Origin: Streptomyces neyagawaensis
GTDB lineage: Bacteria > Actinomycetota > Actinomycetes > Streptomycetales > Streptomycetaceae
DNA length: 64,000 nucleotides
Reading direction: 5' to 3'
Assembly (NCBI RefSeq): GCF_023516595.1
Contig: NZ_JAMGBG010000019.1
Span: 124,001 to 188,000 of the forward strand
Shown in pieces: positions 1 to 64,000 of the stretch (positions are counted from its first letter, which is position 1; each line of letters begins with the position of its first letter). A program made the translations under genes and the position numbers. The notes under the pieces are model-generated. The model was not told the DNA's origin. It saw only the letters and a list, made by a program, of their open reading frames with translations, and made no database searches.

Positions 1-669
1 TACAGCTTCAGCCCGCGCATGGTCGCCGAGCACATCGAGCAGGCCTGGCGGACCGCGAGCCCGGAGGCCGTGCTCGCGGCTCGGGACCGGGCGGTCGACC
101 TCATGTACCGCGGGTTGTTCGGCGAGCGTACGCACAGTCCCGAACTCGCGGAGGCTGCCGCCCTGGCCCGCCGCGCCGCCGAGTCCGTGAGTACCGCGGG
201 CCGCCCGCTGGCCGCTGCCAACGCCGAACTGCCCTGGCCCGAGCCCGCGCACCTCCAGCTCTGGCGGGCGGCGACGATCCTGCGCGAGCACCGGGGGGAC
301 GGTCACCTCGCGGCCCTGCTGATCGCGGACCTCGACCCCGCCGAATCCCTCGTCTCCTTCGCGGCGATAGGCGCGGCATCGGAGGCACGCTTCGAGAGCC
401 GGGGCTGGACCCCGGCCGAATGGTCGGCCGCCCGCGACCGCCTTGCCGCACGCGGACTGGTCGACGCCGACGGTACGGCCACGGAAGCCGGCCGGAGCCT
501 GCGCCGGGAGGTCGAGCGGCACACCGACCGACTGGCCTCCGCGCCCTGGCGGTTGCTCGGCCCGGCGAACACCGCGCGACTCGCCGACCTGCTGGGTGAG
601 TTCTGGGTCGCCGCGATCGGCTCGGGGCTGCTGCCGTCGGAGACGACGCTGGGGATAGGCAAGGTGTGA
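1..669 (+). CDS. Winged-helix SCO6745/SalK-like family protein, 5' truncated
   Basis: This reading frame is open from the first base, so the start lies left of the window and only the C-terminal 222 residues are visible. The segment has an alanine-rich helical middle part and a C-terminal half that looks like a winged helix (around 'WTPAEWSAARDRLAARGLVD...GRSLRREVERHTDRL'). This resembles the MarR-like domain of the SalK/SCO6745 family common in Streptomyces. The biochemical role of that family is not established. No operon partner is visible; the next gene starts about 130 bases downstream with its own ribosome binding site. The family name rests on overall resemblance and is moderately sure. 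Confidence 0.6.
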   Translation, partial: YSFSPRMVAEHIEQAWRTASPEAVLAARDRAVDLMYRGLFGERTHSPELAEAAALARRAAESVSTAGRPLAAANAELPWPEPAHLQLWRAATILREHRGDGHLAALLIADLDPAESLVSFAAIGAASEARFESRGWTPAEWSAARDRLAARGLVDADGTATEAGRSLRREVERHTDRLASAPWRLLGPANTARLADLLGEFWVAAIGSGLLPSETTLGIGKV

Positions 670-795
670 GCCCGGAGCCGGCGCCTGCCGATCCGCCCCT
701 TACCCACGGGGGCTACGGTGTCGGCCGGAGTGGGCAGGGAACACAGGCAGGGCAACCGGACCGAAGCAACCAGCAAGGACAGTGAGGAGGGTCGC

Positions 796-1515
796 GTGGT
801 GCGTCTGAGGGGTGGGGTGGCCGTCGCCTCCCTGGTACTGGTCGCCGCCGTGAGCGGCTGTGAACCGGGCACGGAGGGTTCCGCGGGGCCGGCGGACAAC
901 CCGGGCGGGGGAGGCCCCGCTCTGGCCGCGGCGGAGTCCCTGACCGTCAAGGGCCGTGCGCCGAAGACCGGTTACGACCGGGAGGAGTTCGGCAGCCCCT
1001 GGGCCGACACCGACTCCAATGACTGCGACACCCGGGACGACATACTCCGACGCGACCTGGAGGACGTGAAGTTCCGCGACGGGGACTGCCGGGTGGCCTC
1101 CGGTGTGCTCGACCCGGACCCGTACACCGGCGAGGACGTGTCGTTCGTGCGGGGCCGCAGCCAGATCGACATAGACCACATCGTGGCCCTGTCCGACGCC
1201 TGGCAGAAGGGCGCCCAGAAGTGGGACGACAGCAAGCGCATAGCCCTGGCCAACGACCCGCTCAACCTCCTCGCGGTCGACGCGGGCACCAACCGTGGCA
1301 AGGGCGACGGCGACGCGGCCACCTGGCTCCCGCCCAACAAGGCCTACCGGTGCACGTATGTGGCCGCCCAGGTCGCCGTGAAGAAGAAGTACGAGCTGTG
1401 GGTCACCTCGGCCGAACAGTCCGCGATGAAGCGGGTGCTGAGCGCCTGCCCCGACCAGAAGCTCCCCGGCGGCGGCAACCCGACCAAGGCCCCGGCCCGC
1501 TTCCACGCGGACTGA
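796..1515 (+). CDS. Secreted lipoprotein with HNH-type nuclease domain (DUF1524-like)
   Basis: The product is about 239 residues. It begins with a short hydrophobic signal ending in a lipobox (AVSGC near residue 19), so it is predicted to be lipid-anchored outside the membrane. The body carries the DHIVAL...NLLAV...NRGKGD pattern of the GmrSD/DUF1524 branch of HNH endonucleases, where the DH pair and the later Asn/Arg are metal and catalytic residues. Secreted members are usually regarded as extracellular nucleases; that role is inferred. The GTG at 796 follows GAGGAGG at 784-790; a second GTG at 799 is equally possible. The gene stands alone and converges on the lipoprotein gene to its right. 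Confidence 0.8.
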   Translation: MVRLRGGVAVASLVLVAAVSGCEPGTEGSAGPADNPGGGGPALAAAESLTVKGRAPKTGYDREEFGSPWADTDSNDCDTRDDILRRDLEDVKFRDGDCRVASGVLDPDPYTGEDVSFVRGRSQIDIDHIVALSDAWQKGAQKWDDSKRIALANDPLNLLAVDAGTNRGKGDGDAATWLPPNKAYRCTYVAAQVAVKKKYELWVTSAEQSAMKRVLSACPDQKLPGGGNPTKAPARFHAD

Positions 1516-1685
1516 GGCCCTGAGGGATCGCTGTACCGAGCGCCGGAGAAGGCCGTCGACCCAGGGCGTCCAGGTCGTCCAGGTCGTCCAGGGCGTGCAC
1601 CGTGGCGTGCTGAGCGCGGGGCGGCTCGGACGCCGTGGGGCTCGCGCGCGCGGCGGGGGCTTGTGCGGTGTGCCTGTCTCCCGCG

Positions 1686-1727
1686 CCCCGGGGCTCGTGC
1701 GGGTCGTGCCCGATGCGAGCCCCGGGG
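1686..1727. terminator. Convergent hairpin terminator
   Basis: A perfect 12-bp inverted repeat (arms 1686-1697 and 1716-1727, CCCCGGGGCTCG) lies between the stop codons of two convergent genes. There is no T-tract, which is common in Streptomyces. It probably serves both transcripts. Just before it, at about 1567-1598, a 9-base motif (gtccaggtc) repeats about three times. Confidence 0.6.
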
Positions 1728-1734
1728 TGTTGGC

Positions 1735-2469
1735 TCAGCTCAAGTCCTTGTCCAGGTCGATGACCTTGCCCTTGGGGGCGTCGGCCGGGACCGGCTTGTT
1801 GTAGTCGGTGAAGCTCATGTCGCCCGGCTCCTTGGCGGACTTGCTCACGACCCGCAGGAGGTACGGCTTGCCCTTGGTGGCGACGGACAGGGTGTACCGG
1901 TCCTTGCCGTCCTTCTCGTGGAGGAGGATCGCGGGGGTGCCGTCGACCGTGGTGGTCTTGCCGCGCTCGGCGTCGGAGTTGGTGTCCTCGAAGTCGGCGA
2001 GCACGGTGTCCAGGTCGCAGAAGCTGGCCATCTCCTTGGAGTCCTCGGCGGTCGCGGACGTCTTGGTCCACTTGCCGGCCAGCATCTCCACGATCATGTC
2101 GGTCTCCTCCTTGGAGGAACCGCCGCCCTGGGCGCGCAGGAACGCCTCGTCGTACTTCATGTAGATCGTGTCGCCGGTCTTGATCAGGTCGGCCTTGCCG
2201 TCCTTCATGCCGATCGTGCCGGCGCAGTCGCCCTTCTTGTTGAGGGCCATGTCGAGGTTGATCGTGCCGCCGGCGCTGTCGTCCTGGATCTCGCCCTTCA
2301 TCCGGAGCGAGTCGGCGTCGGAGGTGGCCTTCACGGCCTTGTCGGCGATCTCGCCGCCGCTCAGGCCGGAGAACGGCTCGTTCGACTTGTCCTCGCCGGG
2401 CAGGCAGCCGGTGAGCGAGAAGGTGGCCGCTGCGGCGATGCAGAGAGCGGCGAGTGCGGTGCGACGCAT
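1735..2469 (-). CDS. Putative lipoprotein, LppX/LolA-like fold
   Basis: This is a 244-residue lipoprotein with an N-terminal signal and lipobox (LTGC at about residues 17-20). The mature part has the pattern of actinobacterial LppX/LprG or LolA-like proteins: a repeated K-x-x-D-x-I-Y-M-K strand, a 'GKW-TK' segment in the middle and a C-terminal 'GKPYLLRV' strand. Such proteins are usually outer-face lipid- or cargo-binding lipoproteins, but the ligand here is unknown. Two Cys (near 'GDCAG' and 'SFCDL') could form a disulfide. The start chosen is the ATG before the signal. No partner gene is adjacent. Confidence 0.7.
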   Translation of the reverse strand: MRRTALAALCIAAAATFSLTGCLPGEDKSNEPFSGLSGGEIADKAVKATSDADSLRMKGEIQDDSAGGTINLDMALNKKGDCAGTIGMKDGKADLIKTGDTIYMKYDEAFLRAQGGGSSKEETDMIVEMLAGKWTKTSATAEDSKEMASFCDLDTVLADFEDTNSDAERGKTTTVDGTPAILLHEKDGKDRYTLSVATKGKPYLLRVVSKSAKEPGDMSFTDYNKPVPADAPKGKVIDLDKDLS

Positions 2470-2613
2470 GGGAGGTCCCCCTGGGATGTGATGGGTGAGC
2501 GGTGCCGCCGCCGCACGCGGGCACGGGTGTGCGTGCGGCGGCGGACGTGAGCGGTGAGCGGTGATCTCGGATCGACGGGCGGTGACCACCCGCCCGACGG
2601 GCGGAGGTGTCTG

Positions 2614-2997
2614 TCAGTAGGCGCGGGTGGCGAGTTGCTCGCCCGCCGCGCCGTAAACCGTGACGTGGCCCCGCTCGTCGTGCTTCCAGTCGGCGAAGGC
2701 GGCGGCGATCAGCCGGGCGGGGCGGGTGCCGCCGCCCGGTGGGCCGCCGGTGAGGTCCGTGAGAACGTCGGCGGAGTCGGTCCCGCCCGCGGGTGGCGCG
2801 GGTCTGTGCACGTCGGTGACATGCGAGACGGCGACTCTCTCGGCGGAGGTGCCGTGAGTGTTCACAAAGGTCTTGAAGCGGTCGGCGGATCCGGTGCCGT
2901 AGGAGGCACTGTCACCGCTCCCGGCGTTCGCCGAGACCACTCCGATGACGAGGAGACCGACCGCCGCATGCAGTGCGAGCTGCGCTTTCATGCCCAT
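2614..2997 (-). CDS. Small secreted protein of unknown function
   Basis: The 127-residue product has an N-terminal hydrophobic segment (QLALHAAVGLLVIGVVSANAG) that looks like a Sec signal peptide. The mature region is short, rich in Gly, Asp and Pro, with no motif I recognise. The ATG at 2997 is preferred because GGAGAGGAGG sits seven bases upstream; an ATG at 2991 is the alternative. The gene lies upstream of the lipoprotein gene on the same strand, about 145 bases away, and may or may not be co-transcribed. Function unknown. Confidence 0.6.
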   Translation of the reverse strand: MGMKAQLALHAAVGLLVIGVVSANAGSGDSASYGTGSADRFKTFVNTHGTSAERVAVSHVTDVHRPAPPAGGTDSADVLTDLTGGPPGGGTRPARLIAAAFADWKHDERGHVTVYGAAGEQLATRAY

Positions 2998-3093
2998 GGT
3001 CGTGCCTCCTCTCCTGGTGGGTGACCGCACGACGAGGTGTGACCACCCGAGGCGGGCGGTCCGTCGTTCGATGGGTTAATCACAGCAGAGCTT

Positions 3094-3117
3094 GTGAACC
3101 GAGTCAACACGGTTCAC
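3094..3117. promoter_or_regulatory. Inverted repeat, candidate operator
   Basis: Perfect 8-bp arms GTGAACCG and CGGTTCAC are separated by 8 bases. The site lies in the divergent space between the small secreted protein (minus) and the methylase gene (plus). The shape fits a dimeric repressor such as a GntR or TetR protein. The spacing is too wide for a Rex site. The regulator is unknown. Confidence 0.4.
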
Positions 3118-3208
3118 GATAACGAGTGCGTACACGGCGTGAAGCGGTAGATCTTGCGTGCGTCGGTATGCTCAACGCCACACACCAGGTACGAGGGGAG
3201 CCGGGCGC

Positions 3209-5236
3209 GTGCAGGACAACGGGACAGAGGTCACCGCCGCGGAGATCGCGCGGCTCGCCGGCGTCGGCCGCGCCGCCGTCAGCAACTGGCGCCGCCGCCA
3301 TGCCGACTTCCCCAGGCCGGTCGGCGGCACCGAGACCAGCCCGTCCTTCGCGCTGACCGACGTCGAGGAGTGGCTGCGCAAGCAGGGCAAGCTCGCCGAG
3401 GTCCCGCTCAAGGAGCGGGTCTGGCAGCAGGTCACCGGCCACCCCGACGGCCCCGTCACGGCACTGGTGCACGCCGGCTGCGCCCTGCTGTACCTCCACG
3501 ACCGGCCCCTGGCCTGGCTGGAGTCGAGCGCCACGGGCGACGACGAACAGCTGGCCGGAGTTCTGGCCGACCACCTCGCGCAGCTTCTCGGCCCGCGTTT
3601 CGGCCCGGCCGGTGAGCCCGCCGTGCATGCACCCACGGCCGCCGAGCTGCGGCCCTCGATCCCGCTGCTGCGGGGCGCCACGGAGCTCGCGGCGGACCTG
3701 GGCGCGCGGCAGACCTTCGAGTTCCTGCTGGCCCGCCATCTCGACGCCAACCCCCGCCAGTACACGCTCACTCCGGGCGAGCTGGCCGAGCTGATGGCCG
3801 AACTCGCCGGGCCCGCCCGCACCGTGTTCGACCCGGCCTGCGGCACCGGCGCCCTCCTGCGCGCCGTCGCACCCCGCCCCGGCCAGGAGCTCCACGGCCA
3901 GGACAGCGCCCCGGAACTGGCCGCCCTCACCGCGCTGCGGCTCGCCCTGCGCACCAAGAGCGCCATCCGCACCGCCGCCGGGGACAGCCTCCGTGCGGAC
4001 GCCCACGCACACCTCAGGGCCGAGGCGGTGCTCTGCCACCCGCCGTTCAACGAGCGCAACTGGGGCCACGACGAACTCGCCTACGACCCGCGTTGGGAGT
4101 ACGGCTTCCCGGCCCGCACCGAATCCGAACTCGCCTGGGTGCAGCACGCGCTGGCCCGGCTGGAGGACGGCGGCACCGCCGTCCTGCTGATGCCGCCGGC
4201 CGTCGCGAGCCGCCGCTCCGGGCGCCGTATCCGCGCCGACCTGCTGCGCCGCGGCGCTCTGCGCGCCGTGATCGCCCTGCCGGTCGGCGCGGCACCCCCG
4301 TACAACATCGGGCTGCACCTGTGGGTGCTGCGTCGGCCGGGCAGGACGCCGGCGTCGCCGGAGCTGCTGCTCGTGGACACCGGGCGGCTCGGCGCCGAGG
4401 GGCGGGGCGGGGTCGACTGGGCGGCCGTGACAGCCGCCGTGCTGGAGGCGTGGAAGCCGTTCGACCGCACCGGCGAGGCCGTGGAACGCCCCGGGCTGAG
4501 CCGTTCGATGCCGGTCATCGAACTGCTCGACGACGACGTGGACCTGGCCCCCGCCCGGCATCTGCCGCCACCGGCCGCGGGCGGCTCGGCCGCGGAACTC
4601 GGCACCGTACGCGAACGCCTCGGCGAGACCCTGCGGTTGACCGCCGATCTCACGCCCCCGCTCGCGGACGAGACGCAGCCGCCGCGCTGGCCGCTCACCA
4701 CCGTGGGGGAACTCGCGCGCGGCGGGGCCCTGTTGCTGCGCACCGGCGGGAACGGCCCGCACGCGCGTGTGCTGACCGACCACGATGTCCTGGCGGGCAC
4801 GGCACCGTCGGGGACCCTCACCGAGACCGGGGAGGAGCCGGTGCTGGTGGAGCGGGGCGACATCGTCGTCCCCGTCCTCGGCGGCGGCGGGATCGCCCGC
4901 GTCGTCGACGAGGACACCGCCGGAGCCGCCCTGGGCCGCAACCTCACGCTCCTGCGCCCCGACCCGGCGGCGCTCGACGCGTGGTTCGTCGCCGGGTTCC
5001 TGCGCGGCACCGCCAATAGCCGCCAGGCCAGCAGTTACGCCTCGACCGCCAGCCGCCTCGACGTACGCCGCCTCCAACTGCCCCGGCTGCCCCTGGAGCA
5101 GCAGCGCCGCTACGGTGAGCGGTTCCGGGCACTCGCCGCCTTCGAGGACGCGCTCCGCGAGGCGGGCCGCCTGGGCACCCGGCTCGTGCGCGGTATGTAC
5201 GACGGACTGACGGACGGAACGGTCTCCCCGGACTGA
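3209..5236 (+). CDS. HTH / N6-adenine methylase-like / HsdS-like fusion protein
   Basis: The product is 675 residues. Residues about 9-30 form a helix-turn-helix. The centre is an HsdM-type N6-adenine methylase domain with SAM motif I FDPACGTG at residues 207-214. The C-terminal third ('WPLTTVGELARGG...ASTASRLDVRRLQLPRLPLEQQ') resembles an HsdS target-recognition half-domain. Catalytic motif IV, normally NPPF/DPPY, reads HPPF with His at residue 277, so methylation may be altered or lost. No restriction subunit is nearby, so it acts alone or as a DNA-binding regulator. Start: GTG after GGGGAG; a longer reading frame upstream lacks a ribosome binding site. This is a conserved Streptomyces gene, not obviously mobile. 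Confidence 0.75.
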   Translation: MQDNGTEVTAAEIARLAGVGRAAVSNWRRRHADFPRPVGGTETSPSFALTDVEEWLRKQGKLAEVPLKERVWQQVTGHPDGPVTALVHAGCALLYLHDRPLAWLESSATGDDEQLAGVLADHLAQLLGPRFGPAGEPAVHAPTAAELRPSIPLLRGATELAADLGARQTFEFLLARHLDANPRQYTLTPGELAELMAELAGPARTVFDPACGTGALLRAVAPRPGQELHGQDSAPELAALTALRLALRTKSAIRTAAGDSLRADAHAHLRAEAVLCHPPFNERNWGHDELAYDPRWEYGFPARTESELAWVQHALARLEDGGTAVLLMPPAVASRRSGRRIRADLLRRGALRAVIALPVGAAPPYNIGLHLWVLRRPGRTPASPELLLVDTGRLGAEGRGGVDWAAVTAAVLEAWKPFDRTGEAVERPGLSRSMPVIELLDDDVDLAPARHLPPPAAGGSAAELGTVRERLGETLRLTADLTPPLADETQPPRWPLTTVGELARGGALLLRTGGNGPHARVLTDHDVLAGTAPSGTLTETGEEPVLVERGDIVVPVLGGGGIARVVDEDTAGAALGRNLTLLRPDPAALDAWFVAGFLRGTANSRQASSYASTASRLDVRRLQLPRLPLEQQRRYGERFRALAAFEDALREAGRLGTRLVRGMYDGLTDGTVSPD

Positions 5237-5376
5237 AAAAGACGAACTGCCCTTACGATCAGGTGGGTCCGTCGAACGATCGTGTGGATCCGCCGGGACG
5301 ACCGACACGGTTCCACCGGACGGAACCACTCCGCTCCGGGTGGCGTGACCAGGACTGCAACGGTTGTCCACAACCC

Positions 5377-5405
5377 TGGACCGCTTGTCGTGGTCGACCT
5401 ATACG
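5377..5405 (+). promoter_or_regulatory. Candidate vegetative promoter for the membrane protein/kinase operon
   Basis: TGGACC (5377-5382) and TATACG (5400-5405) are separated by 17 bases, close to the HrdB consensus, and lie about 50 bases before the ATG at 5454. A DnaA-box-like TTGTCCACA lies just upstream at 5364-5372. Predicted by eye only. Confidence 0.45.
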
Positions 5406-5453
5406 CTCGGAACGACATCGCGGTCCACTTCCACCAGGCCTTCAGGAGCAGCC

Positions 5454-6071
5454 ATGCACGGCCACGGCTACGCGCCGCAACAGCCCCCCGGCCCCTCGCA
5501 GGGGGCGCCGGTCACGCTGCGTGTGATCTTCGTGGTGGTCACCGTCATGAGCTGCGGCCTCCTCGGCTGGGCCAGCCTGCTGCGACTGGCCACCGTCACC
5601 CGCAAACCGCGCGACTGGTTCCTGTTCGCCCTGTCGGTCGTGCACATCGTCGCGACGCTGTACATCATCGGCAGCGACCCGGGCAAGGAGGAGTTCACCA
5701 CCTGGCGCGGTGACGTCGGCATGTCGATGCTGTTCGGCGGACTCGCGGCCACCGTCGCGTACTACCTGTACGCGGACATACGCCACTTCAGCCCGGCTCG
5801 CACGGCCCCGCCCTCGGCGTACGCCCGGACCACGGTCTACTCCCAGCAGACGGGCTACAGCTACCCGCCGGTGCAGGTCCCGCAGCCGCAGCCCTACACC
5901 CCGGCCCCGCAGCCGCCCGTCCAGTCGCAGTCGACGCCGATCCCGGGTCCCCCCGTCCAGCCGGGGCCCGCGCCGGATCAGCAGCGCCCCGGCCCGGCCC
6001 GCATCGACCAGGTGCGCGCCGAACTCGACGAGCTCAGTGACTATCTCCGCAGAAACGAAGGAGACCGGTGA
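5454..6071 (+). CDS. Membrane protein with Pro/Gln-rich cytoplasmic tail
   Basis: The 205-residue product has about three transmembrane segments (residues about 19-43, 55-75 and 88-106). A long Pro/Gln/Ser-rich tail follows, and the end (RIDQVRAELDELSDYLRRNEGDR) is probably helical or coiled. The ATG follows AGGAG at a normal distance; an upstream in-frame ATG lacks a ribosome binding site. The stop overlaps the GTG of the kinase gene (GTGA), so the two are translationally coupled, and the protein may anchor or be a substrate of that kinase. No enzymatic motif is seen. Confidence 0.75.
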   Translation: MHGHGYAPQQPPGPSQGAPVTLRVIFVVVTVMSCGLLGWASLLRLATVTRKPRDWFLFALSVVHIVATLYIIGSDPGKEEFTTWRGDVGMSMLFGGLAATVAYYLYADIRHFSPARTAPPSAYARTTVYSQQTGYSYPPVQVPQPQPYTPAPQPPVQSQSTPIPGPPVQPGPAPDQQRPGPARIDQVRAELDELSDYLRRNEGDR

Positions 6072-7603
6072 CCCAGGGGACCGGACGCCTGATCACCGGC
6101 CGCTACGAACTGTCCACCCTCATCGGGCAGGGCGGCATGGGCCAGGTGTGGACGGCGTACGACCAGCGCCTCGACCGGCGGGTGGCGGTCAAGCTGCTGC
6201 GCCCGGACAAGGTCGCCGGCCAGGAGGCCGACGAGCTGCGCCGCCGCTTCGTGCGCGAGTGCCGGGTCACGGCCCAGGTCGACCACCCCGGCCTGGTCAC
6301 CGTGCACGACGCGGGCAGTGAGGGCGAGGAGCTGTTCCTCGTCATGCAGTACGTCGACGGGGCCGACCTCTCCGACCACCTCGCCGAGCACGACCCCTAC
6401 CCGTGGCAGTGGACGGTCGCGGTCGCCGCCCAGCTGTGCGCGGTGCTGTCCGCCGTGCACGCGGTGCCGATCATCCACCGCGACCTCAAGCCGCGGAACG
6501 TGATGGTCAAGCAGGACGGCACGGTCACCGTTCTCGACCTCGGTGTCGCCTCCGTGATGGACACCGACACCACCCGCCTCACCCATACCGGCTCGCCCAT
6601 CGGCAGCCCCGCCTACATGGCCCCCGAGCAGGCCATGGGCGGCGCGGTCGGCCCGTACACCGACCTGTACGCCCTCGGTGTGCTGATGCACGAACTGCTC
6701 AGCGGGAACGTGCCGTTCACGGGCTCCACGGCCCTCGGCGTCCTCCACCGCCATCTGTACGAGCCGCCCGTCCCCGTCCGCCGGATCCGCCCCGAGGTCC
6801 CCGAGGCCCTGGAGACGCTGGTGCTGCGGCTGCTCTCCAAGGATCCGCAGCACCGCCCGTCCTCCGCGCAGGAGACCTACGAGCAGCTCCTGCCGCTCCT
6901 CCCGGCGCGCGGCATGCCCACGGGCTCGCCGCTCGACCCCACCCGCCCCTTCCTGCGCCCGCACGCCCCCTGGCCGGACCGCGCCCGGATCCCCGCGCCG
7001 CAGCCCTCCGCCGCCCCGGCCGAGGCCCCTCCGGTCGACAAGCCCGATGTCGCGGGCGCCGTCGACGAGGTCAAGCGGCTCCTCGGCGAGGGCCGTATCA
7101 CCCAGGCTGTCGACATCCTCGGCGCGATCCTCCCGGCCGCCGCCGCCCAGCACGGCGAGCACTCACCCGTCGTGCGCACCCTGCGCAAGCAGTACGCGGC
7201 CACGCTCATGGACGACGGCCAGTACCGCCGCGCCCTGCCCGAGCTGCGCCGCCTCGCCGACGAACGCGCCGCCGAGGCGGGCCAGGCCGACCCGCAGTCC
7301 CTGCGTTTCCGCTACGACTCCGCCCAGTGCCTCGAACAGCTCGGCGAACCCGCCGCGGCCCTCGCGGAGTACCGCTCGCTGCTGCCGTACTTCGAGAACC
7401 AGTACGTGGGCGGCGACCCCGAGCTGGCCCTCGACGTCCGCCGCCGCATAGGCCACCTGCTCCTCGCCCTCGGCGACCGGGGCGCCGCCCACGAGACCCT
7501 GGGCCGCCTCCTGCTCGACGTGGAGCGCCTGCGGGGCCCCGGCCACCCCCTGGCCGGCGAGGTCCGGCGGACCCTGCAGTGGCTGGGGCAGGTGCGCGGC
7601 TGA
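6068..7603 (+). CDS. PknB-type Ser/Thr protein kinase with C-terminal TPR region
   Basis: The product is 511 residues. The N-terminal 270 form a Hanks-type kinase: glycine loop GQGGMGQV, VAVKLL lysine, catalytic HRDLKPRN and an APE motif (MAPEQ). The magnesium-binding DFG is DLG here (VLDLGVAS), a tolerated variant. A Pro-rich linker (about 290-325) leads to a C-terminal region of tetratricopeptide-like helices ('GRITQAVDILG', 'GQYRRALPELRRLADE', 'GEPAAALAEYRSLLP'). There is no transmembrane helix and no PASTA domain, so it is cytoplasmic and probably uses the upstream membrane protein as its anchor. The GTG start overlaps the upstream stop. Confidence 0.9.
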   Translation: MTQGTGRLITGRYELSTLIGQGGMGQVWTAYDQRLDRRVAVKLLRPDKVAGQEADELRRRFVRECRVTAQVDHPGLVTVHDAGSEGEELFLVMQYVDGADLSDHLAEHDPYPWQWTVAVAAQLCAVLSAVHAVPIIHRDLKPRNVMVKQDGTVTVLDLGVASVMDTDTTRLTHTGSPIGSPAYMAPEQAMGGAVGPYTDLYALGVLMHELLSGNVPFTGSTALGVLHRHLYEPPVPVRRIRPEVPEALETLVLRLLSKDPQHRPSSAQETYEQLLPLLPARGMPTGSPLDPTRPFLRPHAPWPDRARIPAPQPSAAPAEAPPVDKPDVAGAVDEVKRLLGEGRITQAVDILGAILPAAAAQHGEHSPVVRTLRKQYAATLMDDGQYRRALPELRRLADERAAEAGQADPQSLRFRYDSAQCLEQLGEPAAALAEYRSLLPYFENQYVGGDPELALDVRRRIGHLLLALGDRGAAHETLGRLLLDVERLRGPGHPLAGEVRRTLQWLGQVRG

Positions 7604-7736
7604 CACCCCCCGGCAGGCGTATGTTTTGCGCCGCCTTGGCCGAAGTTTGCCGCACCGCAGAGGCGGTGTTTCCCGAACGCGGAGCCGACACCGCTTAGCT
7701 GTGCACACACAGATCGATCAAGGGGTGGGACCAAGC

Positions 7737-8603
7737 ATGTCCGACGAGACGACCAGCCGCAGACGGTCCGGGAAGCCGAGCCACCGGCAGTCCCACAAGC
7801 GCCGATACATCGCCTGGACCGCGGTCGGCGCCGCCGTGCTCGCCGGGGCCGGCGTCGCCGCGCAGAACTCCCTCGCCACGACCACCGCCTGGCCGTCCGC
7901 GAAGGTCTACACGGGCCGCGCCTTCGACACCTGCACGGCACCGTCCCTGTCCGCGATGAAGGCATGGAACACCGGCTTCTACGGCGCGGCGGCCGTCTAC
8001 ATCGGCGGCAAGAACCGCGGCTGCGCCCAGCCCAACCTCACCGCGTCCTGGGTGAAGTCGGTCAACACCCTCGGCTGGAAACTCGTCCCCCTCTACGTGG
8101 GCGCCCAGCCGCCCTGCCAGAGCGGCTCCAGCCCCGAGGTGATCACCGCGTCGACCGCCGCCTCCCAGGGCGCCGCCGACGGAGCCGACGCCGTGGCCAA
8201 GGCCGCCGCCCTCGGCATGAAGCCCGGCAGCGCGCTCTACCTCGACATGGAGGCGTACGACATCACGAACACCGCGTGCAACGACGCCGTCCTCACCTAC
8301 GTCCGGGCCTGGCACAAGGCGCTCGCCGCCAAGCAGTACCGCTCCGGCTTCTACGGCTTCAGCAGCTCCAGCGCCAAGGCGATCGCCACCGCCACCGACC
8401 GCACCAACCTGCCGGGCAACCTCTGGTACGCCAAGTGGGACAAGGTCAACACGACGACCAGCGACTGGCCGTACGCCTCGACGCTGTACACCGGGCACCA
8501 CCGCGCCCATCAGTACATGGTCAACAGCAAGGAGAGCCGCGGCGGCCACACGATCACCGTGGACCGTGACGCGTGGGACGCACCGGTGGCGATCGTCGGA
8601 TGA
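7737..8603 (+). CDS. DUF1906 glycoside-hydrolase-like secreted protein
   Basis: The 288-residue product has a basic N-terminus and a single hydrophobic helix (residues about 25-44, YIAWTAVGAAVLAGAGVAA) acting as signal or anchor. The following domain fits DUF1906 (Rv2525c-like TIM barrel): 'YTGRAFDTCTAPSLSAMKAW', 'KLVPLYVG', 'LYLDMEAYD' with acidic residues where hydrolase barrels have catalytic acids, and a final 'HQY...DRDAW'. Such proteins are thought to act on cell-envelope glycans, but activity is unproven. The ATG after a purine-rich tract was chosen. Confidence 0.8.
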   Translation: MSDETTSRRRSGKPSHRQSHKRRYIAWTAVGAAVLAGAGVAAQNSLATTTAWPSAKVYTGRAFDTCTAPSLSAMKAWNTGFYGAAAVYIGGKNRGCAQPNLTASWVKSVNTLGWKLVPLYVGAQPPCQSGSSPEVITASTAASQGAADGADAVAKAAALGMKPGSALYLDMEAYDITNTACNDAVLTYVRAWHKALAAKQYRSGFYGFSSSSAKAIATATDRTNLPGNLWYAKWDKVNTTTSDWPYASTLYTGHHRAHQYMVNSKESRGGHTITVDRDAWDAPVAIVG

Positions 8604-8626
8604 CCGGACGGTGAGCGGCGTCCGGT
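8603..8626 (+). terminator. Weak hairpin after the DUF1906 gene
   Basis: Arms ACCGGACG and CGTCCGGT (8 bp) with an 8-base loop start at the last base of the DUF1906 stop codon. There is no T-tract. Confidence 0.35.
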
Positions 8627-8783
8627 GTGCGGTGGGGGCCAGTGGGGGCGGTCTCGCGGTGCGGCGGTGCCGGAAGTCGGTGTGAATCGTTGGTCGAATG
8701 GCTGGCCGAGAGCAGGGCCACTGCCTACCATCGATCACCGCAAGACCTTGTGCACCGCCGCACAATCTCCTCGGGAGGCCAAC

Positions 8784-9452
8784 TTGCACCGCCGTCGTCG
8801 CACCGCGCTCGTCCTCTCCGCCGCGATCGCCGCCGCGGCTCCCCTCCTGACCGCCTGCGGGAGCGACGCGCATCCAGGCGCCGCGGCCGTCGTCGGCAGC
8901 GAGCGGATCACGGTCGCGCAACTGGAGAACCGGGTGAACGACGTGCGCACCGCCCAGCGCGCCGCCAGCGGCGACGACGCCCAGTACCAGCGCCTCGTCG
9001 CCCAGACCGGCACCCTCACCCGCAACACGCTGAACGGCATGGTCCTGGAGAAGGTCCTCGACCGGGCGCTCGAGGACGCCGGTGTGACCGTCACCCGCAA
9101 GGAAGTCCAGCAGTACCGTTCCGACCTGGAGCACGAGGCGGGCGGCTCCGAGGCGCTGGAGGCGGCCTGGCTCCAGCAGTACAGCGTCGCTCCCGAGCAC
9201 CTGGAGGAGAGCCTCCGCAGCGACGTCGAGGTCCAGAAGCTCGCCGGCGCGCTCGGCGCCGACATGAACAGCCCCGAGGGCGGCACCGTCTTCTGGAAGG
9301 CGATGGCCGACGCGTCCGAGAAACTCGGCGTCGACCTCAACCCGCGCTACGGCTCCTGGGGCGTCGCCCAGGACGGCCGGCTCGGCCTGGCGGACAGCAA
9401 GACGCCGTGGGTCCGCGAGGTCACGAAGGCGACCCAGCAGCAGCCGACCTGA
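8784..9452 (+). CDS. SurA-like lipoprotein
   Basis: The 222-residue lipoprotein has a basic N-terminus, a hydrophobic signal and a lipobox (LLTACG, Cys near residue 24). The mature part matches the N-terminal chaperone domain of SurA/PrsA-type proteins ('AAVVGSERITVAQLENRV...LNGMVLEKVLDRALEDAGVTVTRKEV'). It has no PPIase domain, so an extracytoplasmic folding role without isomerase activity is likely. TTG at 8784 is the start because GGGAGG sits at 8773-8778 and the signal begins there. It sits directly upstream of mazG, an order I recall from other Streptomyces. Confidence 0.8.
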   Translation: MHRRRRTALVLSAAIAAAAPLLTACGSDAHPGAAAVVGSERITVAQLENRVNDVRTAQRAASGDDAQYQRLVAQTGTLTRNTLNGMVLEKVLDRALEDAGVTVTRKEVQQYRSDLEHEAGGSEALEAAWLQQYSVAPEHLEESLRSDVEVQKLAGALGADMNSPEGGTVFWKAMADASEKLGVDLNPRYGSWGVAQDGRLGLADSKTPWVREVTKATQQQPT

Positions 9453-9610
9453 CCCGCTCGGCGAGGGCCCACCGACGACCGTCGCCGCACCGCGGTCCGC
9501 CGCCTCCCGACCGCACGCCGCGGCATGGCGGCCCCTGCCTGTGGATGCACGCCGACCCCTGCCTGTGGATAACTTCGGGGGTCGTCGGTGGCGTGGGTTA
9601 CGTTCGTGGG

Positions 9611-10615
9611 GTGAACGCACACCGTCCCGACGACGCCCCCGACACCGCGGACCCCGCCCCCGGCCCCGGCAGGGTCGTCCTGCTCACCACCAGCCACCGT
9701 GTCGCACCCGGTCTGCTCTCCTGGCCCGCCTGGCAGGCCCTGCGCGGCGCCGACCGCGTCCTGTGCGCGGACGAGGCCCACCCGCAGCTGCCCTATCTGC
9801 GGGAGGCCGGCATCACGGTCGAGCAGGCCGCCCCGACCGCGGAGGAGCTGGTCGACGTCTGCGTCGGCGACCGCACCGTGGTCGTCGTGGCGACCGCCGA
9901 GGGCGAACCCCGCCTCACCGACGGCCTGGCCCGCCTCGCCGGCTCCGGCCGCCTGCGGATGCCGTCACTGGAGCTCCTCCCCGCCTCCTACGACCTCCCC
10001 GGCGCCCGCCTCCTCGACCTGATCCAGGTCATGGACCGCATCCGCGAGGAATGCCCCTGGTCCTCCCGCCAGACCCACAAGGGCCTCGCCAAGTACGGCA
10101 TCGAGGAGGCCTACGAACTGGTGGAGGCGATCGAGGAGGGCGACCGGGACGAACTCCGCGAGGAACTGGGCGACGTCCTCCTCCAGGTCGTCTTCCACTC
10201 CCGGATCGCCGAGGAGGACCCCGAGGCGCCCTTCTCCATCGACGACGTCGCCGCCACCATCGTCACCAAGCTCATCCACCGTCACCCCCATGTCTTCGGC
10301 GACGCGACCGCCACCACACCGGAGGAGGTCAAGGAGCACTGGCTGCGTACCAAGGCCGTCGAGAAGCGGCGTGAGTCGGTCACCGACGGCATACCCCTCG
10401 GCCAGCCCGGCCTGGCGCTCGCCTCGAAGCTCGCGTCCCGTGTCCGCACGGCCGACCTGGACGTCCCGCTCCCCGCGGGCGACGGCATCGGGTACGCGCT
10501 GCTGGCGATGGCCGTGCGGGCCGAGGCCGAGGGCGTCGACCCGGAGGCGGCACTCCGGGCGGCCGCCCGCTCGTACCGCGACGCCGTGCGGGCAGCCGAA
10601 GGGCTGGACGCTTAG
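9611..10615 (+). CDS. mazG: MazG nucleoside triphosphate pyrophosphohydrolase
   Basis: The product is 334 residues. The C-terminal 230 are a MazG domain: 'LLDLIQVMDRIREECPWSSRQTHKGL', the metal-binding EEAYELVEAI and 'ELREELGDVLLQVVFH' acids, then a second partial MazG half. It hydrolyses NTPs to NMP plus pyrophosphate as house-cleaning or stringent-response control. The N-terminal 100 residues resemble the tetrapyrrole-methylase-like extension of some MazG proteins. The GTG has no visible ribosome binding site, but a TACGTT -10-like hexamer ends seven bases before it, so a leaderless transcript is plausible. Two TGTGGAT motifs, resembling DnaA boxes, lie just upstream. Confidence 0.9.
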   Translation: MNAHRPDDAPDTADPAPGPGRVVLLTTSHRVAPGLLSWPAWQALRGADRVLCADEAHPQLPYLREAGITVEQAAPTAEELVDVCVGDRTVVVVATAEGEPRLTDGLARLAGSGRLRMPSLELLPASYDLPGARLLDLIQVMDRIREECPWSSRQTHKGLAKYGIEEAYELVEAIEEGDRDELREELGDVLLQVVFHSRIAEEDPEAPFSIDDVAATIVTKLIHRHPHVFGDATATTPEEVKEHWLRTKAVEKRRESVTDGIPLGQPGLALASKLASRVRTADLDVPLPAGDGIGYALLAMAVRAEAEGVDPEAALRAAARSYRDAVRAAEGLDA

Positions 10616-10657
10616 TACCGTTGTCCTCACGGGTGGTCGCGACGCGTGGGGGCTTGA

Positions 10658-12769
10658 GTGGGGCGGGAGTCGGACGAGGAGACCGGGGGCAAGCGGTCCG
10701 TGGAAGCCACCGGCAGCAGGTCCATCGCTGCCGGGGGCAACATCGGCAACGCCTACACCGGCAACGCCACCGGCATCGTCATCCAGGCCGGCCACATCGG
10801 CCACCTCTCGCAGGGGCCCTCGGCCGACGAACGCCCCGCCGCAGCCCGCGAGGACCGCGCCACCGGCGCCGAGCACGACCGGCACGGCAGCGTGCTCGAC
10901 CCGGCCGCGTGGCAGCCGGTCGGCGAGGTGGAGCCGCTCGAGTTCGGCGTGGGCCCGACCCGGCGCATACCGGGACAGCCCGAGGTGCCGCCGTACGTGC
11001 CGCGCGACTGCGACGACGCCCTGCGCGCCGAACTCGCCCACAGCGGACTGGTGCTGGTCCTCGGCGAGCGGTACGTGGGCAAGTCGTACACGGCGTGGCA
11101 CGGGGTGCGGTCGCTGGAGGGGTACCGGCTGTACGCCCCCGACCCGGGGGAGGACCTGCGGGAGGTGCTCGCCGCGCTGAAGGGCGTGCCCGGCAAGTAC
11201 GTCGTCTGGCTGGACGAGTTGACCGACCACCTCGGCGAGGGCGGGCTGGACCGGAGGCTGTTGGGGCCGCTCGCCCGCCTCGGCGTGGTGCTGCTCGGCA
11301 CGATGCGCTCCGAGGAGTACTACCAGCGCCGGATGATGAGCGACCCCATCGGCCTCGCCCTGAACCAGGCCCGCACGGTCGAGGTTCCGCGGAAGTGGAG
11401 CGACGCCGAGCTGGAGCGCCTCAAGGATCTCGACGACCCGCGCGCGTACCCGGCGTACATGTGGAGCGGCGAGGAGGGCGCCGCGTCGTACTTCGCGATC
11501 GGGCACACCATGTACGACGAGTGGCGGCGGCCGGGGACGAAGGTGGAGCATCCGCGCGGACAGCTGCTGGTCCGGGCCGCCGTCGACCTGGCGCGGTGCG
11601 GAGTGAAGGGCGCCGTACCGACGGAGCTGCTCCGACAGGTGCAGGAGCAGTACGGCACGGAGGAACGCGAGTCGTTCGAGGACGCCCTCACCTGGGCCAC
11701 GACCCGCATGTTCGGGGTCTCGGGCCTGCTCGTGGCCGGTGAGGAGCACCGCACCTGGCGGGCGTACGGGGCGCTGGTCGCCGGGGCGGAGGCCCTGCGT
11801 GCGGAGGATCTGCGCGCGGAGGACCTGGAGCCGGTGCCGGACGCGGTGTGGTGGCTGTTGCTGGACGCGGCGGAGGGCGGCGCGCGGATCGACCGCGAGG
11901 CCGTGCTGGACGCGGCCCGCGCGGCGCTGCGCCCGCGGATCGAGGCGGGCGAACCGGACCTGATGGTCGCCCTCGCCGAGCGTGTGGGCGGGGAGGAACG
12001 CGCGGACCTGATCCGCCGGGCCGCGGAGGCCGGGCACCGCGAGGCCGCCGAGGAGTGGGCGGCGCACCTGGTCGATGCCGGGGACGAGGCGGCCGCGATC
12101 CGGTATCTGGAGATCGCCGCGCAGGGCGGAAGCGTCGAGGCGGCGCGTGAGGCGGGGCGGTTGCACCGCGAGCGCGCGGAGGCGCTGCTGCGGACGGCGG
12201 CCGAGGCGGGGGACGGGGCGGCTGCGCACGAGTTGGGCGATCTGCTGCTGGGCTACGGTCGGGGCGACGCGTTCCGCTGGTTCGTCAGGGCGGTCCGGGC
12301 CGGTCACGAGGAGGCGGCCACCAGCCTGGGCCGGGCGCTGTACTACCGGAACAGCCCGGACGCGGAGTTCTGGCTCCGCCGCGGTGCCGCGCTCGGCGAC
12401 GCCCACGCCGTCCACTCGCTCGCCGCGTACCTGCACCGCGTCGGCGACCACGACGAGGAGGCGGAGCGGCTCTTCCGCGAGGCGAAGGAGGCGGGCCATC
12501 CTGCCGCGTCCCGCAGTCTCGGCGCTCTCCTCCTCCGTATGGGCAACGGCCCCTGGGACGAGGTCACGCGGCTGCTCCAGGAGGACGCCGCGCAGGGCAG
12601 CGGCGACGCCGCCTACTGGCTGTCGCTGCACCACCGCAAACGCGGCGACACCGACGAGGCCGACAAGTGGCTGCACCGGGCCGCCGAACTGGACCACTAC
12701 TTCGCGATGCGCGCCCTGGGCCTGCTGCCCGTTCCCCCCGGCGACCAGCCCGATACCGTCGACGAGTGA
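10658..12769 (+). CDS. P-loop NTPase with Sel1/TPR-like repeats (STAND-like)
   Basis: The 703-residue product begins with a Gly/Ala/Asn-rich stretch (SIAAGGNIGNAYTGNATG), a motif seen at the N-termini of several Streptomyces NTPase and conflict proteins. A P-loop follows (GERYVGKSY, near residue 145), with a Walker B-like strand VVWLDEL about 50 residues later. From about residue 400 there are many Sel1/TPR-like helical pairs ('AAEAGHREAAEEWAAHLVDAGDEAAAIRYLEIAAQGG', and so on). This layout fits a STAND-type signalling ATPase with a repeat sensor. No effector domain is recognised, so function is unknown. Its stop overlaps the GTG of the P450 gene. Confidence 0.7.
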   Translation: MGRESDEETGGKRSVEATGSRSIAAGGNIGNAYTGNATGIVIQAGHIGHLSQGPSADERPAAAREDRATGAEHDRHGSVLDPAAWQPVGEVEPLEFGVGPTRRIPGQPEVPPYVPRDCDDALRAELAHSGLVLVLGERYVGKSYTAWHGVRSLEGYRLYAPDPGEDLREVLAALKGVPGKYVVWLDELTDHLGEGGLDRRLLGPLARLGVVLLGTMRSEEYYQRRMMSDPIGLALNQARTVEVPRKWSDAELERLKDLDDPRAYPAYMWSGEEGAASYFAIGHTMYDEWRRPGTKVEHPRGQLLVRAAVDLARCGVKGAVPTELLRQVQEQYGTEERESFEDALTWATTRMFGVSGLLVAGEEHRTWRAYGALVAGAEALRAEDLRAEDLEPVPDAVWWLLLDAAEGGARIDREAVLDAARAALRPRIEAGEPDLMVALAERVGGEERADLIRRAAEAGHREAAEEWAAHLVDAGDEAAAIRYLEIAAQGGSVEAAREAGRLHRERAEALLRTAAEAGDGAAAHELGDLLLGYGRGDAFRWFVRAVRAGHEEAATSLGRALYYRNSPDAEFWLRRGAALGDAHAVHSLAAYLHRVGDHDEEAERLFREAKEAGHPAASRSLGALLLRMGNGPWDEVTRLLQEDAAQGSGDAAYWLSLHHRKRGDTDEADKWLHRAAELDHYFAMRALGLLPVPPGDQPDTVDE

Positions 12770-14100
12770 CCAACCAGCCCCACCCGCCGCACTCCCAGCC
12801 GCAGCCGCACACCCAGCCGCAGCCGCCCCCCGGCCAGGTCCCCGCCCCGGCCCCGGCCCCCGCCCTGTTCACCTGGGAGTTCGCCACCGACCCCTATCCC
12901 GCCTACGCCTGGCTCCGTGAGCACGCGCCCGTGCACCGTACGAAGCTGCCCAGCGGTGTGGAGGCCTGGCTGGTCACCCGGTACGCCGACGCCAAGCAGG
13001 CCCTCGCCGACCAGCGTCTGTCCAAGAACCCGGCGCACCACGACGAGCCCGCGCACGCCAAGGGCAAGACCGGTATCCCCGGTGAGCGCAAGGCCGAGTT
13101 GATGACGCACCTGCTGAACATCGACCCGCCGGACCACACCCGGCTGCGCCGCCTCGTCTCCAAGGCCTTCACGCCGCGCCGGGTCGCCGAGTTCGCCCCC
13201 CGGGTCCAGGAGTTGACGGACGACCTCATCGACCGGTTCGCGGAGAAGGGCGAGGCCGACCTCATCCACGAGTTCGCCTTCCCGCTGCCCATCTACGCGA
13301 TCTGCGACCTGCTCGGCGTCCCTCGCGAGGACCAGGACGACTTCCGGGACTGGGCGGGCATGATGATCCGGCACGGCGGCGGCCCGCGCGGCGGCGTCGC
13401 GAGGTCGGTGAAGAAGATGCGCGGCTATCTCGCGGACCTCATCCACCGCAAGCGCGAGGCGCTGCCCGCCGAACCCGGCCCCGGCGAGGACCTCATCTCC
13501 GGTCTCATCCGCGCTTCGGACCACGGTGAGCACCTCACCGAGAACGAGGCCGCCGCCATGGCCTTCATCCTTCTGTTCGCCGGTTTCGAGACCACCGTCA
13601 ACCTCATCGGCAACGGCACCTATGCCCTCCTCACCCACCCCGAGCAGCGCGCCCGGCTCCAGACCTCCCTCGCCGCGGGCGAGACCGCCCTGCTGGAGAC
13701 CGGTGTCGAGGAACTCCTCCGCTACGACGGCCCCGTGGAGCTGGCCACCTGGCGGTTCGCCACGCAGCCGCTCACCGTCGGCGGGCAGGACGTCGCCCCC
13801 GGCGACCCGGTGCTGGTCGTCCTCGCGGCGGCCGACCGAGACCCGGCACGCTTCGCCGCCCCCGACACCCTCGACCTGTCCCGCCGCGACAACCAGCACC
13901 TCGGATACGGCCACGGCATCCACTACTGCCTGGGCGCGCCCCTCGCCCGCCTGGAGGGGCAGACCGCGCTGGCGACGCTCCTCACCCGCCTGCCCGACCT
14001 GCGGCTCTCCGCCGACCCGGCCGACCTGCGCTGGCGGGGCGGGCTCATCATGCGCGGACTGCGCACCCTTCCCGTCGAGTTCACACCGCGTCAGGGCTGA
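12766..14100 (+). CDS. Cytochrome P450
   Basis: The 444-residue soluble P450 has an unusual Pro/Gln/His-rich N-terminal extension (about 40 residues). The I-helix oxygen-binding motif is AGFETT. The K-helix ExxR (EELLRYDGP) and the heme loop LGYGHGIHYCLG, with the axial Cys, are present. The general reaction is NAD(P)H-driven monooxygenation via ferredoxin. From its place between a Sel1 protein and rpf/eno, it is probably the conserved CYP107U-type enzyme of this locus; that equivalence is from memory. No ferredoxin gene is adjacent. The GTG start overlaps the upstream stop. Confidence 0.88.
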   Translation: MTNQPHPPHSQPQPHTQPQPPPGQVPAPAPAPALFTWEFATDPYPAYAWLREHAPVHRTKLPSGVEAWLVTRYADAKQALADQRLSKNPAHHDEPAHAKGKTGIPGERKAELMTHLLNIDPPDHTRLRRLVSKAFTPRRVAEFAPRVQELTDDLIDRFAEKGEADLIHEFAFPLPIYAICDLLGVPREDQDDFRDWAGMMIRHGGGPRGGVARSVKKMRGYLADLIHRKREALPAEPGPGEDLISGLIRASDHGEHLTENEAAAMAFILLFAGFETTVNLIGNGTYALLTHPEQRARLQTSLAAGETALLETGVEELLRYDGPVELATWRFATQPLTVGGQDVAPGDPVLVVLAAADRDPARFAAPDTLDLSRRDNQHLGYGHGIHYCLGAPLARLEGQTALATLLTRLPDLRLSADPADLRWRGGLIMRGLRTLPVEFTPRQG

Positions 14101-14188
14101 TGAACGGCCCGTGCCCCTATCAGGAACAGCGACTGAAGGTGACACACCCTCAAGTTCGTGATCTTCACGTGATCTCCGCTGCATTAAC

Positions 14189-14218
14189 TTGTGACAACTG
14201 ATCGTCTACGGCTACGTT
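14189..14218 (+). promoter_or_regulatory. Candidate promoter for the first rpf gene
   Basis: TTGTGA (14189-14194) and TACGTT (14213-14218) are separated by 18 bases, about 70 bases before the ATG. A short palindromic stretch, CGTGATCTTCACG, lies upstream at about 14157-14169 and could bind a regulator. Confidence 0.4.
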
Positions 14219-14288
14219 CACACGTCAGTGCGAAGGGTGTCGTCACATCCCTCGCGCAGATCTCTGCTGTCGCGTGAAAGGCAACCGC

Positions 14289-15308
14289 ATGCTCTCCGGG
14301 AACGGTCGTCACCGTCGCCCCCGTCAGGCTCCGGCACTCCTCGTCGCGGCCGGAGTGACAGGCTCCGCCATCGCCATCCCGCTCCTCGGCGCCACCGGCG
14401 CCAGTGCGGCCAGTGGAACCACCTGGGACCAGGTGGCGGAGTGCGAGAGCGGTGGCTCCTGGAGCGCGGACACCGGGAACGGGCGCTACGGCGGCCTCCA
14501 GATCTCCCAGGGCGACTGGGAGAACCATGGTGGCCTCGACTACGCGACCAGCCCCGACCAGGCCAGCCGTTCGCAGCAAATCGCGGTCGCCGAGAGAATC
14601 CTCGACGACCAGGGTGTGGGCGCCTGGTCGACCTGTGGACTCCTCCACAACCTCGACGGCGACTCCGCCTCGGCCGACGTGGACACCGGCGTGGCGGGGG
14701 ATTCGTCCAGCTCGGGTGATTCATCCGGTTCGTCCGACTCGTCGGACAACTCCACCAAGTCCAGTGACTCGTCGGATTCCGCCACATCATCGGATTCGTC
14801 CGGTTCATCCGATTCATCCCCCCGTGCTTCCGGGGGCTCCACCAAGGCCGACGCGGACGCGGGCGACTCCTCCGAGTCCTCGGACTCCGACCGTGCCGGC
14901 GGTGCACAGGGATCCGACAGCTCGGTCGAGGCCGACGCCAAGAGCGGTGACTCGGACAACTCCACGCCGGGCGACACCCCTTCCACCAGCGGCGATGCCG
15001 ACGCCGGCACCGGTCGCCACCGTGGCGCCAGCGCCGAGGAAGGCGTCCACACCGACGTGGCCGACTCCCGCGGTGACGCCTCCACCGGCCGTCATGCCTC
15101 CCGCGGCGGTGACGCGTCCCGCGAGGCCGTCGACGGCTCGTACACCGTCCGTCCCGGGGACAGTCTGACGGCCATCGCCGACTCACTTGAGCTGAGCGGC
15201 GGGTGGCGGGAGCTGTACGCCGAGAACGAGGGCACGGTCGGAACCGACCCGGACCTCATCCTTCCCGGTCAGACCCTGGAAGTCGGTGCCGAAACGGGCG
15301 AAAAGTAG
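14289..15308 (+). CDS. Resuscitation-promoting factor with Ser/Asp linker and LysM
   Basis: The product is 339 residues. A signal peptide (cleavage near ASAAS) leads to an Rpf lysozyme-like domain (about 40-120) with catalytic Glu in 'VAECESGGSW'. A linker of about 150 residues is very rich in Ser, Asp and Gly (SSGDSSGSSDSSDNS and similar). A C-terminal LysM domain ('YTVRPGDSLTAIADSLELSGGW...LILPGQTLEVG') follows. It is a secreted peptidoglycan hydrolase in spore germination and dormancy exit. ATG 14289 is preferred because GAAAGG lies seven bases upstream. The low-complexity linker is likely a wall-spanning spacer. Confidence 0.92.
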   Translation: MLSGNGRHRRPRQAPALLVAAGVTGSAIAIPLLGATGASAASGTTWDQVAECESGGSWSADTGNGRYGGLQISQGDWENHGGLDYATSPDQASRSQQIAVAERILDDQGVGAWSTCGLLHNLDGDSASADVDTGVAGDSSSSGDSSGSSDSSDNSTKSSDSSDSATSSDSSGSSDSSPRASGGSTKADADAGDSSESSDSDRAGGAQGSDSSVEADAKSGDSDNSTPGDTPSTSGDADAGTGRHRGASAEEGVHTDVADSRGDASTGRHASRGGDASREAVDGSYTVRPGDSLTAIADSLELSGGWRELYAENEGTVGTDPDLILPGQTLEVGAETGEK

Positions 15309-15439
15309 CGGCAGTTCAGGTCACGGTTCGCCCCTTAATGCCCGTTTTGATCTCGGTGGGAGATGAATCACAGACCCCCTGATCGTCTTTGAAATTCGGC
15401 GAATCACGTGTTTACGGTCGTGACCGCTCGCCACAGCGG

Positions 15440-16387
<948 letters not shown>

Positions 16388-16407
16388 CGGCCGGTTCCGG
16401 ACGGTCG

Positions 16408-16437
16408 CCGCGGCCGGACCCCTGGGGTCCGCCGCGG
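16408..16437 (+). terminator. Hairpin after rpfA
   Basis: CCGCGG plus CCGGACCCC pairs with GGGGTCCG plus CCGCGG around a one-base loop centre, starting about 20 bases past the rpfA stop. The stem is long and GC-rich with no T-tract. Confidence 0.55.
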
Positions 16438-16562
16438 CCGGGCCGGGACCGCGGTTCGGCCGGGCCGAAAAGAGGCCGCTCCCCGGCTGAACCCGGATCC
16501 GCTCACAGCCGTGTCCTCCTGAGTGAAGACCTCGTGAGGGCCGTCCCCCGTCCCCACGGGCT

Positions 16563-16609
16563 CCCCGCCCCGGTGCGCATTCCCCCGTACGCACCGGGGC
16601 GGGGTTTTT
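16563..16609 (+). terminator. Strong intrinsic terminator upstream of eno
   Basis: A perfect 15-bp stem (arms 16563-16577 and 16590-16604) is followed by TTTTT, the best intrinsic terminator in the window. It lies 175 bases after rpfA and 200 before eno and isolates eno from rpfA. The rest of the 420-base gap (16388-16808) shows no gene. Confidence 0.85.
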
Positions 16610-16745
16610 CTGTGTCCGGGGCCGCCGTGCTCCTCCTTCTGTTCACTTTCCCGCCCACCCCCCTTTGTTCCGGGCTGGAACAATGGGTACGGTCTGTCTG
16701 TCCACGGGACGGTCGGTCGGCTGCCGACGGCCCCGGGGCGGTTAG

Positions 16746-18190
<1,445 letters not shown>

Positions 18191-18219
18191 CCCGTAGGGC
18201 GGCAGTAGGAAGCGTCGCA

Positions 18220-18264
18220 CGTACGTCCCCGTACCCGGTCCCGTACCGTGTGCGGGGACGTACG
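18220..18264 (+). other. Hairpin in the eno-ftsB-like intergenic space
   Basis: A 12-bp perfect inverted repeat (CGTACGTCCCCG, arms 18220-18231 and 18253-18264) lies about 33 bases before the next ATG. It could attenuate or process the eno transcript, or be a regulator site. There is no T-tract. Confidence 0.5.
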
Positions 18265-18296
18265 CACGTAGGGCCCGTAGGAAGGGGAAGTGGGAC

Positions 18297-18773
18297 ATGC
18301 CCGTGAAGGACCGGGACCGTTTCTCCACCGCGACCCGGCTGAAGCTGCTCGGCGAGCAGACGGCCGCCCGGGTCTACCGCTCCCAGACCCGGCGCCAGGC
18401 CCGCCGCTCCCGGCTCACCGGCCGGGCCGCGCTGCTCGCCCTCGTCCTCTGCTCGATGATCGTGGCCCTCGCCTACCCCATAAGGCAGTACGTCTCCCAG
18501 CGCGCCGAGATCGCCGACATGCGGCGCCAGCGCCAGGAGGCGCGCGAGCGCGTCGAGGAGCTGCGCGACCTCAAGGCGCGCTGGCAGGACGACGCGTACG
18601 CCGAGCAGCGCATCCGGGAGCGGCTGCACTACGTCATGCCGGGCGAGACCGGCTACACCATGATCGACCCGGACGCGGCGAAGCAGTCCCGCACGACGCA
18701 GGGGGCGGCCCACCTCCCCTGGTACACCAACGTCTGGGACGGGGTCGACAAGGCCGACGCCGCCGCCCAGTAA
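18297..18773 (+). CDS. FtsB/DivIC-like septum formation initiator
   Basis: The 158-residue bitopic membrane protein has a basic cytoplasmic N-terminus, one transmembrane helix (about 40-62, ALLALVLCSMIVALAYPI), then an extracytoplasmic coiled coil (about 68-105, 'QRAEIADMRRQRQEARERVEELRDLKARWQDD') and the conserved 'AEQRIRERLHYVMPGE' end of FtsB/DivIC. It is part of the divisome with FtsL and FtsQ, acting in sporulation septation in Streptomyces. GGAAGGGGAAG precedes the ATG. It follows eno and heads a small operon with the DUF501 and Ppx genes. Confidence 0.9.
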   Translation: MPVKDRDRFSTATRLKLLGEQTAARVYRSQTRRQARRSRLTGRAALLALVLCSMIVALAYPIRQYVSQRAEIADMRRQRQEARERVEELRDLKARWQDDAYAEQRIRERLHYVMPGETGYTMIDPDAAKQSRTTQGAAHLPWYTNVWDGVDKADAAAQ

Positions 18774-18806
18774 CCGACCAGAGCTCCAGAGGACTTACGT
18801 ACAGGT

Positions 18807-19412
18807 ATGGACACGCCCCCGCCCTCCACCCCGCGCACCGAGCCCACCGACGCGGACGTCGAGGCCTTCCAGCAGCAGCTCGGGCGCCCGCCGCGCGGAC
18901 TGCGCGCGATCGCGCACCGGTGCCCGTGCGGGCAGCCGGACGTCGTCGAGACGGCGCCGCGCCTGCCGGACGGGACGCCGTTCCCGACGACGTACTACCT
19001 GACGTGTCCGCGGGCCGCCTCCGCGATCGGCACGCTGGAGGCGAACGGCGTGATGAAGGAGATGACGGAGCGGCTGGCGACGGACCCCGAACTCGCCGCC
19101 GCCTACCGGGCCGCCCACGAGGACTACATCGCCCGCCGGGACGAGATCGAGGTCCTGGAGGGCTTCCCGAGCGCGGGCGGCATGCCGGACCGGGTGAAGT
19201 GCCTGCACGTCCTCGTGGCGCACTCGCTGGCCGCCGGCCCCGGGGTGAACCCGCTGGGCGACGAGGCGATCGCGATGCTGCCGGAGTGGTGGGCGAAGGG
19301 ACCGTGCGTGATTCCCGCGGGGCCGCCGGAAGGTGAGGGCTGGAATGTGGACGCGAGTGAGTCGGGCTACTTCGCGTCCAAGCCCGTCGACCCGGAGGAG
19401 GACGCCAAGTGA
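18807..19412 (+). CDS. DUF501 family protein
   Basis: The 201-residue cytoplasmic protein of the DUF501 family has conserved 'LGRPPRGLRAIAHRCPCGQPDVVET', 'PFPTTYYLTCP' and 'VKCLHVLVAHSLAAGPGVNPLGDEA' blocks. The CPCG and Cys/His residues suggest a metal site. Family function is unknown, but it is almost always encoded between the FtsB-like and Ppx/GppA genes in actinobacteria, as here. Its stop overlaps the GTG of the next gene by four bases, indicating coupled translation. Confidence 0.9.
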   Translation: MDTPPPSTPRTEPTDADVEAFQQQLGRPPRGLRAIAHRCPCGQPDVVETAPRLPDGTPFPTTYYLTCPRAASAIGTLEANGVMKEMTERLATDPELAAAYRAAHEDYIARRDEIEVLEGFPSAGGMPDRVKCLHVLVAHSLAAGPGVNPLGDEAIAMLPEWWAKGPCVIPAGPPEGEGWNVDASESGYFASKPVDPEEDAK

Positions 19413-20350
19413 CCCGTGTCGCCGCCATCGACTGCGGTACCAACTCCATCCGGCTGCTCGTCGCCGACGCCGACCCCGCGTCGGGTGAACTCGTCGATCT
19501 GGAGCGCCGGATGACGATCGTCCGGCTCGGCCAGGGCGTCGACCGTACGGGCCGGCTGGCGCCCGAGGCGCTGCAACGGACGTTCGCCGCGTGCCGGGAG
19601 TACGCGGCGGTCATCAAGGAACTGGGCGCCGAGCGGCTGCGGTTCGTCGCGACGTCCGCCTCGCGGGACGCGGAGAACCGGGACGAGTTCGTCCGGGGCG
19701 TCATGGACATCCTCGGTGTCGAGCCCGAGGTGATCTCCGGTGACCAGGAGGCCGAGTTCTCCTTCACCGGCGCCACCAAGGAGCTGCTGGGCCGGGACGA
19801 TCTGGCCAAGCCGTTCCTGGTGGTGGACATCGGCGGCGGCTCCACGGAGTTCGTCGTCGGCGACGACCATGTGCGCGCCGCGCGCTCCGTGGACATCGGC
19901 TGCGTGCGGATGACGGAGCGCCACCTCGTCCGGGACGGCGCCGTCGTCGATCCCCCCGGCCCCGAGGAGATCGCGGCCGTCCGCGCCGACATCGAGGCCG
20001 CCCTGGACCTCGCAGAGCGGACCGTACCGCTGCGCGAGGCACACACCCTCGTGGGGCTCGCCGGCTCGGTCACGACGCTGTCCGCGATCGCCCAGGACCT
20101 CCCCGCGTACGACTCGACGGCCATCCACCACTCCCGGATCCCCTACGAGCGCGTCCGGGAGATCACCGAGGGGCTGCTGCGCTCCACGCACGCCGAGCGG
20201 GCCGCGATCCCCTCGATGCACCCCGGCCGGGTGGACGTGATCGCCGCCGGCGCGCTCGTCCTGCTCGCCATCATGGAGCGGATCGGGGCCGCGGAGGTCG
20301 TGGTGAGCGAACACGACATCCTGGACGGAATCGCCTGGTCCGTCGCGTAG
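19409..20350 (+). CDS. Ppx/GppA-family exopolyphosphatase
   Basis: The 313-residue member of the ASKHA superfamily has the phosphate-1 motif 'AAIDCGTNSIRLLVAD', the conserved acidic segment 'EPEVISGDQEAEFSF', the glycine-rich 'VVDIGGGSTEFVVG' and the C-terminal 'GLAGSVTTLSAI'. It cleaves terminal phosphates of polyphosphate and/or the gamma phosphate of pppGpp, linking it to phosphate and stringent responses. It is short (about 310 residues), like the mycobacterial enzymes that lack C-terminal extensions. It is the third gene of the FtsB-like operon. Confidence 0.92.
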   Translation: MTRVAAIDCGTNSIRLLVADADPASGELVDLERRMTIVRLGQGVDRTGRLAPEALQRTFAACREYAAVIKELGAERLRFVATSASRDAENRDEFVRGVMDILGVEPEVISGDQEAEFSFTGATKELLGRDDLAKPFLVVDIGGGSTEFVVGDDHVRAARSVDIGCVRMTERHLVRDGAVVDPPGPEEIAAVRADIEAALDLAERTVPLREAHTLVGLAGSVTTLSAIAQDLPAYDSTAIHHSRIPYERVREITEGLLRSTHAERAAIPSMHPGRVDVIAAGALVLLAIMERIGAAEVVVSEHDILDGIAWSVA

Positions 20351-20463
20351 CCGCGGGGCCGGGATCCGGGCGCCCTCCCGGCGGGCTCGGGGCGCCTGTG
20401 AGGACCTGTTTACTACTCACCGGTAGCCTCGGTTGAGCTGTTCGGATAACGTATGAGCGCCTC

Positions 20464-20487
20464 CGAGGGGTGCTCGGGCGCCCCTCG
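20464..20487 (+). terminator. Hairpin after ppx
   Basis: A 10-bp stem (CGAGGGGTGC / GCGCCCCTCG, one G-U pair) with a 4-base loop lies about 115 bases past the ppx stop and is followed by TTGACGG. It probably ends the ftsB-like/DUF501/ppx transcript. Confidence 0.45.
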
Positions 20488-20508
20488 TTGACGGGCCGCC
20501 GGGAAACT

Positions 20509-20526
20509 TCGTGAAGTTCTTCACAA
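20509..20526 (+). promoter_or_regulatory. Rex-type (redox) operator upstream of ndh
   Basis: TCGTGAA-GTTC-TTCACAA matches the Streptomyces Rex operator TTGTGAA-N4-TTCACAA with a single mismatch. Rex senses the NADH/NAD+ ratio and represses respiratory genes; the next gene is a type II NADH dehydrogenase, a fitting target. It lies about 320 bases before the ndh ATG. Nearer the gene, TACATACT (20831-20838) could be a -10 for a nearly leaderless transcript. The rest of the 495-base gap shows nothing else I can support. Confidence 0.7.
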
Positions 20527-20845
20527 GAGAATCGGCCCTGTTGGGCGACGTTTTGAGGATGCGTAGAGCCTTCGGGGGCTCCAAGGGGTCCAGAGGGTGC
20601 CTCCGAACGGCCTCCGGGGGGTACTCGTCCGAGTGACAATCGGGGTCCGATCGGAGTGTCGGCGAGGGGTCCGCGGAGCCGGAAGGGCAGTTCACGCGGC
20701 ATTGACAACGGTCGGCCGTGCGGTGGGGTTCCCCCGTCGGGCGACAACCCGGATCACGAGGGTCGCGCAGTGTAGCAGAGGGCCTGGGGAAGCTTGTGAA
20801 GGGGCGCACGAGCACCCCCCGGATGGCGGGTACATACTCGATGGC

Positions 20846-22237
20846 ATGAGCACCACGGAGCGTCCCAGGATCCTCGTAGTAGGCGGTGGGTACGTAGGCC
20901 TGTACGCAGCTCGGCGCATCCTCAAGAAGATGCGCTACGGAGAGGCGACCGTCACGGTCGTCGACCCCCGGTCGTACATGACCTACCAGCCCTTCCTCCC
21001 CGAAGCCGCCGCCGGCAGCATCTCCCCGCGGCATGTCGTCGTCCCGCTGCGACGCGTGCTGCCCAAGGCGGAGGTCCTCACCGGTCGGGTCACCACCATC
21101 GACCAGGACCGCAAGGTCGCCACCGTCGCGCCGCTGGTCGGCGAGGCGTACGAGCTGCCCTTCGACTACCTGGTGATCGCGCTCGGCGCCGTCTCCCGCA
21201 CCTTCCCGATCCCCGGCCTCGCCGAGCAGGGCATCGGCATGAAGGGCATCGAGGAGGCCATCGGCCTGCGCAACCACGTGCTGGAGCAGCTCGACAAGGC
21301 CGACTCCACGACCGACGAGGACGTCCGCCGCAAGGCGCTGACCTTCGTCTTCGTGGGCGGTGGCTTCGCCGGCGCGGAGACCATCGGCGAGGTCGAGGAC
21401 ATGGCCCGCGACGCCGCGAAGTACTACAAGAGCGTGTCCCGCGAGGACATGCGGTTCGTGCTCGTCGACGCCGCCGACAAGATCCTCCCCGAGGTCGGCC
21501 CGAAGCTCGGCAAGTACGGCAAGGAGCACCTGGAGGGCCGTGGGGTCGAGGTCTACCTCAACACCTCCATGGAGTCCTGCGTCGACGGCCACGTCGTGCT
21601 GAAGAACGGCCTGGAGGTCGACTCCAACACGATCGTCTGGACCGCCGGCGTCAAGCCGAACCCGGTCCTCTCCCGCTACGGTCTGCCGCTCGGCCCCCGC
21701 GGCCATGTGGACACCGCCCCGACCCTCCAGGTCCAGGGCACCGACTACATCTGGGCCGCCGGCGACAACGCGCAGGTCCCCGACGTCGCCGCCCGCAAGG
21801 CCGGCGTCGAGAACGCCTGGTGCCCGCCGAACGCGCAGCACGCGCTGCGTCAGGCGAAGGTCCTCGGCGACAACGTGGTCTCCGGTATGCGGGGCTTCCC
21901 GCAGAAGGAGTACGCGCACTCCAACAAGGGCGCGGTGGCGGGTCTCGGCCTGCACAAGGGCGTCGCGATGATCGTCATGGGCAAGATGAAGATCAAGCTC
22001 AAGGGCCGTCTCGCCTGGTACATGCACCGTGGCTACCACGGTCTGGCCATGCCGACCTGGAACCGCAAGATCCGCGTCTTCGCGGACTGGACGCTCGCGA
22101 TGTTCCTCAAGCGTGAGGTCGTCTCGCTCGGCGCGATCGAGACGCCTCGTGAGGAGTTCTACGAGGCGGCCAAGCCGGCGCCGGTCGCTGCGGCCGCGGC
22201 TGCCGCCAAGACCGAGGAGAAGGCCAAGGCCTCCTGA
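20846..22237 (+). CDS. ndh: Type II NADH dehydrogenase (NDH-2)
   Basis: The 463-residue FAD-dependent NADH:quinone oxidoreductase is peripheral to the membrane and does not pump protons. The FAD dinucleotide fold is at residues about 9-20 (ILVVGGGYVGLYAA), 'DPRSYMTYQPFLPEAAAG' follows, a second GG fold for NADH is at 'FVFVGGGFAGAETIGEVED', and the FAD-binding 'DYIWAAGDNAQVP' lies near residue 305. The C-terminal third contains the amphipathic membrane-contact region and ends in an Ala/Glu/Lys-rich tail. It passes electrons to menaquinone. The Rex operator upstream suggests induction when NADH accumulates. Confidence 0.93.
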   Translation: MSTTERPRILVVGGGYVGLYAARRILKKMRYGEATVTVVDPRSYMTYQPFLPEAAAGSISPRHVVVPLRRVLPKAEVLTGRVTTIDQDRKVATVAPLVGEAYELPFDYLVIALGAVSRTFPIPGLAEQGIGMKGIEEAIGLRNHVLEQLDKADSTTDEDVRRKALTFVFVGGGFAGAETIGEVEDMARDAAKYYKSVSREDMRFVLVDAADKILPEVGPKLGKYGKEHLEGRGVEVYLNTSMESCVDGHVVLKNGLEVDSNTIVWTAGVKPNPVLSRYGLPLGPRGHVDTAPTLQVQGTDYIWAAGDNAQVPDVAARKAGVENAWCPPNAQHALRQAKVLGDNVVSGMRGFPQKEYAHSNKGAVAGLGLHKGVAMIVMGKMKIKLKGRLAWYMHRGYHGLAMPTWNRKIRVFADWTLAMFLKREVVSLGAIETPREEFYEAAKPAPVAAAAAAAKTEEKAKAS

Positions 22238-22264
22238 CCTCGTCCGGTCACGTCTTCGTTCGAC

Positions 22265-22306
22265 CCGAAGGACCTTCCGCCATCCGTGGTGCGGGGGGTC
22301 CTTCGG
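22265..22306 (+). terminator. Hairpin terminator after ndh
   Basis: CCGAAGGACC (22265-22274) pairs perfectly with GGTCCTTCGG (22297-22306), followed by CGTTT, starting about 28 bases after the ndh stop. Confidence 0.7.
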
Positions 22307-22370
22307 CGTTTCCGGGGGCGTCCAGTGGGGTGGGGGCGCCTGTTCGTCGGCGGGTGCGGGTGCGTCGTGG

Positions 22371-22440
22371 TTTCTCGCGCAGTTCCCCGCGCCCCTGAAG
22401 GGAACGGGCCTGCGGCCCGCCCTTCGGGGGCGCGGGGCGG
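22371..22440. repeat. Dispersed Streptomyces intergenic repeat
   Basis: The stretch beginning TTTCTCGCGCAGTTCCCCGC and its partly self-complementary continuation match an intergenic sequence I recognise as widespread in Streptomyces genomes. It can fold into a hairpin (CCCCTGAAGGG... and ...CCCTTCGGGGG). It lies in the 353-base gap between ndh and the cyclopropane synthase gene. No gene is seen there. Confidence 0.5.
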
Positions 22441-22590
22441 TGACACATGCGGCTCCGCCGCGTGGGCGCGAACAACCCCCACTCACCCGCACCCGAACAA
22501 CACACCCCCTACCGGGACTACGGCGGAGCCCCGCCCGTGTTTACCGTGGCGTTGGACATTCCGGGATCTGTTGTCACGGAGGTGTGCGCC

Positions 22591-23895
22591 ATGCAGGACG
22601 CCGCGTCGCGGCTGAAGGCCCTGTTCGAGCAGGTGATCGGGGCCCCGCTCCCGGTCCGGCTTCGGGCGTGGGACGGTTCGGAGGCCGGCCCCCCTCGGGC
22701 CCCCGCGCTGGTGGTACGGAACCGCAGGGCCCTGCGCCGGCTGCTGTGGAAGCCGGGCGAGCTGGGCCTCGCCCGTGCCTGGGTCGCCGGTGACCTGGGC
22801 GTCGAGGGGGACCTGTACGCCGTACTGGACCTGATGGCCGGGCACGTGTGGGAGCGGGACGACGACTCCCGGAGCCTCGCCGACGCCCTGCGCGACCCGC
22901 AGGCCCGCGCGGCCGTCCGGGGGCTGCTGAAGCTGGCCGGACCCGCCGTGCTGGTGCCGCCCGAGCCGCCCCGCGAAGAGGTGCGCAGAACCCGCCATCT
23001 GCACACCAGACGCACCGACAAACGGGCCGTCAGCCACCACTACGACGTCGGCAACGACTTCTACGAGATCGTCCTCGGCCCGTCCATGGTGTACTCCTGC
23101 GCCTTCTGGAAGACCGACGACGGCACCACCACCCTCGAAGCCGCCCAGCGCGACAAGCTCGACCTCATCTGCCGCAAGCTCGCCCTCGCACCGGGACAGC
23201 GCCTCCTCGACGTCGGCTGCGGCTGGGGCTCCATGGCCCTGCACGCCGCCCGCGAGTACGGCGTGCACGTCGTCGGCATCACCCTCTCCCAGGAACAGGC
23301 CGCGTACGCCCGCAAACGCGTCGCGGACGAGGGGCTGACCGACCGGATCGAGATCCGCGTCCAGGACTACCGGGACGTCACCGACGGGCCCTACGACGCC
23401 ATCTCCTCCATCGGCATGGCCGAACACGTCGGCGCCGACAGGTACCTGGAGTACGCCCAGAACCTGTACGCCCTCCTCCGGCCCGGCGGACGGCTCCTCA
23501 ACCACCAGATCTCACGGCGGCCGCAGTCCGACGAGAGCGCGTACTCCATCGACGGGTTCATCGACGCGTACGTCTTCCCCGACGGTGAACTCGCCCCCAT
23601 CGGCACCACCGTGACCCAGCTCGAACGCGCCGGGTTCGAGGTCCGCGACGTGGAGTCCCTGCGCGAGCACTACAACCTCACGCTGCGCGCCTGGGTCGCG
23701 AACCTCGAAGCCCAGTGGTCCCGGGCCGTCGCCCTCGCCGGACCCGGCCGGGCCCGCGTGTGGCGCCTGTACATGGCCGCCTGCGCCCTCGGCTTCGAAC
23801 GCAACCGCCTCGGTGTCAACCAGGTGCTCGCGGTGCGGACGCCGGAAGGGGGTGCGTCGGGGCTGCCGCTCAGGGCCCGCACCTGGGGCGCCTGA
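22591..23895 (+). CDS. cfa: Cyclopropane-fatty-acyl-phospholipid synthase
   Basis: The 434-residue SAM-dependent enzyme adds a methylene bridge to unsaturated acyl chains of membrane phospholipids. The N-terminal lipid-binding part (1-130, with 'LVVRNRRALRRLLWKPGELGLARAWVAGDL') precedes the methyltransferase fold: 'VSHHYDVGNDFYEIVLGPSMVYSCAFW', SAM motif 'LLDVGCGWGSMALHAA', 'GITLSQEQAAYA', 'IGMAEHVG' and 'LRPGGRLLNHQI'. The conserved Cys in 'YMAACALGFE' is present. GGAGGTG lies nine bases before the ATG; an upstream in-frame extension lacks both a ribosome binding site and homology. Confidence 0.93.
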   Translation: MQDAASRLKALFEQVIGAPLPVRLRAWDGSEAGPPRAPALVVRNRRALRRLLWKPGELGLARAWVAGDLGVEGDLYAVLDLMAGHVWERDDDSRSLADALRDPQARAAVRGLLKLAGPAVLVPPEPPREEVRRTRHLHTRRTDKRAVSHHYDVGNDFYEIVLGPSMVYSCAFWKTDDGTTTLEAAQRDKLDLICRKLALAPGQRLLDVGCGWGSMALHAAREYGVHVVGITLSQEQAAYARKRVADEGLTDRIEIRVQDYRDVTDGPYDAISSIGMAEHVGADRYLEYAQNLYALLRPGGRLLNHQISRRPQSDESAYSIDGFIDAYVFPDGELAPIGTTVTQLERAGFEVRDVESLREHYNLTLRAWVANLEAQWSRAVALAGPGRARVWRLYMAACALGFERNRLGVNQVLAVRTPEGGASGLPLRARTWGA

Positions 23896-23906
23896 GCGCC
23901 CGTACG

Positions 23907-23945
23907 CCCGCGGGGCCCGTTCCGGGAAGGAACGGGCCCCGCGGG
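23907..23945. terminator. Bidirectional terminator between cfa and the ABC operon
   Basis: A perfect 17-bp stem (arms 23907-23923 and 23929-23945) with a 5-base loop lies between the stops of convergent genes. Confidence 0.85.
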
Positions 23946-23962
23946 CTGCTGTGACGACGCCC

Positions 23963-26500
23963 CTACTCCGCCTTGATCGCCGCCAGCATGTTCAGCTTCG
24001 CCGCCCGCCGGGCCGGCCACATCGCGGCCAGGACGCCGACCGTGCCCGCCAGCAGCAGGAAGACACCCATCCGGGCCCAGGGCAGGACCAGTTCGTACGT
24101 CGCCATCCGGGAGGCGACGAGCTCACCGGCCGCCCAGCCGAAGAAGACACCGAGACCGATGCCGAGGACACCGCCGAACAGGGAGATGACCAGGGACTCC
24201 AGACGGACCATCCGCTTGATGGCGCGGCGGTCGAGACCGATCGCGCGGAGCATGCCGATCTCCTGGGACCGCTCGAAGACGGACATGGCCAGCGTGTTGA
24301 TGACACCGAGGACGGCGACGATCACGGCCATGGCCAGCAGGCCGTACAGCAGGTTCAGCATCAGTGTGAACATCTGGGCGATGTCGTCGGAGAGGTCGTC
24401 GCCGTCCTGGATCTTGATCGCCGGGTTGTCGCCGAGGGCCTTCGCCAGCCGGTCCTTGGCGGCGTCCGAGGCACCGGACGACGTCCTCACCATGACCATC
24501 ATGTCGGCCGGGCGGGTGTCGGCGGGCAGTCGCTTCTCCAGCGTCCGGTTGTCCAGGAGGATGCCCCGGATCAGCTCGTTGGCCTCGTAGACCCCCGCCA
24601 CGGTCAGCTTCTGCCGCTCGCCGCCCTCGAACCCGGCCGTGAACGACGTGCCGGCCTTCCAGCCGTTGCGCTGCGCGCTCTCGGTGTCCACCACCACCTT
24701 CGTGCCGCCGACCTCGAACGCGCCCTCGTCGAGGGGGAACGTCGTCAGCTCGCCGATCGCGTCGCCGTTGACGCCGGTGACGTACTCCGTCTGTCCGTCG
24801 ATGCGGGACTCGGCGTTGCGCAGCGGCGAGACCGCAGTGACGCCCTCGGCGCCGGCGAGCTTCTTCTCCACGTCGGAGGAGAGATAGCTGCCGTTGGCCA
24901 TCGAGACGACGTAGTCCGCCTTGATGGAGTCGGCGGCCATCTTGCCGATGGCGGTCTGGAGGCTGCCCGCCATCACCGTCATACCGGTGATCAGGGTGAG
25001 GCCGATCATCAGCGCCGAGGCGGTGGCGGCGGTGCGGCGCGGGTTGCGCACCGAGTTCTGCCGGGCGAGCTTGCCGGAGATGCCGAAGATCCGCAGGACC
25101 GGTGCGGCGGCCGCGATCAGCGGGCGGGACAGCAGCGGCGTCAGCACGAACACACCGATGATCAGCACCACCGCGCCGATGCCCATGGGCACCTGGCCGT
25201 CCGAACCCTCCAGGGTCGTGGCGTACAGGACGGTGGCGACGCCCGCGCCGGAGAACAGCGCGCCGATCGTGTTCCGCAGGACGAGGGACCTGGTCGTGGC
25301 CTTCGCGTGCACGCTGCTCATCGCCGCCACCGGTGGGATCTTCGCCGCGCGGCGGCCCGGCAGCCAGGCGGCCAGCATGGTGATCAGCACGCCGACCAGC
25401 AGGGCGGTGGCGACCGTGCCGGGGGTGACCACCAGCGGACCGTCGGGGACGGTCTCGCCGAGCGTGCTGATCAGCGTGCGCATCGCGGCGCCGATGCCGA
25501 CCCCGACGGCCAGACCGGCGACCGCGGCGATCGCGCCCACCACGAACGCCTCGATCAGCACCGAGCGGGTCACCTGGCGGCGGGAGGCGCCCACCGCCCG
25601 CAGCAGGGCCAGCTCCTTGGTGCGCTGGGCCACCAGCATCGTGAAGGTGTTGGCGATGATGAACGTGCCCACGAACAGGGCGATGCCGGCGAAGACCAGC
25701 AGGCCGTTCTTCAGCCCGCTCATGGACGCGGCGATCTGCGTGGCCTGCCGGTCGGCGAGCTGCTCACCGGTGATCGTGGCGGCGACGTCCTCGGGGACGA
25801 CCTTGTCGATGGCCGACCGGAGCCGGTCCTGGCTGGTGCCGGGGGTCGCGGTCACGGTGATCTCGTCGTAGGCGCCCGGGCTGTGGAACAGCTTCTGCGC
25901 GGTCGCCGTGTCGAACAGGGTGAGGCTGCCGCCGGCGGCGACGTTGCCGTCGTCCGTGCGGAAGACGCCGCTGACGGTGGGACTGAGGACCGGACCGTCG
26001 ACGGACAGCCGGACGGTGTCGCCGACCTTGTACCCGGCGCGCTCGGCGGTCTTCGCGTCGATGGCGATCTCGTTTGGGCCGCGGGGCGCGCGGCCCTCCT
26101 CGATCGGGTACCGGGGGTCGTCCTTGCCCCAGTAGTTCCCGCCCTGGGACTGGAAGCCGCCGCCGATCAGCTTGCCGTCCTTGTCGGCGAGCGCGGTGAA
26201 GCCGGTGACGACCCCGGTCGCGGACTCGGCGCCGGGTACCTTCGCGACCTTCCTCAGCAGCTCCGGCGTCAGCTTCGGCTGCTCGGCGATCCGGTCGCCC
26301 TCGTCCGGGCGGTACGCCTGCTGGACCGCGACGTCCACCTGGTCGAAGCCCTTGGCGGAACTCTTCTGGTAGGCCTCGGAGATGGTGTTCGTGAAGACCA
26401 GCGTCCCCGACACGAAGGCGACGCCCAGCATCACGGCGAGCACGGTCATCAGGAGTCTGGCCTTGTGCGCGAGCACGTTGCGCAGGGCGGTACGGAACAT
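23963..26500 (-). CDS. FtsX/MacB-family ABC transporter permease
   Basis: The 845-residue permease has two FtsX repeats. Each starts with a membrane helix and a large extracellular domain and ends with three helices: N-terminal helix (about 15-38), three helices at about 270-385, a fourth near 430-465, a second N-type helix near 495, and the final three at about 720-835. Conserved 'RTKELALLRAVGASRRQV' and 'RSQEIGMLRAIGLDRRAI' are mechanotransmission segments. It works with the ATPase encoded 138 bases upstream, probably exporting a lipid, peptide or antibiotic, or transmitting a signal across the membrane; the substrate is unknown. ATG 26500 is preferred; the frame upstream is noncoding in composition. 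Confidence 0.92.
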   Translation of the reverse strand: MFRTALRNVLAHKARLLMTVLAVMLGVAFVSGTLVFTNTISEAYQKSSAKGFDQVDVAVQQAYRPDEGDRIAEQPKLTPELLRKVAKVPGAESATGVVTGFTALADKDGKLIGGGFQSQGGNYWGKDDPRYPIEEGRAPRGPNEIAIDAKTAERAGYKVGDTVRLSVDGPVLSPTVSGVFRTDDGNVAAGGSLTLFDTATAQKLFHSPGAYDEITVTATPGTSQDRLRSAIDKVVPEDVAATITGEQLADRQATQIAASMSGLKNGLLVFAGIALFVGTFIIANTFTMLVAQRTKELALLRAVGASRRQVTRSVLIEAFVVGAIAAVAGLAVGVGIGAAMRTLISTLGETVPDGPLVVTPGTVATALLVGVLITMLAAWLPGRRAAKIPPVAAMSSVHAKATTRSLVLRNTIGALFSGAGVATVLYATTLEGSDGQVPMGIGAVVLIIGVFVLTPLLSRPLIAAAAPVLRIFGISGKLARQNSVRNPRRTAATASALMIGLTLITGMTVMAGSLQTAIGKMAADSIKADYVVSMANGSYLSSDVEKKLAGAEGVTAVSPLRNAESRIDGQTEYVTGVNGDAIGELTTFPLDEGAFEVGGTKVVVDTESAQRNGWKAGTSFTAGFEGGERQKLTVAGVYEANELIRGILLDNRTLEKRLPADTRPADMMVMVRTSSGASDAAKDRLAKALGDNPAIKIQDGDDLSDDIAQMFTLMLNLLYGLLAMAVIVAVLGVINTLAMSVFERSQEIGMLRAIGLDRRAIKRMVRLESLVISLFGGVLGIGLGVFFGWAAGELVASRMATYELVLPWARMGVFLLLAGTVGVLAAMWPARRAAKLNMLAAIKAE

Positions 26501-26638
26501 GAAAGGGGTCCCTGTTCGGGGTCGGGTGGTGAGGTGGACGGGGGGGTGGGGAGGCGGACGGGGCCGGCGGGCGGTGCCGCTCGCCGAGGCGGGGCGGACG
26601 CCGCCGGTCGCGGCGGGGCGAACGCCGCCTGACACGGC

Positions 26639-27409
26639 CTAGCTGGTGCGGCCCTTGGCGTCGAACCGCTTCATGCGGTCCAGGACGGAGTCCGCCGTCG
26701 GCTCGTACAGCTCGTCCACGATCCGTCCGTCGGCGAGGAAGATGACCCGGTCCGCGTACGCCGCCGCCACCGGGTCGTGCGTCACCATCACCACGGTCTG
26801 CCCCAGCTCCCGCACGGAGTTGCGCAGGAAGCCCAGGACCTCGGCGCCCGAGCGGGAGTCGAGGTTTCCGGTGGGCTCGTCGCCGAAGATGATGTCCGGT
26901 CGGGAGGCGAGGGCCCGCGCCACCGCGACGCGCTGCTGCTGGCCGCCGGAGAGCTGGGAGGGCCGGTGGCTCAGCCGGTCGGCGAGACCGATCATCCCGA
27001 TCACGGTGTCCAGCCACTGCTTGTCCGGCTTGCGGCCCGCGATGTCCATCGGAAGGGTGATGTTCTCCAGCGCGGTCAGCGTCGGCAGCAGGTTGAACGC
27101 CTGGAAGATGAAGCCGATCTTGTCCCGGCGGAGCTTGGTGAGCTGCTTGTCCTTCAGGGAGCCCAGCTCGGTGTCGCCGATGCGCACGGACCCGGCGGAG
27201 AAGCTGTCCAGGCCCGCCACGCAGTGCATCAGCGTGGACTTGCCGGAACCGGAGGGGCCCATGATCGCGGTGAACTGGGCCTGCCGGAAGTCGACGGTCA
27301 CCCGGTCCAGGGCGACGACCCGGGTCTCGCCCTGTCCGTAGACCTTCGACAGTTCCGTGGCACGGGCGGCCACGGCGGTGGCCCGGTCGGCGAGGGGAGT
27401 GGTGGTCAC
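26639..27409 (-). CDS. MacB/LolD-type ABC transporter ATP-binding protein
   Basis: The 256-residue ATPase has Walker A 'GPSGSGKST', Q-loop 'IFQAFNLLPTLTALENI', signature 'LSGGQQQR', Walker B 'IIFGDEP' and H-loop 'VTHD'. It powers the FtsX-type permease encoded downstream. The GTG at 27409 follows AGGAG with nine-base spacing; further upstream the frame is Pro/Thr/Arg-rich and unlikely to be translated. The promoter region holds a 22-bp palindrome and a run of short tandem repeats. Confidence 0.93.
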   Translation of the reverse strand: MTTTPLADRATAVAARATELSKVYGQGETRVVALDRVTVDFRQAQFTAIMGPSGSGKSTLMHCVAGLDSFSAGSVRIGDTELGSLKDKQLTKLRRDKIGFIFQAFNLLPTLTALENITLPMDIAGRKPDKQWLDTVIGMIGLADRLSHRPSQLSGGQQQRVAVARALASRPDIIFGDEPTGNLDSRSGAEVLGFLRNSVRELGQTVVMVTHDPVAAAYADRVIFLADGRIVDELYEPTADSVLDRMKRFDAKGRTS

Positions 27410-27598
27410 GGGTGGGAACTCCTGTCGGGGCGACGGCGTTTGGACGGTTCGAGGGGTTCGAGGGGATGGATGTGCGCGGGTGGACGGGGCGGTGTCCGGT
27501 TTTTCCGGCGCTGTATCCATCGTCGCGACGCCGGGCCGCCGTGTAGTCAGCCGCTGTTCCGGTTCCGGGGGCAGACTTCTGACGGACGCAGGGACGCC

Positions 27599-27620
27599 CC
27601 GTCATACCTGGGTATGACGG
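27599..27620. promoter_or_regulatory. 22-bp palindrome upstream of the ABC operon
   Basis: CCGTCATACC-TG-GGTATGACGG has perfect 10-bp arms and lies about 190 bases upstream of the ATPase start. The symmetry and position fit a dimeric repressor operator. Its right arm abuts the tandem repeat array. No regulator gene is nearby. Confidence 0.5.
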
Positions 27621-27818
27621 CCGACCCCGAGCCGGGGATGACGGCGGACCCGGGGCGGGTGTGACGGCGGACCCGGGGCAAGGCGTGACGGCGGACCCGG
27701 GCCGGGGATGACGGCGGACCCGAGGCAAGGCGTGACGGCGGACCCGAGGCGGGTGTGACGCGGACCCGGGGCGGGTGTGACGCGGGCCCGAGGCGGGTGT
27801 GACGCGGACCTGGGGAGC
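27616..27818. repeat. Degenerate 22-24-bp tandem repeats, about nine copies
   Basis: Nine consecutive units begin GACGGCGGACCC or GACGCGGACCC and end in GGGTGT, GGCGT or GGGAT. Lengths vary (22, 23 and 24 bases), so they are not coding. They fill most of the 674-base gap between the ABC ATPase gene and bldA. The right part of the gap (27830-28083) is less repetitive, with an AT-rich patch near 27995-28010 and a possible -10 TAGGCT at 28050-28055 for bldA. Confidence 0.85.
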
Positions 27819-28083
27819 GGCGGTATTCGGACGGTTTGGCCTACACGAGTCAGTCGTCACCGTGCGGGGCGTCGAGAGGGCGCTCGTTCGGGCGGTGAAA
27901 TTCCGTCATTCCGCATACGCCGGGTCGCACCGTCCGAAAGGCTATTGGCAAGTGCGGATGGCGTGTTCCATGGGCTGATGCACCCTCAGACGTCAATAAA
28001 ATAAGACAACATCGGTCGGCTGTTCCGCTGTTCGGGGGAAGCCTCCCGATAGGCTCGGAACCGCAGCGCGGGGCCCATGGCCT

Positions 28084-28166
28084 GCCCGGATGGTGGAATG
28101 CAGACACGGCGAGCTTAAACCTCGCTGCCCCTCGCGGGCGTACCGGTTCAAGTCCGGTTCCGGGCA
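28084..28166 (+). tRNA. bldA: tRNA-Leu (anticodon UAA), bldA
   Basis: Acceptor arms GCCCGGA and TCCGGGC pair fully. The anticodon stem GCGAG/CTCGC encloses the loop CTTAAAC, giving anticodon TAA (28116-28118). A long variable arm typical of tRNA-Leu (GCCCCTCGCGGGC) and the T-loop GGTTCAAGTCC are present. CCA is not encoded. The UAA anticodon reads UUA, the rarest codon in Streptomyces, and this tRNA is the developmental regulator bldA. It forms the left boundary of the polyketide cluster. Confidence 0.96.
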
Positions 28167-28246
28167 CCTTCCCTCACAGGGCGTGAGTGCGTGAGAACCC
28201 GTTGTCGATCGCAGCGGCGCGCTGCTGGTGTGCTGTGAAGGTTGCT

Positions 28247-28279
28247 GCGGCCCCCGGAACGGTGCGTTCCGGGGGCCGC
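28247..28279. terminator. Terminator at the left end of the biosynthetic cluster
   Basis: A perfect 14-bp stem (GCGGCCCCCGGAAC / GTTCCGGGGGCCGC) with a 5-base loop lies between bldA and the end of the minus-strand cassette. It probably insulates both. Confidence 0.8.
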
Positions 28280-28328
28280 GGCGCATCTCGGTGGGAGCAG
28301 GGTTCGGCAGCCGGCCCCGTGCGCGGTG

Positions 28329-29024
28329 TCAGTCCGGCAGGGAGGCCGCCGGGGCCCGGTCGGCCAGGGCGCGGACCAGGGACGTCCAGAACGCCGGTGT
28401 GTACTCCGTGATCAGCGGCCGGGGCGTGCCCTTCGGCCAGGTGAAGGCGATGCCCGGATTGTGCAGGTCGGTACCGTCGGGGAGGAAGAAGTGCGGACTG
28501 CCCCGCACCTCCGGCGCCTTCGACTCCTCCCACTGGTCGAAGAGGACCCCGCGGCACGTACCGCGGCGCAGCGCCCCGTCGAGATGGGCGGTGTCGACCA
28601 GCGGGCAGCCCTCGGCGACCGCGAGGATCTCGGAGTGGACGCTGACGCAGCGGGACTCGGCGTAGAAGGCGTGGCGCAGGGCCGCGTCGAGCTGGTCCGA
28701 GGCGGCCAGGCCCGCCTCCGGCGTACCGGGCTGGGTCTTGACGGCCTGGACCGCCTCCATGGCGGGCAGCATGGTCACCGGATAGCCGGACTCCGGGCCC
28801 TGCCAGTCCGTCCACCCGAGAGCGGGTTCCCGCTCCGCCACGGCGGCGATCTCCGGGTCGAGGATCCACTTGGGCGTGGGCCGGGAGTTGAACAGCTCCA
28901 GCGGGAACGCCCGGTGGTCGACGGCGAGCGCGACACCCTCCTCGGCGGCCGCCCGCCGCAGGTTGAACAGCCCCAGCGAGGCCCAGGGGCAGCCGATGTC
29001 GGAGTACACGGTCACGGTGTTCAT
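28329..29024 (-). CDS. FrnE-like DsbA-family protein
   Basis: The 231-residue thioredoxin-fold protein of the DsbA/FrnE group has 'YSDIGCPWASLGLFNL' at the N-terminus and a cis-Pro loop 'GSPHFFLPDG' near residue 180. The family name comes from the frenolicin (pyranonaphthoquinone) cluster; the role there is unsettled. Here the redox motif is CPWA rather than CPWC, so dithiol-disulfide exchange is unlikely and it may act like glutathione- or 2-hydroxychromene-isomerase-type relatives. The start is the ATG at 29024 or the GTG just before it. It is the last gene of the cassette, 17 bases after the flavin reductase gene. Confidence 0.85.
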   Translation of the reverse strand: MNTVTVYSDIGCPWASLGLFNLRRAAAEEGVALAVDHRAFPLELFNSRPTPKWILDPEIAAVAEREPALGWTDWQGPESGYPVTMLPAMEAVQAVKTQPGTPEAGLAASDQLDAALRHAFYAESRCVSVHSEILAVAEGCPLVDTAHLDGALRRGTCRGVLFDQWEESKAPEVRGSPHFFLPDGTDLHNPGIAFTWPKGTPRPLITEYTPAFWTSLVRALADRAPAASLPD

Positions 29025-29041
29025 CACAGGGCGTTCCGTCC

Positions 29042-29548
29042 TCAGCGGGCCGCGGCCAGTGCGGGGCTGGCCGCCTCCGGGCGGGTGAAGGTGCGGTTGT
29101 GGTAGACGAGCGGCTCCTGGTCGCCGACGTACACGGCCTCGACACGGCCCACGAGAATACTGTGGTCGCCGCCGTCGAGCACCGCGTGCGCGGTGCAGGC
29201 CAGCCGGGCCGTGGCGCCGGGCAGACCGGGCAGGTCCAGCTCGCAGGGGACCATGTCGCCGGTGGTGAACTTGTCGTGGCCGGAGCGGGCGAAGTGCCGT
29301 GCGATCGCGGCCTGTTCGGCGGACAGGATATTGATCATGAAGCGCTCGGCGGCCACGAACGTGTCGTGCGAGCCGGCCGACTTGGCGGGGCAGACCAGCA
29401 CCAGCGGCGGGTCCAGGGAGAGCGAGCTGAACGAGCTCGCGGTGAATCCCCAGCGCCGGCCGCTGCCGTCCGTGGTGGTCACGATCGTGACGGGGCTCGG
29501 CACTTGGGCCATGGCGCGGGTGAAATCCGATGGGGCGACGGCGGACAT
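29042..29548 (-). CDS. ActVB-like flavin reductase
   Basis: The 168-residue NADH:FMN oxidoreductase of the flavin reductase domain family has 'VTIVTTTDGSGRRWGFTASSFSSLSLDPPLVLVC', 'FMINILSAEQ' and the C-terminal 'ILVGRVEAVYVGDQEPLVYHNRTF'. It supplies free reduced flavin to a two-component monooxygenase. The obvious partner is the ActVA-ORF5-like protein at 56479-57600 in the same cluster, by analogy with ActVB/ActVA-ORF5 in actinorhodin biosynthesis. TGGAGG lies close before the ATG. Confidence 0.9.
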   Translation of the reverse strand: MSAVAPSDFTRAMAQVPSPVTIVTTTDGSGRRWGFTASSFSSLSLDPPLVLVCPAKSAGSHDTFVAAERFMINILSAEQAAIARHFARSGHDKFTTGDMVPCELDLPGLPGATARLACTAHAVLDGGDHSILVGRVEAVYVGDQEPLVYHNRTFTRPEAASPALAAAR

Positions 29549-29627
29549 CGGTCCTCCAGGGGCCGGGAAGCGGATGGGGGCGGTGGGGAGGGACCGTCGG
29601 CCCCTCCCCCCCTGCGGTCCGTGCGGA

Positions 29628-31046
29628 TCAGGCGCTGGTCTCGCGCTGCGCGGTGAACCCGCCGGGTACCGCGGGTTCGGCGTCGAGCCAGATACCGGAC
29701 GCGGTGCCGAAGCGCGGCTGCTCCGGGTCCCGGCCGTCCCAGATGGTCTCGCCGCGGCGGACGGTGACGTCGGGGCGGCCGGTGAAGGTCCAGCCCTCGT
29801 ACGCCGACCAGCCGACCTTGGCGTAGGTGTGCTTCGCGGCCATGATCCAGGTGACGTCCGGGTCGAACAGCGTGAAGTCGGCGTCGAGACCGACCGCGAT
29901 CCGGCCCTTGCGGCCACCCAGCCCGAACAGGTCGGCCGGCCCCTCGGCGGTGAGCCGGGCGACGTGCCGCATGGCCTCGTCGGTGGACATGCCGGGGTAG
30001 CGGCGCCGCATCCCCGTGTACAGGGCGATGATCAGCTCCTGCACACCGGGCAGCCCGGGCGGGGCGTCCGCGACGGCCAGCAGCTTCTCCTCGACGGTGT
30101 GCGGGGCGTGGTCGCTGCCGAGGCTGGCGACGCTGCCCTCCATCACCGCGTCCCACAGCCGCCCCTTGTCCTTCTCGCAGCGGATCGCGGGACGCAACCG
30201 GATCCGGGCGCCGAGGCGTTGGGTGTCGGGCGCGGAGAAGGACAGGTGGTGCGCGGTCACCTCGTAGGTGATCGGCAGGCCCGCCTTCGCGGCGGCCTTC
30301 AGCAGGTCCGACTCCTCGGAGGAGGAGACGTGCAGGATGTGTGCGGCGGTGCCGTGCTTGCGCACCAGTTCGATGACGCGGGACGAGGCGACGATGCCGC
30401 CCGTGCGCGGGTGCGCCGACTCGTACGCGTCGTAGCCGGTCGGCGGGTCCTGGGTCTCGTCCAGCAGCGAGAAGACGCTGTCGTCCTCCGCGTGCAGGAC
30501 CAGCCGGATCCCGCGTTCGGCGGCGACCTGGAAGATCCGGTCGAGGACGACCGGGTCGCGGATGATGTTGGGCGCGGTGTGGTGGCCGGTCATGAAGACC
30601 TTCACCGAGGTCGCCTGGCGGGGCTGGAGACGGCGGAGGTTCTCCACGCTGTCGACGGTGACGCCCATGTGGAAGCGGAAGTCGACCAGGGAGTCACCGG
30701 AGACGGTGGACGCCTTCTCCGCGGCCAACTCCGGCTCGATCAGCGGCGGCTGGGTGTTGGGCATGTCGATGACGGTGGTGACACCGCCGGCGGCCGCCGC
30801 CCGGCTGCCGTGCGCCCAGTCCTCCTTGTGGGTGAGGCCCGGTGTACGGAAGTGGACGTGCGGGTCGATGCCGCCGGGCAGCAGATAGCGGCCCCCGGCG
30901 TCGATGGTCTCCTTGGCGGGCGGCTGTTCGCCGTCCGCGAGGATCGCCGATATTCGCTCACCGGAGACGGCGAGGCCTCCGGACGTGACCCCGTCAGGGG
31001 TGACTACGCGCGCGTTGGTGACGACGAGGTCGTAGGACTGCGTCAC
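29628..31046 (-). CDS. Dihydroorotase/allantoinase-like cyclic amidohydrolase
   Basis: The 472-residue TIM-barrel amidohydrolase has all zinc ligands expected for the hydantoinase/dihydroorotase group: HVHFR (His63, His65), a carboxylatable Lys in 'SVKVF' (149), His in 'LHAED' (185), His in 'HILHV' (239) and Asp in 'GSDHAPH' (312). It should open or close a cyclic amide or ureide such as an imide, hydantoin or dihydropyrimidine ring. Such an enzyme is not part of normal aromatic polyketide pathways. Neighbouring amidotransferase, isomerase and bicupin genes suggest it acts on a small nitrogenous building block or a late lactam. GTG start after GGAGG. Confidence 0.88.
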   Translation of the reverse strand: MTQSYDLVVTNARVVTPDGVTSGGLAVSGERISAILADGEQPPAKETIDAGGRYLLPGGIDPHVHFRTPGLTHKEDWAHGSRAAAAGGVTTVIDMPNTQPPLIEPELAAEKASTVSGDSLVDFRFHMGVTVDSVENLRRLQPRQATSVKVFMTGHHTAPNIIRDPVVLDRIFQVAAERGIRLVLHAEDDSVFSLLDETQDPPTGYDAYESAHPRTGGIVASSRVIELVRKHGTAAHILHVSSSEESDLLKAAAKAGLPITYEVTAHHLSFSAPDTQRLGARIRLRPAIRCEKDKGRLWDAVMEGSVASLGSDHAPHTVEEKLLAVADAPPGLPGVQELIIALYTGMRRRYPGMSTDEAMRHVARLTAEGPADLFGLGGRKGRIAVGLDADFTLFDPDVTWIMAAKHTYAKVGWSAYEGWTFTGRPDVTVRRGETIWDGRDPEQPRFGTASGIWLDAEPAVPGGFTAQRETSA

Positions 31047-31175
31047 AGGTCCTCCGGGTCGATGGGTGGGCAGGACGGTGGATGAGGTGATGCCGCGGCG
31101 CGGCCGCGGACAGGGAGCGGACGGGGGCGGTCAGGCCGCCTGTCGGGCGGCGATCAGATGGCGGTCAGGCCGCGA

Positions 31176-32342
31176 TCAGGCGGCGGTCCAGGGGGCGCTG
31201 ACCAGTTCCCGGGCCAGGTCGTTCGTCGGGCCCATCAGGCCGACCGCGCGGGCGTCGCGGGCCAGCTTGTTCAGCGGGTGGTCGTGCAGATAGCCGGCGC
31301 TGCCCAGGAGCCGCAGCGCCTCCTGCACGACCTCCTCCGAGATCCGCGAACCGAGGATCTTGCTGTAGAGGGTGGTGTTGCCCGGTTCCGCCGAGTCCCG
31401 GCGGGCCGACGCGTCGACCAGGGCACGGGCGGCCTCCACCTTCGCGGCGAGGTCCACCAGCCGGTGTCGCACCGCCTGCTGCCCCTCCAGGCCGCGGCGC
31501 TGAGCGTGGGCGAACGCCGTCCGGTACGCGGCGGCGGCGATCCCCGCCGAGACGGCGCCCAGCGTGGCACCGGACTCCCGCACCCCGGCGATGATCCGGA
31601 CCGCCGCGCCCACCGGGCCGAGCACCGCCGAGTCGTCGGCCTCGCAGGCCGTCAACTCGACGAAACCGGTCGCGGAGGAGCGCATGCCGACCAGGTCCAT
31701 GCCGGTGTTGGCGAACAGGCCAGGGTTGCCCGCCTCGATGAGGAAGAACGTCTGGCCGTCGCTGCCGTAGGTGCTGGCGACGCCGTCGGTCGGCGCCGAC
31801 GTCTGGGCGAGCACCAGATACACGTCGGCCAGGCCCGCTCCCGTGGTGAACGCCTTGGCGCCCTCCAACAGCCAGCCGCCGCCCTCGGTGCGCCGCGCCC
31901 TGGTGGCGAGGTTGCGTTTGTCGGCGCCCGAACCGGACTCGCTCCACGCGGAGGCGGCGATCCACTCGCCGCTCGCCAGCCGCGGCAGGTAGCGCTCGCG
32001 CTGGGCCTCGCTGCCCCACTCGCTGATCCGGGAGCTGACGGCGTAGTGCTGGAACAGGATGATCGCGACCGACGGGTCCGCGGCGGCCGTCAGCTCGATC
32101 AGCCGGTTGGTGAGCAGGGAGTCGCCCCCCTGGCCGCCGTACTCCACGGCGATGGCCGCACCGAGGATCCCCGAGGCGCGCAGGGCGGCGAAGACCTCCT
32201 CCGGGAGCTTCGCGACGGCGTCCGCGCTCTGCGCGTGCCGGTGCAGGACCTCGGTGAGGCTCGCGTACCGCTCGGCGAGTTCGGCGCGGGTCGCGGCCCC
32301 GGTACCCGCCTGAGTGAGGGTCAGACCGCCAGCGGGAGCCAT
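31176..32342 (-). CDS. Acyl-CoA dehydrogenase family flavoprotein
   Basis: The 388-residue protein has the three-part acyl-CoA dehydrogenase fold: N-terminal helices, a middle strand domain ('IAASAWSESGSGADKRNLATRARRTEGGWLLEGAKAFTTGA') and C-terminal helices ('GQQAVRHRLVDLAAKVEAARALV', 'LGSAGYLHDHPLNKLARDARAVGLMGPTND'). The group includes desaturases and flavin-dependent hydroxylases; the usual catalytic Glu in the 'YGG..Y..E' loop is not obvious, so the reaction is uncertain. Its start overlaps the PrpF gene end by 22 bases. AAGGAGG precedes the ATG. A 129-base space separates it from the amidohydrolase gene. Confidence 0.85.
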   Translation of the reverse strand: MAPAGGLTLTQAGTGAATRAELAERYASLTEVLHRHAQSADAVAKLPEEVFAALRASGILGAAIAVEYGGQGGDSLLTNRLIELTAAADPSVAIILFQHYAVSSRISEWGSEAQRERYLPRLASGEWIAASAWSESGSGADKRNLATRARRTEGGGWLLEGAKAFTTGAGLADVYLVLAQTSAPTDGVASTYGSDGQTFFLIEAGNPGLFANTGMDLVGMRSSATGFVELTACEADDSAVLGPVGAAVRIIAGVRESGATLGAVSAGIAAAAYRTAFAHAQRRGLEGQQAVRHRLVDLAAKVEAARALVDASARRDSAEPGNTTLYSKILGSRISEEVVQEALRLLGSAGYLHDHPLNKLARDARAVGLMGPTNDLARELVSAPWTAA

Positions 32343-33370
32343 GCCGTTTCCTCCTTGTAGTCGTAGTTCTTGAGCGAGGCGATGCACGCCGGCTCGTCGA
32401 GCTGGGCGAGCTTGCGGCTGACGCTGACCCAGTGCAGGGTGTCGGCGCCGTCGCCGCGCCCCGCCACCGACGCCGCGGCGGCGGTGCTGCCGCCCGGGGT
32501 GTCGATCTCGATGACCCCGCGCGACAGCCCGGCCCGGCGGGCCAGCCGCTCGGGGACGGTGCCCGGGATGCTGGAGGCGGCGGCCAGGCAGGTAGTGCCG
32601 GTCAGCGCGATGCTGGGGTGCCACTTGGGCACGGAGATGGCCCGCACGGCGAGCCGGCCCTCCGTGTACTGGCCGACGGCCGCGATCTTCGGGAAGACCC
32701 CGTCGGTGGGCCACTTGAGCAGCTCGCAGGCGGCCCTGCGGATCTCCAGCATCCGCTCGTACATGTCGTCGCCCGCCCCGAACAGCTCCTCCACACTGTT
32801 CAGGCCCAACTCCTCGGCGTCCACGAACACATACGGGTTGCCCATGGAGACCAGGGACGCCTCCTGCACGCCCGTCCCGGTGATCAACTGGTCCACCGGG
32901 TTGCCGGTGAGCAGCAGCTCGTCGAGGCGGGCGCCCGCGTCCTGGAGGAAATGCACGGTGAAGCTGCCGCTGCGGCGGCGCGCCTCGTCCACCTCGCACA
33001 CCACGTGGTCGCCGTTGTTGATGACCCGGACCCGGACCCGGCCGCCGGGGGCGAGCCGGGGCAGCCACGCCTGGCCGTCGGCGGCGACCACCGAGGCGAG
33101 GATGGAGTGCCCGCAGCTGCCCTTGAAGTCGAACCGGTCGACGCCGCCGGTCAGCCCCTGCACGAACCGGTAGTCCAGGTCGAACATGGGATGCGCGGAC
33201 GGCTCGACGAGCGCGAACTTCAGGATGTCGCCGCGGCCGTTGGCCTCCAGCCACTCCCGGATCCGGGTGAGCACCGGGGTGAGCCGTTCCTCGTCCCGCG
33301 GCAGTTGGCGGTGGTCCAGGACCAGGGTGGGGGTCGGGGCTCCCACGGCCCGTGCGATGTAGCCGATCAC
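32321..33370 (-). CDS. PrpF-family isomerase/tautomerase
   Basis: The 349-residue protein resembles PrpF (DUF453): 'CGHSILASVVAADG' in the N-terminal half and a second diaminopimelate-epimerase-like half with 'HPSIALTGTTCLAAASSIPGTV' and '[18 protein letters not shown]'. Known relatives isomerise aconitate, methylaconitate, methylitaconate or oxalomesaconate double bonds. Here it implies a di- or tricarboxylic unsaturated intermediate in the cassette. GTG 33370 overlaps the stop of the asparagine synthetase-like gene (GTGA), so the two are coupled; a longer upstream frame runs inside that gene and is rejected. Confidence 0.82.
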   Translation of the reverse strand: MIGYIARAVGAPTPTLVLDHRQLPRDEERLTPVLTRIREWLEANGRGDILKFALVEPSAHPMFDLDYRFVQGLTGGVDRFDFKGSCGHSILASVVAADGQAWLPRLAPGGRVRVRVINNGDHVVCEVDEARRRSGSFTVHFLQDAGARLDELLLTGNPVDQLITGTGVQEASLVSMGNPYVFVDAEELGLNSVEELFGAGDDMYERMLEIRRAACELLKWPTDGVFPKIAAVGQYTEGRLAVRAISVPKWHPSIALTGTTCLAAASSIPGTVPERLARRAGLSRGVIEIDTPGGSTAAAASVAGRGDGADTLHWVSVSRKLAQLDEPACIASLKNYDYKEETAWLPLAV

Positions 33371-35181
33371 ACCGTCACCCCCGGGACGCTCCCGGCGACC
33401 GTGCCGGCGGGTGAGCAGAACTGGTCCAGCCACAGCTCGTGGACCATGAGCGACCAGATGGCCAGCGAGGCCCGGTCGTTCGGGGACTCGGCCTGGACGT
33501 GGAACAGCTCCTCGACCTTGCGCGGGTTCAGCTTGCCGCCGCGGCGCAGCCGGTCCTCGGCCAGCAGGTCGCGGGCGTGGTCGAACAGGGCCTGGCCGGG
33601 CTGGAGCATGGCCGTGATGGGCAGCGTGAACGGCTGCTTCGGACGGTTCAGGACCGACTCCGGCAGCAGCCCGTCGGCGGCCGCGTACAGCACCTTCTTG
33701 CGGCGGGTGCCGTCGATCTTGAGGTCGGCCTTGAGGGAGCGGGCGTAGCGCACGACGCTCGGCTGGCAGAACGGCAGCCGCACCTCGACCGAGGCCGACA
33801 TCGACAGGTGGTCGACGCGGCGCAGGTGGTAGGCGGGCAGCCGCTCACCGATCTCGAACTCGGTGAGCGTGGTCATCCGGTCGGCGGTGGAGGCGCGCAG
33901 CCGCTCGGTGATCTCCTCGGCGGCGGAGCCGTTGGCCGTGACGAAGCCGAGGTAGTCCGAGGAGTACAGGCTCTCCCGGAGGTTCCTCGGGACGGCGGCG
34001 AGGGCCTCCACGTAGTCCGGCACCCAGTCCGTGCCGAAGGGGGCGTCCATGGCCTTCTTCAGCCGGTCGTAGCCGCCGAACAGCTCGTCGGCCGCGTCAC
34101 CGGTGATGGCGACCTTGAAGCCGGCGTCGCGGACGGCGCCGAACAGGGCGTACGTGGACAGGGTGATGGGGTCGGCGTTGGGCTGCCCGAGGTGCCAGAC
34201 GACGTCGGCCAGCAGCGACGGGAACGTCGCCGGGTCGATCTCCACCTGGTGATGGGTCGTGCCGGCCCGCTCGGCGACCTCCCGGGCGAACGCCCGCTCG
34301 TCGGACGGCCACGTGCCGGTGTACGCGATGTTGAAGGAGTGCAGGTCGCGCACCTTCTCGGCGGCCAGCACGGTGACGAGGCTGGAGTCCAGGCCGCCGC
34401 TGGTGATCGCGGAGACGGGGACGTCGGCCTCGGTGAGCCGGTGCACCTCGGTGCGCAGCAGCGACCGCACGTGCGCGGCGGCCTCCGGCTCGGCGCAGTG
34501 CGGGGCGCGGGCACCGGTGGTGGGGCGGATGGTGACGTGCATGCCGCCGGCGCGGGTGACCCGGACGGTCGCGGCGGGCGGGAGCACCTTGACGCCCTCG
34601 AACATGGTCTGCTCGCCGAACGGCGTCTTCGTCGCGAGGTAGGCGTCGAGGCCGGCCTCCGAGGGGGTGGCCCCCACCTGGCGGAACGACAGCAGGGCGG
34701 GCAGCTCGGAGGCGAAGTACAGGTGCCGCCGGGCCGCGTCCCAGTGGTAGTACAGCGGCTTCATGCCGACCTCGTCGGTGGCGAGGTACAGCGTCGGCTC
34801 ACCGCGCAGGTCGACGACGGCCACCGAGTACATGCCGTCGAGGTACTCGGGGAAGGCCGCCCCGTACTCCGCGTACAGGGCCGGGATGACCGAGCCGTCG
34901 CAGGTGTCCTGGAAGGTGTGCCCGCGGGCGGAGAGCTTCTGCCGCAGCTCGTCGTGGTTGTAGATCTCGCCGTTGAAGACGACGACGATGTCCTCGCCGA
35001 GGGTGTACGGCTGGTCCCCGCCGTCGAGATCCATGATCGCGAGCCGGTTGTTGCCCAGCGCCCAGCCCGCGCCGTACGCGTGGGTCTGCGCGTCGGGGCC
35101 GCCGTGCCGCTGGGCCGCCGCCACGGACCGCAGCTCGTGCGGTGTGGCCAGGGCGTCGAAGTGGCCGAATATTCTGCACAT
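33367..35181 (-). CDS. Asparagine synthetase-type glutamine amidotransferase
   Basis: The 604-residue class II amidotransferase has Cys2 as N-terminal nucleophile ('MCRIFGHF'), glutaminase residues 'NNRLAIMDL' and 'VVFNGEIYNH', and a synthetase domain with PP-loop 'SGGLDSS' at 261-267 and 'GDAADELFGGY'. It activates a carboxylate with ATP and transfers ammonia to give an amide. Homologues in aromatic polyketide clusters (OxyD type) make malonamate starters or amidate acids late. Which applies here is open: a malonamyl starter, an amide of the pyranonaphthoquinone acetic side chain (as in nanaomycin C), or an amide of a cassette-made diacid. It lies nine bases after the bicupin gene. Confidence 0.92.
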   Translation of the reverse strand: MCRIFGHFDALATPHELRSVAAAQRHGGPDAQTHAYGAGWALGNNRLAIMDLDGGDQPYTLGEDIVVVFNGEIYNHDELRQKLSARGHTFQDTCDGSVIPALYAEYGAAFPEYLDGMYSVAVVDLRGEPTLYLATDEVGMKPLYYHWDAARRHLYFASELPALLSFRQVGATPSEAGLDAYLATKTPFGEQTMFEGVKVLPPAATVRVTRAGGMHVTIRPTTGARAPHCAEPEAAAHVRSLLRTEVHRLTEADVPVSAITSGGLDSSLVTVLAAEKVRDLHSFNIAYTGTWPSDERAFAREVAERAGTTHHQVEIDPATFPSLLADVVWHLGQPNADPITLSTYALFGAVRDAGFKVAITGDAADELFGGYDRLKKAMDAPFGTDWVPDYVEALAAVPRNLRESLYSSDYLGFVTANGSAAEEITERLRASTADRMTTLTEFEIGERLPAYHLRRVDHLSMSASVEVRLPFCQPSVVRYARSLKADLKIDGTRRKKVLYAAADGLLPESVLNRPKQPFTLPITAMLQPGQALFDHARDLLAEDRLRRGGKLNPRKVEELFHVQAESPNDRASLAIWSLMVHELWLDQFCSPAGTVAGSVPGVTV

Positions 35182-35190
35182 GTCTGAAGA

Positions 35191-35985
35191 TCACCGGACC
35201 TTTGTCGAGACACCGGCGCGCTGATAGAGCACCGGATCGAACGGAGTGGGGCCACCGCACGTGGCGAAGCGGGGAGCGGCGGGGTCTTCGTCGGGGTGCC
35301 GGGTGCCGTGCGGCACTCCGGGGGGCGCGTAGAGCACGTCGCCGGGCTCGGCGTCGTACCACTGGCCGTCGAGGTGGAGCTGGCCCCTGCCCTCGAAGGC
35401 GATGAACGCCTCCTCGCTCTCGGGGTGGACGTGGACGTTGAAGTACTCGCCGGGCTGCATGAAGCCGCAGTGGAGGCACAGCTGCGGGGAGCCGGTGCCC
35501 GGCCAGAAGAGGAAGTTCATGGTGGCGGTCCGGGCGGAGGCCTCCGCCTGGCCGGTGCCGGTGAAGCCCTTCAGCTGGGTCTCCTCGTTCCACAACCGGG
35601 AGAAGCGGCGGGGCTCGGTGCCGGGGGCGCGGTCCGGGCGCAGCGTGGTGTTCCACACGTAGGCCGTGAGGTCCATGCCGGCGTCGGCGCTCAGCTCGTA
35701 CAGGTCGCCGGTCGGCGTGTACACCGTGTCGGCGCGGTTGACGCGCCTGCGGGCGGCGCCGGAGGCGGCGGAGCCGGAGCCCGCGAAGACGACCACGACG
35801 TTCTCCTCGTGCGCCGAGGACTGCGGCCGCCACACGGCACCGCTGGGCACCCGGACCACGTCGAGCCGCACGATCCGCGCCCCGAGGTGCGGGCCGACCG
35901 CTGTGGCGACCCGGCAGCCGTCAAGCTGACGGAACTCCAGTTCGCCGGACTTGATGACGGCGCCCTGGACGGTTGCGGTGCTCAT
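35191..35985 (-). CDS. Bicupin protein
   Basis: The 264-residue protein has two cupin domains. The C-terminal one keeps metal-ligand motifs ('FNVHVHPESEEAFIAFEG' and 'PPGVPHGTRH'). The N-terminal one ('SSAHEENVVVVFAG') has lost most of them. The two-domain layout and size recall ureidoglycine aminohydrolase and related bicupins; with the adjacent allantoinase-like gene this hints at ureide-type chemistry, but that is inference. GAAAGG precedes the ATG, which lies inside the end of the EamA transporter gene (65-base overlap). Confidence 0.75.
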   Translation of the reverse strand: MSTATVQGAVIKSGELEFRQLDGCRVATAVGPHLGARIVRLDVVRVPSGAVWRPQSSAHEENVVVVFAGSGSAASGAARRRVNRADTVYTPTGDLYELSADAGMDLTAYVWNTTLRPDRAPGTEPRRFSRLWNEETQLKGFTGTGQAEASARTATMNFLFWPGTGSPQLCLHCGFMQPGEYFNVHVHPESEEAFIAFEGRGQLHLDGQWYDAEPGDVLYAPPGVPHGTRHPDEDPAAPRFATCGGPTPFDPVLYQRAGVSTKVR

Positions 35986-36862
35986 GGCTTTCCTTTCGCT
36001 GGGGTCGTGCGGGACGGAGGGAGGGGAGCTGGGCGAGGACGATCCCGGCCAGGACGGCGGCGGCCCCGGCGAGCTGCGGCGGGGTGAAGCCCTGACCGAG
36101 CACCACCAGGCCGAGCAGCGCGGCGACGACCGGGCTGAGCAGGCCCAGGAGGGACACGGCCACGGCGGGCAGCCGCTCCACACCGCGGAACCACACGGTG
36201 TAGGCGAACACCGCGCCCACCAGGCACAGATAGCCGTAGGCCGTTAGATTCACGGTCGTGACCCGCTGGGGGAGCCCCTCGAACAGCAGGGTCAGAGGCA
36301 GCAGGAACAGTCCGCCCAGGGCGAGTTGCCAGCCGGTGAAGGCCACCAGCCCGGCCGGGCGGCCCCACCGCTTGGTGAGCACGATGCCGAGGGCCATGCA
36401 GCCGGCGCAGCCCAGCGCGGCGGCCACCCCGACCGGGTCGAGGGCGGTGGCGGAGGCGCCCACCAGCAGCGCCACCCCCGCCGTGCCGAGCAGACAGGCC
36501 GCCAGGTCCCGGCCGCGGGCCCGCTCGCCGAGCAGCAAGGCGGCGAGGCCGAGGACGAGCATCGGCTGGAGGGAGCCGATCAGCGCGGCGATACCGCCGG
36601 GCAGGCGGTACGCCGCCACGAAGAGCAGGGCGAAGAACGCGCCGATGTTGAGCACGCCGAGCACGGCGGCCCGCCCGATCCACACATCCCTCGGCAGGCT
36701 GCGCGTGATCAGGACCAGCAGCAGCCCGGACGGCAGGGCGCGGACCGTGGCGGCGAGCAACGGGCGGTTCTCCGGCAGGAACTCGGTGGTGACGAGGTAG
36801 GTGCTGCCCCACACCACGGGCGCGAGCGCGGCCGTCACGGCGTCGGCCGCACGGGGTTTCAC
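35921..36862 (-). CDS. EamA/DMT-family transporter
   Basis: The 313-residue integral membrane protein has ten predicted helices in two EamA repeats ('PVVWGSTYLVTTEFLPENRPLLAATVRALPSGLLLV' opening the first; 'AFTGWQLALGGLFLLPLTLL' opening the second). It has a basic cytoplasmic tail that overlaps the bicupin gene. The drug/metabolite transporter family exports small metabolites such as amino acids and amides. It heads the minus-strand cassette, so its substrate may be an intermediate or product of that cassette. GTG start; no strong ribosome binding site is visible. Confidence 0.85.
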   Translation of the reverse strand: MKPRAADAVTAALAPVVWGSTYLVTTEFLPENRPLLAATVRALPSGLLLVLITRSLPRDVWIGRAAVLGVLNIGAFFALLFVAAYRLPGGIAALIGSLQPMLVLGLAALLLGERARGRDLAACLLGTAGVALLVGASATALDPVGVAAALGCAGCMALGIVLTKRWGRPAGLVAFTGWQLALGGLFLLPLTLLFEGLPQRVTTVNLTAYGYLCLVGAVFAYTVWFRGVERLPAVAVSLLGLLSPVVAALLGLVVLGQGFTPPQLAGAAAVLAGIVLAQLPSLRPARPQRKESHEHRNRPGRRHQVRRTGVPSA

Positions 36863-37071
36863 CGGGCACCGCCGGGTGGTGCGGGCCGGGCGCCGGCCCG
36901 GCGTTCGGGGGCGGGGGAGACCGCCTTCGTCGCGGACATCTGGCCCCTCCTCTCATCAGGGGTGGCTGTGCCGAGCGTCTCCGGTTGCGGTCCCGTGTCC
37001 GTCCCGGTGTGATTCCTTCCGGTTCCCGTTGATAGTTCAAGGGTTCTGCCGGTTTGCGGGGAAAACGCACG

Positions 37072-37111
37072 TCGGGCCCGTGCCCGGCGCTCGGCCGGGA
37101 CACGGGCCCGA
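37072..37111 (-). terminator. Terminator after the minimal PKS operon
   Basis: An 11-bp perfect outer stem (TCGGGCCCGTG / CACGGGCCCGA) with an inner CCGG pairing lies just beyond the ACP stop, with a TTTTCC stretch on the minus strand. It ends the KS-ACP operon. The remaining bases up to 36863 are the probable promoter region of the EamA-to-FrnE cassette. Confidence 0.75.
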
Positions 37112-37159
37112 AAAGGGGTGCGGAAGGGAGGAACGGCTACCTGGCGGGCCGCCCGCGGA

Positions 37160-37423
37160 TCAGGCGGCGGCCTTCACGGAGATGGCCTCGTTGACCAGCT
37201 CCAGGTACTGGCGGGGCGTCTCGGCGTCCGTGACGGCGTCCTCGTCGAGGGTCACGTCGTAGTCGCGCTCGATGCGGCCCGTGGTCTGCAGGACGGCCAG
37301 CGAGTCGTAGCCGAGGACCTCGAACGGGACGTCCAGCACATCGCCGTCGAGGTTCACCGCCTCGGCCTCACCGGCGCACTCGCGCAGCAGGTCGGTCAGC
37401 TCGGTGATGGTGAGTGCGGGCAT
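37160..37423 (-). CDS. Type II PKS acyl carrier protein
   Basis: The 87-residue ACP has the phosphopantetheine attachment Ser41 in 'LGYDSLAVLQ'. It tethers the growing polyketide for the KS-alpha/KS-beta pair encoded immediately upstream, in the usual KS-alpha, KS-beta, ACP order. ATG 37423 follows GAGAGG; the frame reads 16 codons further upstream without a ribosome binding site. The phosphopantetheinyl transferase is not in this window. Confidence 0.96.
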   Translation of the reverse strand: MPALTITELTDLLRECAGEAEAVNLDGDVLDVPFEVLGYDSLAVLQTTGRIERDYDVTLDEDAVTDAETPRQYLELVNEAISVKAAA

Positions 37424-37498
37424 GGGGTTTCCTCTCAATCGCTTTCGGTTCCAGGGGATTTCGAAGGACAACAGGGGAGTGAGGTGTGAGGGGGACGG

Positions 37499-38761
37499 TC
37501 AGCCGGCGGCGCGGACCACCATCGCCGCGTTGAAGCCGCCCCGGCCGCGCGCCAGCACCAGCGCGGTGCGCAGGGCGGCGGGGCGGGCCTCGCCGGTGAC
37601 GAGGTCCACGGGGCAGTCGTCGGCGGGCTCGGACACGTTGACGGTCGGCGGGATCACCTGGTCCCGCAGCGCCAGCAGCGCCGCCGCCAGGTCCAGCGAG
37701 GCACCGCCCGCCGCCAGCCGTCCCGTCATGGTCTTCGGGGCGGTGACCGGCACACCCCGCGCGCCGAACAGCGCGGCGAGCGCATCCGCCTCGGCCCGGT
37801 CGGCGTCCCGGCGGCCCGCCGCGTCCGCGAACACCACGTCCACGTCGGCGGCGGCCAGCCCCGCGTCGGCCAGGGCCAGTTCGGCGGCCGCGTCCAGCCG
37901 CGGGGCGCCCTTGCCGCGTGGCGGGTCGAAGGTCGCCGCGTATCCGGCGACCGTGCCGTACCCGTGGACGCCGCGCGCGCGGGCCGCGGCCGCGTCCTCC
38001 AGGACCAGCAACGCGCCGCCCTCACCGGCGACATGGCCGCACGCGTCGGCGGAGAACGGCAGATACGCGCGGGCCGCGTCCTCGACGGTGCTCAGCTCGC
38101 CGCCGGCCAGGTGCGCCGCCCAGCCCCACGGGCACAGCGAGGAGTCCACGCCGCCGGTGAGCAGCACCGGAACGCCCTTGCGCAGCTGCCTGCGGGCCTG
38201 CGCGACGGCGTCGAGGCCGCCGGCCTGCTCGGTGACCAGCACCCCGCTGGGTCCGCGCAGCCCGTGCCGGATGGAGATCTGGCCGGTGTTGACGGCGTAG
38301 AACCAGGCGAACGACTGGTAGGCGCTGACGTGGTGGCCGCCCTTGCTCCACAGGGCCTGGAGCTCCCGCTGGCCGAACTCGAAGCCGCCCGCCGAGGCGG
38401 CGGTGACGACCCCCGCGGAGAAGTCGGGCAGCTTGGAGGCGTCGATACCGGCGTCGGAGAGGGCCTCCGCGGCGGCGGCGAGTGCCAGCCGCGTCATGTG
38501 GTCGGTCTGCGGGAGCAGCCGGCTGGAGACGTGGGCGGCCGGATCGAAGCCGGGCACCTCACCGGCGAGCTTCGCCGGGTACTGGTCGGCGTCGAAGCGG
38601 GTGACGGGCCGGATGCCGCTCTCGCCGCGCAGGGTCGCGGCCCACCAGGCCTCGGTGCCCAGGCCGTTGGGCGCGGTCACACCGAGGCCGGTGACCAGGG
38701 GCGTGCCCGGGGAGGGGCCGTCCGTGGCGGCGGCGGAGCGGTCGAGGGTCTGGGTGGTCAT
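37499..38761 (-). CDS. Ketosynthase beta / chain length factor
   Basis: The 420-residue ketosynthase-like protein has the active Cys replaced by Gln179 in '[12 protein letters not shown]', the hallmark of chain-length factors. It dimerises with KS-alpha, generates the starter by malonyl-ACP decarboxylation and sets chain length. With the other benzoisochromanequinone-type genes an octaketide is expected, but chain length cannot be read directly. Start and KS-alpha stop overlap (ATGA). Homologue of ActI-ORF2. Confidence 0.96.
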
Positions 38762-40044
38762 GCTGCCTCTCCCGTGCGCGGGCGGGTCAGGATCATCGCG
38801 CTCTGGAAACCGCCGAAGCCGCTGCCCACGCTGAGCACCGTGTCGGTGCGCTGTTCGCGGGCGGTCAGCGGGGTGTAGTCCAGGTCGCAGGCGGGGTCGG
38901 GGGTGTGCAGGTTGGCGGTGGGCGGCACGGTGTTGTGCTCGATCGCCAGCGCGCTGGCGGCGACCTCCAGGGAGCCGATGGCGCCCAGGGAGTGCCCGAC
39001 CATCGACTTGATGGAGCTGACCGGCACCTCGTAGGCGTGGCTGCCGAGGCTGCGCTTGAACGCCGCCGTCTCGTGGCGGTCGTTCTGCTTGGTGCCGGAG
39101 CCGTGCGCGTTGATGTAGTCGACGGCCGTGGGGTCGAGGCGGGCCTCGTCGAGGGCCACCCGGATCGCCTCGGCCATCTCGGTGCCGTCCTTCGTCAGGC
39201 CGGTCATGTGGTACGCGTTGCAGCGGGTGGCGAAGCCCGCGATCTCGGCGTAGACGTGCGCGCCGCGTCGGCGGGCGGCCTCGAACTCCTCCAGGATCAG
39301 CACCGCCGACCCCTCGCCGAGGACGAAGCCGTTGCGGGAGGCGTCGAACGGGCGGGAGGCCGTCTCGGGTTCGTCGTTGCGGGGGGAGGTGGCCTTGATG
39401 GCGTCGAAGCAGGCCACCGTGATCGGGGAGATCGGCGCCTCCGTGGCACCGGCGACCATCACGTCGGCGCTGCCCTCGCGGATCAGCTCGACGGCGTGCC
39501 CGATGGAGTCCAGGCCCGAGGTGCAGCCGGTGGAGACCATGGAGACCGGGCCCTGCGCGCCGGTCCGCCAGGCGACCTCGGCCGCCATGGAGCTGGGCAC
39601 GAAGTAGTCGAACAGGTGCGGTACGGCGAGGGTGTGGTCCACCTGCCAGGTGGAGCCGCCCCGGCTGACGGTGTTGTACTCGCGGTCCAGGCCCATCGTG
39701 CAGCCGACGGCGCTGCCCAGCGTCACCCCTGTGCGCAGCGGGTCCAGGCCCTCGGGGGAGAGGCCGCTGTCGCGCAGGGCCTCGTCGGCGCTGACGAGGG
39801 CGAACTGCGCGGCCCGGTCCAGGCGTTCGGCCTCCTCGGGGGTGAAGCCGTGCAGCAGCGGGTCGAAGTCGGCCTCGGCGGCGATCCGGGACCGGAACGA
39901 CGAGGCGTCGAACAGGGTGATGCCGCGGGTCGCGGTCCGTCCGGCGGTCAGCAGCGACCAGAACTCCTTGGTGCCCACGCCGCCCGGGGCGACCACCCCG
40001 ATACCGGTGATGACGACACGTCGGTTCACTTGTCGTCGGTTCAT
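38758..40044 (-). CDS. Ketosynthase alpha
   Basis: The 428-residue beta-ketoacyl synthase has active Cys174 in '[10 protein letters not shown]', His in '[13 protein letters not shown]' and His in '[12 protein letters not shown]'. It catalyses the iterative Claisen condensations of the type II PKS with the KS-beta partner (ActI-ORF1 equivalent). The N-terminus reads [11 protein letters not shown], with a near-duplicate start (GTG 40029); ATG 40044 is preferred because it overlaps the thioesterase stop (ATGA) and GAAGGA precedes it. It is in one operon with thioesterase, RmlB and aminotransferase genes upstream. Confidence 0.97.
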
Positions 40045-40829
40045 TTGTCGTCCTTCACGGGAGAGTCCTCCTGCTGAGGTGCGGTCCAGGTGGTCGGGTG
40101 GGTACGGGCGGCCCCGGCGGACTCCGGCGTCCCGGCCCGGCGCTGCACGACCCGGCACGCCCGGTCCAGCAGCCGCGGCAGCGTCGGCCCGCGCAGGAAG
40201 AAGTGGTCGCCGGGGAGGGTGCGTTCGACGAACGGGCCGGTGGTCCAGTCCCGCCAGCCGGCCATCACCTCCCGCCCCGCGAGTGGGTCGAGGTCGCCGG
40301 AGACGGCGAGCAGCGGCACCGAGAGGGGTCCGTCGGCGGCCTCCCGCAGGGACTGGGCGAGCCGCAGGTCGTCGCGGATCACCTTCAGGGCCGAGCGCTG
40401 CCACACCCCGCCGCGCGGGGTGTCGGGTGGTACGGCGCCCGCCTCCCGCAGCGTCTCCATCAGCCGGCAGTCCGGCAGATCGGCGGCCTGGACGAGCCGC
40501 ACCCGGGCGTCCGGCGGCGGGCAGGCGCCCACGACCACCAGCGCGGGGGCCGGGCGTCCGGCCTGCTCCAGGGCACGGGCCACCGAGTAGGCGATCATGC
40601 CGCCGAGGCTGTGCCCGTACAGGACGTAGGGGGAGCTGGGCACGGGCTTGTGGTGGCGCAGCAGGTCGGCGAAGAGGGCGCGGCGCCCGGTGACGCGGGT
40701 CTCGCGGCGGCGGGCGTCCCGGCCGGGCAGCAGCACCGGCACGGCCTCCACCTTCGGGCCGAACTGCTCGGGCCAGCGGGCGAACGCGGAGGTGCCGGCG
40801 CCGGCGTGCGGGAAGCAGTACAGCCTCAT
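40041..40829 (-). CDS. Type II thioesterase
   Basis: The 262-residue alpha/beta hydrolase of the GrsT/TEII group has '[17 protein letters not shown]' at the N-terminus, nucleophile Ser in '[10 protein letters not shown]', Asp in 'SGDLDPL' and His in 'PGDHFFL'. TEII enzymes remove aberrant acyl groups from carrier proteins or help starter selection. They belong to modular PKS/NRPS systems and are uncommon in aromatic type II clusters, so it could instead release an acyl-ACP intermediate or an unusual starter. It overlaps both neighbours by four bases. Confidence 0.9.
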
Positions 40830-41815
40830 GCCGCACCCCCCGTGGACGTGGCGTCGGCCTGCGGCTTCCACCAGTCGGGGCGGTCCCGGTACCAGGCGAC
40901 GACCTCGCGCAGCCCCTCGTCCAGCGTGCGGCGGGGCGCGTAGCCGAGTTCGGCGCGGATCTTGCGGTCGTCGATGGCGTAGCGCAGGTCGTGGCCCTTG
41001 CGGTCCTCGACGTACTGGACGGACGAGAAGTCGGCGCCGCACAGGTCGAGCAGCCGCTTCGTCATCTCCAGGTTGGTCAGCGCGGTCGCCCCGCCGATGT
41101 TGTAGATCTCCCCGGCCCGCCCGCCGGTGAGGACCAGCTGGACGGCCCGGCAGTGGTCGTCGACGTGCAGCCATTCGCGGATGTTGGAGCCGTCGCCGTA
41201 GAGGGGGACGGTCATGCCGCGCAGCAGCCGGGTCACGAAGTTCGGGATGAGCTTCTCGACGTGCTGGTGGGTGCCGTAGTTGTTGGTGCAGCGGGTGACG
41301 CGGACGTCGAGGCCGTGGGTGCGGTGGTAGGAGCGGGCCAACAGGTCGGCGGCGGCCTTCGACGCCGAGTACGGCGAGTTGGGCAGCAGCGGCTCCTCCT
41401 CGGTCCACGCGCCGCTGTCGATCGAGCCGTACACCTCGTCGGTGGACACCTGCACCACCGGTCCGACGCCGAGCCGCAGACAGGCGTCCAGCAGGCTCTG
41501 GGTGCCGAGGACATTGGTGGTGACGAAGGCGGCGGCGCCGGCCACCGACCGGTCGACGTGCGACTCGGCGGCGAAGTGCACCACCGCGTCGTGCCCCGGC
41601 AGCAGATGGTCCAGCAGCTCGGTGTTGAGGATGTCGCCCCGCACGAAGTCCAGCCGGGGGTGGTCCATCGGCAGGTTGGCGGTGTTCCCGGCGTAGGACA
41701 GCTTGTCGAGGACGGTGACGCGGGCGTCCTCGAAGCCCTCGTAGCCGCCGGCCAGCAGGGTGCGTACGTAGTGGGAGCCGATGAAGCCGGCGCCGCCGGT
41801 GACGAGGATCCTCAT
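40826..41815 (-). CDS. rfbB: dTDP-glucose 4,6-dehydratase
   Basis: The 329-residue extended SDR has the NAD-binding '[16 protein letters not shown]', catalytic '[11 protein letters not shown]' (YxxxK), 'STDEVYGS' and '[20 protein letters not shown]'. It converts dTDP-D-glucose to dTDP-4-keto-6-deoxyglucose, the second step of deoxysugar supply. It acts after the thymidylyltransferase at 49590-50543. It is translationally coupled between the aminotransferase and thioesterase genes. Confidence 0.95.
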
Positions 41816-42969
41816 GCCGTCACCTCCGCCGTGCGCTCGGCGACGGACTTGCGCAGCGCCGCGACCACGGTGAGCACGTCGGCGTCGGACAGGCCCGGGT
41901 GCAGCGGCAGGCACAGGGTGCGGTCGGCCGCCCAGTCGGAGCCCGGCAGGCCCGGCTCGGGCGCGCCGTGCGCGTACGCCGGCACCTTGTGCAGCGGGGC
42001 GTAGCGGAAGGTGGTGTAGATGTCGGCGGCCAGCAGGTCGCCCGCCACGGCGTCCCGGATCCGCGGGTCCATCTGCACCCAGTAGAAGTAGTACGTCGAC
42101 TCGTGGCCCTCCGGCAGCGGCGGCGGCAGCAACAGCCCCTCGGCGTCGGCGAGTTCACGGTCGTACAGGGCGACGATCTCCCGGCGGCGGCCGACCAGCT
42201 CGGGCAGTCGGCGCAGCTGCACGGCGCCGATGGCGGCGGTCATGTCGTTGCCGATGACCCGCCGGCCCGGCTCGGGGACGTCGAGCTCCCACCAGCGGGC
42301 CGACACCTTGGCGTAGCCGAAGCCGCTGGGCTGGACCAGCCCGTGGTAGGCCAGGCGCCGTACCCGGGCGGCCCGTTCGGCGTCCTTGGCGTAGATCATG
42401 CCGCCGTCGCCGGTGATCAGGACCTTCATGGCGTCGAAGCTCCACATGGCGAGGTCGCCGAAGGTGCCCACGGCCCGCCCGTCCACCCGGGAGGCCACCG
42501 AGCAGGCGGCGTCCTCGACCAGGGCGACGCCCCGTTCCCGGCACAGCTCCGCGATCCGCGCGACCTCGCCCGGGTAGCCGCCGTAGTGCAGCACGACCAC
42601 CGCGCGGGTGCGGTCGGTCAGGGCACGTTCGACGTCCTCGGCGGTGGGGTTGAGGGTGCGGGCGTCGACATCGCAGAAGACCGGCGTCGCCCCGGTGGTC
42701 AGGATCGCGTTGGCCGCCGCGACGAAGCTGAGCGAGGGCAGCACGACCTCGTCGCCCCGCTCCAGGTCCAGCGACTCCAGCGCCAGGAAGAGTCCGGCGG
42801 TACCGGAGTTGAGGAAGACGACGTGCTCGGCGTCCACTCCGAGGTGCGCGGCGAAGGCCGCCTCGAAGGCCTTGGTGCGGGGGCCGTGCCCGAGCCATCT
42901 GTCCTCGAACACATCGGCGATCGCGTTCAGTTCCTCAGCGCCCACCTGGGGCTGGAAGAGATTGATCAT
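41812..42969 (-). CDS. SpnR/DesI-like PLP sugar aminotransferase
   Basis: The 385-residue DegT/DnrJ/EryC1-family enzyme has PLP Lys182 in 'WSFDAMKVLITGDGGMI'. The N-terminal 'MINLFQPQVGAEELNAIADVF' and overall pattern resemble C4 aminotransferases such as SpnR (forosamine) and DesI. It would put an amino group at C4 of the 3-deoxygenated keto sugar. C3 specificity cannot be excluded from sequence alone, but the 3-dehydrase in the same cluster makes C4 more logical. It is the first gene of the minus-strand PKS operon, divergent from the ketoreductase gene. GAGAGG precedes the ATG. Confidence 0.9.
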   Translation of the reverse strand: MINLFQPQVGAEELNAIADVFEDRWLGHGPRTKAFEAAFAAHLGVDAEHVVFLNSGTAGLFLALESLDLERGDEVVLPSLSFVAAANAILTTGATPVFCDVDARTLNPTAEDVERALTDRTRAVVVLHYGGYPGEVARIAELCRERGVALVEDAACSVASRVDGRAVGTFGDLAMWSFDAMKVLITGDGGMIYAKDAERAARVRRLAYHGLVQPSGFGYAKVSARWWELDVPEPGRRVIGNDMTAAIGAVQLRRLPELVGRRREIVALYDRELADAEGLLLPPPLPEGHESTYYFYWVQMDPRIRDAVAGDLLAADIYTTFRYAPLHKVPAYAHGAPEPGLPGSDWAADRTLCLPLHPGLSDADVLTVVAALRKSVAERTAEVTA

Positions 42970-43154
42970 AGCCGCCTCTCAGGTCCTCGTGTCGGGGCCG
43001 ACTCTGGCCGGATCCCCTCGACACGGGATCGAGCCGTGATGGTCGGCGCGATGGCGGACGGGCCGCCGCCGACGGTCCCGAGAGGTGTTCGAGCGCCGCT
43101 CCAGCACCGGACGCGAACCTCCTGCCGCCAGGACCGGACTATCCAGGAGAGCTC
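42970..43154. promoter_or_regulatory. Divergent promoter region of the PKS core
   Basis: This 185-base space separates the minus-strand operon (aminotransferase to ACP) from the plus-strand ketoreductase operon, so it must hold both promoters. A near-perfect inverted repeat (CGTGTCGGGG at 42988-42997, CCCCTCGACACG at 43014-43025) is a candidate operator. I could not assign -35/-10 boxes. Confidence 0.6.
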
Positions 43155-43940
43155 ATGTCGGAACAGGAGCGACGGGTCGCCGTCGTCACGGGTGCGACCA
43201 GCGGTATCGGCCTCGCGGTGACCCGGCTGCTGGCGCAGCAGGGCCACCGGGTGTTCCTCTGCGCGCGCGGCGAGGACGCCGTGCGCGACACGGTCAAGGA
43301 ACTCGGTGAGGAGGGCCTGGAGGTGGACGGCGTCGCCTGCGACGTGCGCTCCGCCGACGACGTCAAGGCGTTCGTGCGGGCCGCGGTGGACCGCTTCGGC
43401 ACCGTCGACGTGCTCGTGAACAACGCCGGCCGCAACGGGGGCGGGGTGACCGCCGACCTCACCGACGAGCTGTGGGACGACGTCATCGACACCAACCTCA
43501 ACAGTGTCTTCCGGATGACCCGCGAGGTCCTCACCACCGGCGGCATGCGCCACAAGGACCGCGGCCGGATCATCAACATCGCCTCCACCGCCGGCAAGCA
43601 GGGCGTGGTGCTCGGCGCCCCCTACTCGGCGTCCAAGCACGGCGTCGTCGGCTTCACCAAGGCCCTCGGCAACGAGCTCGCCCCGACCGGCATCACCGTC
43701 AACGCCGTGTGCCCCGGCTATGTCGAGACGCCCATGGCGCAGCGCGTGCGGCAGGGCTACGCCGACGCGTACGACACCACCGAGGACAAGATCCTGGAGA
43801 AGTTCCAGGCCAAGATCCCGCTCGGCCGCTACTCCACCCCCGAGGAGGTCGCCGGCCTCGTCGGCTACCTGGCCTCCGACACGGCCGCCTCCATCACCTC
43901 GCAGGCCCTGAACGTCTGCGGCGGCCTCGGCAACTTCTGA
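43155..43940 (+). CDS. ActIII-type polyketide C9 ketoreductase
   Basis: The 261-residue SDR is nearly colinear with ActIII: cofactor motif 'TGATSGIG', catalytic Ser144, Tyr157 and Lys161, and the same C-terminal 'QALNVCGGLGNF'. It reduces the C9 carbonyl of the nascent polyketide. ActIII has Pro-Gly-Gly at 94-96; here position 94 is Asn (AGRNGGG), a region linked to binding mode and stereochemistry. CAGGAGAG precedes the ATG. It is the first gene of the plus-strand operon and is followed by the aromatase. Confidence 0.96.
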   Translation: MSEQERRVAVVTGATSGIGLAVTRLLAQQGHRVFLCARGEDAVRDTVKELGEEGLEVDGVACDVRSADDVKAFVRAAVDRFGTVDVLVNNAGRNGGGVTADLTDELWDDVIDTNLNSVFRMTREVLTTGGMRHKDRGRIINIASTAGKQGVVLGAPYSASKHGVVGFTKALGNELAPTGITVNAVCPGYVETPMAQRVRQGYADAYDTTEDKILEKFQAKIPLGRYSTPEEVAGLVGYLASDTAASITSQALNVCGGLGNF

Positions 43941-43966
43941 CCGGCCCGACGAAAAGGGAGAAGGAC

Positions 43967-44917
43967 ATGACGACCCGTGAGGTCGAGCACGAGATCACCG
44001 TCGCCGCCCCGGCCGCCGAGCTGTACCGGCTGATCGCCGAGGTGGAGAACTGGCCCCGGATCTTCCCGCCGTCCGTCTACGTCGACCACGTCGAGAAGGG
44101 CGAGCGCGAGGAGCGCATCCGGATCTGGGCCACCGCCAACGGCGAGCCGAAGAACTGGACGTCGCGCCGCGTCCTGCACCCCGAGGAGCTGCGCATCGAG
44201 TTCCGCCAGGAGGTCCCCGCCCCGCCGGTGGCCGCGATGGGCGGCACCTGGATCATCGAACCGCTCGGCGACGCCGAGTCCCGCGTGCGGCTCCTGCACG
44301 ACTACTCCGCGATCGACGACGACCCCGAGCGGCTCGCCTGGATCGACGCGGCCGTGGACCGCAACAGCCGCGCCGAGCTGGCCTCCCTGAAGACCAACGC
44401 GGAACTCGCCGTGCGGGCCGTCGGGCTCACCCTCTCCTTCGAGGACAGCGTCCGCATCGAAGGCTCCGCCAAGGACGTGTACGACTTCATCAACGAGGCC
44501 GACCGCTGGCGCGAGCGCCTCCCGCACGTCGCCGAGGTCTCCCTGCGCGAGGACACCCCGGGCCTGCAAGTGCTGCGCATGGACACCCTCACCAAGGACG
44601 GCTCCCGGCACACCACCGAGTCGATCCGCGTCTGCTTCCCCCACCACCGCATCGCCTACAAGCAGACCACCCTGCCCGCGCTGATGACCCTGCACACCGG
44701 CTACTGGCAGCTCGACGAGGACGAGGACGGCGTCACCACCGCCACCTCCCAGCACACCGTGGTCCTCAACGCCGACAACATCACGAAGATCCTGGGGCCC
44801 GACGCGGGGGTGCCCGAGGCCCGCGAGTTCATCCGCGGCGCCCTCGGCTCCAACAGCCGCGCCACGCTGGGCCACGCCAAGGAGTACGCCGAGAAGCGCA
44901 GGGCGGCCGCGCGATGA
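43967..44917 (+). CDS. Di-domain aromatase/cyclase (ActVII-like)
   Basis: The 316-residue protein has two SRPBCC (START-like) domains: the first about 1-150 ('HEITVAAPAAELYRLIAEVENWPRIFPP'), the second about 155-310 ('LSFEDSVRIEGSAKDVYDFINEADRWRERLPHV'). It catalyses first-ring cyclisation and aromatisation after C9 reduction. GGGAGAAGG precedes the ATG. Its stop overlaps the next start by four bases. A second di-domain protein of the same type is at 51707-52708. Confidence 0.95.
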   Translation: MTTREVEHEITVAAPAAELYRLIAEVENWPRIFPPSVYVDHVEKGEREERIRIWATANGEPKNWTSRRVLHPEELRIEFRQEVPAPPVAAMGGTWIIEPLGDAESRVRLLHDYSAIDDDPERLAWIDAAVDRNSRAELASLKTNAELAVRAVGLTLSFEDSVRIEGSAKDVYDFINEADRWRERLPHVAEVSLREDTPGLQVLRMDTLTKDGSRHTTESIRVCFPHHRIAYKQTTLPALMTLHTGYWQLDEDEDGVTTATSQHTVVLNADNITKILGPDAGVPEAREFIRGALGSNSRATLGHAKEYAEKRRAAAR

Positions 44918-45774
44918 GCGGGCACACCCCGCGCACCTGGCTGGTCACCGGCGCCTCCCGGGGCCTCGGCCGGGCCATCACCGAGGTCGCGCTGGAGGCG
45001 GGCGACACCGTCGTCGCCACCGCCCGCAAGCCCGAGACCCTCGACGACCTGGTCGAACGGTACGGCGACCGTGTCGTCGCGCTCGCCCTCGACGTCACCG
45101 ACCGCGCCGCCGTCCTCGCCACCGTCGCCGAGGCCGCCGAGCGGGCGGGCCGGATCGACGTCCTGCTCAACAACGCGGGCTACGGCCTCGCCGGGGGCGT
45201 CGAGGAGGTCGACGAACGGCAGGTCCGGGACCAGTTCGACGTCAACTTCTTCGGCGCGCTGTGGGTCACCCAGGCCGTGTTGCCGGTGATGCGCCGCCAG
45301 GGGGCGGGCCACATCCTCCAGATGTCCAGCATCGCCGGCCTCACGACCTACCCGAACCTCGGCATGTACTGCGCCGGCAAGTGGGCCCTGGAGGCCATGA
45401 GCGAGACCCTGGCGCTGGAGGTCGCCGGCTTCGGCATCCGCGTCACGATCGTCGAGCCCGGCGAGTTCCGCACCGAGTGGAGCGCCGGCAGCATGGTCCG
45501 CGCCACGCCCATGCCCGAGTACGACGAGGTGCTCGCGGGGCGGCGGCACGGACTGTCCGGGGCGTACGCCCACCTCCAGCCCGGCGACCCACGCAAGGCG
45601 GGCGAGGCCCTGCTGAAGCTGCTCGACGCGGAGCGGCCGCCGCTCAGGATCCTGCTCGGCAACAGCGCCGCCGACCTCGCCCCCCGCGTGCTGCGCGACC
45701 GCCTCGCGGAGTGGGAGGAGTGGGACGCGCTGGCCCGCACGACGGATCACGACGGAACGGACACCGGACCGTGA
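44914..45774 (+). CDS. Short-chain dehydrogenase/reductase
   Basis: The 286-residue classical SDR has 'WLVTGASRGLGRAI', 'NNAG', Ser in 'QMSSIAGL' and catalytic Tyr152/Lys156 (YCAGK). It resembles oxidoreductases with the 'VTIVEPGEFRTEW' loop that follow KR/ARO genes in other clusters. It is a likely ketone reduction or alcohol oxidation step in tailoring; the substrate is unknown. It is coupled to the aromatase (ATGA) and to the next gene (GTGA). Confidence 0.88.
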   Translation: MSGHTPRTWLVTGASRGLGRAITEVALEAGDTVVATARKPETLDDLVERYGDRVVALALDVTDRAAVLATVAEAAERAGRIDVLLNNAGYGLAGGVEEVDERQVRDQFDVNFFGALWVTQAVLPVMRRQGAGHILQMSSIAGLTTYPNLGMYCAGKWALEAMSETLALEVAGFGIRVTIVEPGEFRTEWSAGSMVRATPMPEYDEVLAGRRHGLSGAYAHLQPGDPRKAGEALLKLLDAERPPLRILLGNSAADLAPRVLRDRLAEWEEWDALARTTDHDGTDTGP

Positions 45775-46400
45775 GCCTGACCGCGCGCCCGGCGACCTGG
45801 CCCGAGGGGCCGGGGCGGTTCGTCCGTGGGGTTGCCCTGCGTGCCCGGCGGGTCGCCTGGCGTGCGGTCCTGTCCCTGCGGCCGCTCGCGCTGGGCGTCT
45901 GCGCCTTCGCGCAGGCAGCCGCCGTCGCCTGGATCGCGTACGAGCGGACGCGTCCGCCCGCCCCGCAGCCCGGCGACCACGCCTGGTGGCACGGCGGCGG
46001 CCCGTCCGCCGCCGGGCACACCGCGCACGCCGGCGGGGACGGCAGCGGGCCCGTGCTGTACCTCGCGCTGGCCACGGCCGCCCTGTACCTGCTGCTGCCC
46101 CTGTTCGCCCTCGCCGCACACACCGTGCGCCACCTGGGCGGCGGGGCGTGGACCTTCGCCCTCGTGGGCGGCGTGGTGAGCGCGGCCGTCGCCGTGCCCG
46201 TGACCGCCCTCGCGATCGCCCTGACCCCCGGCGCGCCCGCCGAGTCGTGGACCGCGGCGGGCGACCACGCCCTGACCGCGCTGCGCATCTGCGCCCCGGC
46301 CGGTCTGCTGCTCGCCGTCGCCGTCGGGGTGCCGTCGAGCGCACGGCACCGCGCGGACCGTCCGCCGAGACTCGTGGAGAAGAGAACCCGATCATGCTGA
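45771..46400 (+). CDS. Four-helix membrane protein of unknown function
   Basis: The 209-residue protein has about four transmembrane helices (near 40-60, 98-120, 130-155 and 180-200) and an extracytoplasmic His/Gly-rich loop between the first two ('GDHAWWHGGGPSAAGHTAHAGGDG'). The His-rich loop could bind copper. It overlaps both the SDR gene and the following multicopper oxidase gene, so it may help load copper into, or dock, that oxidase. This is inferred from context only; I recognise no family. Confidence 0.75.
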   Translation: MSLTARPATWPEGPGRFVRGVALRARRVAWRAVLSLRPLALGVCAFAQAAAVAWIAYERTRPPAPQPGDHAWWHGGGPSAAGHTAHAGGDGSGPVLYLALATAALYLLLPLFALAAHTVRHLGGGAWTFALVGGVVSAAVAVPVTALAIALTPGAPAESWTAAGDHALTALRICAPAGLLLAVAVGVPSSARHRADRPPRLVEKRTRSC

Positions 46401-47833
46401 ACCGACGCCATCTGCTCAAGGCCGCCGTCGTGGGCGGCGCCGCCGCGCTGTTCCCCTGGGAGGGGCTGAGCGGCAGCGGATCCGCCGCCGCGGCCGGCGA
46501 CCTCGCGGAGACGGTGCCCTTCGCGCACGCCCTGCCGCTGCCGAAGACCCTCACCCCCGTCACCCGCGGCGCCACCACCGACATCTACGAGATGCGGATG
46601 CGGGAGGCCGACGTCGAGATCGTCAAAGGGCTGACCTCCCGCGTCCGCACCTTCGACGGCACGTTCCCCGGCCCCACCATCAAGGCGTGCCACGGGCGCG
46701 CGGTGGAGGTGCGCCAGTACAACGACCTGACCGTGAACGCCGCCGTCCACCTGCATGGCGGCGAGGTCCTCTCCGAGCACGACGGCCTCCCCATGGACGT
46801 CATCGCACCCGGCGGCAACCGGACCTACCACTACCCGAACAAGCAGCGGGCGGCCTCCCTCTGGTACCACGACCACGCACACCACCTGGAGGCGGAGAAC
46901 GTCTACAAGGGCCTGCACGGGCTCTACCTGATCAGCGACGCCGAGGAGAGGAAGCTGCCGCTGCCCCGCGGCGCCTACGACGTGCCGCTGGTCATCCGGG
47001 ACGCCCGCGTGGAGACCGACGGCACCCTGCGCTACACCCGCCCCTCCGACTGCCCGCACATGCTGGTCAACGGCAAGGAGCGGCCGTACTTCAAGGTCGC
47101 GGCCCGCAAGTACCGGCTGCGCCTCTACAACGCCTGCGCCAACCGCTACATCAGGCTGCGGCTCGCCGACGGCACGCCCTTCACCCAGATCGCCTCCGAC
47201 GGCGGTCTGCTGGAACGCCCCGTGCAACGCGACGAGTTGCTGATGCTGGGCGGCGAACGCGTCGAGGTCGTCGTGGACTTCTCCCGCTACGCCGTGGGCC
47301 AGTCGGTGGTGCTGGAGAACACCGGCGCCCTGCCCACCGAGCGCCCCGAGGTGCTCCGCTTCGACATCGACCGCAGGAGCACCGACAACAGTGAGGTGCC
47401 GGCCCGACTCTCCACACTGCCGCCGGTGCCGCGGGGCACGGTGGAACGGGACTTCGAGCTGCGCACGTTCCCCGCGATGACCATCAACGGCGTCAGCTAC
47501 GACCCGGACCGGGTCGACGTGGCGACCACCGTCGGCAGCAGCGAGATCTGGACGATCCGCAACGTGGAGGCACCGCTCCCGGCGCCCCCGGACTTCCACC
47601 TGTACCACAGCTTCCACACGCACCTGACGTACTTCCGGGTCCTCGAACGCAACGGCCAACCGGCCGGCGTCCGGGACTCGGGACTCAAGGACACCGTGTG
47701 CCTCGGCCCCGGCGAGACCGTGAAGATCGCCATGACCTGGGGCCCCTACACCGGCCAGTACCTCTACCACTGCCACCAGCTCGGCCACTCCTCCGGCGGC
47801 CAGATGGGACGCATCGACATCAACCCGGCCTGA
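46394..47833 (+). CDS. Tat-exported multicopper oxidase (bilirubin oxidase/CotA-like)
   Basis: The 479-residue protein has a twin-arginine-type leader ('NRRHLLKAAVVGGAAALF') and three cupredoxin domains. Copper motifs: 'HLHGG' (119), 'WYHDHAHH' (157), 'HSFHTHLTYF' (about 405) and 'YHCHQLGHSSGGQM' (about 458), giving the trinuclear centre and a type 1 site with Met. It would oxidise phenols with O2 outside the membrane, for example quinone formation or phenolic coupling of the exported polyketide. This is unusual in benzoisochromanequinone clusters. It is the last gene of the ketoreductase operon. Confidence 0.92.
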   Translation: MLNRRHLLKAAVVGGAAALFPWEGLSGSGSAAAAGDLAETVPFAHALPLPKTLTPVTRGATTDIYEMRMREADVEIVKGLTSRVRTFDGTFPGPTIKACHGRAVEVRQYNDLTVNAAVHLHGGEVLSEHDGLPMDVIAPGGNRTYHYPNKQRAASLWYHDHAHHLEAENVYKGLHGLYLISDAEERKLPLPRGAYDVPLVIRDARVETDGTLRYTRPSDCPHMLVNGKERPYFKVAARKYRLRLYNACANRYIRLRLADGTPFTQIASDGGLLERPVQRDELLMLGGERVEVVVDFSRYAVGQSVVLENTGALPTERPEVLRFDIDRRSTDNSEVPARLSTLPPVPRGTVERDFELRTFPAMTINGVSYDPDRVDVATTVGSSEIWTIRNVEAPLPAPPDFHLYHSFHTHLTYFRVLERNGQPAGVRDSGLKDTVCLGPGETVKIAMTWGPYTGQYLYHCHQLGHSSGGQMGRIDINPA

Positions 47834-47854
47834 ACACCGGCCCCCCGGGCCCCT

Positions 47855-47902
47855 CGGCAGCGCTGCCGTACCGTCCGCCCCGACGGCCCGGCAGCGCTGC
47901 CG
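47855..47902. promoter_or_regulatory. Twin 14-bp palindromes
   Basis: CGGCAGCGCTGCCG occurs at 47855-47868 and 47889-47902, both followed by TAC, 34 bases apart. They lie between the oxidase stop and the MFS transporter gene. Either each acts as a short hairpin terminating the oxidase operon, or they are paired operators for the transporter. The spacing, about three helical turns, favours an operator. Confidence 0.5.
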
Positions 47903-48008
47903 TACCCGTCCGGACCTGGCGGGCAGCCGGCGCGCGGGCGTCCGGGAGGTGGCCGGATCTCGAGCGGGATTCGAAGGGGGCGGGATCAGGGGCTCTTAGG
48001 TTGCCCTC

Positions 48009-49463
48009 ATGCAGACTTCGCCCCCCGAACGGTTGGACCGCAAGCTCCTCGTCCTCGCGGGCACCCTCCTCATCGGTGCCATCGCGTCCCTCCTGGACTC
48101 GACCATCGTCAGTGTCGCCCTGAACGACATCGGTGAGGAACTGGACGCCTCCGAGACCGCGCTGTCCTGGGTCAACACGTCCTATCTGCTGACCCTGGCC
48201 CTGGTCACCCCGCTCGTCGGCTGGGCCGTGGACCGCTTCGGCGACAAGCGGATGTGGATGTTCGCCCTCGTGGTGTTCCTGGCCGGCTCGGTGCTGTGCG
48301 GACTCGCCTGGTCCGTGGAGAGCCTGATCGCCTTCCGTGTGGTCAAGGGCATCGGCGGCGGCATGGTGCTGCCGATGGTGCAGGCGATCCTCGCGGAGGC
48401 GGCCGGGCCGAAGCGCTTCGGCCGGGTGATGAGCCTGGTCGGCATCCCCGGACAACTCGCCCCCATCATGGGCCCGGTGGCCGGCGGGCTGATCATCGAC
48501 GCGGCGGGCTGGCGGTGGATCTTCTTCGTCAACGTGCCTGTCATCCTGCTCGCCCTCGCCCTCGCCTGGAAGGTGCTGCCCTCCTCCGGCGAGCGGCGCG
48601 GCACCCGGGTCGACCGCGTCGGCATGCTGCTCCTGCCGCCCGGCATGGTCGCCCTCGTCTACGGCTTCTCCCGGGTCCGGGACGTGTCCCAGCTGACCGA
48701 CCCGTTCACCCTCGGTGTGCTGCTGGCCGGCCTCGCCCTGGTCGCCGGGTTCTGTGTGCACTCCGCGCGGTCCACGGACCCCCTGCTCGACGTACGGCTG
48801 TTCCGCTCCCGGGTGTTCTCCACCTCCTCGGCGCTGATCCTGCTGCACGGCGTGGCCATCTACGGCACCCTCTTCGTGCTGCCGCTGTACTACACGCGGG
48901 TGCTCGGCCACGACAGTTCCACCACGGGCTGGCTGCTCGCCCCGCAGGGCCTCGGCATGCTGATCGGCATCTCGCTGGCCGGCGCGCTCACCGACCGGTA
49001 CGACCCGCGCACCCTCATCCTCGGCAGCACCGTGGTCGCCGCCCTCGGCACCGTCGCCTTCACCCAGCTCGCCGAGCACCCCGGCGACCTGCTGCTCGGC
49101 CTGTCCCTGTGCGTGCGGGGCCTCGGCCTGGGTGTCATCGGCGTGGCCGTCATCACCACGGCCTACCGTGACGTGCCCGCCGACCGCATCGCGCGGGGCA
49201 CCGTACTGATCGCGGTCGGGCAGCGGGTCGGCGCGTCCTTCGGCACGGCCGTCGTCGCCCTGCTGCTGTCCGTCGGCCTCACCGCCGCGCCCGGTGAGGC
49301 GGGGGCGGGGGACGCGGCGGCGTACGGCGACACGTTCTGGTGGGTGCTCGGCCTGGTCGCGCTGATGCTGCTGCCGGCGCTCCTCATGCCGCGCAAGCCG
49401 AGGGAGCCGGAGACCGGCGTGGAGCAGGAGGAGGGACAGCCGGCGGAGTCGGGACACCACTGA
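48009..49463 (+). CDS. MFS drug exporter (DHA2 type, 14 helices)
   Basis: The 484-residue transporter of the EmrB/QacA group has an N-terminal 'LDSTIVSVALNDIGEEL' motif D1-like segment, 'GWAVDRFGDKRMWM' motif A, and 'GPVAGGLIIDAAGWRWIFFVNVP' motif C, characteristic of proton antiport exporters. It probably exports and gives self-resistance to the cluster product. It has its own upstream region of 175 bases. It converges on the thymidylyltransferase gene. Confidence 0.92.
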   Translation: MQTSPPERLDRKLLVLAGTLLIGAIASLLDSTIVSVALNDIGEELDASETALSWVNTSYLLTLALVTPLVGWAVDRFGDKRMWMFALVVFLAGSVLCGLAWSVESLIAFRVVKGIGGGMVLPMVQAILAEAAGPKRFGRVMSLVGIPGQLAPIMGPVAGGLIIDAAGWRWIFFVNVPVILLALALAWKVLPSSGERRGTRVDRVGMLLLPPGMVALVYGFSRVRDVSQLTDPFTLGVLLAGLALVAGFCVHSARSTDPLLDVRLFRSRVFSTSSALILLHGVAIYGTLFVLPLYYTRVLGHDSSTTGWLLAPQGLGMLIGISLAGALTDRYDPRTLILGSTVVAALGTVAFTQLAEHPGDLLLGLSLCVRGLGLGVIGVAVITTAYRDVPADRIARGTVLIAVGQRVGASFGTAVVALLLSVGLTAAPGEAGAGDAAAYGDTFWWVLGLVALMLLPALLMPRKPREPETGVEQEEGQPAESGHH

Positions 49464-49535
49464 CGTCACCGTGGCGACCGACTGCACCCGCGCGTCCGCG
49501 TCGGCGTGGGACCCACGGCCGCACGCACCCACGAA

Positions 49536-49574
49536 GGGACCGTCCGGTCGTCCTGTGGATGACCGGACGGTCCC
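49536..49574. terminator. Bidirectional terminator between MFS and rfbA genes
   Basis: A perfect 14-bp stem (GGGACCGTCCGGTC / GACCGGACGGTCCC) with an 11-base loop lies between convergent stops. Confidence 0.85.
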
Positions 49575-49589
49575 TCTCCCGCGCTCCCG

Positions 49590-50543
49590 TCACGCCACCC
49601 GCCGGATGCCCCGCGGGTCCGCCGTGATGCCCGTCGAGACGCCCGCCTGGGCGCCCACCGTCGTGCCGTCGGCCCGCGCGGCGCGGGCGACCGCCATCAC
49701 GTACTCCCCGTAGCCGGACTTGCCCAGCTCCTCGCCCAGCCGGTGGCACTGGTCCGCGTCGATGAACCCCATCCGCAGCGCCACCTCCTCCACGCACGCG
49801 ATCCTGAGGCCCTGGCGCCGTTCCAGCGTCTGCACGTACAGGGAGGCGTCGAGCAGCGAGTCGTGCGTGCCGGTGTCCAGCCACGCGAAGCCGCGCCCCA
49901 GGTCCACCAGACGCGCCTGACCACGAGCCAGGTACTCCTTGTTGACGTCGGTGATCTCCAACTCGCCGCGCGCCGACGGCTTCAGGTTCCGGGCGATGCG
50001 GACCACGTCGTTGTCGTAGAAGTACAGGCCCGTGATGGCCCGGTTGGACCTCGGGTGCTTCGGCTTCTCCTCGACCGACAGCAGACGGCCCTCCGCGTCG
50101 GCCTCGCCCACGCCGTACCGCTCCGGGTCGCGCACCGGGTAGCCGAACAGCAACGCGCCCTCCCGGTGCGGGAGATGGCCGCGCAGCACCTGGGAGAAGC
50201 CGGGGCCGTGGAAGACGTTGTCACCGAGGACCAGCGCGACCGGGCCGTCGCCGATGTGGTCCGCCCCGATGACGAACGCCTCGGCCAGGCCCCGCGGTTC
50301 GGGCTGCTCGGCGTACGACAGGCGCAGGCCGAGCCGGCTGCCGTCGCCGAGGACCCGGCGGAACTGCGGCAGGTCCTTCGGCGCGGAGATGACGAGGATG
50401 TCCCGGATGCCGGCCAGCATCAGCACCGAGAGCGGGTAGTAGACCATGGGCTTGTCGTAGACCGGGAGCAGCTGCTTGGAGACCCCGAGGGTGATGGGGT
50501 GGAGCCGGGTGCCGTTCCCGCCGGCGAGGATGATTCCCTTCAC
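49590..50543 (-). CDS. rfbA: Glucose-1-phosphate thymidylyltransferase
   Basis: The 317-residue nucleotidyltransferase of the RmlA type has '[36 protein letters not shown]', '[13 protein letters not shown]', '[20 protein letters not shown]' and '[14 protein letters not shown]'. It makes dTDP-glucose, the first step of the deoxysugar route. GTG 50543 (VKGIILAGG) is the start with GAGGTGAGCAGGAC upstream; a longer frame has no homology. The last 25 residues are longer than typical RmlA. Confidence 0.95.
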
Positions 50544-50631
50544 GTCCTGCTCACCTCTGTAGTCGGCTTGTCGTCGTCGGCTCGTGCCGTCGTCGTGACG
50601 AGCGTGCGCCCACCCGTTCGAAGCCCCGGTC

Positions 50632-50690
50632 GTGGGCACCTCGAAGGCCGTGGGTTCTTCGGAGGTCGTGGGTTCTTCGGAGGTCGTGGG
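50632..50690. repeat. 18-bp tandem repeats upstream of rfbA
   Basis: GTGGGTTCTTCGGAGGTC occurs twice in tandem (50650-50667, 50668-50685), preceded by a degenerate copy (50632-50649) and followed by a five-base remnant. They lie in the 249-base space upstream of rfbA. Regulatory function unknown. Confidence 0.7.
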
Positions 50691-50720
50691 TGCCGCGCGG
50701 GCCGCGGGGCACCGACGCCG

Positions 50721-50753
50721 GAAGGGGCGAGCCCCGGCAGGGCCCGCCCCTTC
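50721..50753 (-). terminator. Hairpin after the enoyl reductase gene
   Basis: GAAGGGGCG pairs with CGCCCCTTC, with inner GCCC/GGGC pairing, about 40 bases beyond the enoyl reductase stop on the minus strand. It separates that operon from rfbA. Confidence 0.55.
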
Positions 50754-50792
50754 AGGGGACCGGCGCCCGTGGCGGCCCGGTCCTGCGCGCGC

Positions 50793-51710
50793 TCAGTCGA
50801 CGGTCAGCACGACCTTGCCCCGGCCGTGCCCGCTCTCCACGTCCCGGTGCGCCTCAGCGGCGTGGGCCAGCGGGTGCGTGGCGCGCAGATGGATCGTCAC
50901 CTTGCCCTGCGTGTACAGCTCCACCAGTCCCGCGAGCCGCTGCGCCGACCGGGCACCGGCCACGTCCCGCAGGCCCAGGCGCTCGGCCTCCTCCGTGGCG
51001 ATCATCGTGACCACCCGGTCGCGGTTCTTCGCCACCGCCACCGACGCCCGCAGCGCCTCGGGGCCGGCCGCGTCGACGGCCGCGTCCACCCCGTCGGGCG
51101 CGATGGCCCGCACCCGCTCCTCCAGCCCCTCGCCGTAGGTGACCGGCACGGCGCCCAGGGCCCGCAGATGGTCGTGGTTGCGTTCGCTGGCCGTGCCGAT
51201 GACCGTGCCCGCGCCCCAGGCCAGGGCCAGCTGCACGGCGAACGTGCCGAAGCCGCCGGCGGCCGCGTTGATGAGCACCGTGTCACCCGGCTCCACGCCC
51301 ACGGTCGACAGTGCCATGTGCGCGCCCTGCCCGTTGCCCGGGAAACCGGCGGCGATCTCCCACGGCATGTCCGCCGGCTTGCGGACGATCTGGTCGGCGG
51401 GCACCGTCAGGTACTCCGCGTAGGCGCCGAGCACGCTGTAGCCGAGCACCTCGTCGCCGGGCGCGAACGCCGTCACGCCCTCGCCCGCCTGGTCGACGAC
51501 CCCGGCGAACTCGTTGCCCAGCACCATCGGGAACTCGCGCTTGATGAACGGCGGGGTCCACCCGCCGCGCACCCGCACGTCGAACGGCAGCACCCCGGCC
51601 GCCCTCACCCGTACCCGGACCTCACCCGGCCCGGCCTGCGGTTCCTTCAGCGTCGTCTCTTCCAGCACCTCGGGGGGCCCGAACGAGGACAACGTCGCCG
51701 CTCGCATCAT
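50793..51710 (-). CDS. ActVI-ORF2-like NADPH enoyl reductase (MDR family)
   Basis: The 305-residue zinc-independent medium-chain reductase has 'LGNEFAGVVDQAGEGV', 'GDTVLINAAAGGFGTFAVQLA' (NADPH fold) and a C-terminal 'HPLAHAAEAHRDVESGHGRGKVVLTVD'. In actinorhodin biosynthesis ActVI-ORF2 reduces the enoyl double bond in the pyran ring. The homologue here supports a dihydropyran product. Start and upstream stop overlap (ATG at 51710 or 51707). It is the last gene of the glycosyltransferase operon. Confidence 0.88.
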   Translation of the reverse strand: MMRAATLSSFGPPEVLEETTLKEPQAGPGEVRVRVRAAGVLPFDVRVRGGWTPPFIKREFPMVLGNEFAGVVDQAGEGVTAFAPGDEVLGYSVLGAYAEYLTVPADQIVRKPADMPWEIAAGFPGNGQGAHMALSTVGVEPGDTVLINAAAGGFGTFAVQLALAWGAGTVIGTASERNHDHLRALGAVPVTYGEGLEERVRAIAPDGVDAAVDAAGPEALRASVAVAKNRDRVVTMIATEEAERLGLRDVAGARSAQRLAGLVELYTQGKVTIHLRATHPLAHAAEAHRDVESGHGRGKVVLTVD

Positions 51711-52708
51711 GCGTCCTTTCCACTGCGCTCGCCTTGATCGTGCTGCCGTTTGTACTCGACGCGCTCCTTCACGGCGTCCAGAATCAGCCGCACCTTGGAA
51801 CTCAGCTCGGCCCGCACGAACTCACGCGCCGTCTCCAGCCCGGTGCCCTCCCCGAGGACGGCCGCGATGCCGGACTCCCTGATCACCACCGTCTGCCGGG
51901 ACGCCACCGTCGTCGAACCATCCGGGCCGGCCCCGATCCGCCAGCGCACATGGTGCGAACTACCCAGCGGCGGCAGCAGCAGCTGCTTGTACGCGATCCC
52001 GTGGTGCGGCAGCCCCACGCGGGCGGTGCGCGTGGTGAACCGGCCGCCGTGCCGCTCCAGCGTCTCCATCTCCAGGACATGCGCCCCGGGTCCGCTCGCG
52101 CGTACCTCGGCCCGGACCACGTGCGCCATCACCGAGGGCCACCCGGCCGCGTCGAAGAGCAGCGCGTAGACCTCCTCGGGCGGCCCGTCGATCTCCACCG
52201 CGTCCTCGACCGTCATCAGCAGCTCGGGGAAGCGGCAGGTGATCTCGGCGGCCGTCTGCAGCGCGGCCAGCTCGCTGTGGGCGATCTCCTCGGTGGTGCG
52301 CCGCACCGCCTCCGCGGCCTGCGGGTCGTCGTCCCTCAGCCGGTAGTCGTGCTCCAGCCGCACCACGCAGCGGTCGTCCCCGGCCGCCTCCACGGACCAG
52401 GTGCGGCACAGCGACTCCAGCGGCGGCTCCACGCGCTCCGGCCGGAACTCGACGCGCAGCGTGTCCTCGTCGGTACGGCGCAGCGCCACCCAGTGCTCGA
52501 CGCGGTCGTCGGCCGGCTCACCCGCCCCGGACAGCGCCCACATGCCGACCCGCTCGTACCCGTCCACGGAATTGAGCCGCTCCAGGTGCACGAAGGGCGG
52601 GAAGATCCGCGGCCAGGCGTCGAGATCCGTCAGCAGCCGGTAGACGTCGCCGGCCGCCGCCCGCACCGTGACCTCGTGCCGTTCGCTCACCGCTTGTGGC
52701 GATGCCAT
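51707..52708 (-). CDS. Second di-domain aromatase/cyclase
   Basis: The 333-residue protein has two SRPBCC domains ('HEVTVRAAAGDVYRLLTDLDAWPRIFPPFVHLERL' and 'LLMTVEDAVEIDGPPEEVYALLFDAAGWPSVMAHV'), homologous to the protein at 43967-44917 but clearly diverged, with a more basic C-terminus. Having two di-domain proteins is unusual for this pathway type; one may replace the missing ActIV-type second-ring cyclase or have a different regiochemistry. It is preceded by the HAF-repeat gene and coupled to the enoyl reductase gene. Confidence 0.9.
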   Translation of the reverse strand: MASPQAVSERHEVTVRAAAGDVYRLLTDLDAWPRIFPPFVHLERLNSVDGYERVGMWALSGAGEPADDRVEHWVALRRTDEDTLRVEFRPERVEPPLESLCRTWSVEAAGDDRCVVRLEHDYRLRDDDPQAAEAVRRTTEEIAHSELAALQTAAEITCRFPELLMTVEDAVEIDGPPEEVYALLFDAAGWPSVMAHVVRAEVRASGPGAHVLEMETLERHGGRFTTRTARVGLPHHGIAYKQLLLPPLGSSHHVRWRIGAGPDGSTTVASRQTVVIRESGIAAVLGEGTGLETAREFVRAELSSKVRLILDAVKERVEYKRQHDQGERSGKDA

Positions 52709-52734
52709 GTGCTCCTCCTCGCGTCGGGGACCGC

Positions 52735-53790
52735 TCAGCCGCTCCAGCGGGCCGCGCGGACCGTGCCCTGATCGGTGGTCAGATAGCCGACGGTGACGCC
52801 CTCGTTGTTCAGCAGGTACGCCTCGCTCGGCCCCGACACGACCGCGCCGATGTTGGTGACCTGGCCGCCGGGTGACCAGCGCACCGCGTGGAACACCCCG
52901 CCCGGCGTGTACGAGAACCCGACCGCGACACCGGCGTCGTTGATGCCGTACACCGCCGAGCCCGTGTCACCGGGCAGCGGGCTCAGCGGGACCGCCGTGC
53001 CCGAGCGCGTCCACTTGACCGCGTGGAAGGGGCCGTCGTACCCCTTGCCCGCCCGGTAGGAGTTGCCCACCATGGCCCCGCGGTTGTTGATCCAGCTGGC
53101 CTGGCTGGAGTCGTCACCGGGCAGGACGCCGCCGAGGGACACCGCGGTGCCGTCGGCGTTCCAGCGCACCGCGTGCTGCTTGCCGTCGGAGGTGCCGGAG
53201 AAGCCGACGGCCGCCCCGCTGTCGTTGATCTTCGCGGCGGCGCTGGACACATCGCCCGGCAGCGGCGGCAGATGCGTGGCCTTGCCGTCCACGTCCCAGC
53301 GCTGCGCCTTGTACACCAGCTCCGGCGTGGCCGAGAAGCCCACGGCGACCCCGTGCGTGTTCACGCCGTAGGCCCTGCTCCGGGTCGAGCCGGGCAGCCC
53401 CGCGAGCTGCGCGGTGCGGCCGTCGGGGGTCCAGCGCACCGCGTGCTCGGCCTTGTCGGCGCCGACCGAGCGTCCCACGACGACACCCGCGCGGTTGATG
53501 TTGTACGCCGTGCCGGACACGTCGCCCGGCAGCGTCCCCAGGTCGGATATCAGCCCGTCGGCGCTCCAGCGGACCGGGCGGGTGACACCGTCGGCGTTCG
53601 CCGAGGAGCCGACGACGGTCCCCGCGTCGTTCACGGCGTACGCGAGGCTGGTCGTGCCGCCGGGCAGCGTGCCCAGGTCGGTGACGGTGGTCTTCGCTCC
53701 CGCCGGGAACGCGGTCGCGGCCGTCAGGGCGGCGGTGCCCAGGGCGACACCGAGGCCGCGCACGGCCATGGGCGACAGTTGGGTTCTCAC
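52735..53790 (-). CDS. Secreted HAF-repeat protein (ActVI-ORF3-like)
   Basis: The 351-residue protein has a signal peptide (cleavage near 'FPAGAK') and about seven repeats of 50 residues, each with 'LGTLPGGTTSLAYAVNDAGTVVGSS...RPVRWS' or a variant, the extracellular HAF beta-propeller-like family. ActVI-ORF3 of the actinorhodin cluster is of this kind and has been linked to pyran ring formation, though its exact role is uncertain. It is encoded between the glycosyltransferase and second aromatase genes and is presumably exported. Confidence 0.85.
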   Translation of the reverse strand: MRTQLSPMAVRGLGVALGTAALTAATAFPAGAKTTVTDLGTLPGGTTSLAYAVNDAGTVVGSSANADGVTRPVRWSADGLISDLGTLPGDVSGTAYNINRAGVVVGRSVGADKAEHAVRWTPDGRTAQLAGLPGSTRSRAYGVNTHGVAVGFSATPELVYKAQRWDVDGKATHLPPLPGDVSSAAAKINDSGAAVGFSGTSDGKQHAVRWNADGTAVSLGGVLPGDDSSQASWINNRGAMVGNSYRAGKGYDGPFHAVKWTRSGTAVPLSPLPGDTGSAVYGINDAGVAVGFSYTPGGVFHAVRWSPGGQVTNIGAVVSGPSEAYLLNNEGVTVGYLTTDQGTVRAARWSG

Positions 53791-53903
53791 GTGCTTGCCT
53801 GCCTTCCTCTTTCAGATACGGCCGATGCTCTCGGCGCCCGCTCCACCGCCGGTCGAGTCCGGGTCGTGGCGCGGTCGAGGTCCGCGGCCGGATGGTCGGG
53901 GGT

Positions 53904-55061
53904 TCAGCGCCCCTTGCCCGCCAGCTCGACGAGACGGGTCACCATGTGGTCCGGGCCGGGCTCCACGGCCAGTTCCTCGGCCAGCGCGGCGGCGTTCTTG
54001 CGGACCGGCCCGTCCTCGACCAGGGCGCGCAGCACGGAGGCGTCGACCTGCTCCGGCTGCCGGTCGAAGCCGATGCCCTCGCTCTCGATGATCGAGGCGT
54101 TGATCCAGTTGTCGGCCCCGTACGGCATGGCCAGCTGGGGGACGCCGGACTGCGCGGCGGCGAGCATGGTGCCGCAGCCGCCGTGGTGGACGACGCCGTC
54201 GAGGGTCGGCATCAGCGCGCTGAGCGGGGTCCAGCCGACCGGCCGCACGTTCTCCGGGAGGGGGCCCAGCGGCGCCAGGTCGACGTTGTCGCCGAGCGCG
54301 AGGATCAACTCGACGTCCAGACCCGCCGAGGCGTCCAGCACACTGCGCAGGCTGCCCGAACCGGCCACGCCCGGCACGATGGTGCCGAGCGTCACCACGA
54401 TCCGCGCCCGCTCCTTCGGCGCCGCCAGCCAGTCCGGCAGCACACCGCCGCCCTGGAACGGCATCGACCGCATCGACCAGCCCTCGCCCTCGCCGCGCAT
54501 CAGCTTCTGCGGCGCGAAGTACACGGGCTGCACGAACGGCAGCTCCACCGGCACACCGAGCCGTTCGAACGTCGGAGCGAGGTGGGGGAGCATCCGGGAC
54601 GGGAGGTCGCCCTCGCGCAGGAAGCTGAAGCCGTTCTCCACCGCCGGGACGCCGAGGTCGCGGGCGGCGAGCAGCGCGGTGCCCTGCAACCGGGAGTACA
54701 CGATCAGGTCGGGGCGCCAGCCGCGGGCGAACTCCAGCGTCCCGTCGGCCATCATGTCGTTGATCAGGCCGAACTTCTCCAGGATGATCTCCGGCGTCCG
54801 CTGCGAGCGGGTGATCTCCGCGCCCCGCTCCCGCATCATCCGCACGCGCTCCTCGGGTGTGCCCTTCTTCGGGAACACCGTGCTGAAGTCGGCGTCCGGG
54901 GCGACGTCCCGCACGGTCAGGCCCGCCCGGGCCGCGGCGTCGACGGAGACGCCCGCGGTCGCCACGGCCACGTCGTGGCCGGCCGTACGGAACGCCCAGG
55001 CCAGGCCCAGTGCCGGATACAGGTGGTCGAGGCCGGGGGAGACGTTGAACAGCACGCGCAT
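53904..55061 (-). CDS. GT1-family glycosyltransferase
   Basis: The 385-residue GT-B enzyme has an N-terminal acceptor domain ('MRVLFNVSPGLDHLYPALGLAWAFRTAGHDVAVAT') and a C-terminal donor domain with 'RPVGWTPLSALMPTLDGVVHHGGCGTMLAAAQSGVPQLAMPYGADN'. It transfers the activated deoxyaminosugar to the aglycone. It is the only glycosyltransferase visible, and O- versus C-linkage cannot be told; C-glycosyl relatives occur in medermycin- and granaticin-type pathways. ATG 55061 follows GAGG. It is divergent from the SnoaL operon. Confidence 0.93.
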   Translation of the reverse strand: MRVLFNVSPGLDHLYPALGLAWAFRTAGHDVAVATAGVSVDAAARAGLTVRDVAPDADFSTVFPKKGTPEERVRMMRERGAEITRSQRTPEIILEKFGLINDMMADGTLEFARGWRPDLIVYSRLQGTALLAARDLGVPAVENGFSFLREGDLPSRMLPHLAPTFERLGVPVELPFVQPVYFAPQKLMRGEGEGWSMRSMPFQGGGVLPDWLAAPKERARIVVTLGTIVPGVAGSGSLRSVLDASAGLDVELILALGDNVDLAPLGPLPENVRPVGWTPLSALMPTLDGVVHHGGCGTMLAAAQSGVPQLAMPYGADNWINASIIESEGIGFDRQPEQVDASVLRALVEDGPVRKNAAALAEELAVEPGPDHMVTRLVELAGKGR

Positions 55062-55205
55062 GGCGGTTACCTCGTTTCCGTGGACATCGGGTCTGCGGTG
55101 GACTCCGCTGCCGTGACCGTGCCGGGGGCGGCTCAACCCGTGCTCGAGAGACGGCACCGACACTCGCCGCCACACACGCCACCGCCCGACGAAAGGCCCC
55201 CACCT

Positions 55206-55979
55206 ATGCCCACGGACCCCTTCGTGATGCCGGGCACCAGCACGACCCCGGCCCCCCGTACGGCCCCGCCCCTGGGCACGGCCCCGCCCCTGGGCACGGC
55301 CCCGCCCCTGGGCATGGCGCCGGATCCCGGCATGGCGCCGGCTCCCCGCACGGCCCCGGGCCCCGGCACGGCCTTGGACCCCAATACGGCGCCGGACCTC
55401 GGCACGATCCCGGACCCCGACACGGGGCCGGACGCCGGCACCACCCCGGACCTCGGCACGACCCCGGGCCCCGGTACGGCGCCGGACGCCCGCACCACCC
55501 CGGATCCGGTCATGGGCCCGGAGCTCCTCGCCTCCCCCGCCGGCGCGCCCGTTCCGGCCTCCCTGTACGCCGGCGTCCAGCAGTTCTACGCCCGGCAGAT
55601 GCACCTGATCGAGGGCGCGGACGCCGACCCCGACGCCTGGGCGGAGACGTTCACCGAGGACGCGGTCATCGAGCTGGCCGGGGACACACCCGACGTCGGC
55701 CGTGAGGCCATCCGCGCCTCGGTGGCCGCCGGGGTCGCCCATATCGCCGCCCAGGGCTGGGACTTCCGCCACTGGTTCGGCATGCTCGACGTCCGCCCCG
55801 GCGAGGACGGCTCGCTGCGCACCCGGTACTACGCACTCGCCATGGCCACGCCCCGCGGCGGCGCCCTGGACATCCGTGGCTCCCTCGTCTGCCACGACGA
55901 ACTCGTCCGCGCCGACGAAGGCTCGGGCTGGCTGGTCCGCCACCGCCGCCTCGTCCCCGACGGCCGACCCGGCGACTGA
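55206..55979 (+). CDS. SnoaL/ActVI-ORFA-like protein with repetitive N-terminal extension
   Basis: The 257-residue product has about 100 residues of Pro/Gly/Thr/Ala/Asp repeats (units such as GTAPPL, GTAPDL and PDPGMA) before a normal 155-residue SnoaL-like (NTF2 fold) domain: 'LYAGVQQFYARQMHLIEGADADPDAWAETFTEDAVIEL...DFRHWFGMLDVRPGEDGSLRTRYYALAM'. An in-frame ATG at 55512 would give just the core domain. GAAAGG precedes the upstream ATG, so the extension may be translated. It is paralogous to the gene at 57661. In the actinorhodin pathway the ActVI-ORFA protein supports pyran formation; the role here is probably similar. Confidence 0.8.
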   Translation: MPTDPFVMPGTSTTPAPRTAPPLGTAPPLGTAPPLGMAPDPGMAPAPRTAPGPGTALDPNTAPDLGTIPDPDTGPDAGTTPDLGTTPGPGTAPDARTTPDPVMGPELLASPAGAPVPASLYAGVQQFYARQMHLIEGADADPDAWAETFTEDAVIELAGDTPDVGREAIRASVAAGVAHIAAQGWDFRHWFGMLDVRPGEDGSLRTRYYALAMATPRGGALDIRGSLVCHDELVRADEGSGWLVRHRRLVPDGRPGD

Positions 55980-56040
55980 GCCCCCGGACGGCGTCCGACC
56001 CTCCGGCAACCTGCGGCGACCTCCGGTGAGCCCGGCGTCC

Positions 56041-56235
56041 CCGGCCGAGCTCCGGCGTTCCCCAACCCGACCCGGTGTCCTCGGCCGACCCCCGGTGTCC
56101 CGGCCGAGCTCCGGCGTTCCCCAACCCGACCCGGTGTCCTCGGCCGACCCCCGGTGTCCCGGCCGAGCTCCGGCGTTCCCCAACCCGACCTGGTGTCCCC
56201 GGCCAACCCCCGGTGTCCCGGCCGAACCCCGGCGT
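56041..56235. repeat. 59-bp tandem repeat, 3.3 copies
   Basis: Units starting CCGGCCGAGCTCCGGCG begin at 56041, 56100 and 56159, with a decayed fourth at 56218. Period 59 is not a multiple of three, so it is non-coding, yet copies are nearly identical. The repeats lie in the 499-base gap between the first SnoaL gene and the ActVA-ORF5-like gene; the rest of the gap shows nothing recognisable. Confidence 0.9.
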
Positions 56236-56478
56236 CCGGGCCACCCCCCGCCGCCCCCCCGCATCGAGCGCATCTCAAGGCGTCCTGGACCGGCCCCCAA
56301 CCCCCGGCGGCCACCGTGGGGCACTCAGCCGCGGCACGGGGCGGACGGCTCGTACCCCGACACGGGCCGCCCCGTCGAGCGCGGCTCGAGACCGGTTCCA
56401 CCGGGCCCCCGCACGGTGGGCGGCGTGCGGCGGTGCCGGACGGGTTCCAGCAGATCACCGGGTGAGGAAGTGGGTTCT

Positions 56479-57600
56479 ATGCCGAGCCAGTCGACAACCA
56501 GCCGAACCGGTCTGCCGGAGCGCGCCGGTGACCTCGCCGCGACCGCGGCCCGGTACGCCGCCGACGCGGACACCGACCGGGAACTGGCACCGGCGGTCAC
56601 GGACGGCATCGTCCGTGCCGGCTTCGCACGGCACTTCGTGCCCGCCCGCTTCGGCGGCGCCGAGGGCGGCGCCCGGGAACTGCTGGACGCGGTCGCCGCG
56701 CTGGCGGAGGGCTGCACCTCGGCCGCCTGGTGTGCGTCGGTCACCGCGGGCGCCGCCCGCATGGGCGCCTACCTGCCCGAGCGGGGCCAGCGGGAACTGT
56801 GGGAGCGCGGCCCCGACACCGTGGTCGTCGGCGCGCTCATGCCGAGGGGCGCGGTCACGGAGGTCGCGGACGGCTGGCGGGTGACCGGCGAATGGGAGTT
56901 CACCAGCGCGGTCGGCTTCTCCGACTGGGCGCTGGTGTGCGCGCTGGTGCCGCAGGACGACCGGCACGTGCCGTGGTTCTTCGCGCTGCCCCGCGCCGAC
57001 TACCAGGTCGTCGACACCTGGTCGGCGATCGGTATGCGCGGCACCGGCAGCCACACCCTCACCGTCGACAACGTCTTCGTGCCCCGGCACCGCGGCTTCA
57101 CCCGGGACACCATGCTCGCCGGGCGCGCCGTCGCCTCCACCGCCCGCTGCCACACCGTTCCGCTGCGGCTGGTCAGCGGCCTGCTGTTCGCCGCCCCCGC
57201 GCTCGGCGCGGCCCGCGGCGCGCTGCGGGTGTGGTCCGAGCACACGGCGATGGACACCGACGAACGCAACCCCGGCCCCCGGATCGCCCTCGCCCGTGCC
57301 GCCGTCACGGTCGACGCGGCCCATCTGCTGCTGGAGCGCGCGGCCCGCGTCGCCGACGCCCCCGCGGCGACCCCCCTGGAGCAGGTGCGCAACCCCGCCG
57401 ACTGCGCGCACGCCGTGGACCAGCTCGTCGACGTCGTCGGGCAGTTGTTCCGCACCGTCGGCAGCACCGGCCAGCTCGCCGCCCACCCCCTCCAGCGGAT
57501 CTGGCGCGACGTGCACTGCCTGGCCAGCCATGTCGCCCTGCGCTTCGACACCGCGGGCGGTGCGTACGGCGCCCGGCTGTTGGAGCCCGCCGCCGGCTGA
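56479..57600 (+). CDS. ActVA-ORF5-like flavin-dependent monooxygenase
   Basis: The 373-residue acyl-CoA-dehydrogenase-fold protein of the two-component (class D) monooxygenase type has 'FVPARFGGAEGGARELLDAVAALAEGCTSAAWCA', 'GWRVTGEWEFTSAVGFSDWAL' and 'WSAIGMRGTGSHTLTVDNVFVP'. It uses reduced flavin from the ActVB-like reductase at 29042-29548 to hydroxylate and oxidise the aromatic ring to the quinone, by analogy with ActVA-ORF5. GAGGAAG precedes the ATG. The same operon continues with a SnoaL paralogue, a luciferase-like and an ActVI-ORF1-like gene. Confidence 0.9.
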   Translation: MPSQSTTSRTGLPERAGDLAATAARYAADADTDRELAPAVTDGIVRAGFARHFVPARFGGAEGGARELLDAVAALAEGCTSAAWCASVTAGAARMGAYLPERGQRELWERGPDTVVVGALMPRGAVTEVADGWRVTGEWEFTSAVGFSDWALVCALVPQDDRHVPWFFALPRADYQVVDTWSAIGMRGTGSHTLTVDNVFVPRHRGFTRDTMLAGRAVASTARCHTVPLRLVSGLLFAAPALGAARGALRVWSEHTAMDTDERNPGPRIALARAAVTVDAAHLLLERAARVADAPAATPLEQVRNPADCAHAVDQLVDVVGQLFRTVGSTGQLAAHPLQRIWRDVHCLASHVALRFDTAGGAYGARLLEPAAG

Positions 57601-57660
57601 TCCCGGCGCCGCCCCCGTCCTCGTACCGACCTGTCACACGACCTACGGAAGGCAGCTGGC

Positions 57661-58125
57661 ATGAGCCACCCCACCACCCCGGACCAGGCGACGGCGTCGT
57701 TCGCCCCGGCCGACCTGTACGCGGAGGTCCAGCAGTTCTACGCCCGCCAGATGGGCCTGCTGGACGACGGCAGGCCCGACGACTGGGCCGACACCTTCAC
57801 CACCGACGCGGTGTTCGCCGAGGCCAGCCGGCTGGCCGAGCCGCTGCGCGGCCGCGAGGTGATCCGTGCCTCGTCCCGGGCACGGCAGGAGCGCCTCGAC
57901 GCCGACAAGATCGACTTCCGGCACTGGCTGGGCATGCTCGACGTCCGCCCCCAGGCCGACGGTTCGGTGCGCACCCGCGCGTACGCCCTCGCCATGCGCA
58001 CCCCGCGCGGCGGGCAGCTGGAGATCTTCGCCAGCGTCGTCTGCCACGACCACCTCGTCCGGGTGAACGGCGCCTGGCAGGTGCGGCAGCGCGATCTGAC
58101 CCACGACGGCTCGGCCCGGGACTGA
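57661..58125 (+). CDS. SnoaL-like polyketide cyclase-fold protein
   Basis: The 154-residue NTF2-fold protein, 'LYAEVQQFYARQMGLLDDGRPDDWADTFTTDAVF...DFRHWLGMLDVRPQADGSVRTRAYALAM', is clearly paralogous to the core of the protein at 55206-55979 and lacks its extension. It is similar to ActVI-ORFA/SnoaL-type proteins that bind polyketide intermediates. It is short of known catalytic residues, so a cyclase or chaperone role is inferred from context. It sits ten bases before the next gene. Confidence 0.88.
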   Translation: MSHPTTPDQATASFAPADLYAEVQQFYARQMGLLDDGRPDDWADTFTTDAVFAEASRLAEPLRGREVIRASSRARQERLDADKIDFRHWLGMLDVRPQADGSVRTRAYALAMRTPRGGQLEIFASVVCHDHLVRVNGAWQVRQRDLTHDGSARD

Positions 58126-58135
58126 GGAGCACACG

Positions 58136-59203
58136 ATGAAGTTCGGCATCGTCTTCTTCCCCACCGTCGGCCCCGCCGACAAACCGGCCCCGCAGTACTT
58201 CGACGAGGCGCTGCGCCTGGTGGACCTCGCCGAGGAACTGGGCTTCGACCACGTGAAGATGGTCGAGCACTACTTCTTCGCGTACGGCGGCTACAGCCCC
58301 GACCCGGTGACGTTCCTGGCGGCCGCCGCGGGCCGCACCCGCCGGGTCCGGCTGGGCACCAGCGCCACCATCCCCGCCTTCCAGCACCCGGTGAAGCTGG
58401 CGGGCAAGCTGGCCATGCTCGACGCCATGTCGGGCGGCCGGGTCGACGCCGCGTTCGGACGGGCCTTCCTGCCGGACGAGTTCACGGCGTTCGGCATCCC
58501 CATCGACGAGTCCAAGGACCGCTTCACCGAGGGCGTCGAGGCGATCAAGCGGCTGTGGGCCGAGGAGGACGTGGTCTTCGAGGGCCGCTTCCACCGCTTC
58601 GGCCCGGTCACCCTGCTGCCCCGCCCGGTGCAGGACCCGCACCCGCCGGTGTTCGTCACCACCGCCCGCAGCGCCGAGTCCTGCGCCGAGGCGGGCCGCG
58701 CCGGGCACCACCTCCAGACCGTGCCCAACGTGATGTCCACCGAGGAGCTCCAGAGCCGGCTCGCCGTCTACCGCGAGGAGTGGGCCGCCTCCGGCCGCAC
58801 CCCGGGCACCGAGCAGATCCACTTCAGCTACCCGTGCGTGGTGTCCGAGGACGGCGACACGGCCCGGACGAAGGGCCGTCACGACGACGACCGCAACTCC
58901 GCCGCGATCCGCGCCGCCGTCGCCTCCTGGGAGACCACGCGCAGCTCCGCCTACCCCGGCTACGAGAAGCTCGTCGAGGCCACGAGGACCTCGCACTTCG
59001 AGGGGAAGCTGGCGCAGAACAAGCTCCTCATCGGCGCCCCGGACCAGGTCCGCGCCCAACTGGAGCAGATCGCCGAGTGGTTCGGCGACGACATCACCAT
59101 CAGCCTCGGCGTCCACTCCGGCCATCTGTCCTTCGAGGACGCCGCCACGACCATGCGGTTGATGGCCGAGCACGTCATCCCGAAGCTGTCCGCCGCCCGA
59201 TGA
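58136..59203 (+). CDS. Luciferase-like (LLM) flavin-dependent oxidoreductase
   Basis: The 355-residue TIM barrel of the bacterial luciferase family has 'KFGIVFFPTVGPADKPAPQYFDEALRLVDLAEELGFDHVKMVEHYF', 'RRVRLGTSATIPAFQHPVKLAGKLAMLDAMSGGRVDAAFGRAFLP' and 'EGRFHRFGPVTLLPRPVQDPHPPVFVTTAR'. It needs FMNH2 or F420H2; which is unclear. It is a candidate oxygenase for a later ring oxidation. It overlaps functionally with, but differs from, the two ACAD-fold enzymes in the cluster. Confidence 0.88.
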   Translation: MKFGIVFFPTVGPADKPAPQYFDEALRLVDLAEELGFDHVKMVEHYFFAYGGYSPDPVTFLAAAAGRTRRVRLGTSATIPAFQHPVKLAGKLAMLDAMSGGRVDAAFGRAFLPDEFTAFGIPIDESKDRFTEGVEAIKRLWAEEDVVFEGRFHRFGPVTLLPRPVQDPHPPVFVTTARSAESCAEAGRAGHHLQTVPNVMSTEELQSRLAVYREEWAASGRTPGTEQIHFSYPCVVSEDGDTARTKGRHDDDRNSAAIRAAVASWETTRSSAYPGYEKLVEATRTSHFEGKLAQNKLLIGAPDQVRAQLEQIAEWFGDDITISLGVHSGHLSFEDAATTMRLMAEHVIPKLSAAR

Positions 59204-59240
59204 CCGCCGGCCCGTCGACCCCGAAGCGAGGCACCCACCC

Positions 59241-60191
59241 ATGACCACCCCAGCACCGCCGCGGACGGTCACCGTGATCGGCGCCGGCACCATCGGCCTC
59301 GGCTGGATCGCGCTGTTCCTCGGCCACGGACTGCGCGTCCGCGTCAACAGCCGCAGGCCCGACGCGCCGCGCATCGTCCAGGAGGCCCTAGACCTGTTCG
59401 CCCCGTTCCTCCCCGAGGGGAGCGGGGACCCGGCCGGGTTCGGGGAGCGCCTGGAGTTCGAGCCCGACGTGGAGCGTGCCGTCGCGGACACCGACGTCGT
59501 CGTGGAGAACGCGCCGGAGAACCTGGAACTCAAGCAGGAACTCTTCGCCCGGATCGGCAAGGCGGCCCGGCCCGACGCGCTGATCCTGTCCTCCACCTCC
59601 ACCCTCAACCCCGACGACATGGGCGCGCTCATGGCCGACTCCACCCGGCTCGTCGTCGGCCACCCCTTCAACCCGCCGCACGTCGTCCCGCTCGTGGAGG
59701 TCGTCGCCGGTGAGCGCACCTCACCGGAGGCCGTGCGGGAGGCCGTGGCGTTCTTCGAGTCGGTGAGCCGGGTCCCGGTGGTGCTGCGCAAGCCGGTCCT
59801 CGCGTTCGCGGCGAACCGGCTGCAGTCCGCGCTGCTGCGCGAGTCGATCCACCTGGTGAAGGAGGGCGTGGTCTCCCTGGAGGAGCTGGACCGCGTCGTC
59901 ACGCACTCCATCGGGCTGCGCTGGGCGACCGTGGGTCCCTTCCTCGCCTTCCACCTGGGCGGCGGCACGGGCGGCCTGCGCAAGTGGCTGGGCACGCTCG
60001 GCTCCGGCCTGGAGAAGGGCTGGGAGCTGCTCGGCCGCCCCACCCTGGACGAGGCGACGATCCAGTCCCTCATCGAGCAGGCCGAGGAGGTGTACGGCGG
60101 CTCGTCGTACGAGGAGCTGGTGCGCGAGCGCGACACCCGGCAGACCGCCGTCCTCAGGGCACTGGCGGAGGTCGGCGACCGCCAAGCCTGA
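59241..60191 (+). CDS. ActVI-ORF1-like 3-hydroxyacyl-CoA dehydrogenase (stereospecific ketoreductase)
   Basis: The 316-residue protein has an N-terminal NAD-binding fold 'TVIGAGTIGLGWIALFLGHGLRVRVNSRRPDAPRIVQEAL' and a C-terminal helical dimer domain. It includes 'PHVVPLVEVVAGERTSPEAV' and a His in 'VVGHPFNPPH'. In actinorhodin biosynthesis ActVI-ORF1 reduces the C3 ketone to the S-alcohol that closes the pyran ring. This is the best single marker that the aglycone is a benzoisochromanequinone. It is followed by a terminator. Confidence 0.92.
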   Translation: MTTPAPPRTVTVIGAGTIGLGWIALFLGHGLRVRVNSRRPDAPRIVQEALDLFAPFLPEGSGDPAGFGERLEFEPDVERAVADTDVVVENAPENLELKQELFARIGKAARPDALILSSTSTLNPDDMGALMADSTRLVVGHPFNPPHVVPLVEVVAGERTSPEAVREAVAFFESVSRVPVVLRKPVLAFAANRLQSALLRESIHLVKEGVVSLEELDRVVTHSIGLRWATVGPFLAFHLGGGTGGLRKWLGTLGSGLEKGWELLGRPTLDEATIQSLIEQAEEVYGGSSYEELVRERDTRQTAVLRALAEVGDRQA

Positions 60192-60230
60192 ACGACGGCC
60201 CGCGCGAGCCCGGTTGGGCCCGCGCCCTCC

Positions 60231-60263
60231 GACCGGCGGGTGCCCCCACGGCACCCGCCGGTC
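60231..60263 (+). terminator. Terminator after the ActVI-ORF1-like gene
   Basis: A perfect 14-bp stem (GACCGGCGGGTGCC / GGCACCCGCCGGTC) with a 5-base loop lies 40 bases beyond the stop. Confidence 0.8.
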
Positions 60264-60274
60264 CTGCTTACCCC

Positions 60275-60469
60275 TAGGGCCCTTCTGATGGATCTCCGCG
60301 GCGTCGCGACGCCCGGCACTCCCCCAAGCTCTTCGAGCAGGGGGTACCCCCACTCGCCGCACCGGACAAAAGCCCTAGTAGCTCCGCTACGAGGGCTTCC
60401 GCCCGGCACACCGAGAGCACGCACCGAACGCCGCTCCTTCTCCCGCGGAGATCCATCAGAAGGGCCCTA
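60275..60469. mobile_element. MITE-like element, 195 bp
   Basis: Perfect 27-bp inverted repeats (60275-60301 and 60443-60469) start with TA and then GGGCCCTTCTGATGG. If the TA pairs are the target duplication, the terminal repeats are 25 bp. The interior has no reading frame, only two small hairpins (around 60320-60350 and 60372-60402). This is the structure of a non-autonomous element mobilised by an IS630- or IS5-type transposase, none of which is nearby. It sits between a terminator and the sugar operon, in a 371-base gap, where it may affect expression. Confidence 0.85.
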
Positions 60470-60562
60470 AACCCCAGGTCACCGCCGCGCCCCGACTTCG
60501 AGCCCCCTTCTACCGCCGTGCCGAATGCTGGCGGCACAGCAGCCGACCGGGAGGGCCCCACC

Positions 60563-61909
60563 GTGTTCCCCACTGTGTTCCGCTTCCGACAGACGTCGGA
60601 GTTCCTCGACTGGTTCGCCGAACGGAACCGCACCCACCGGCACCGGGTGACGCCCGTGCCGCTCGACGCCCTGGACGGCTGGGCGAGCGACCCGGAGACC
60701 GGGAACCTGCGGCACCGCACGGGGAAGTTCTTCACCGTCGAGGGCGTCGAGATCACCACCGGCCGCCGGGAGACCCGGTCCTGGACGCAGCCGATCATCG
60801 TGCAGCCCGAGGCCGGCATCCTCGGCATCCTCGTCAAGGACTTCGGCGGCGTGCGGCACTTCCTGCTCCAGGCCAAGATGGAGCCGGGCAACATCAACGT
60901 CCTGCAGATGTCCCCGACCGTGCAGGCCACCCGGTCCAACTTCACCCGCGTCCACCAGGGCGGCGCCGTCCCGTACTTGGAGTACTTCCTGGCGCCGCCC
61001 CGGCGGCGGGTCCTGTTCGACGCGCTCCAGTCCGAGCAGGGCTCCTGGTTCCACAGCAAGCGCAACCGGAACATGATCGTGGAGCTGCCGCCCGACGAGG
61101 ACGTGCCGCCGCGCGAGGGCTTCTGCTGGCTGACCCTGGAGCAGATCGGGGACCTGCTCGCCCTGGACAACATCGTCAACATGGACACCCGCACCGTCCT
61201 GTCGGGCCTGCCGGCGCCCTGGCCCGACGACCTCGGCGGGCCCGGCGCCGAGGACCGCGGCCGGCACTCGATGACCGAGCTGCTCAGCTGGTTCACCGAC
61301 GTCAAGGCCCCGCAGGACCTGCACCGGCGTCGTATCCCGCTCGCCGAGGTGAAGGGCTGGACCCACACCGGGGACCGTTTCGTCCACGAGGAGGGCCGCT
61401 ACTTCTCGGTGATCGGCGTGGACGTCGAGGCGGACGGCCGCGAGGTGGCCCGCTGGTCGCAGCCGATGCTGGCCCCCGCCGGACGCGGTGTGATCGCCTT
61501 CCTCACCCGGTGGATCGACGGCCGCCGCCATGTGCTGGTGAACGCCCGCACGGAGGCCGGCTCCCGCGACATCGCCGAGATGGCGCCGAGCGTGCAGTGC
61601 TGCCCGGCCAACTACGAGGGCCGCCCCGAGGACGAGCGGCCCCGCTTCCTCGACACGGTCCTGTCGGCGGACCCGTCGCGGATCCTGTTCGACGTGGTGC
61701 ACTCGGAGGAGGGCGGCCGCTTCCACCACGCCGAGAACCGCTACCTCGCCGTCGAGGCCGACGACGGCGTGCCGCTCGACGCGGGCGAGGACCACATCTG
61801 GATGACGCCCGGACAGCTCGGCAGCCTGCTGAGGTACTCCAACCACGTCAACGTCGAGGCCCGCAACCTGCTGACCTGCCTGCGCTTCCTGCGGCAGCGG
61901 GACCGATGA
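60563..61909 (+). CDS. NDP-hexose 2,3-dehydratase
   Basis: The 448-residue protein has two repeated halves typical of the family ('[27 protein letters not shown]...[19 protein letters not shown]' and '[27 protein letters not shown]...[19 protein letters not shown]'). It removes the C2 hydroxyl of dTDP-4-keto-6-deoxyglucose, starting 2-deoxygenation (SpnO/TylCVI/Gra-ORF27 equivalents). The GTG at 60563 follows GGGAGG; a GTG 15 codons upstream has no ribosome binding site. It overlaps the next gene by four bases. Confidence 0.93.
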
Positions 61910-62964
61910 CCGGGCGCACCGTACGGCTCGGCCTGCTGGGCGCCGCCGACATCGCCGTCCGCCGGGTCCTGCCCGCCGTGTCCCGCGCGCCCGGCATCAC
62001 CCTGACCGCCGTGGCGAGCCGCGACCCCGATCGCGCGAGGACCTTGGCCGCCGCGTACGGGGCCGACGCGCTGCCCGACTACCGGGCGGTGCTCGCCGAC
62101 CCCCGCGTGGACGCGGTGTATGTGCCGGTGCCTGCGGCGCTGCACGCCGACTGGGTGCGCGCCGCCCTGGAGGCGGGCAAGCACGTCCTCGCCGAGAAGC
62201 CGCTGACCACCGACCCCCGCACGACCGCCGAACTGGTCGCCCTGGCCCGGAAGTCGGGGCTGGTGCTGCGGGAGAACTACCTGTTCGTCCACCATCCGCA
62301 GCACCGGGCGGTGCTCGACCTGATCGCACGGGGCGCCGTCGGCGAGGTCCGCGCGGTCTCGGCCGCCTTCACCATCCCCCCGCGGCCCCCGGCCGACATC
62401 CGCTACCGCCCCGACCTCGGCGGCGGCGCCCTCCTCGACGTCGGCGTGTACCCGCTGCGGGCCGCCCAGTTGCTGCTCGGCCCGGAGCTGCGGGTCGCGG
62501 GCGCGGTGTTGAGCACCGATCCCGCGCGGGGCGTGGACGTGGCGGGCGCGGCCCTGCTGTCCCGGGACGCGGACGGCGCCACGGCCCACCTCACCTTCGG
62601 CATGGAGCACCGGTACACGTCCCGCTACGAAGTGCTCGGCAGCACCGGCAGGCTCCGCCTCGACCACGCCTTCACCCCACCCCCCGACCACCGCCCCGTC
62701 CTGCTGCTGGAGGGCCCGGACGGCGTCCGGCGCCACGAGCTGGAGCCGTACGACCAGTGCCTCGGCGGCGTCGAGGCGTTCGCCCACGCGGTCGCCGGCG
62801 TCGAGGCGACCGGCGGCCCGGGGGGCGGCACGACCGACGACCCGAGCGACGACCCGACCGGCGACGAGGCCGGTACGTCCGGCGCGATCAGTACCCGACA
62901 GGCGGAGCTCACCGCCGACATCCAACGACAGGCCCAGTACGCCGTGGGAGGCGATGCTCGATGA
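61906..62964 (+). CDS. NDP-hexose 3-ketoreductase
   Basis: The 352-residue Gfo/Idh/MocA oxidoreductase has the N-terminal NADPH fold '[37 protein letters not shown]' and the catalytic 'EKPLTTD' lysine motif. It completes the 2-deoxygenation by reducing the 3-keto group (SpnN/Gra-ORF26 type). A Gly/Asp/Thr-rich insert near the C-terminus ('[20 protein letters not shown]') is longer than in typical relatives. It is coupled at both ends (ATGA overlaps). Confidence 0.92.
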
Positions 62965-64000
62965 CCGAGACCCTGGTGACCGGTTCCCCCGAGGCCAAGC
63001 AGGAGCGGGCGGCGGCCAAGGCCCGCATCCTGGAACAGGTCCGTGACTACCACGCCCACGGCGACCAGCACGGCGGTGGGGGAGGCGCGTTCGTGCCCGG
63101 CGAGACCGAGGTGTGGCCCTCCGGCGCCGTCTTCGACGCCGAGGACCGGGCGGCGCTCGTCGAGGCCGCGCTGGAGATGCGGATCGCGTCGGGGGTCAGC
63201 TCCCGCCGCTTCGAGCGGGACTTCGCCCGGTACTTCAAACTGCGCAAGGCGCACCTCGCCAACTCCGGTTCCTCCGCGAACCTGCTGGCGCTGTCCGCGT
63301 TCACCTCGCACCTGCTGGAGGACCGCCGGCTGCGGCCCGGCGACGAGGTGATCACCGTCGCGGCGGGCTTCCCGACCACCGTCAACCCGATCATCCAGAA
63401 CGGCCTCGTGCCCGTCTTCGTCGACGTCGACATCCCGACGTACAACACCACCCCGGAACGGGTGGCCGCGGCCATCGGCCCGCGCACCCGGGCCATCATG
63501 ATCGCCCACGCCCTGGGCAACCCGTTCGCCGTCGAGGAGATCGCCGCGCTCGCCGAGGAACACGACCTGTTCCTGATCGAGGACAACTGCGACGCCGTCG
63601 GCTCGACCTATCGCGGCAAACTCACCGGCACCTTCGGCGACATCGCCACCACCAGCTTCTACCCGGCGCACCACATCGCGATGGGCGAGGGCGGCTGCGT
63701 CCTCACCAGCAATCTGTCGCTGGCCCGGATCGTGGAGTCACTGCGCGACTGGGGCCGGGACTGCTGGTGCGAGCCGGGGGAGAACAACCGCTGCTTCAAG
63801 CGGTTCGACTACCAGATGGGCACGCTGCCGCACGGCTACGACCACAAGTACATCTTCTCCCACGTCGGTTACAACCTGAAGGCCACCGACCTCCAGGCCG
63901 CCCTCGGCCTGAGCCAGCTCCGCCGGCTGGACGCCTTCGGCGACGCCCGCCGCGCCAACTGGCGCCGGCTGCGGGAGGGACTGGACGGCGTGCCCGGACT
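62961..64000 (+). CDS. NDP-4-keto-6-deoxyhexose 3-dehydrase (E1/SpnQ type), 3' truncated
   Basis: The first 346 residues of a PMP-dependent 3-dehydrase run off the window. The DegT fold has His237 in place of the PLP lysine ('[14 protein letters not shown]'), and Cys at 210, 268, 270 and 278 give the C-x57-C-x-C-x7-C pattern of the [2Fe-2S] cluster of E1 (AscC/RfbH/SpnQ). It removes the C3 hydroxyl, giving a 2,3,6-trideoxy-4-keto sugar that the SpnR-like enzyme could aminate. It needs an E3-type or house-keeping reductase, not visible here. Confidence 0.95.

Follow-up and report, generated by a model that had tools for sequence, protein, structure and literature searches.

A laccase-like multicopper oxidase with glutamine at the type 1 axial position in an aur2-type polyketide cluster of Streptomyces neyagawaensis, and its possible role in naphthohydroquinone oxidation

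Why does the gene for a copper oxidase with an export-type leader stand at the end of a type II polyketide operon, and what could such an enzyme do to the product? The question is raised by the window, a stretch of 64,000 nucleotides from Streptomyces neyagawaensis (contig NZ_JAMGBG010000019.1; the genome comprises 10.06 Mb in 270 contigs). A sequence-only reading of this DNA had proposed that an exported multicopper oxidase oxidises phenols, or dimerises an exported polyketide, as an unusual final step.

Results

The oxidase is a three-domain, laccase-like enzyme

The reading frame begins with ATG at 46394 and ends with a stop codon at 47831-47833 on the forward strand. It encodes 479 amino acids, in agreement with the coordinates (46394-47833) of the sequence-only reading. 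The gene and the two segments of it used below are as follows.

46394-47833, forward strand: Tat-type leader and three-domain multicopper oxidase with Gln470 at the type 1 axial place (Pfam, alignment, AF2)
47585-47623, forward strand: codons for residues 398-410, the FH motif before a ligand motif, F401-H402-L-Y-H405-S-F-H408-T-H410 (clade alignment)
47768-47806, forward strand: codons for residues 459-471, HCHQLGHSSGGQM, with C460 and H465 (type 1) and Q470 at the axial place (alignments)

All three cupredoxin domains exceeded the Pfam cut-offs (Cu-oxidase_3, 95.8 bits; Cu-oxidase_2, 64.7 bits; Cu-oxidase, 21.6 bits), the middle one barely (21.6 versus 21). The oxidase is a three-domain, laccase-like multicopper oxidase. 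The twin arginine reported earlier is visible in the N-terminal sequence MLNRRHLLK, which scores 21.4 bits with Pfam TAT_signal, slightly below the cut-off of 22.7. The AF2 model has a mean pLDDT of 89.5, with values below 50 for residues 1-33. Its highest fold matches were a Sulfurimonas oxidase (Z 51.5) and then SufI 2uxt (Z 51.2); with CotA 7y8c the comparison gave Z 49.0 and an rmsd of 1.4 over 423 residues at 39% identity. Assignment to named types failed on score. CueO (NF008205) was the best-scoring NCBIfam model, although its 244.6 bits stand against an equivalog cut-off of 525. The PhsA o-aminophenol oxidase model (NF045554) gave 184.6 bits against an equivalog cut-off of 950, and the FtsP/SufI model (NF008135) gave 173.9 bits against 581, though the fold of 2uxt is among the closest. 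The dN/dS of the oxidase was 0.12-0.20 against three close orthologues and 0.31-0.41 against four more distant ones.

The type 1 axial residue is glutamine

The copper-ligand places are H119, H121, H159, H161, H405, H408, H410, H459, C460, H461 and H465. For comparison, 80 loci were used, namely the best 80 of 134 from a scan of named genomes with two peptide patterns derived from seven orthologues; because of this selection they are an uneven sample, and several have less than 10 kb on one side. The ten His and one Cys ligand places were invariant in all 25 aligned oxidases (the window oxidase and those of 24 of the 80 loci). At the axial position of the type 1 site, Gln470 stands in place of Met. 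In a phmmer alignment Gln470 falls on the first Met of the Met pair of CotA, whose axial Met is Met502. In the alignment with 6iqx it falls on Gln; PMC6337666 gives 6iqy, an entry of identical sequence, as bilirubin oxidase M467Q, and Met467 is the axial Met of that enzyme. The oxidase is therefore not of the CotA/bilirubin-oxidase type with axial Met, because the aligned residue is Gln470. The earlier statement that all copper motifs are present holds for the ten His and the Cys but not for the axial Met.

Among the 80 loci the axial residue was Gln in 20 (L055-L072, L074 and L075) and Met in 60. In the 23 loci taken from the genus (L014-L036, some of which are the same genes as in named loci), it was Met throughout. 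We then built a tree from 79 rows, the window and 78 of the 80 loci (L078 and L128 were dropped, their gene calls being shorter than 400 aa); the axial column was kept in the alignment. The Gln rows (n=21) required one change on this tree, as compared with a mean of 18.7 for shuffled rows, and none of 500 shuffles was as low. The single change was also obtained in 92% of 200 bootstrap trees. The Gln group (support 94/73) is nested in a 22-row clade (support 100/99) that consists of the window and L055-L075 and whose outermost member, L073, has Met. We infer the direction from Met to Gln, because the root of the tree is a midpoint.

The clade has a second mark. The FHxxH motif ahead of the type 1 His is present in 22 of 22 members, whereas His was found at that place in 0 of the 59 others. 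The loop at this motif is 13-15 residues long in the 22 members. Of the 57 others in which it could be measured, 54 have 5-8 residues, one has 10 and two have 13.

Engineered enzymes indicate what an axial Gln may do. As reported in PMC6487685, M460Q in Thermus laccase lowered the type 1 potential from 357 to 258 mV and left about a third of the efficiency. Likewise, M467Q in bilirubin oxidase lowered it from 470 to 270 mV with about 0.3% of the activity kept (PMC6337666). Judging from this drop in potential, a natural and conserved Gln suggests an easily oxidised substrate: a type 1 site of low potential is to be expected with an axial Gln, and it would fit hydroquinones better than simple phenols. 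Because M467Q and M460Q lost activity, Gln may also mean low turnover. Our literature search, within the portions of articles that it reached, found no description of a naturally Gln-type multicopper oxidase.

The oxidase gene closes an operon of an aur2-type cluster

As the sequence-only reading had described, the oxidase lies in a ketoreductase operon: the ketoreductase gene (KR) heads five genes, followed by the aromatase/cyclase (ARO/CYC), the short-chain dehydrogenase/reductase (SDR), the membrane protein and, last, the oxidase. Three of the four junctions are overlaps (4, 4 and 7 bases), and the remaining one is a gap of 26 bases. The main genes around the oxidase are as follows.

37160-37423, reverse strand: acyl carrier protein (ACP; Pfam)
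37499-38761, reverse strand: KS-beta/chain-length factor (CLF), aur2B-like (Pfam, comparison with relatives)
38758-39996, reverse strand: KS-alpha of type II polyketide synthase (PKS), aur2A-like (Pfam, comparison with relatives)
43155-43940, forward strand: ketoreductase (FabG-like), first gene of the operon (Pfam/NCBIfam)
43967-44917, forward strand: aromatase/cyclase with two Polyketide_cyc2 stretches (Pfam)
44914-45774, forward strand: SDR oxidoreductase of the NF006114/PRK08263 type (Pfam/NCBIfam)
45771-46400, forward strand: membrane protein of 209 aa with four helices and a His/Gly loop, the oxidase's partner (hydropathy, AF2)
48009-49463, forward strand: MFS exporter, 175 bases downstream of the oxidase (Pfam)
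50793-51710, reverse strand: PIG3-type quinone oxidoreductase-like gene (149.4 bits, model cut-off 296.8)
56479-60191, forward strand: acyl-CoA-dehydrogenase-like flavin monooxygenase, SnoaL-like, luciferase-like monooxygenase and 3-hydroxyacyl-CoA dehydrogenase (3HCDH)-like reductase
60563-63998, forward strand: deoxysugar genes, namely NDP-hexose 2,3-dehydratase, a presumed 3-ketoreductase-like gene (assigned by its place) and a DegT-family gene truncated where the window stops

The cluster also contains a thioesterase, two SRPBCC cyclases and an EryCIII-like glycosyltransferase. Just outside the window there are genes for a SARP-type regulator, a carboxylase subunit, a phosphopantetheinyl transferase and an MBL-fold protein. 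The actinorhodin pathway has similar proteins: ActIV resembles the MBL-fold protein, ActVI-ORF1 the 3HCDH-like reductase and ActVA-ORF5 the monooxygenase. A Pfam search of 35 window ORFs (about 26.6-64 kb; a few of the readings span or miss gene starts) found no copper-resistance family.

An oxidase match at E ≤ 1e-60 was present in at least 94 of 392 genomes of the genus, its own included; this count is a lower bound because four candidates were scored per genome. Among the candidates scored, only seven matches are at least 68% identical and the next ones are at most 53%. Four genomes (G139, G228, G056 and G019) preserve the order of the five genes close to the KS pair; genes in the relatives' loci were named by BLAST against window genes, which themselves carry Pfam-based or provisional names. 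Plasmid pSA3239 (L060) of S. lavendulae CCM 3239, an auricin producer, carries the same operon, and its oxidase (SLAV_RS40525, 225066-226520) is 74.9% identical to that of the window. Identities of the other genes are 89% for KS-alpha, 82% for CLF, 85% for KR, 73% for ARO/CYC and 81% for SDR. The clusters of S. torulosus NRRL B-3889 and S. ossamyceticus NRRL B-3822 match that of the window with 94-100% identity for each gene across a compared stretch of about 18.7 kb. The plasmid operon is divergent from a KS pair at 230-233 kb, and the only other annotated KS pair within 146-241 kb lies at 171-174 kb, inside an angucycline-like core.

According to PMC10409956, aur2 adjoins aur1 and a published probe spans aur2BCD; aur2AB is essential for auricin, and aur1DE is inactive. 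By matching the plasmid with this description, we identify the pair at 230-233 kb as aur2AB and that at 171-174 kb as aur1DE. Judged by the orthologous KS pair and the KR-ARO/CYC-SDR operon, the window cluster is aur2-type. The product auricin is described in PMC6784081 as a spiroketal pyranonaphthoquinone that bears a single forosamine; its quinone is of the juglone type (peri-hydroxy), and it has a gamma-lactone. Griseusins, too, have the juglone-type quinone and the gamma-lactone (PMC6784081). The biosynthesis of griseusin/auricin-type compounds is called still unknown in PMC10409956. None of the papers PMC10409956, PMC6784081 and PMC8588249 uses 'copper', 'oxidase' or 'laccase' in its main text. 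A full-text search of CC-licensed PMC articles (a collection that leaves supplements and most subscription papers outside) returned no publication on this oxidase.

The oxidase does not belong to every aur2-type cluster. Genome G362 has such a cluster with KS-alpha (89%), CLF, KR, ARO/CYC and SDR (79%), and in the 38 kb read neither the membrane protein nor the oxidase was found; an opposite-strand gene follows the SDR gene. Elsewhere in this genome there are oxidases with 50% and 47% identity (4 of 8 candidates scored). Six genomes of the genus have an SDR of at least 77% identity, and the oxidase is present in five of the six. A search of 81 genomes around G056, aimed at the published forosaminyl-griseusin cluster (BGC 1.31 of CA-256286), detected the SDR at E ≤ 1e-120 only in G056 and G019.

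A membrane protein accompanies half of the clade

The gene upstream of the oxidase (45771-46400) overlaps it by 7 bases. The protein was predicted to have four helices both by AF2 (mean pLDDT 74.8) and by hydropathy, and a chosen 35-residue stretch of its loop contains 4 His and 8 Gly; the small membrane protein with a His/Gly-rich loop, noticed earlier in the preceding overlapping gene, is thus borne out. No Pfam family (window and L126 copies) and no NCBIfam family was found at E ≤ 0.001, and Foldseek gave no match to the model with E ≤ 0.001. The dN/dS values against six orthologues (0.24-0.69) indicate weaker constraint than on the oxidase. Because both reading frames show constraint, neither is a chance ORF.

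A search for the pair in other clusters had been suggested, and it showed that the pair recurs. The profile used was made from 18 sequences, including 15 of its 18 locus hits (the new ones are L057, L102 and L127). The membrane protein was detected in 11 of the 22 clade members (window, L055-L058, L060-L062 and L073-L075) and beside the oxidase in 8 of the 59 loci outside the clade. From this distribution the membrane protein looks older than the Gln switch and seems to have been lost in the RppA group (below), L059 and L063/L064. Because it was not found in 11 of 22 members, the oxidase has no general need of it. The loop varies, with one His conserved in at least 90% of 16 sequences. The protein may dock the oxidase or deliver copper to it.

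The clade is linked with naphthalenoid polyketide loci

Polyketide loci of type II or type III contain or adjoin 20 of the 22 clade members. Fourteen of these belong to type II PKS-type clusters or show a link with one. KS-alpha is within the examined stretch in the window, L055-L062 and L073, and on the same contig about 23 kb away in L063 and L064; in the genome of L064 it is followed by CLF, ACP, KR and cyclases. The oxidases of L074 and L075 are surrounded by tailoring and sugar genes of the kinds found in these clusters, and each of these genomes has KS-alpha genes elsewhere; the contig number suggests that the KS-alpha of L074 shares a contig with the oxidase. Six further members (L066, L067 and L069-L072) are located 0.2-1.6 kb downstream of an RppA-like type III PKS gene that follows a P450 gene; Pfam identification of this pair was made in L067. 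RppA is the tetrahydroxynaphthalene synthase. In L065 and L068 none of the polyketide gene kinds sought was found within about 10 kb, and both genomes have RppA-like genes elsewhere.

Among the 59 loci outside the clade, at the score limits used and with several short stretches, KS-alpha was found in two (L077 and L111) and RppA in none. KR occurs with ARO in L083 and L085, L083 also having pieces of CLF and ACP, and ARO alone occurs in three (L087, L091 and L114). Oxidases of the Met type are thus found in the neighbourhood of type II PKS genes as well, though less often (at least 4 of 59: L077, L083, L085 and L111). Because they adjoin such genes too, Gln is not required for a type II PKS setting.

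Discussion

Proposed role

We propose that the enzyme is a Tat-exported, copper-loaded, laccase-type oxidase dedicated to the aur2-type (auricin- or griseusin-like) pyranonaphthoquinone product, and that it makes the quinone from the hydroquinone outside the membrane; we judge this reading to be nearly as probable as not. The oxidase is probably exported and biosynthetic, and it is more likely to form a quinone than a dimer. Under this proposal, the cytoplasmic enzymes and the MFS exporter would deliver the aglycone or glycoside as hydroquinone; alternatively, the hydroquinone might arise when lactone closure converts the quinone. The low-potential type 1 copper with its axial Gln would then take electrons from the hydroquinone and pass them to the trinuclear centre, where O2 would be reduced to water, and the quinone would remain on the outer side of the membrane. 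The small membrane protein might dock the oxidase or pass copper to it via the His loop. Hydroquinones oxidise in air. A griseusin paper states that lactonisation of such a quinone yields a hydroquinone that needs re-oxidation (stated for an adduct) and that such a hydroquinone 'would be readily oxidized' (PMC8588249). Because of this ready oxidation, an enzyme may be unnecessary.

For the clade as a whole, the products known or expected are naphthalenoid: pyranonaphthoquinones and, for RppA, tetrahydroxynaphthalene. A broader proposal, which we put forward more tentatively, is that a natural branch of the three-domain multicopper oxidases replaced the axial Met of its type 1 site by Gln, as in stellacyanin, and acquired an additional segment at the pocket. 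Its members would be oxidases dedicated to naphthohydroquinones, working at low potential and completing polyketides of type II (pyranonaphthoquinone) and type III (tetrahydroxynaphthalene) outside the membrane, some of them with a membrane partner.

Other explanations

The oxidase might instead generate phenoxyl radicals and so couple the exported polyketide into dimers or polymers, or the hydroxynaphthalene of the RppA loci into melanin. Phenol coupling is known laccase chemistry, RppA-like and P450 genes adjoin six clade members, and fungal DHN-melanin laccases use hydroxynaphthalenes (PMC4395095). However, the closest known product, from the cluster with the 75% identical oxidase, is auricin, a single spiroketal pyranonaphthoquinone with forosamine; the main text of the auricin paper PMC6784081 contains neither 'dimer' nor 'monomer'. 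The lowered potential extrapolated from the engineered mutants would also disfavour oxidation of simple phenols. We therefore regard such coupling as unlikely. Of the sequence-only interpretation, a probably exported copper oxidase of a polyketide operon is supported, as is the membrane partner, which recurs beside it; oxidative dimerisation is not supported. The idea that the oxidase drives closure of the spiroketal or gamma-lactone ring via a quinone methide draws on the presence of these rings in products of the family and on the FH segment beside the type 1 His, which may build a substrate-specific pocket. The same enzyme type, however, accompanies RppA-like genes, whose expected naphthalene product has no such ring; moreover, the oxidase is absent from the G362 cluster, and an extracytoplasmic place would be odd if the step came before glycosylation. 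We consider this a shade less probable again.

A protective function has slightly less to recommend it still. Here a CueO-like copper- or redox-stress oxidase would have been captured by the cluster and would shield the producer from copper or from the redox cycling of the quinone that it makes. CueO is the closest NCBIfam model by score, quinone producers face redox cycling, and G362 shows that one such cluster does without the oxidase. On the other hand, the CueO score is far below its cut-off, the searched window ORFs include no copper-resistance family, and the position of the oxidase is fixed in a biosynthetic operon. It is very improbable that the oxidase, with its partner, takes electrons from membrane menaquinol, itself a naphthoquinol, and that its location in the cluster is incidental. 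The pairing with a four-helix membrane protein does recur, also in the 8 loci outside the clade, but the partner is missing from half of the clade. The oxidation of an exported naphthohydroquinone to the quinone is the reading that we prefer.

If this reading is true, griseusin/auricin-type antibiotics gain a testable extracytoplasmic last oxidation, and it suggests how producers might hold a toxic quinone in its reduced state until it has left the cell. It would also offer a natural experiment on multicopper oxidase function with an axial Gln, and one oxidase family would join type II and type III naphthalenoid pathways. The interest of the case lies in a natural axial Gln tied to naphthalenoid pathways.

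Comparison with known systems

The nearest cluster with a known product is the aur2 region of S. lavendulae CCM 3239, in which, as in the window, the five-gene operon is divergent from the KS pair. Unlike the window, pSA3239 has the second KS pair (171-174 kb) and lacks the ACP beside KS-beta and an AsnB/PrpF cassette, as annotated for 146-241 kb in an incomplete gene table. Among bacteria, the oxidases of the megalochelin, rifamycin and kanglemycin clusters share the natural-product-cluster setting, a likeness by description only; these clusters differ in being NRPS or type I PKS clusters. Multicopper oxidases of unestablished function had already been noted there (PMC10127220), which bears on the word 'unusual' in the sequence-only reading. 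In fungi a laccase finishes DHN-melanin, as PMC4395095 states. PbrB and Abr2 of those pathways are similar in role, since each is the copper oxidase of the last step in making a naphthalene polyketide, but they are eukaryotic and polymerise their substrate to melanin. In structure, CotA of the Bacillus spore coat and Myrothecium bilirubin oxidase share with the window oxidase the three-domain fold, the aligned His and Cys ligands and an AENxYxG-type stretch; the window oxidase differs from both by its axial Gln, FH motif, Tat-type leader, polyketide operon and membrane partner. The stellacyanin-like sites of M467Q bilirubin oxidase and M460Q Thermus laccase have Gln at the same aligned axial position. 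Those enzymes are laboratory mutants, whereas the Gln of the window oxidase is natural and conserved in a clade.

The membrane-protein/oxidase pair and its neighbours in other genera

The product of the gene that precedes the multicopper oxidase (window 45771-46400) belongs to a family of membrane proteins, so far without a name, that have four helices and a loop containing His. Members were also found in several other actinobacterial genera (loci L120, L123, L124, L126 and L134), where the gene immediately precedes a multicopper oxidase gene. No type II PKS genes of the kinds sought were found near these five pairs, the neighbouring genes having been read for L124 and L126 only. In L126, from Actinosynnema sp. 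ALI-1.44, the pair is directly followed by a four-gene cassette, whose gene order is the same as in the window.

Cassette of AsnB-like amidotransferase, PrpF-like, acyl-CoA dehydrogenase and amidohydrolase genes
Window 29628-35181 (-), window copy
L126:11456-16783, Actinosynnema sp. ALI-1.44 copy

The Actinosynnema cassette neighbours HpaB and chorismate-utilising genes. The cassette was not found in 40 kb examined in each of three genomes that keep the five-gene operon (G228, G056 and G019), and it is absent from the annotation of the auricin plasmid pSA3239 at 146-241 kb, a gene table that is incomplete by its own account.

Gln-type oxidases beside RppA-like genes

Within the oxidase clade, a different gene set was observed.

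L067:5852-11470, P450, RppA-like type III PKS and Gln-type multicopper oxidase

Loci L066 and L069-L072 share this set; the hosts of all six are Kitasatospora or Streptomyces, and half of the loci (3/6) also encode a DUF1259 protein. These loci perhaps represent a naphthoquinone or melanin pathway.

Comparison with auricin and actinorhodin systems

Actinorhodin dimerisation, as the sequence-only reading mentioned, uses an NmrA-type protein. Between its aur1 and aur2 regions, pSA3239 carries a gene of the NmrA family (189846-190688; L136:43847-44689).

L169-L170 (G362:C2:272001-310000), aur2-type PKS cluster lacking both the membrane-protein gene and the oxidase gene

Near this cluster, a 1282-aa protein is encoded, which by eye only resembles an NRPS such as indigoidine synthetase. 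Indigoidine genes also reportedly interrupt the auricin cluster (PMC10409956).

KS-alpha-like genes elsewhere in the window's genome
G000:C194:7900-9117, 74% identical to the window KS-alpha
G000:C216:157459-158676, 67% identical to the window KS-alpha

Because of these two additional genes, the window's genome may possess a second type II PKS, like the auricin producer.
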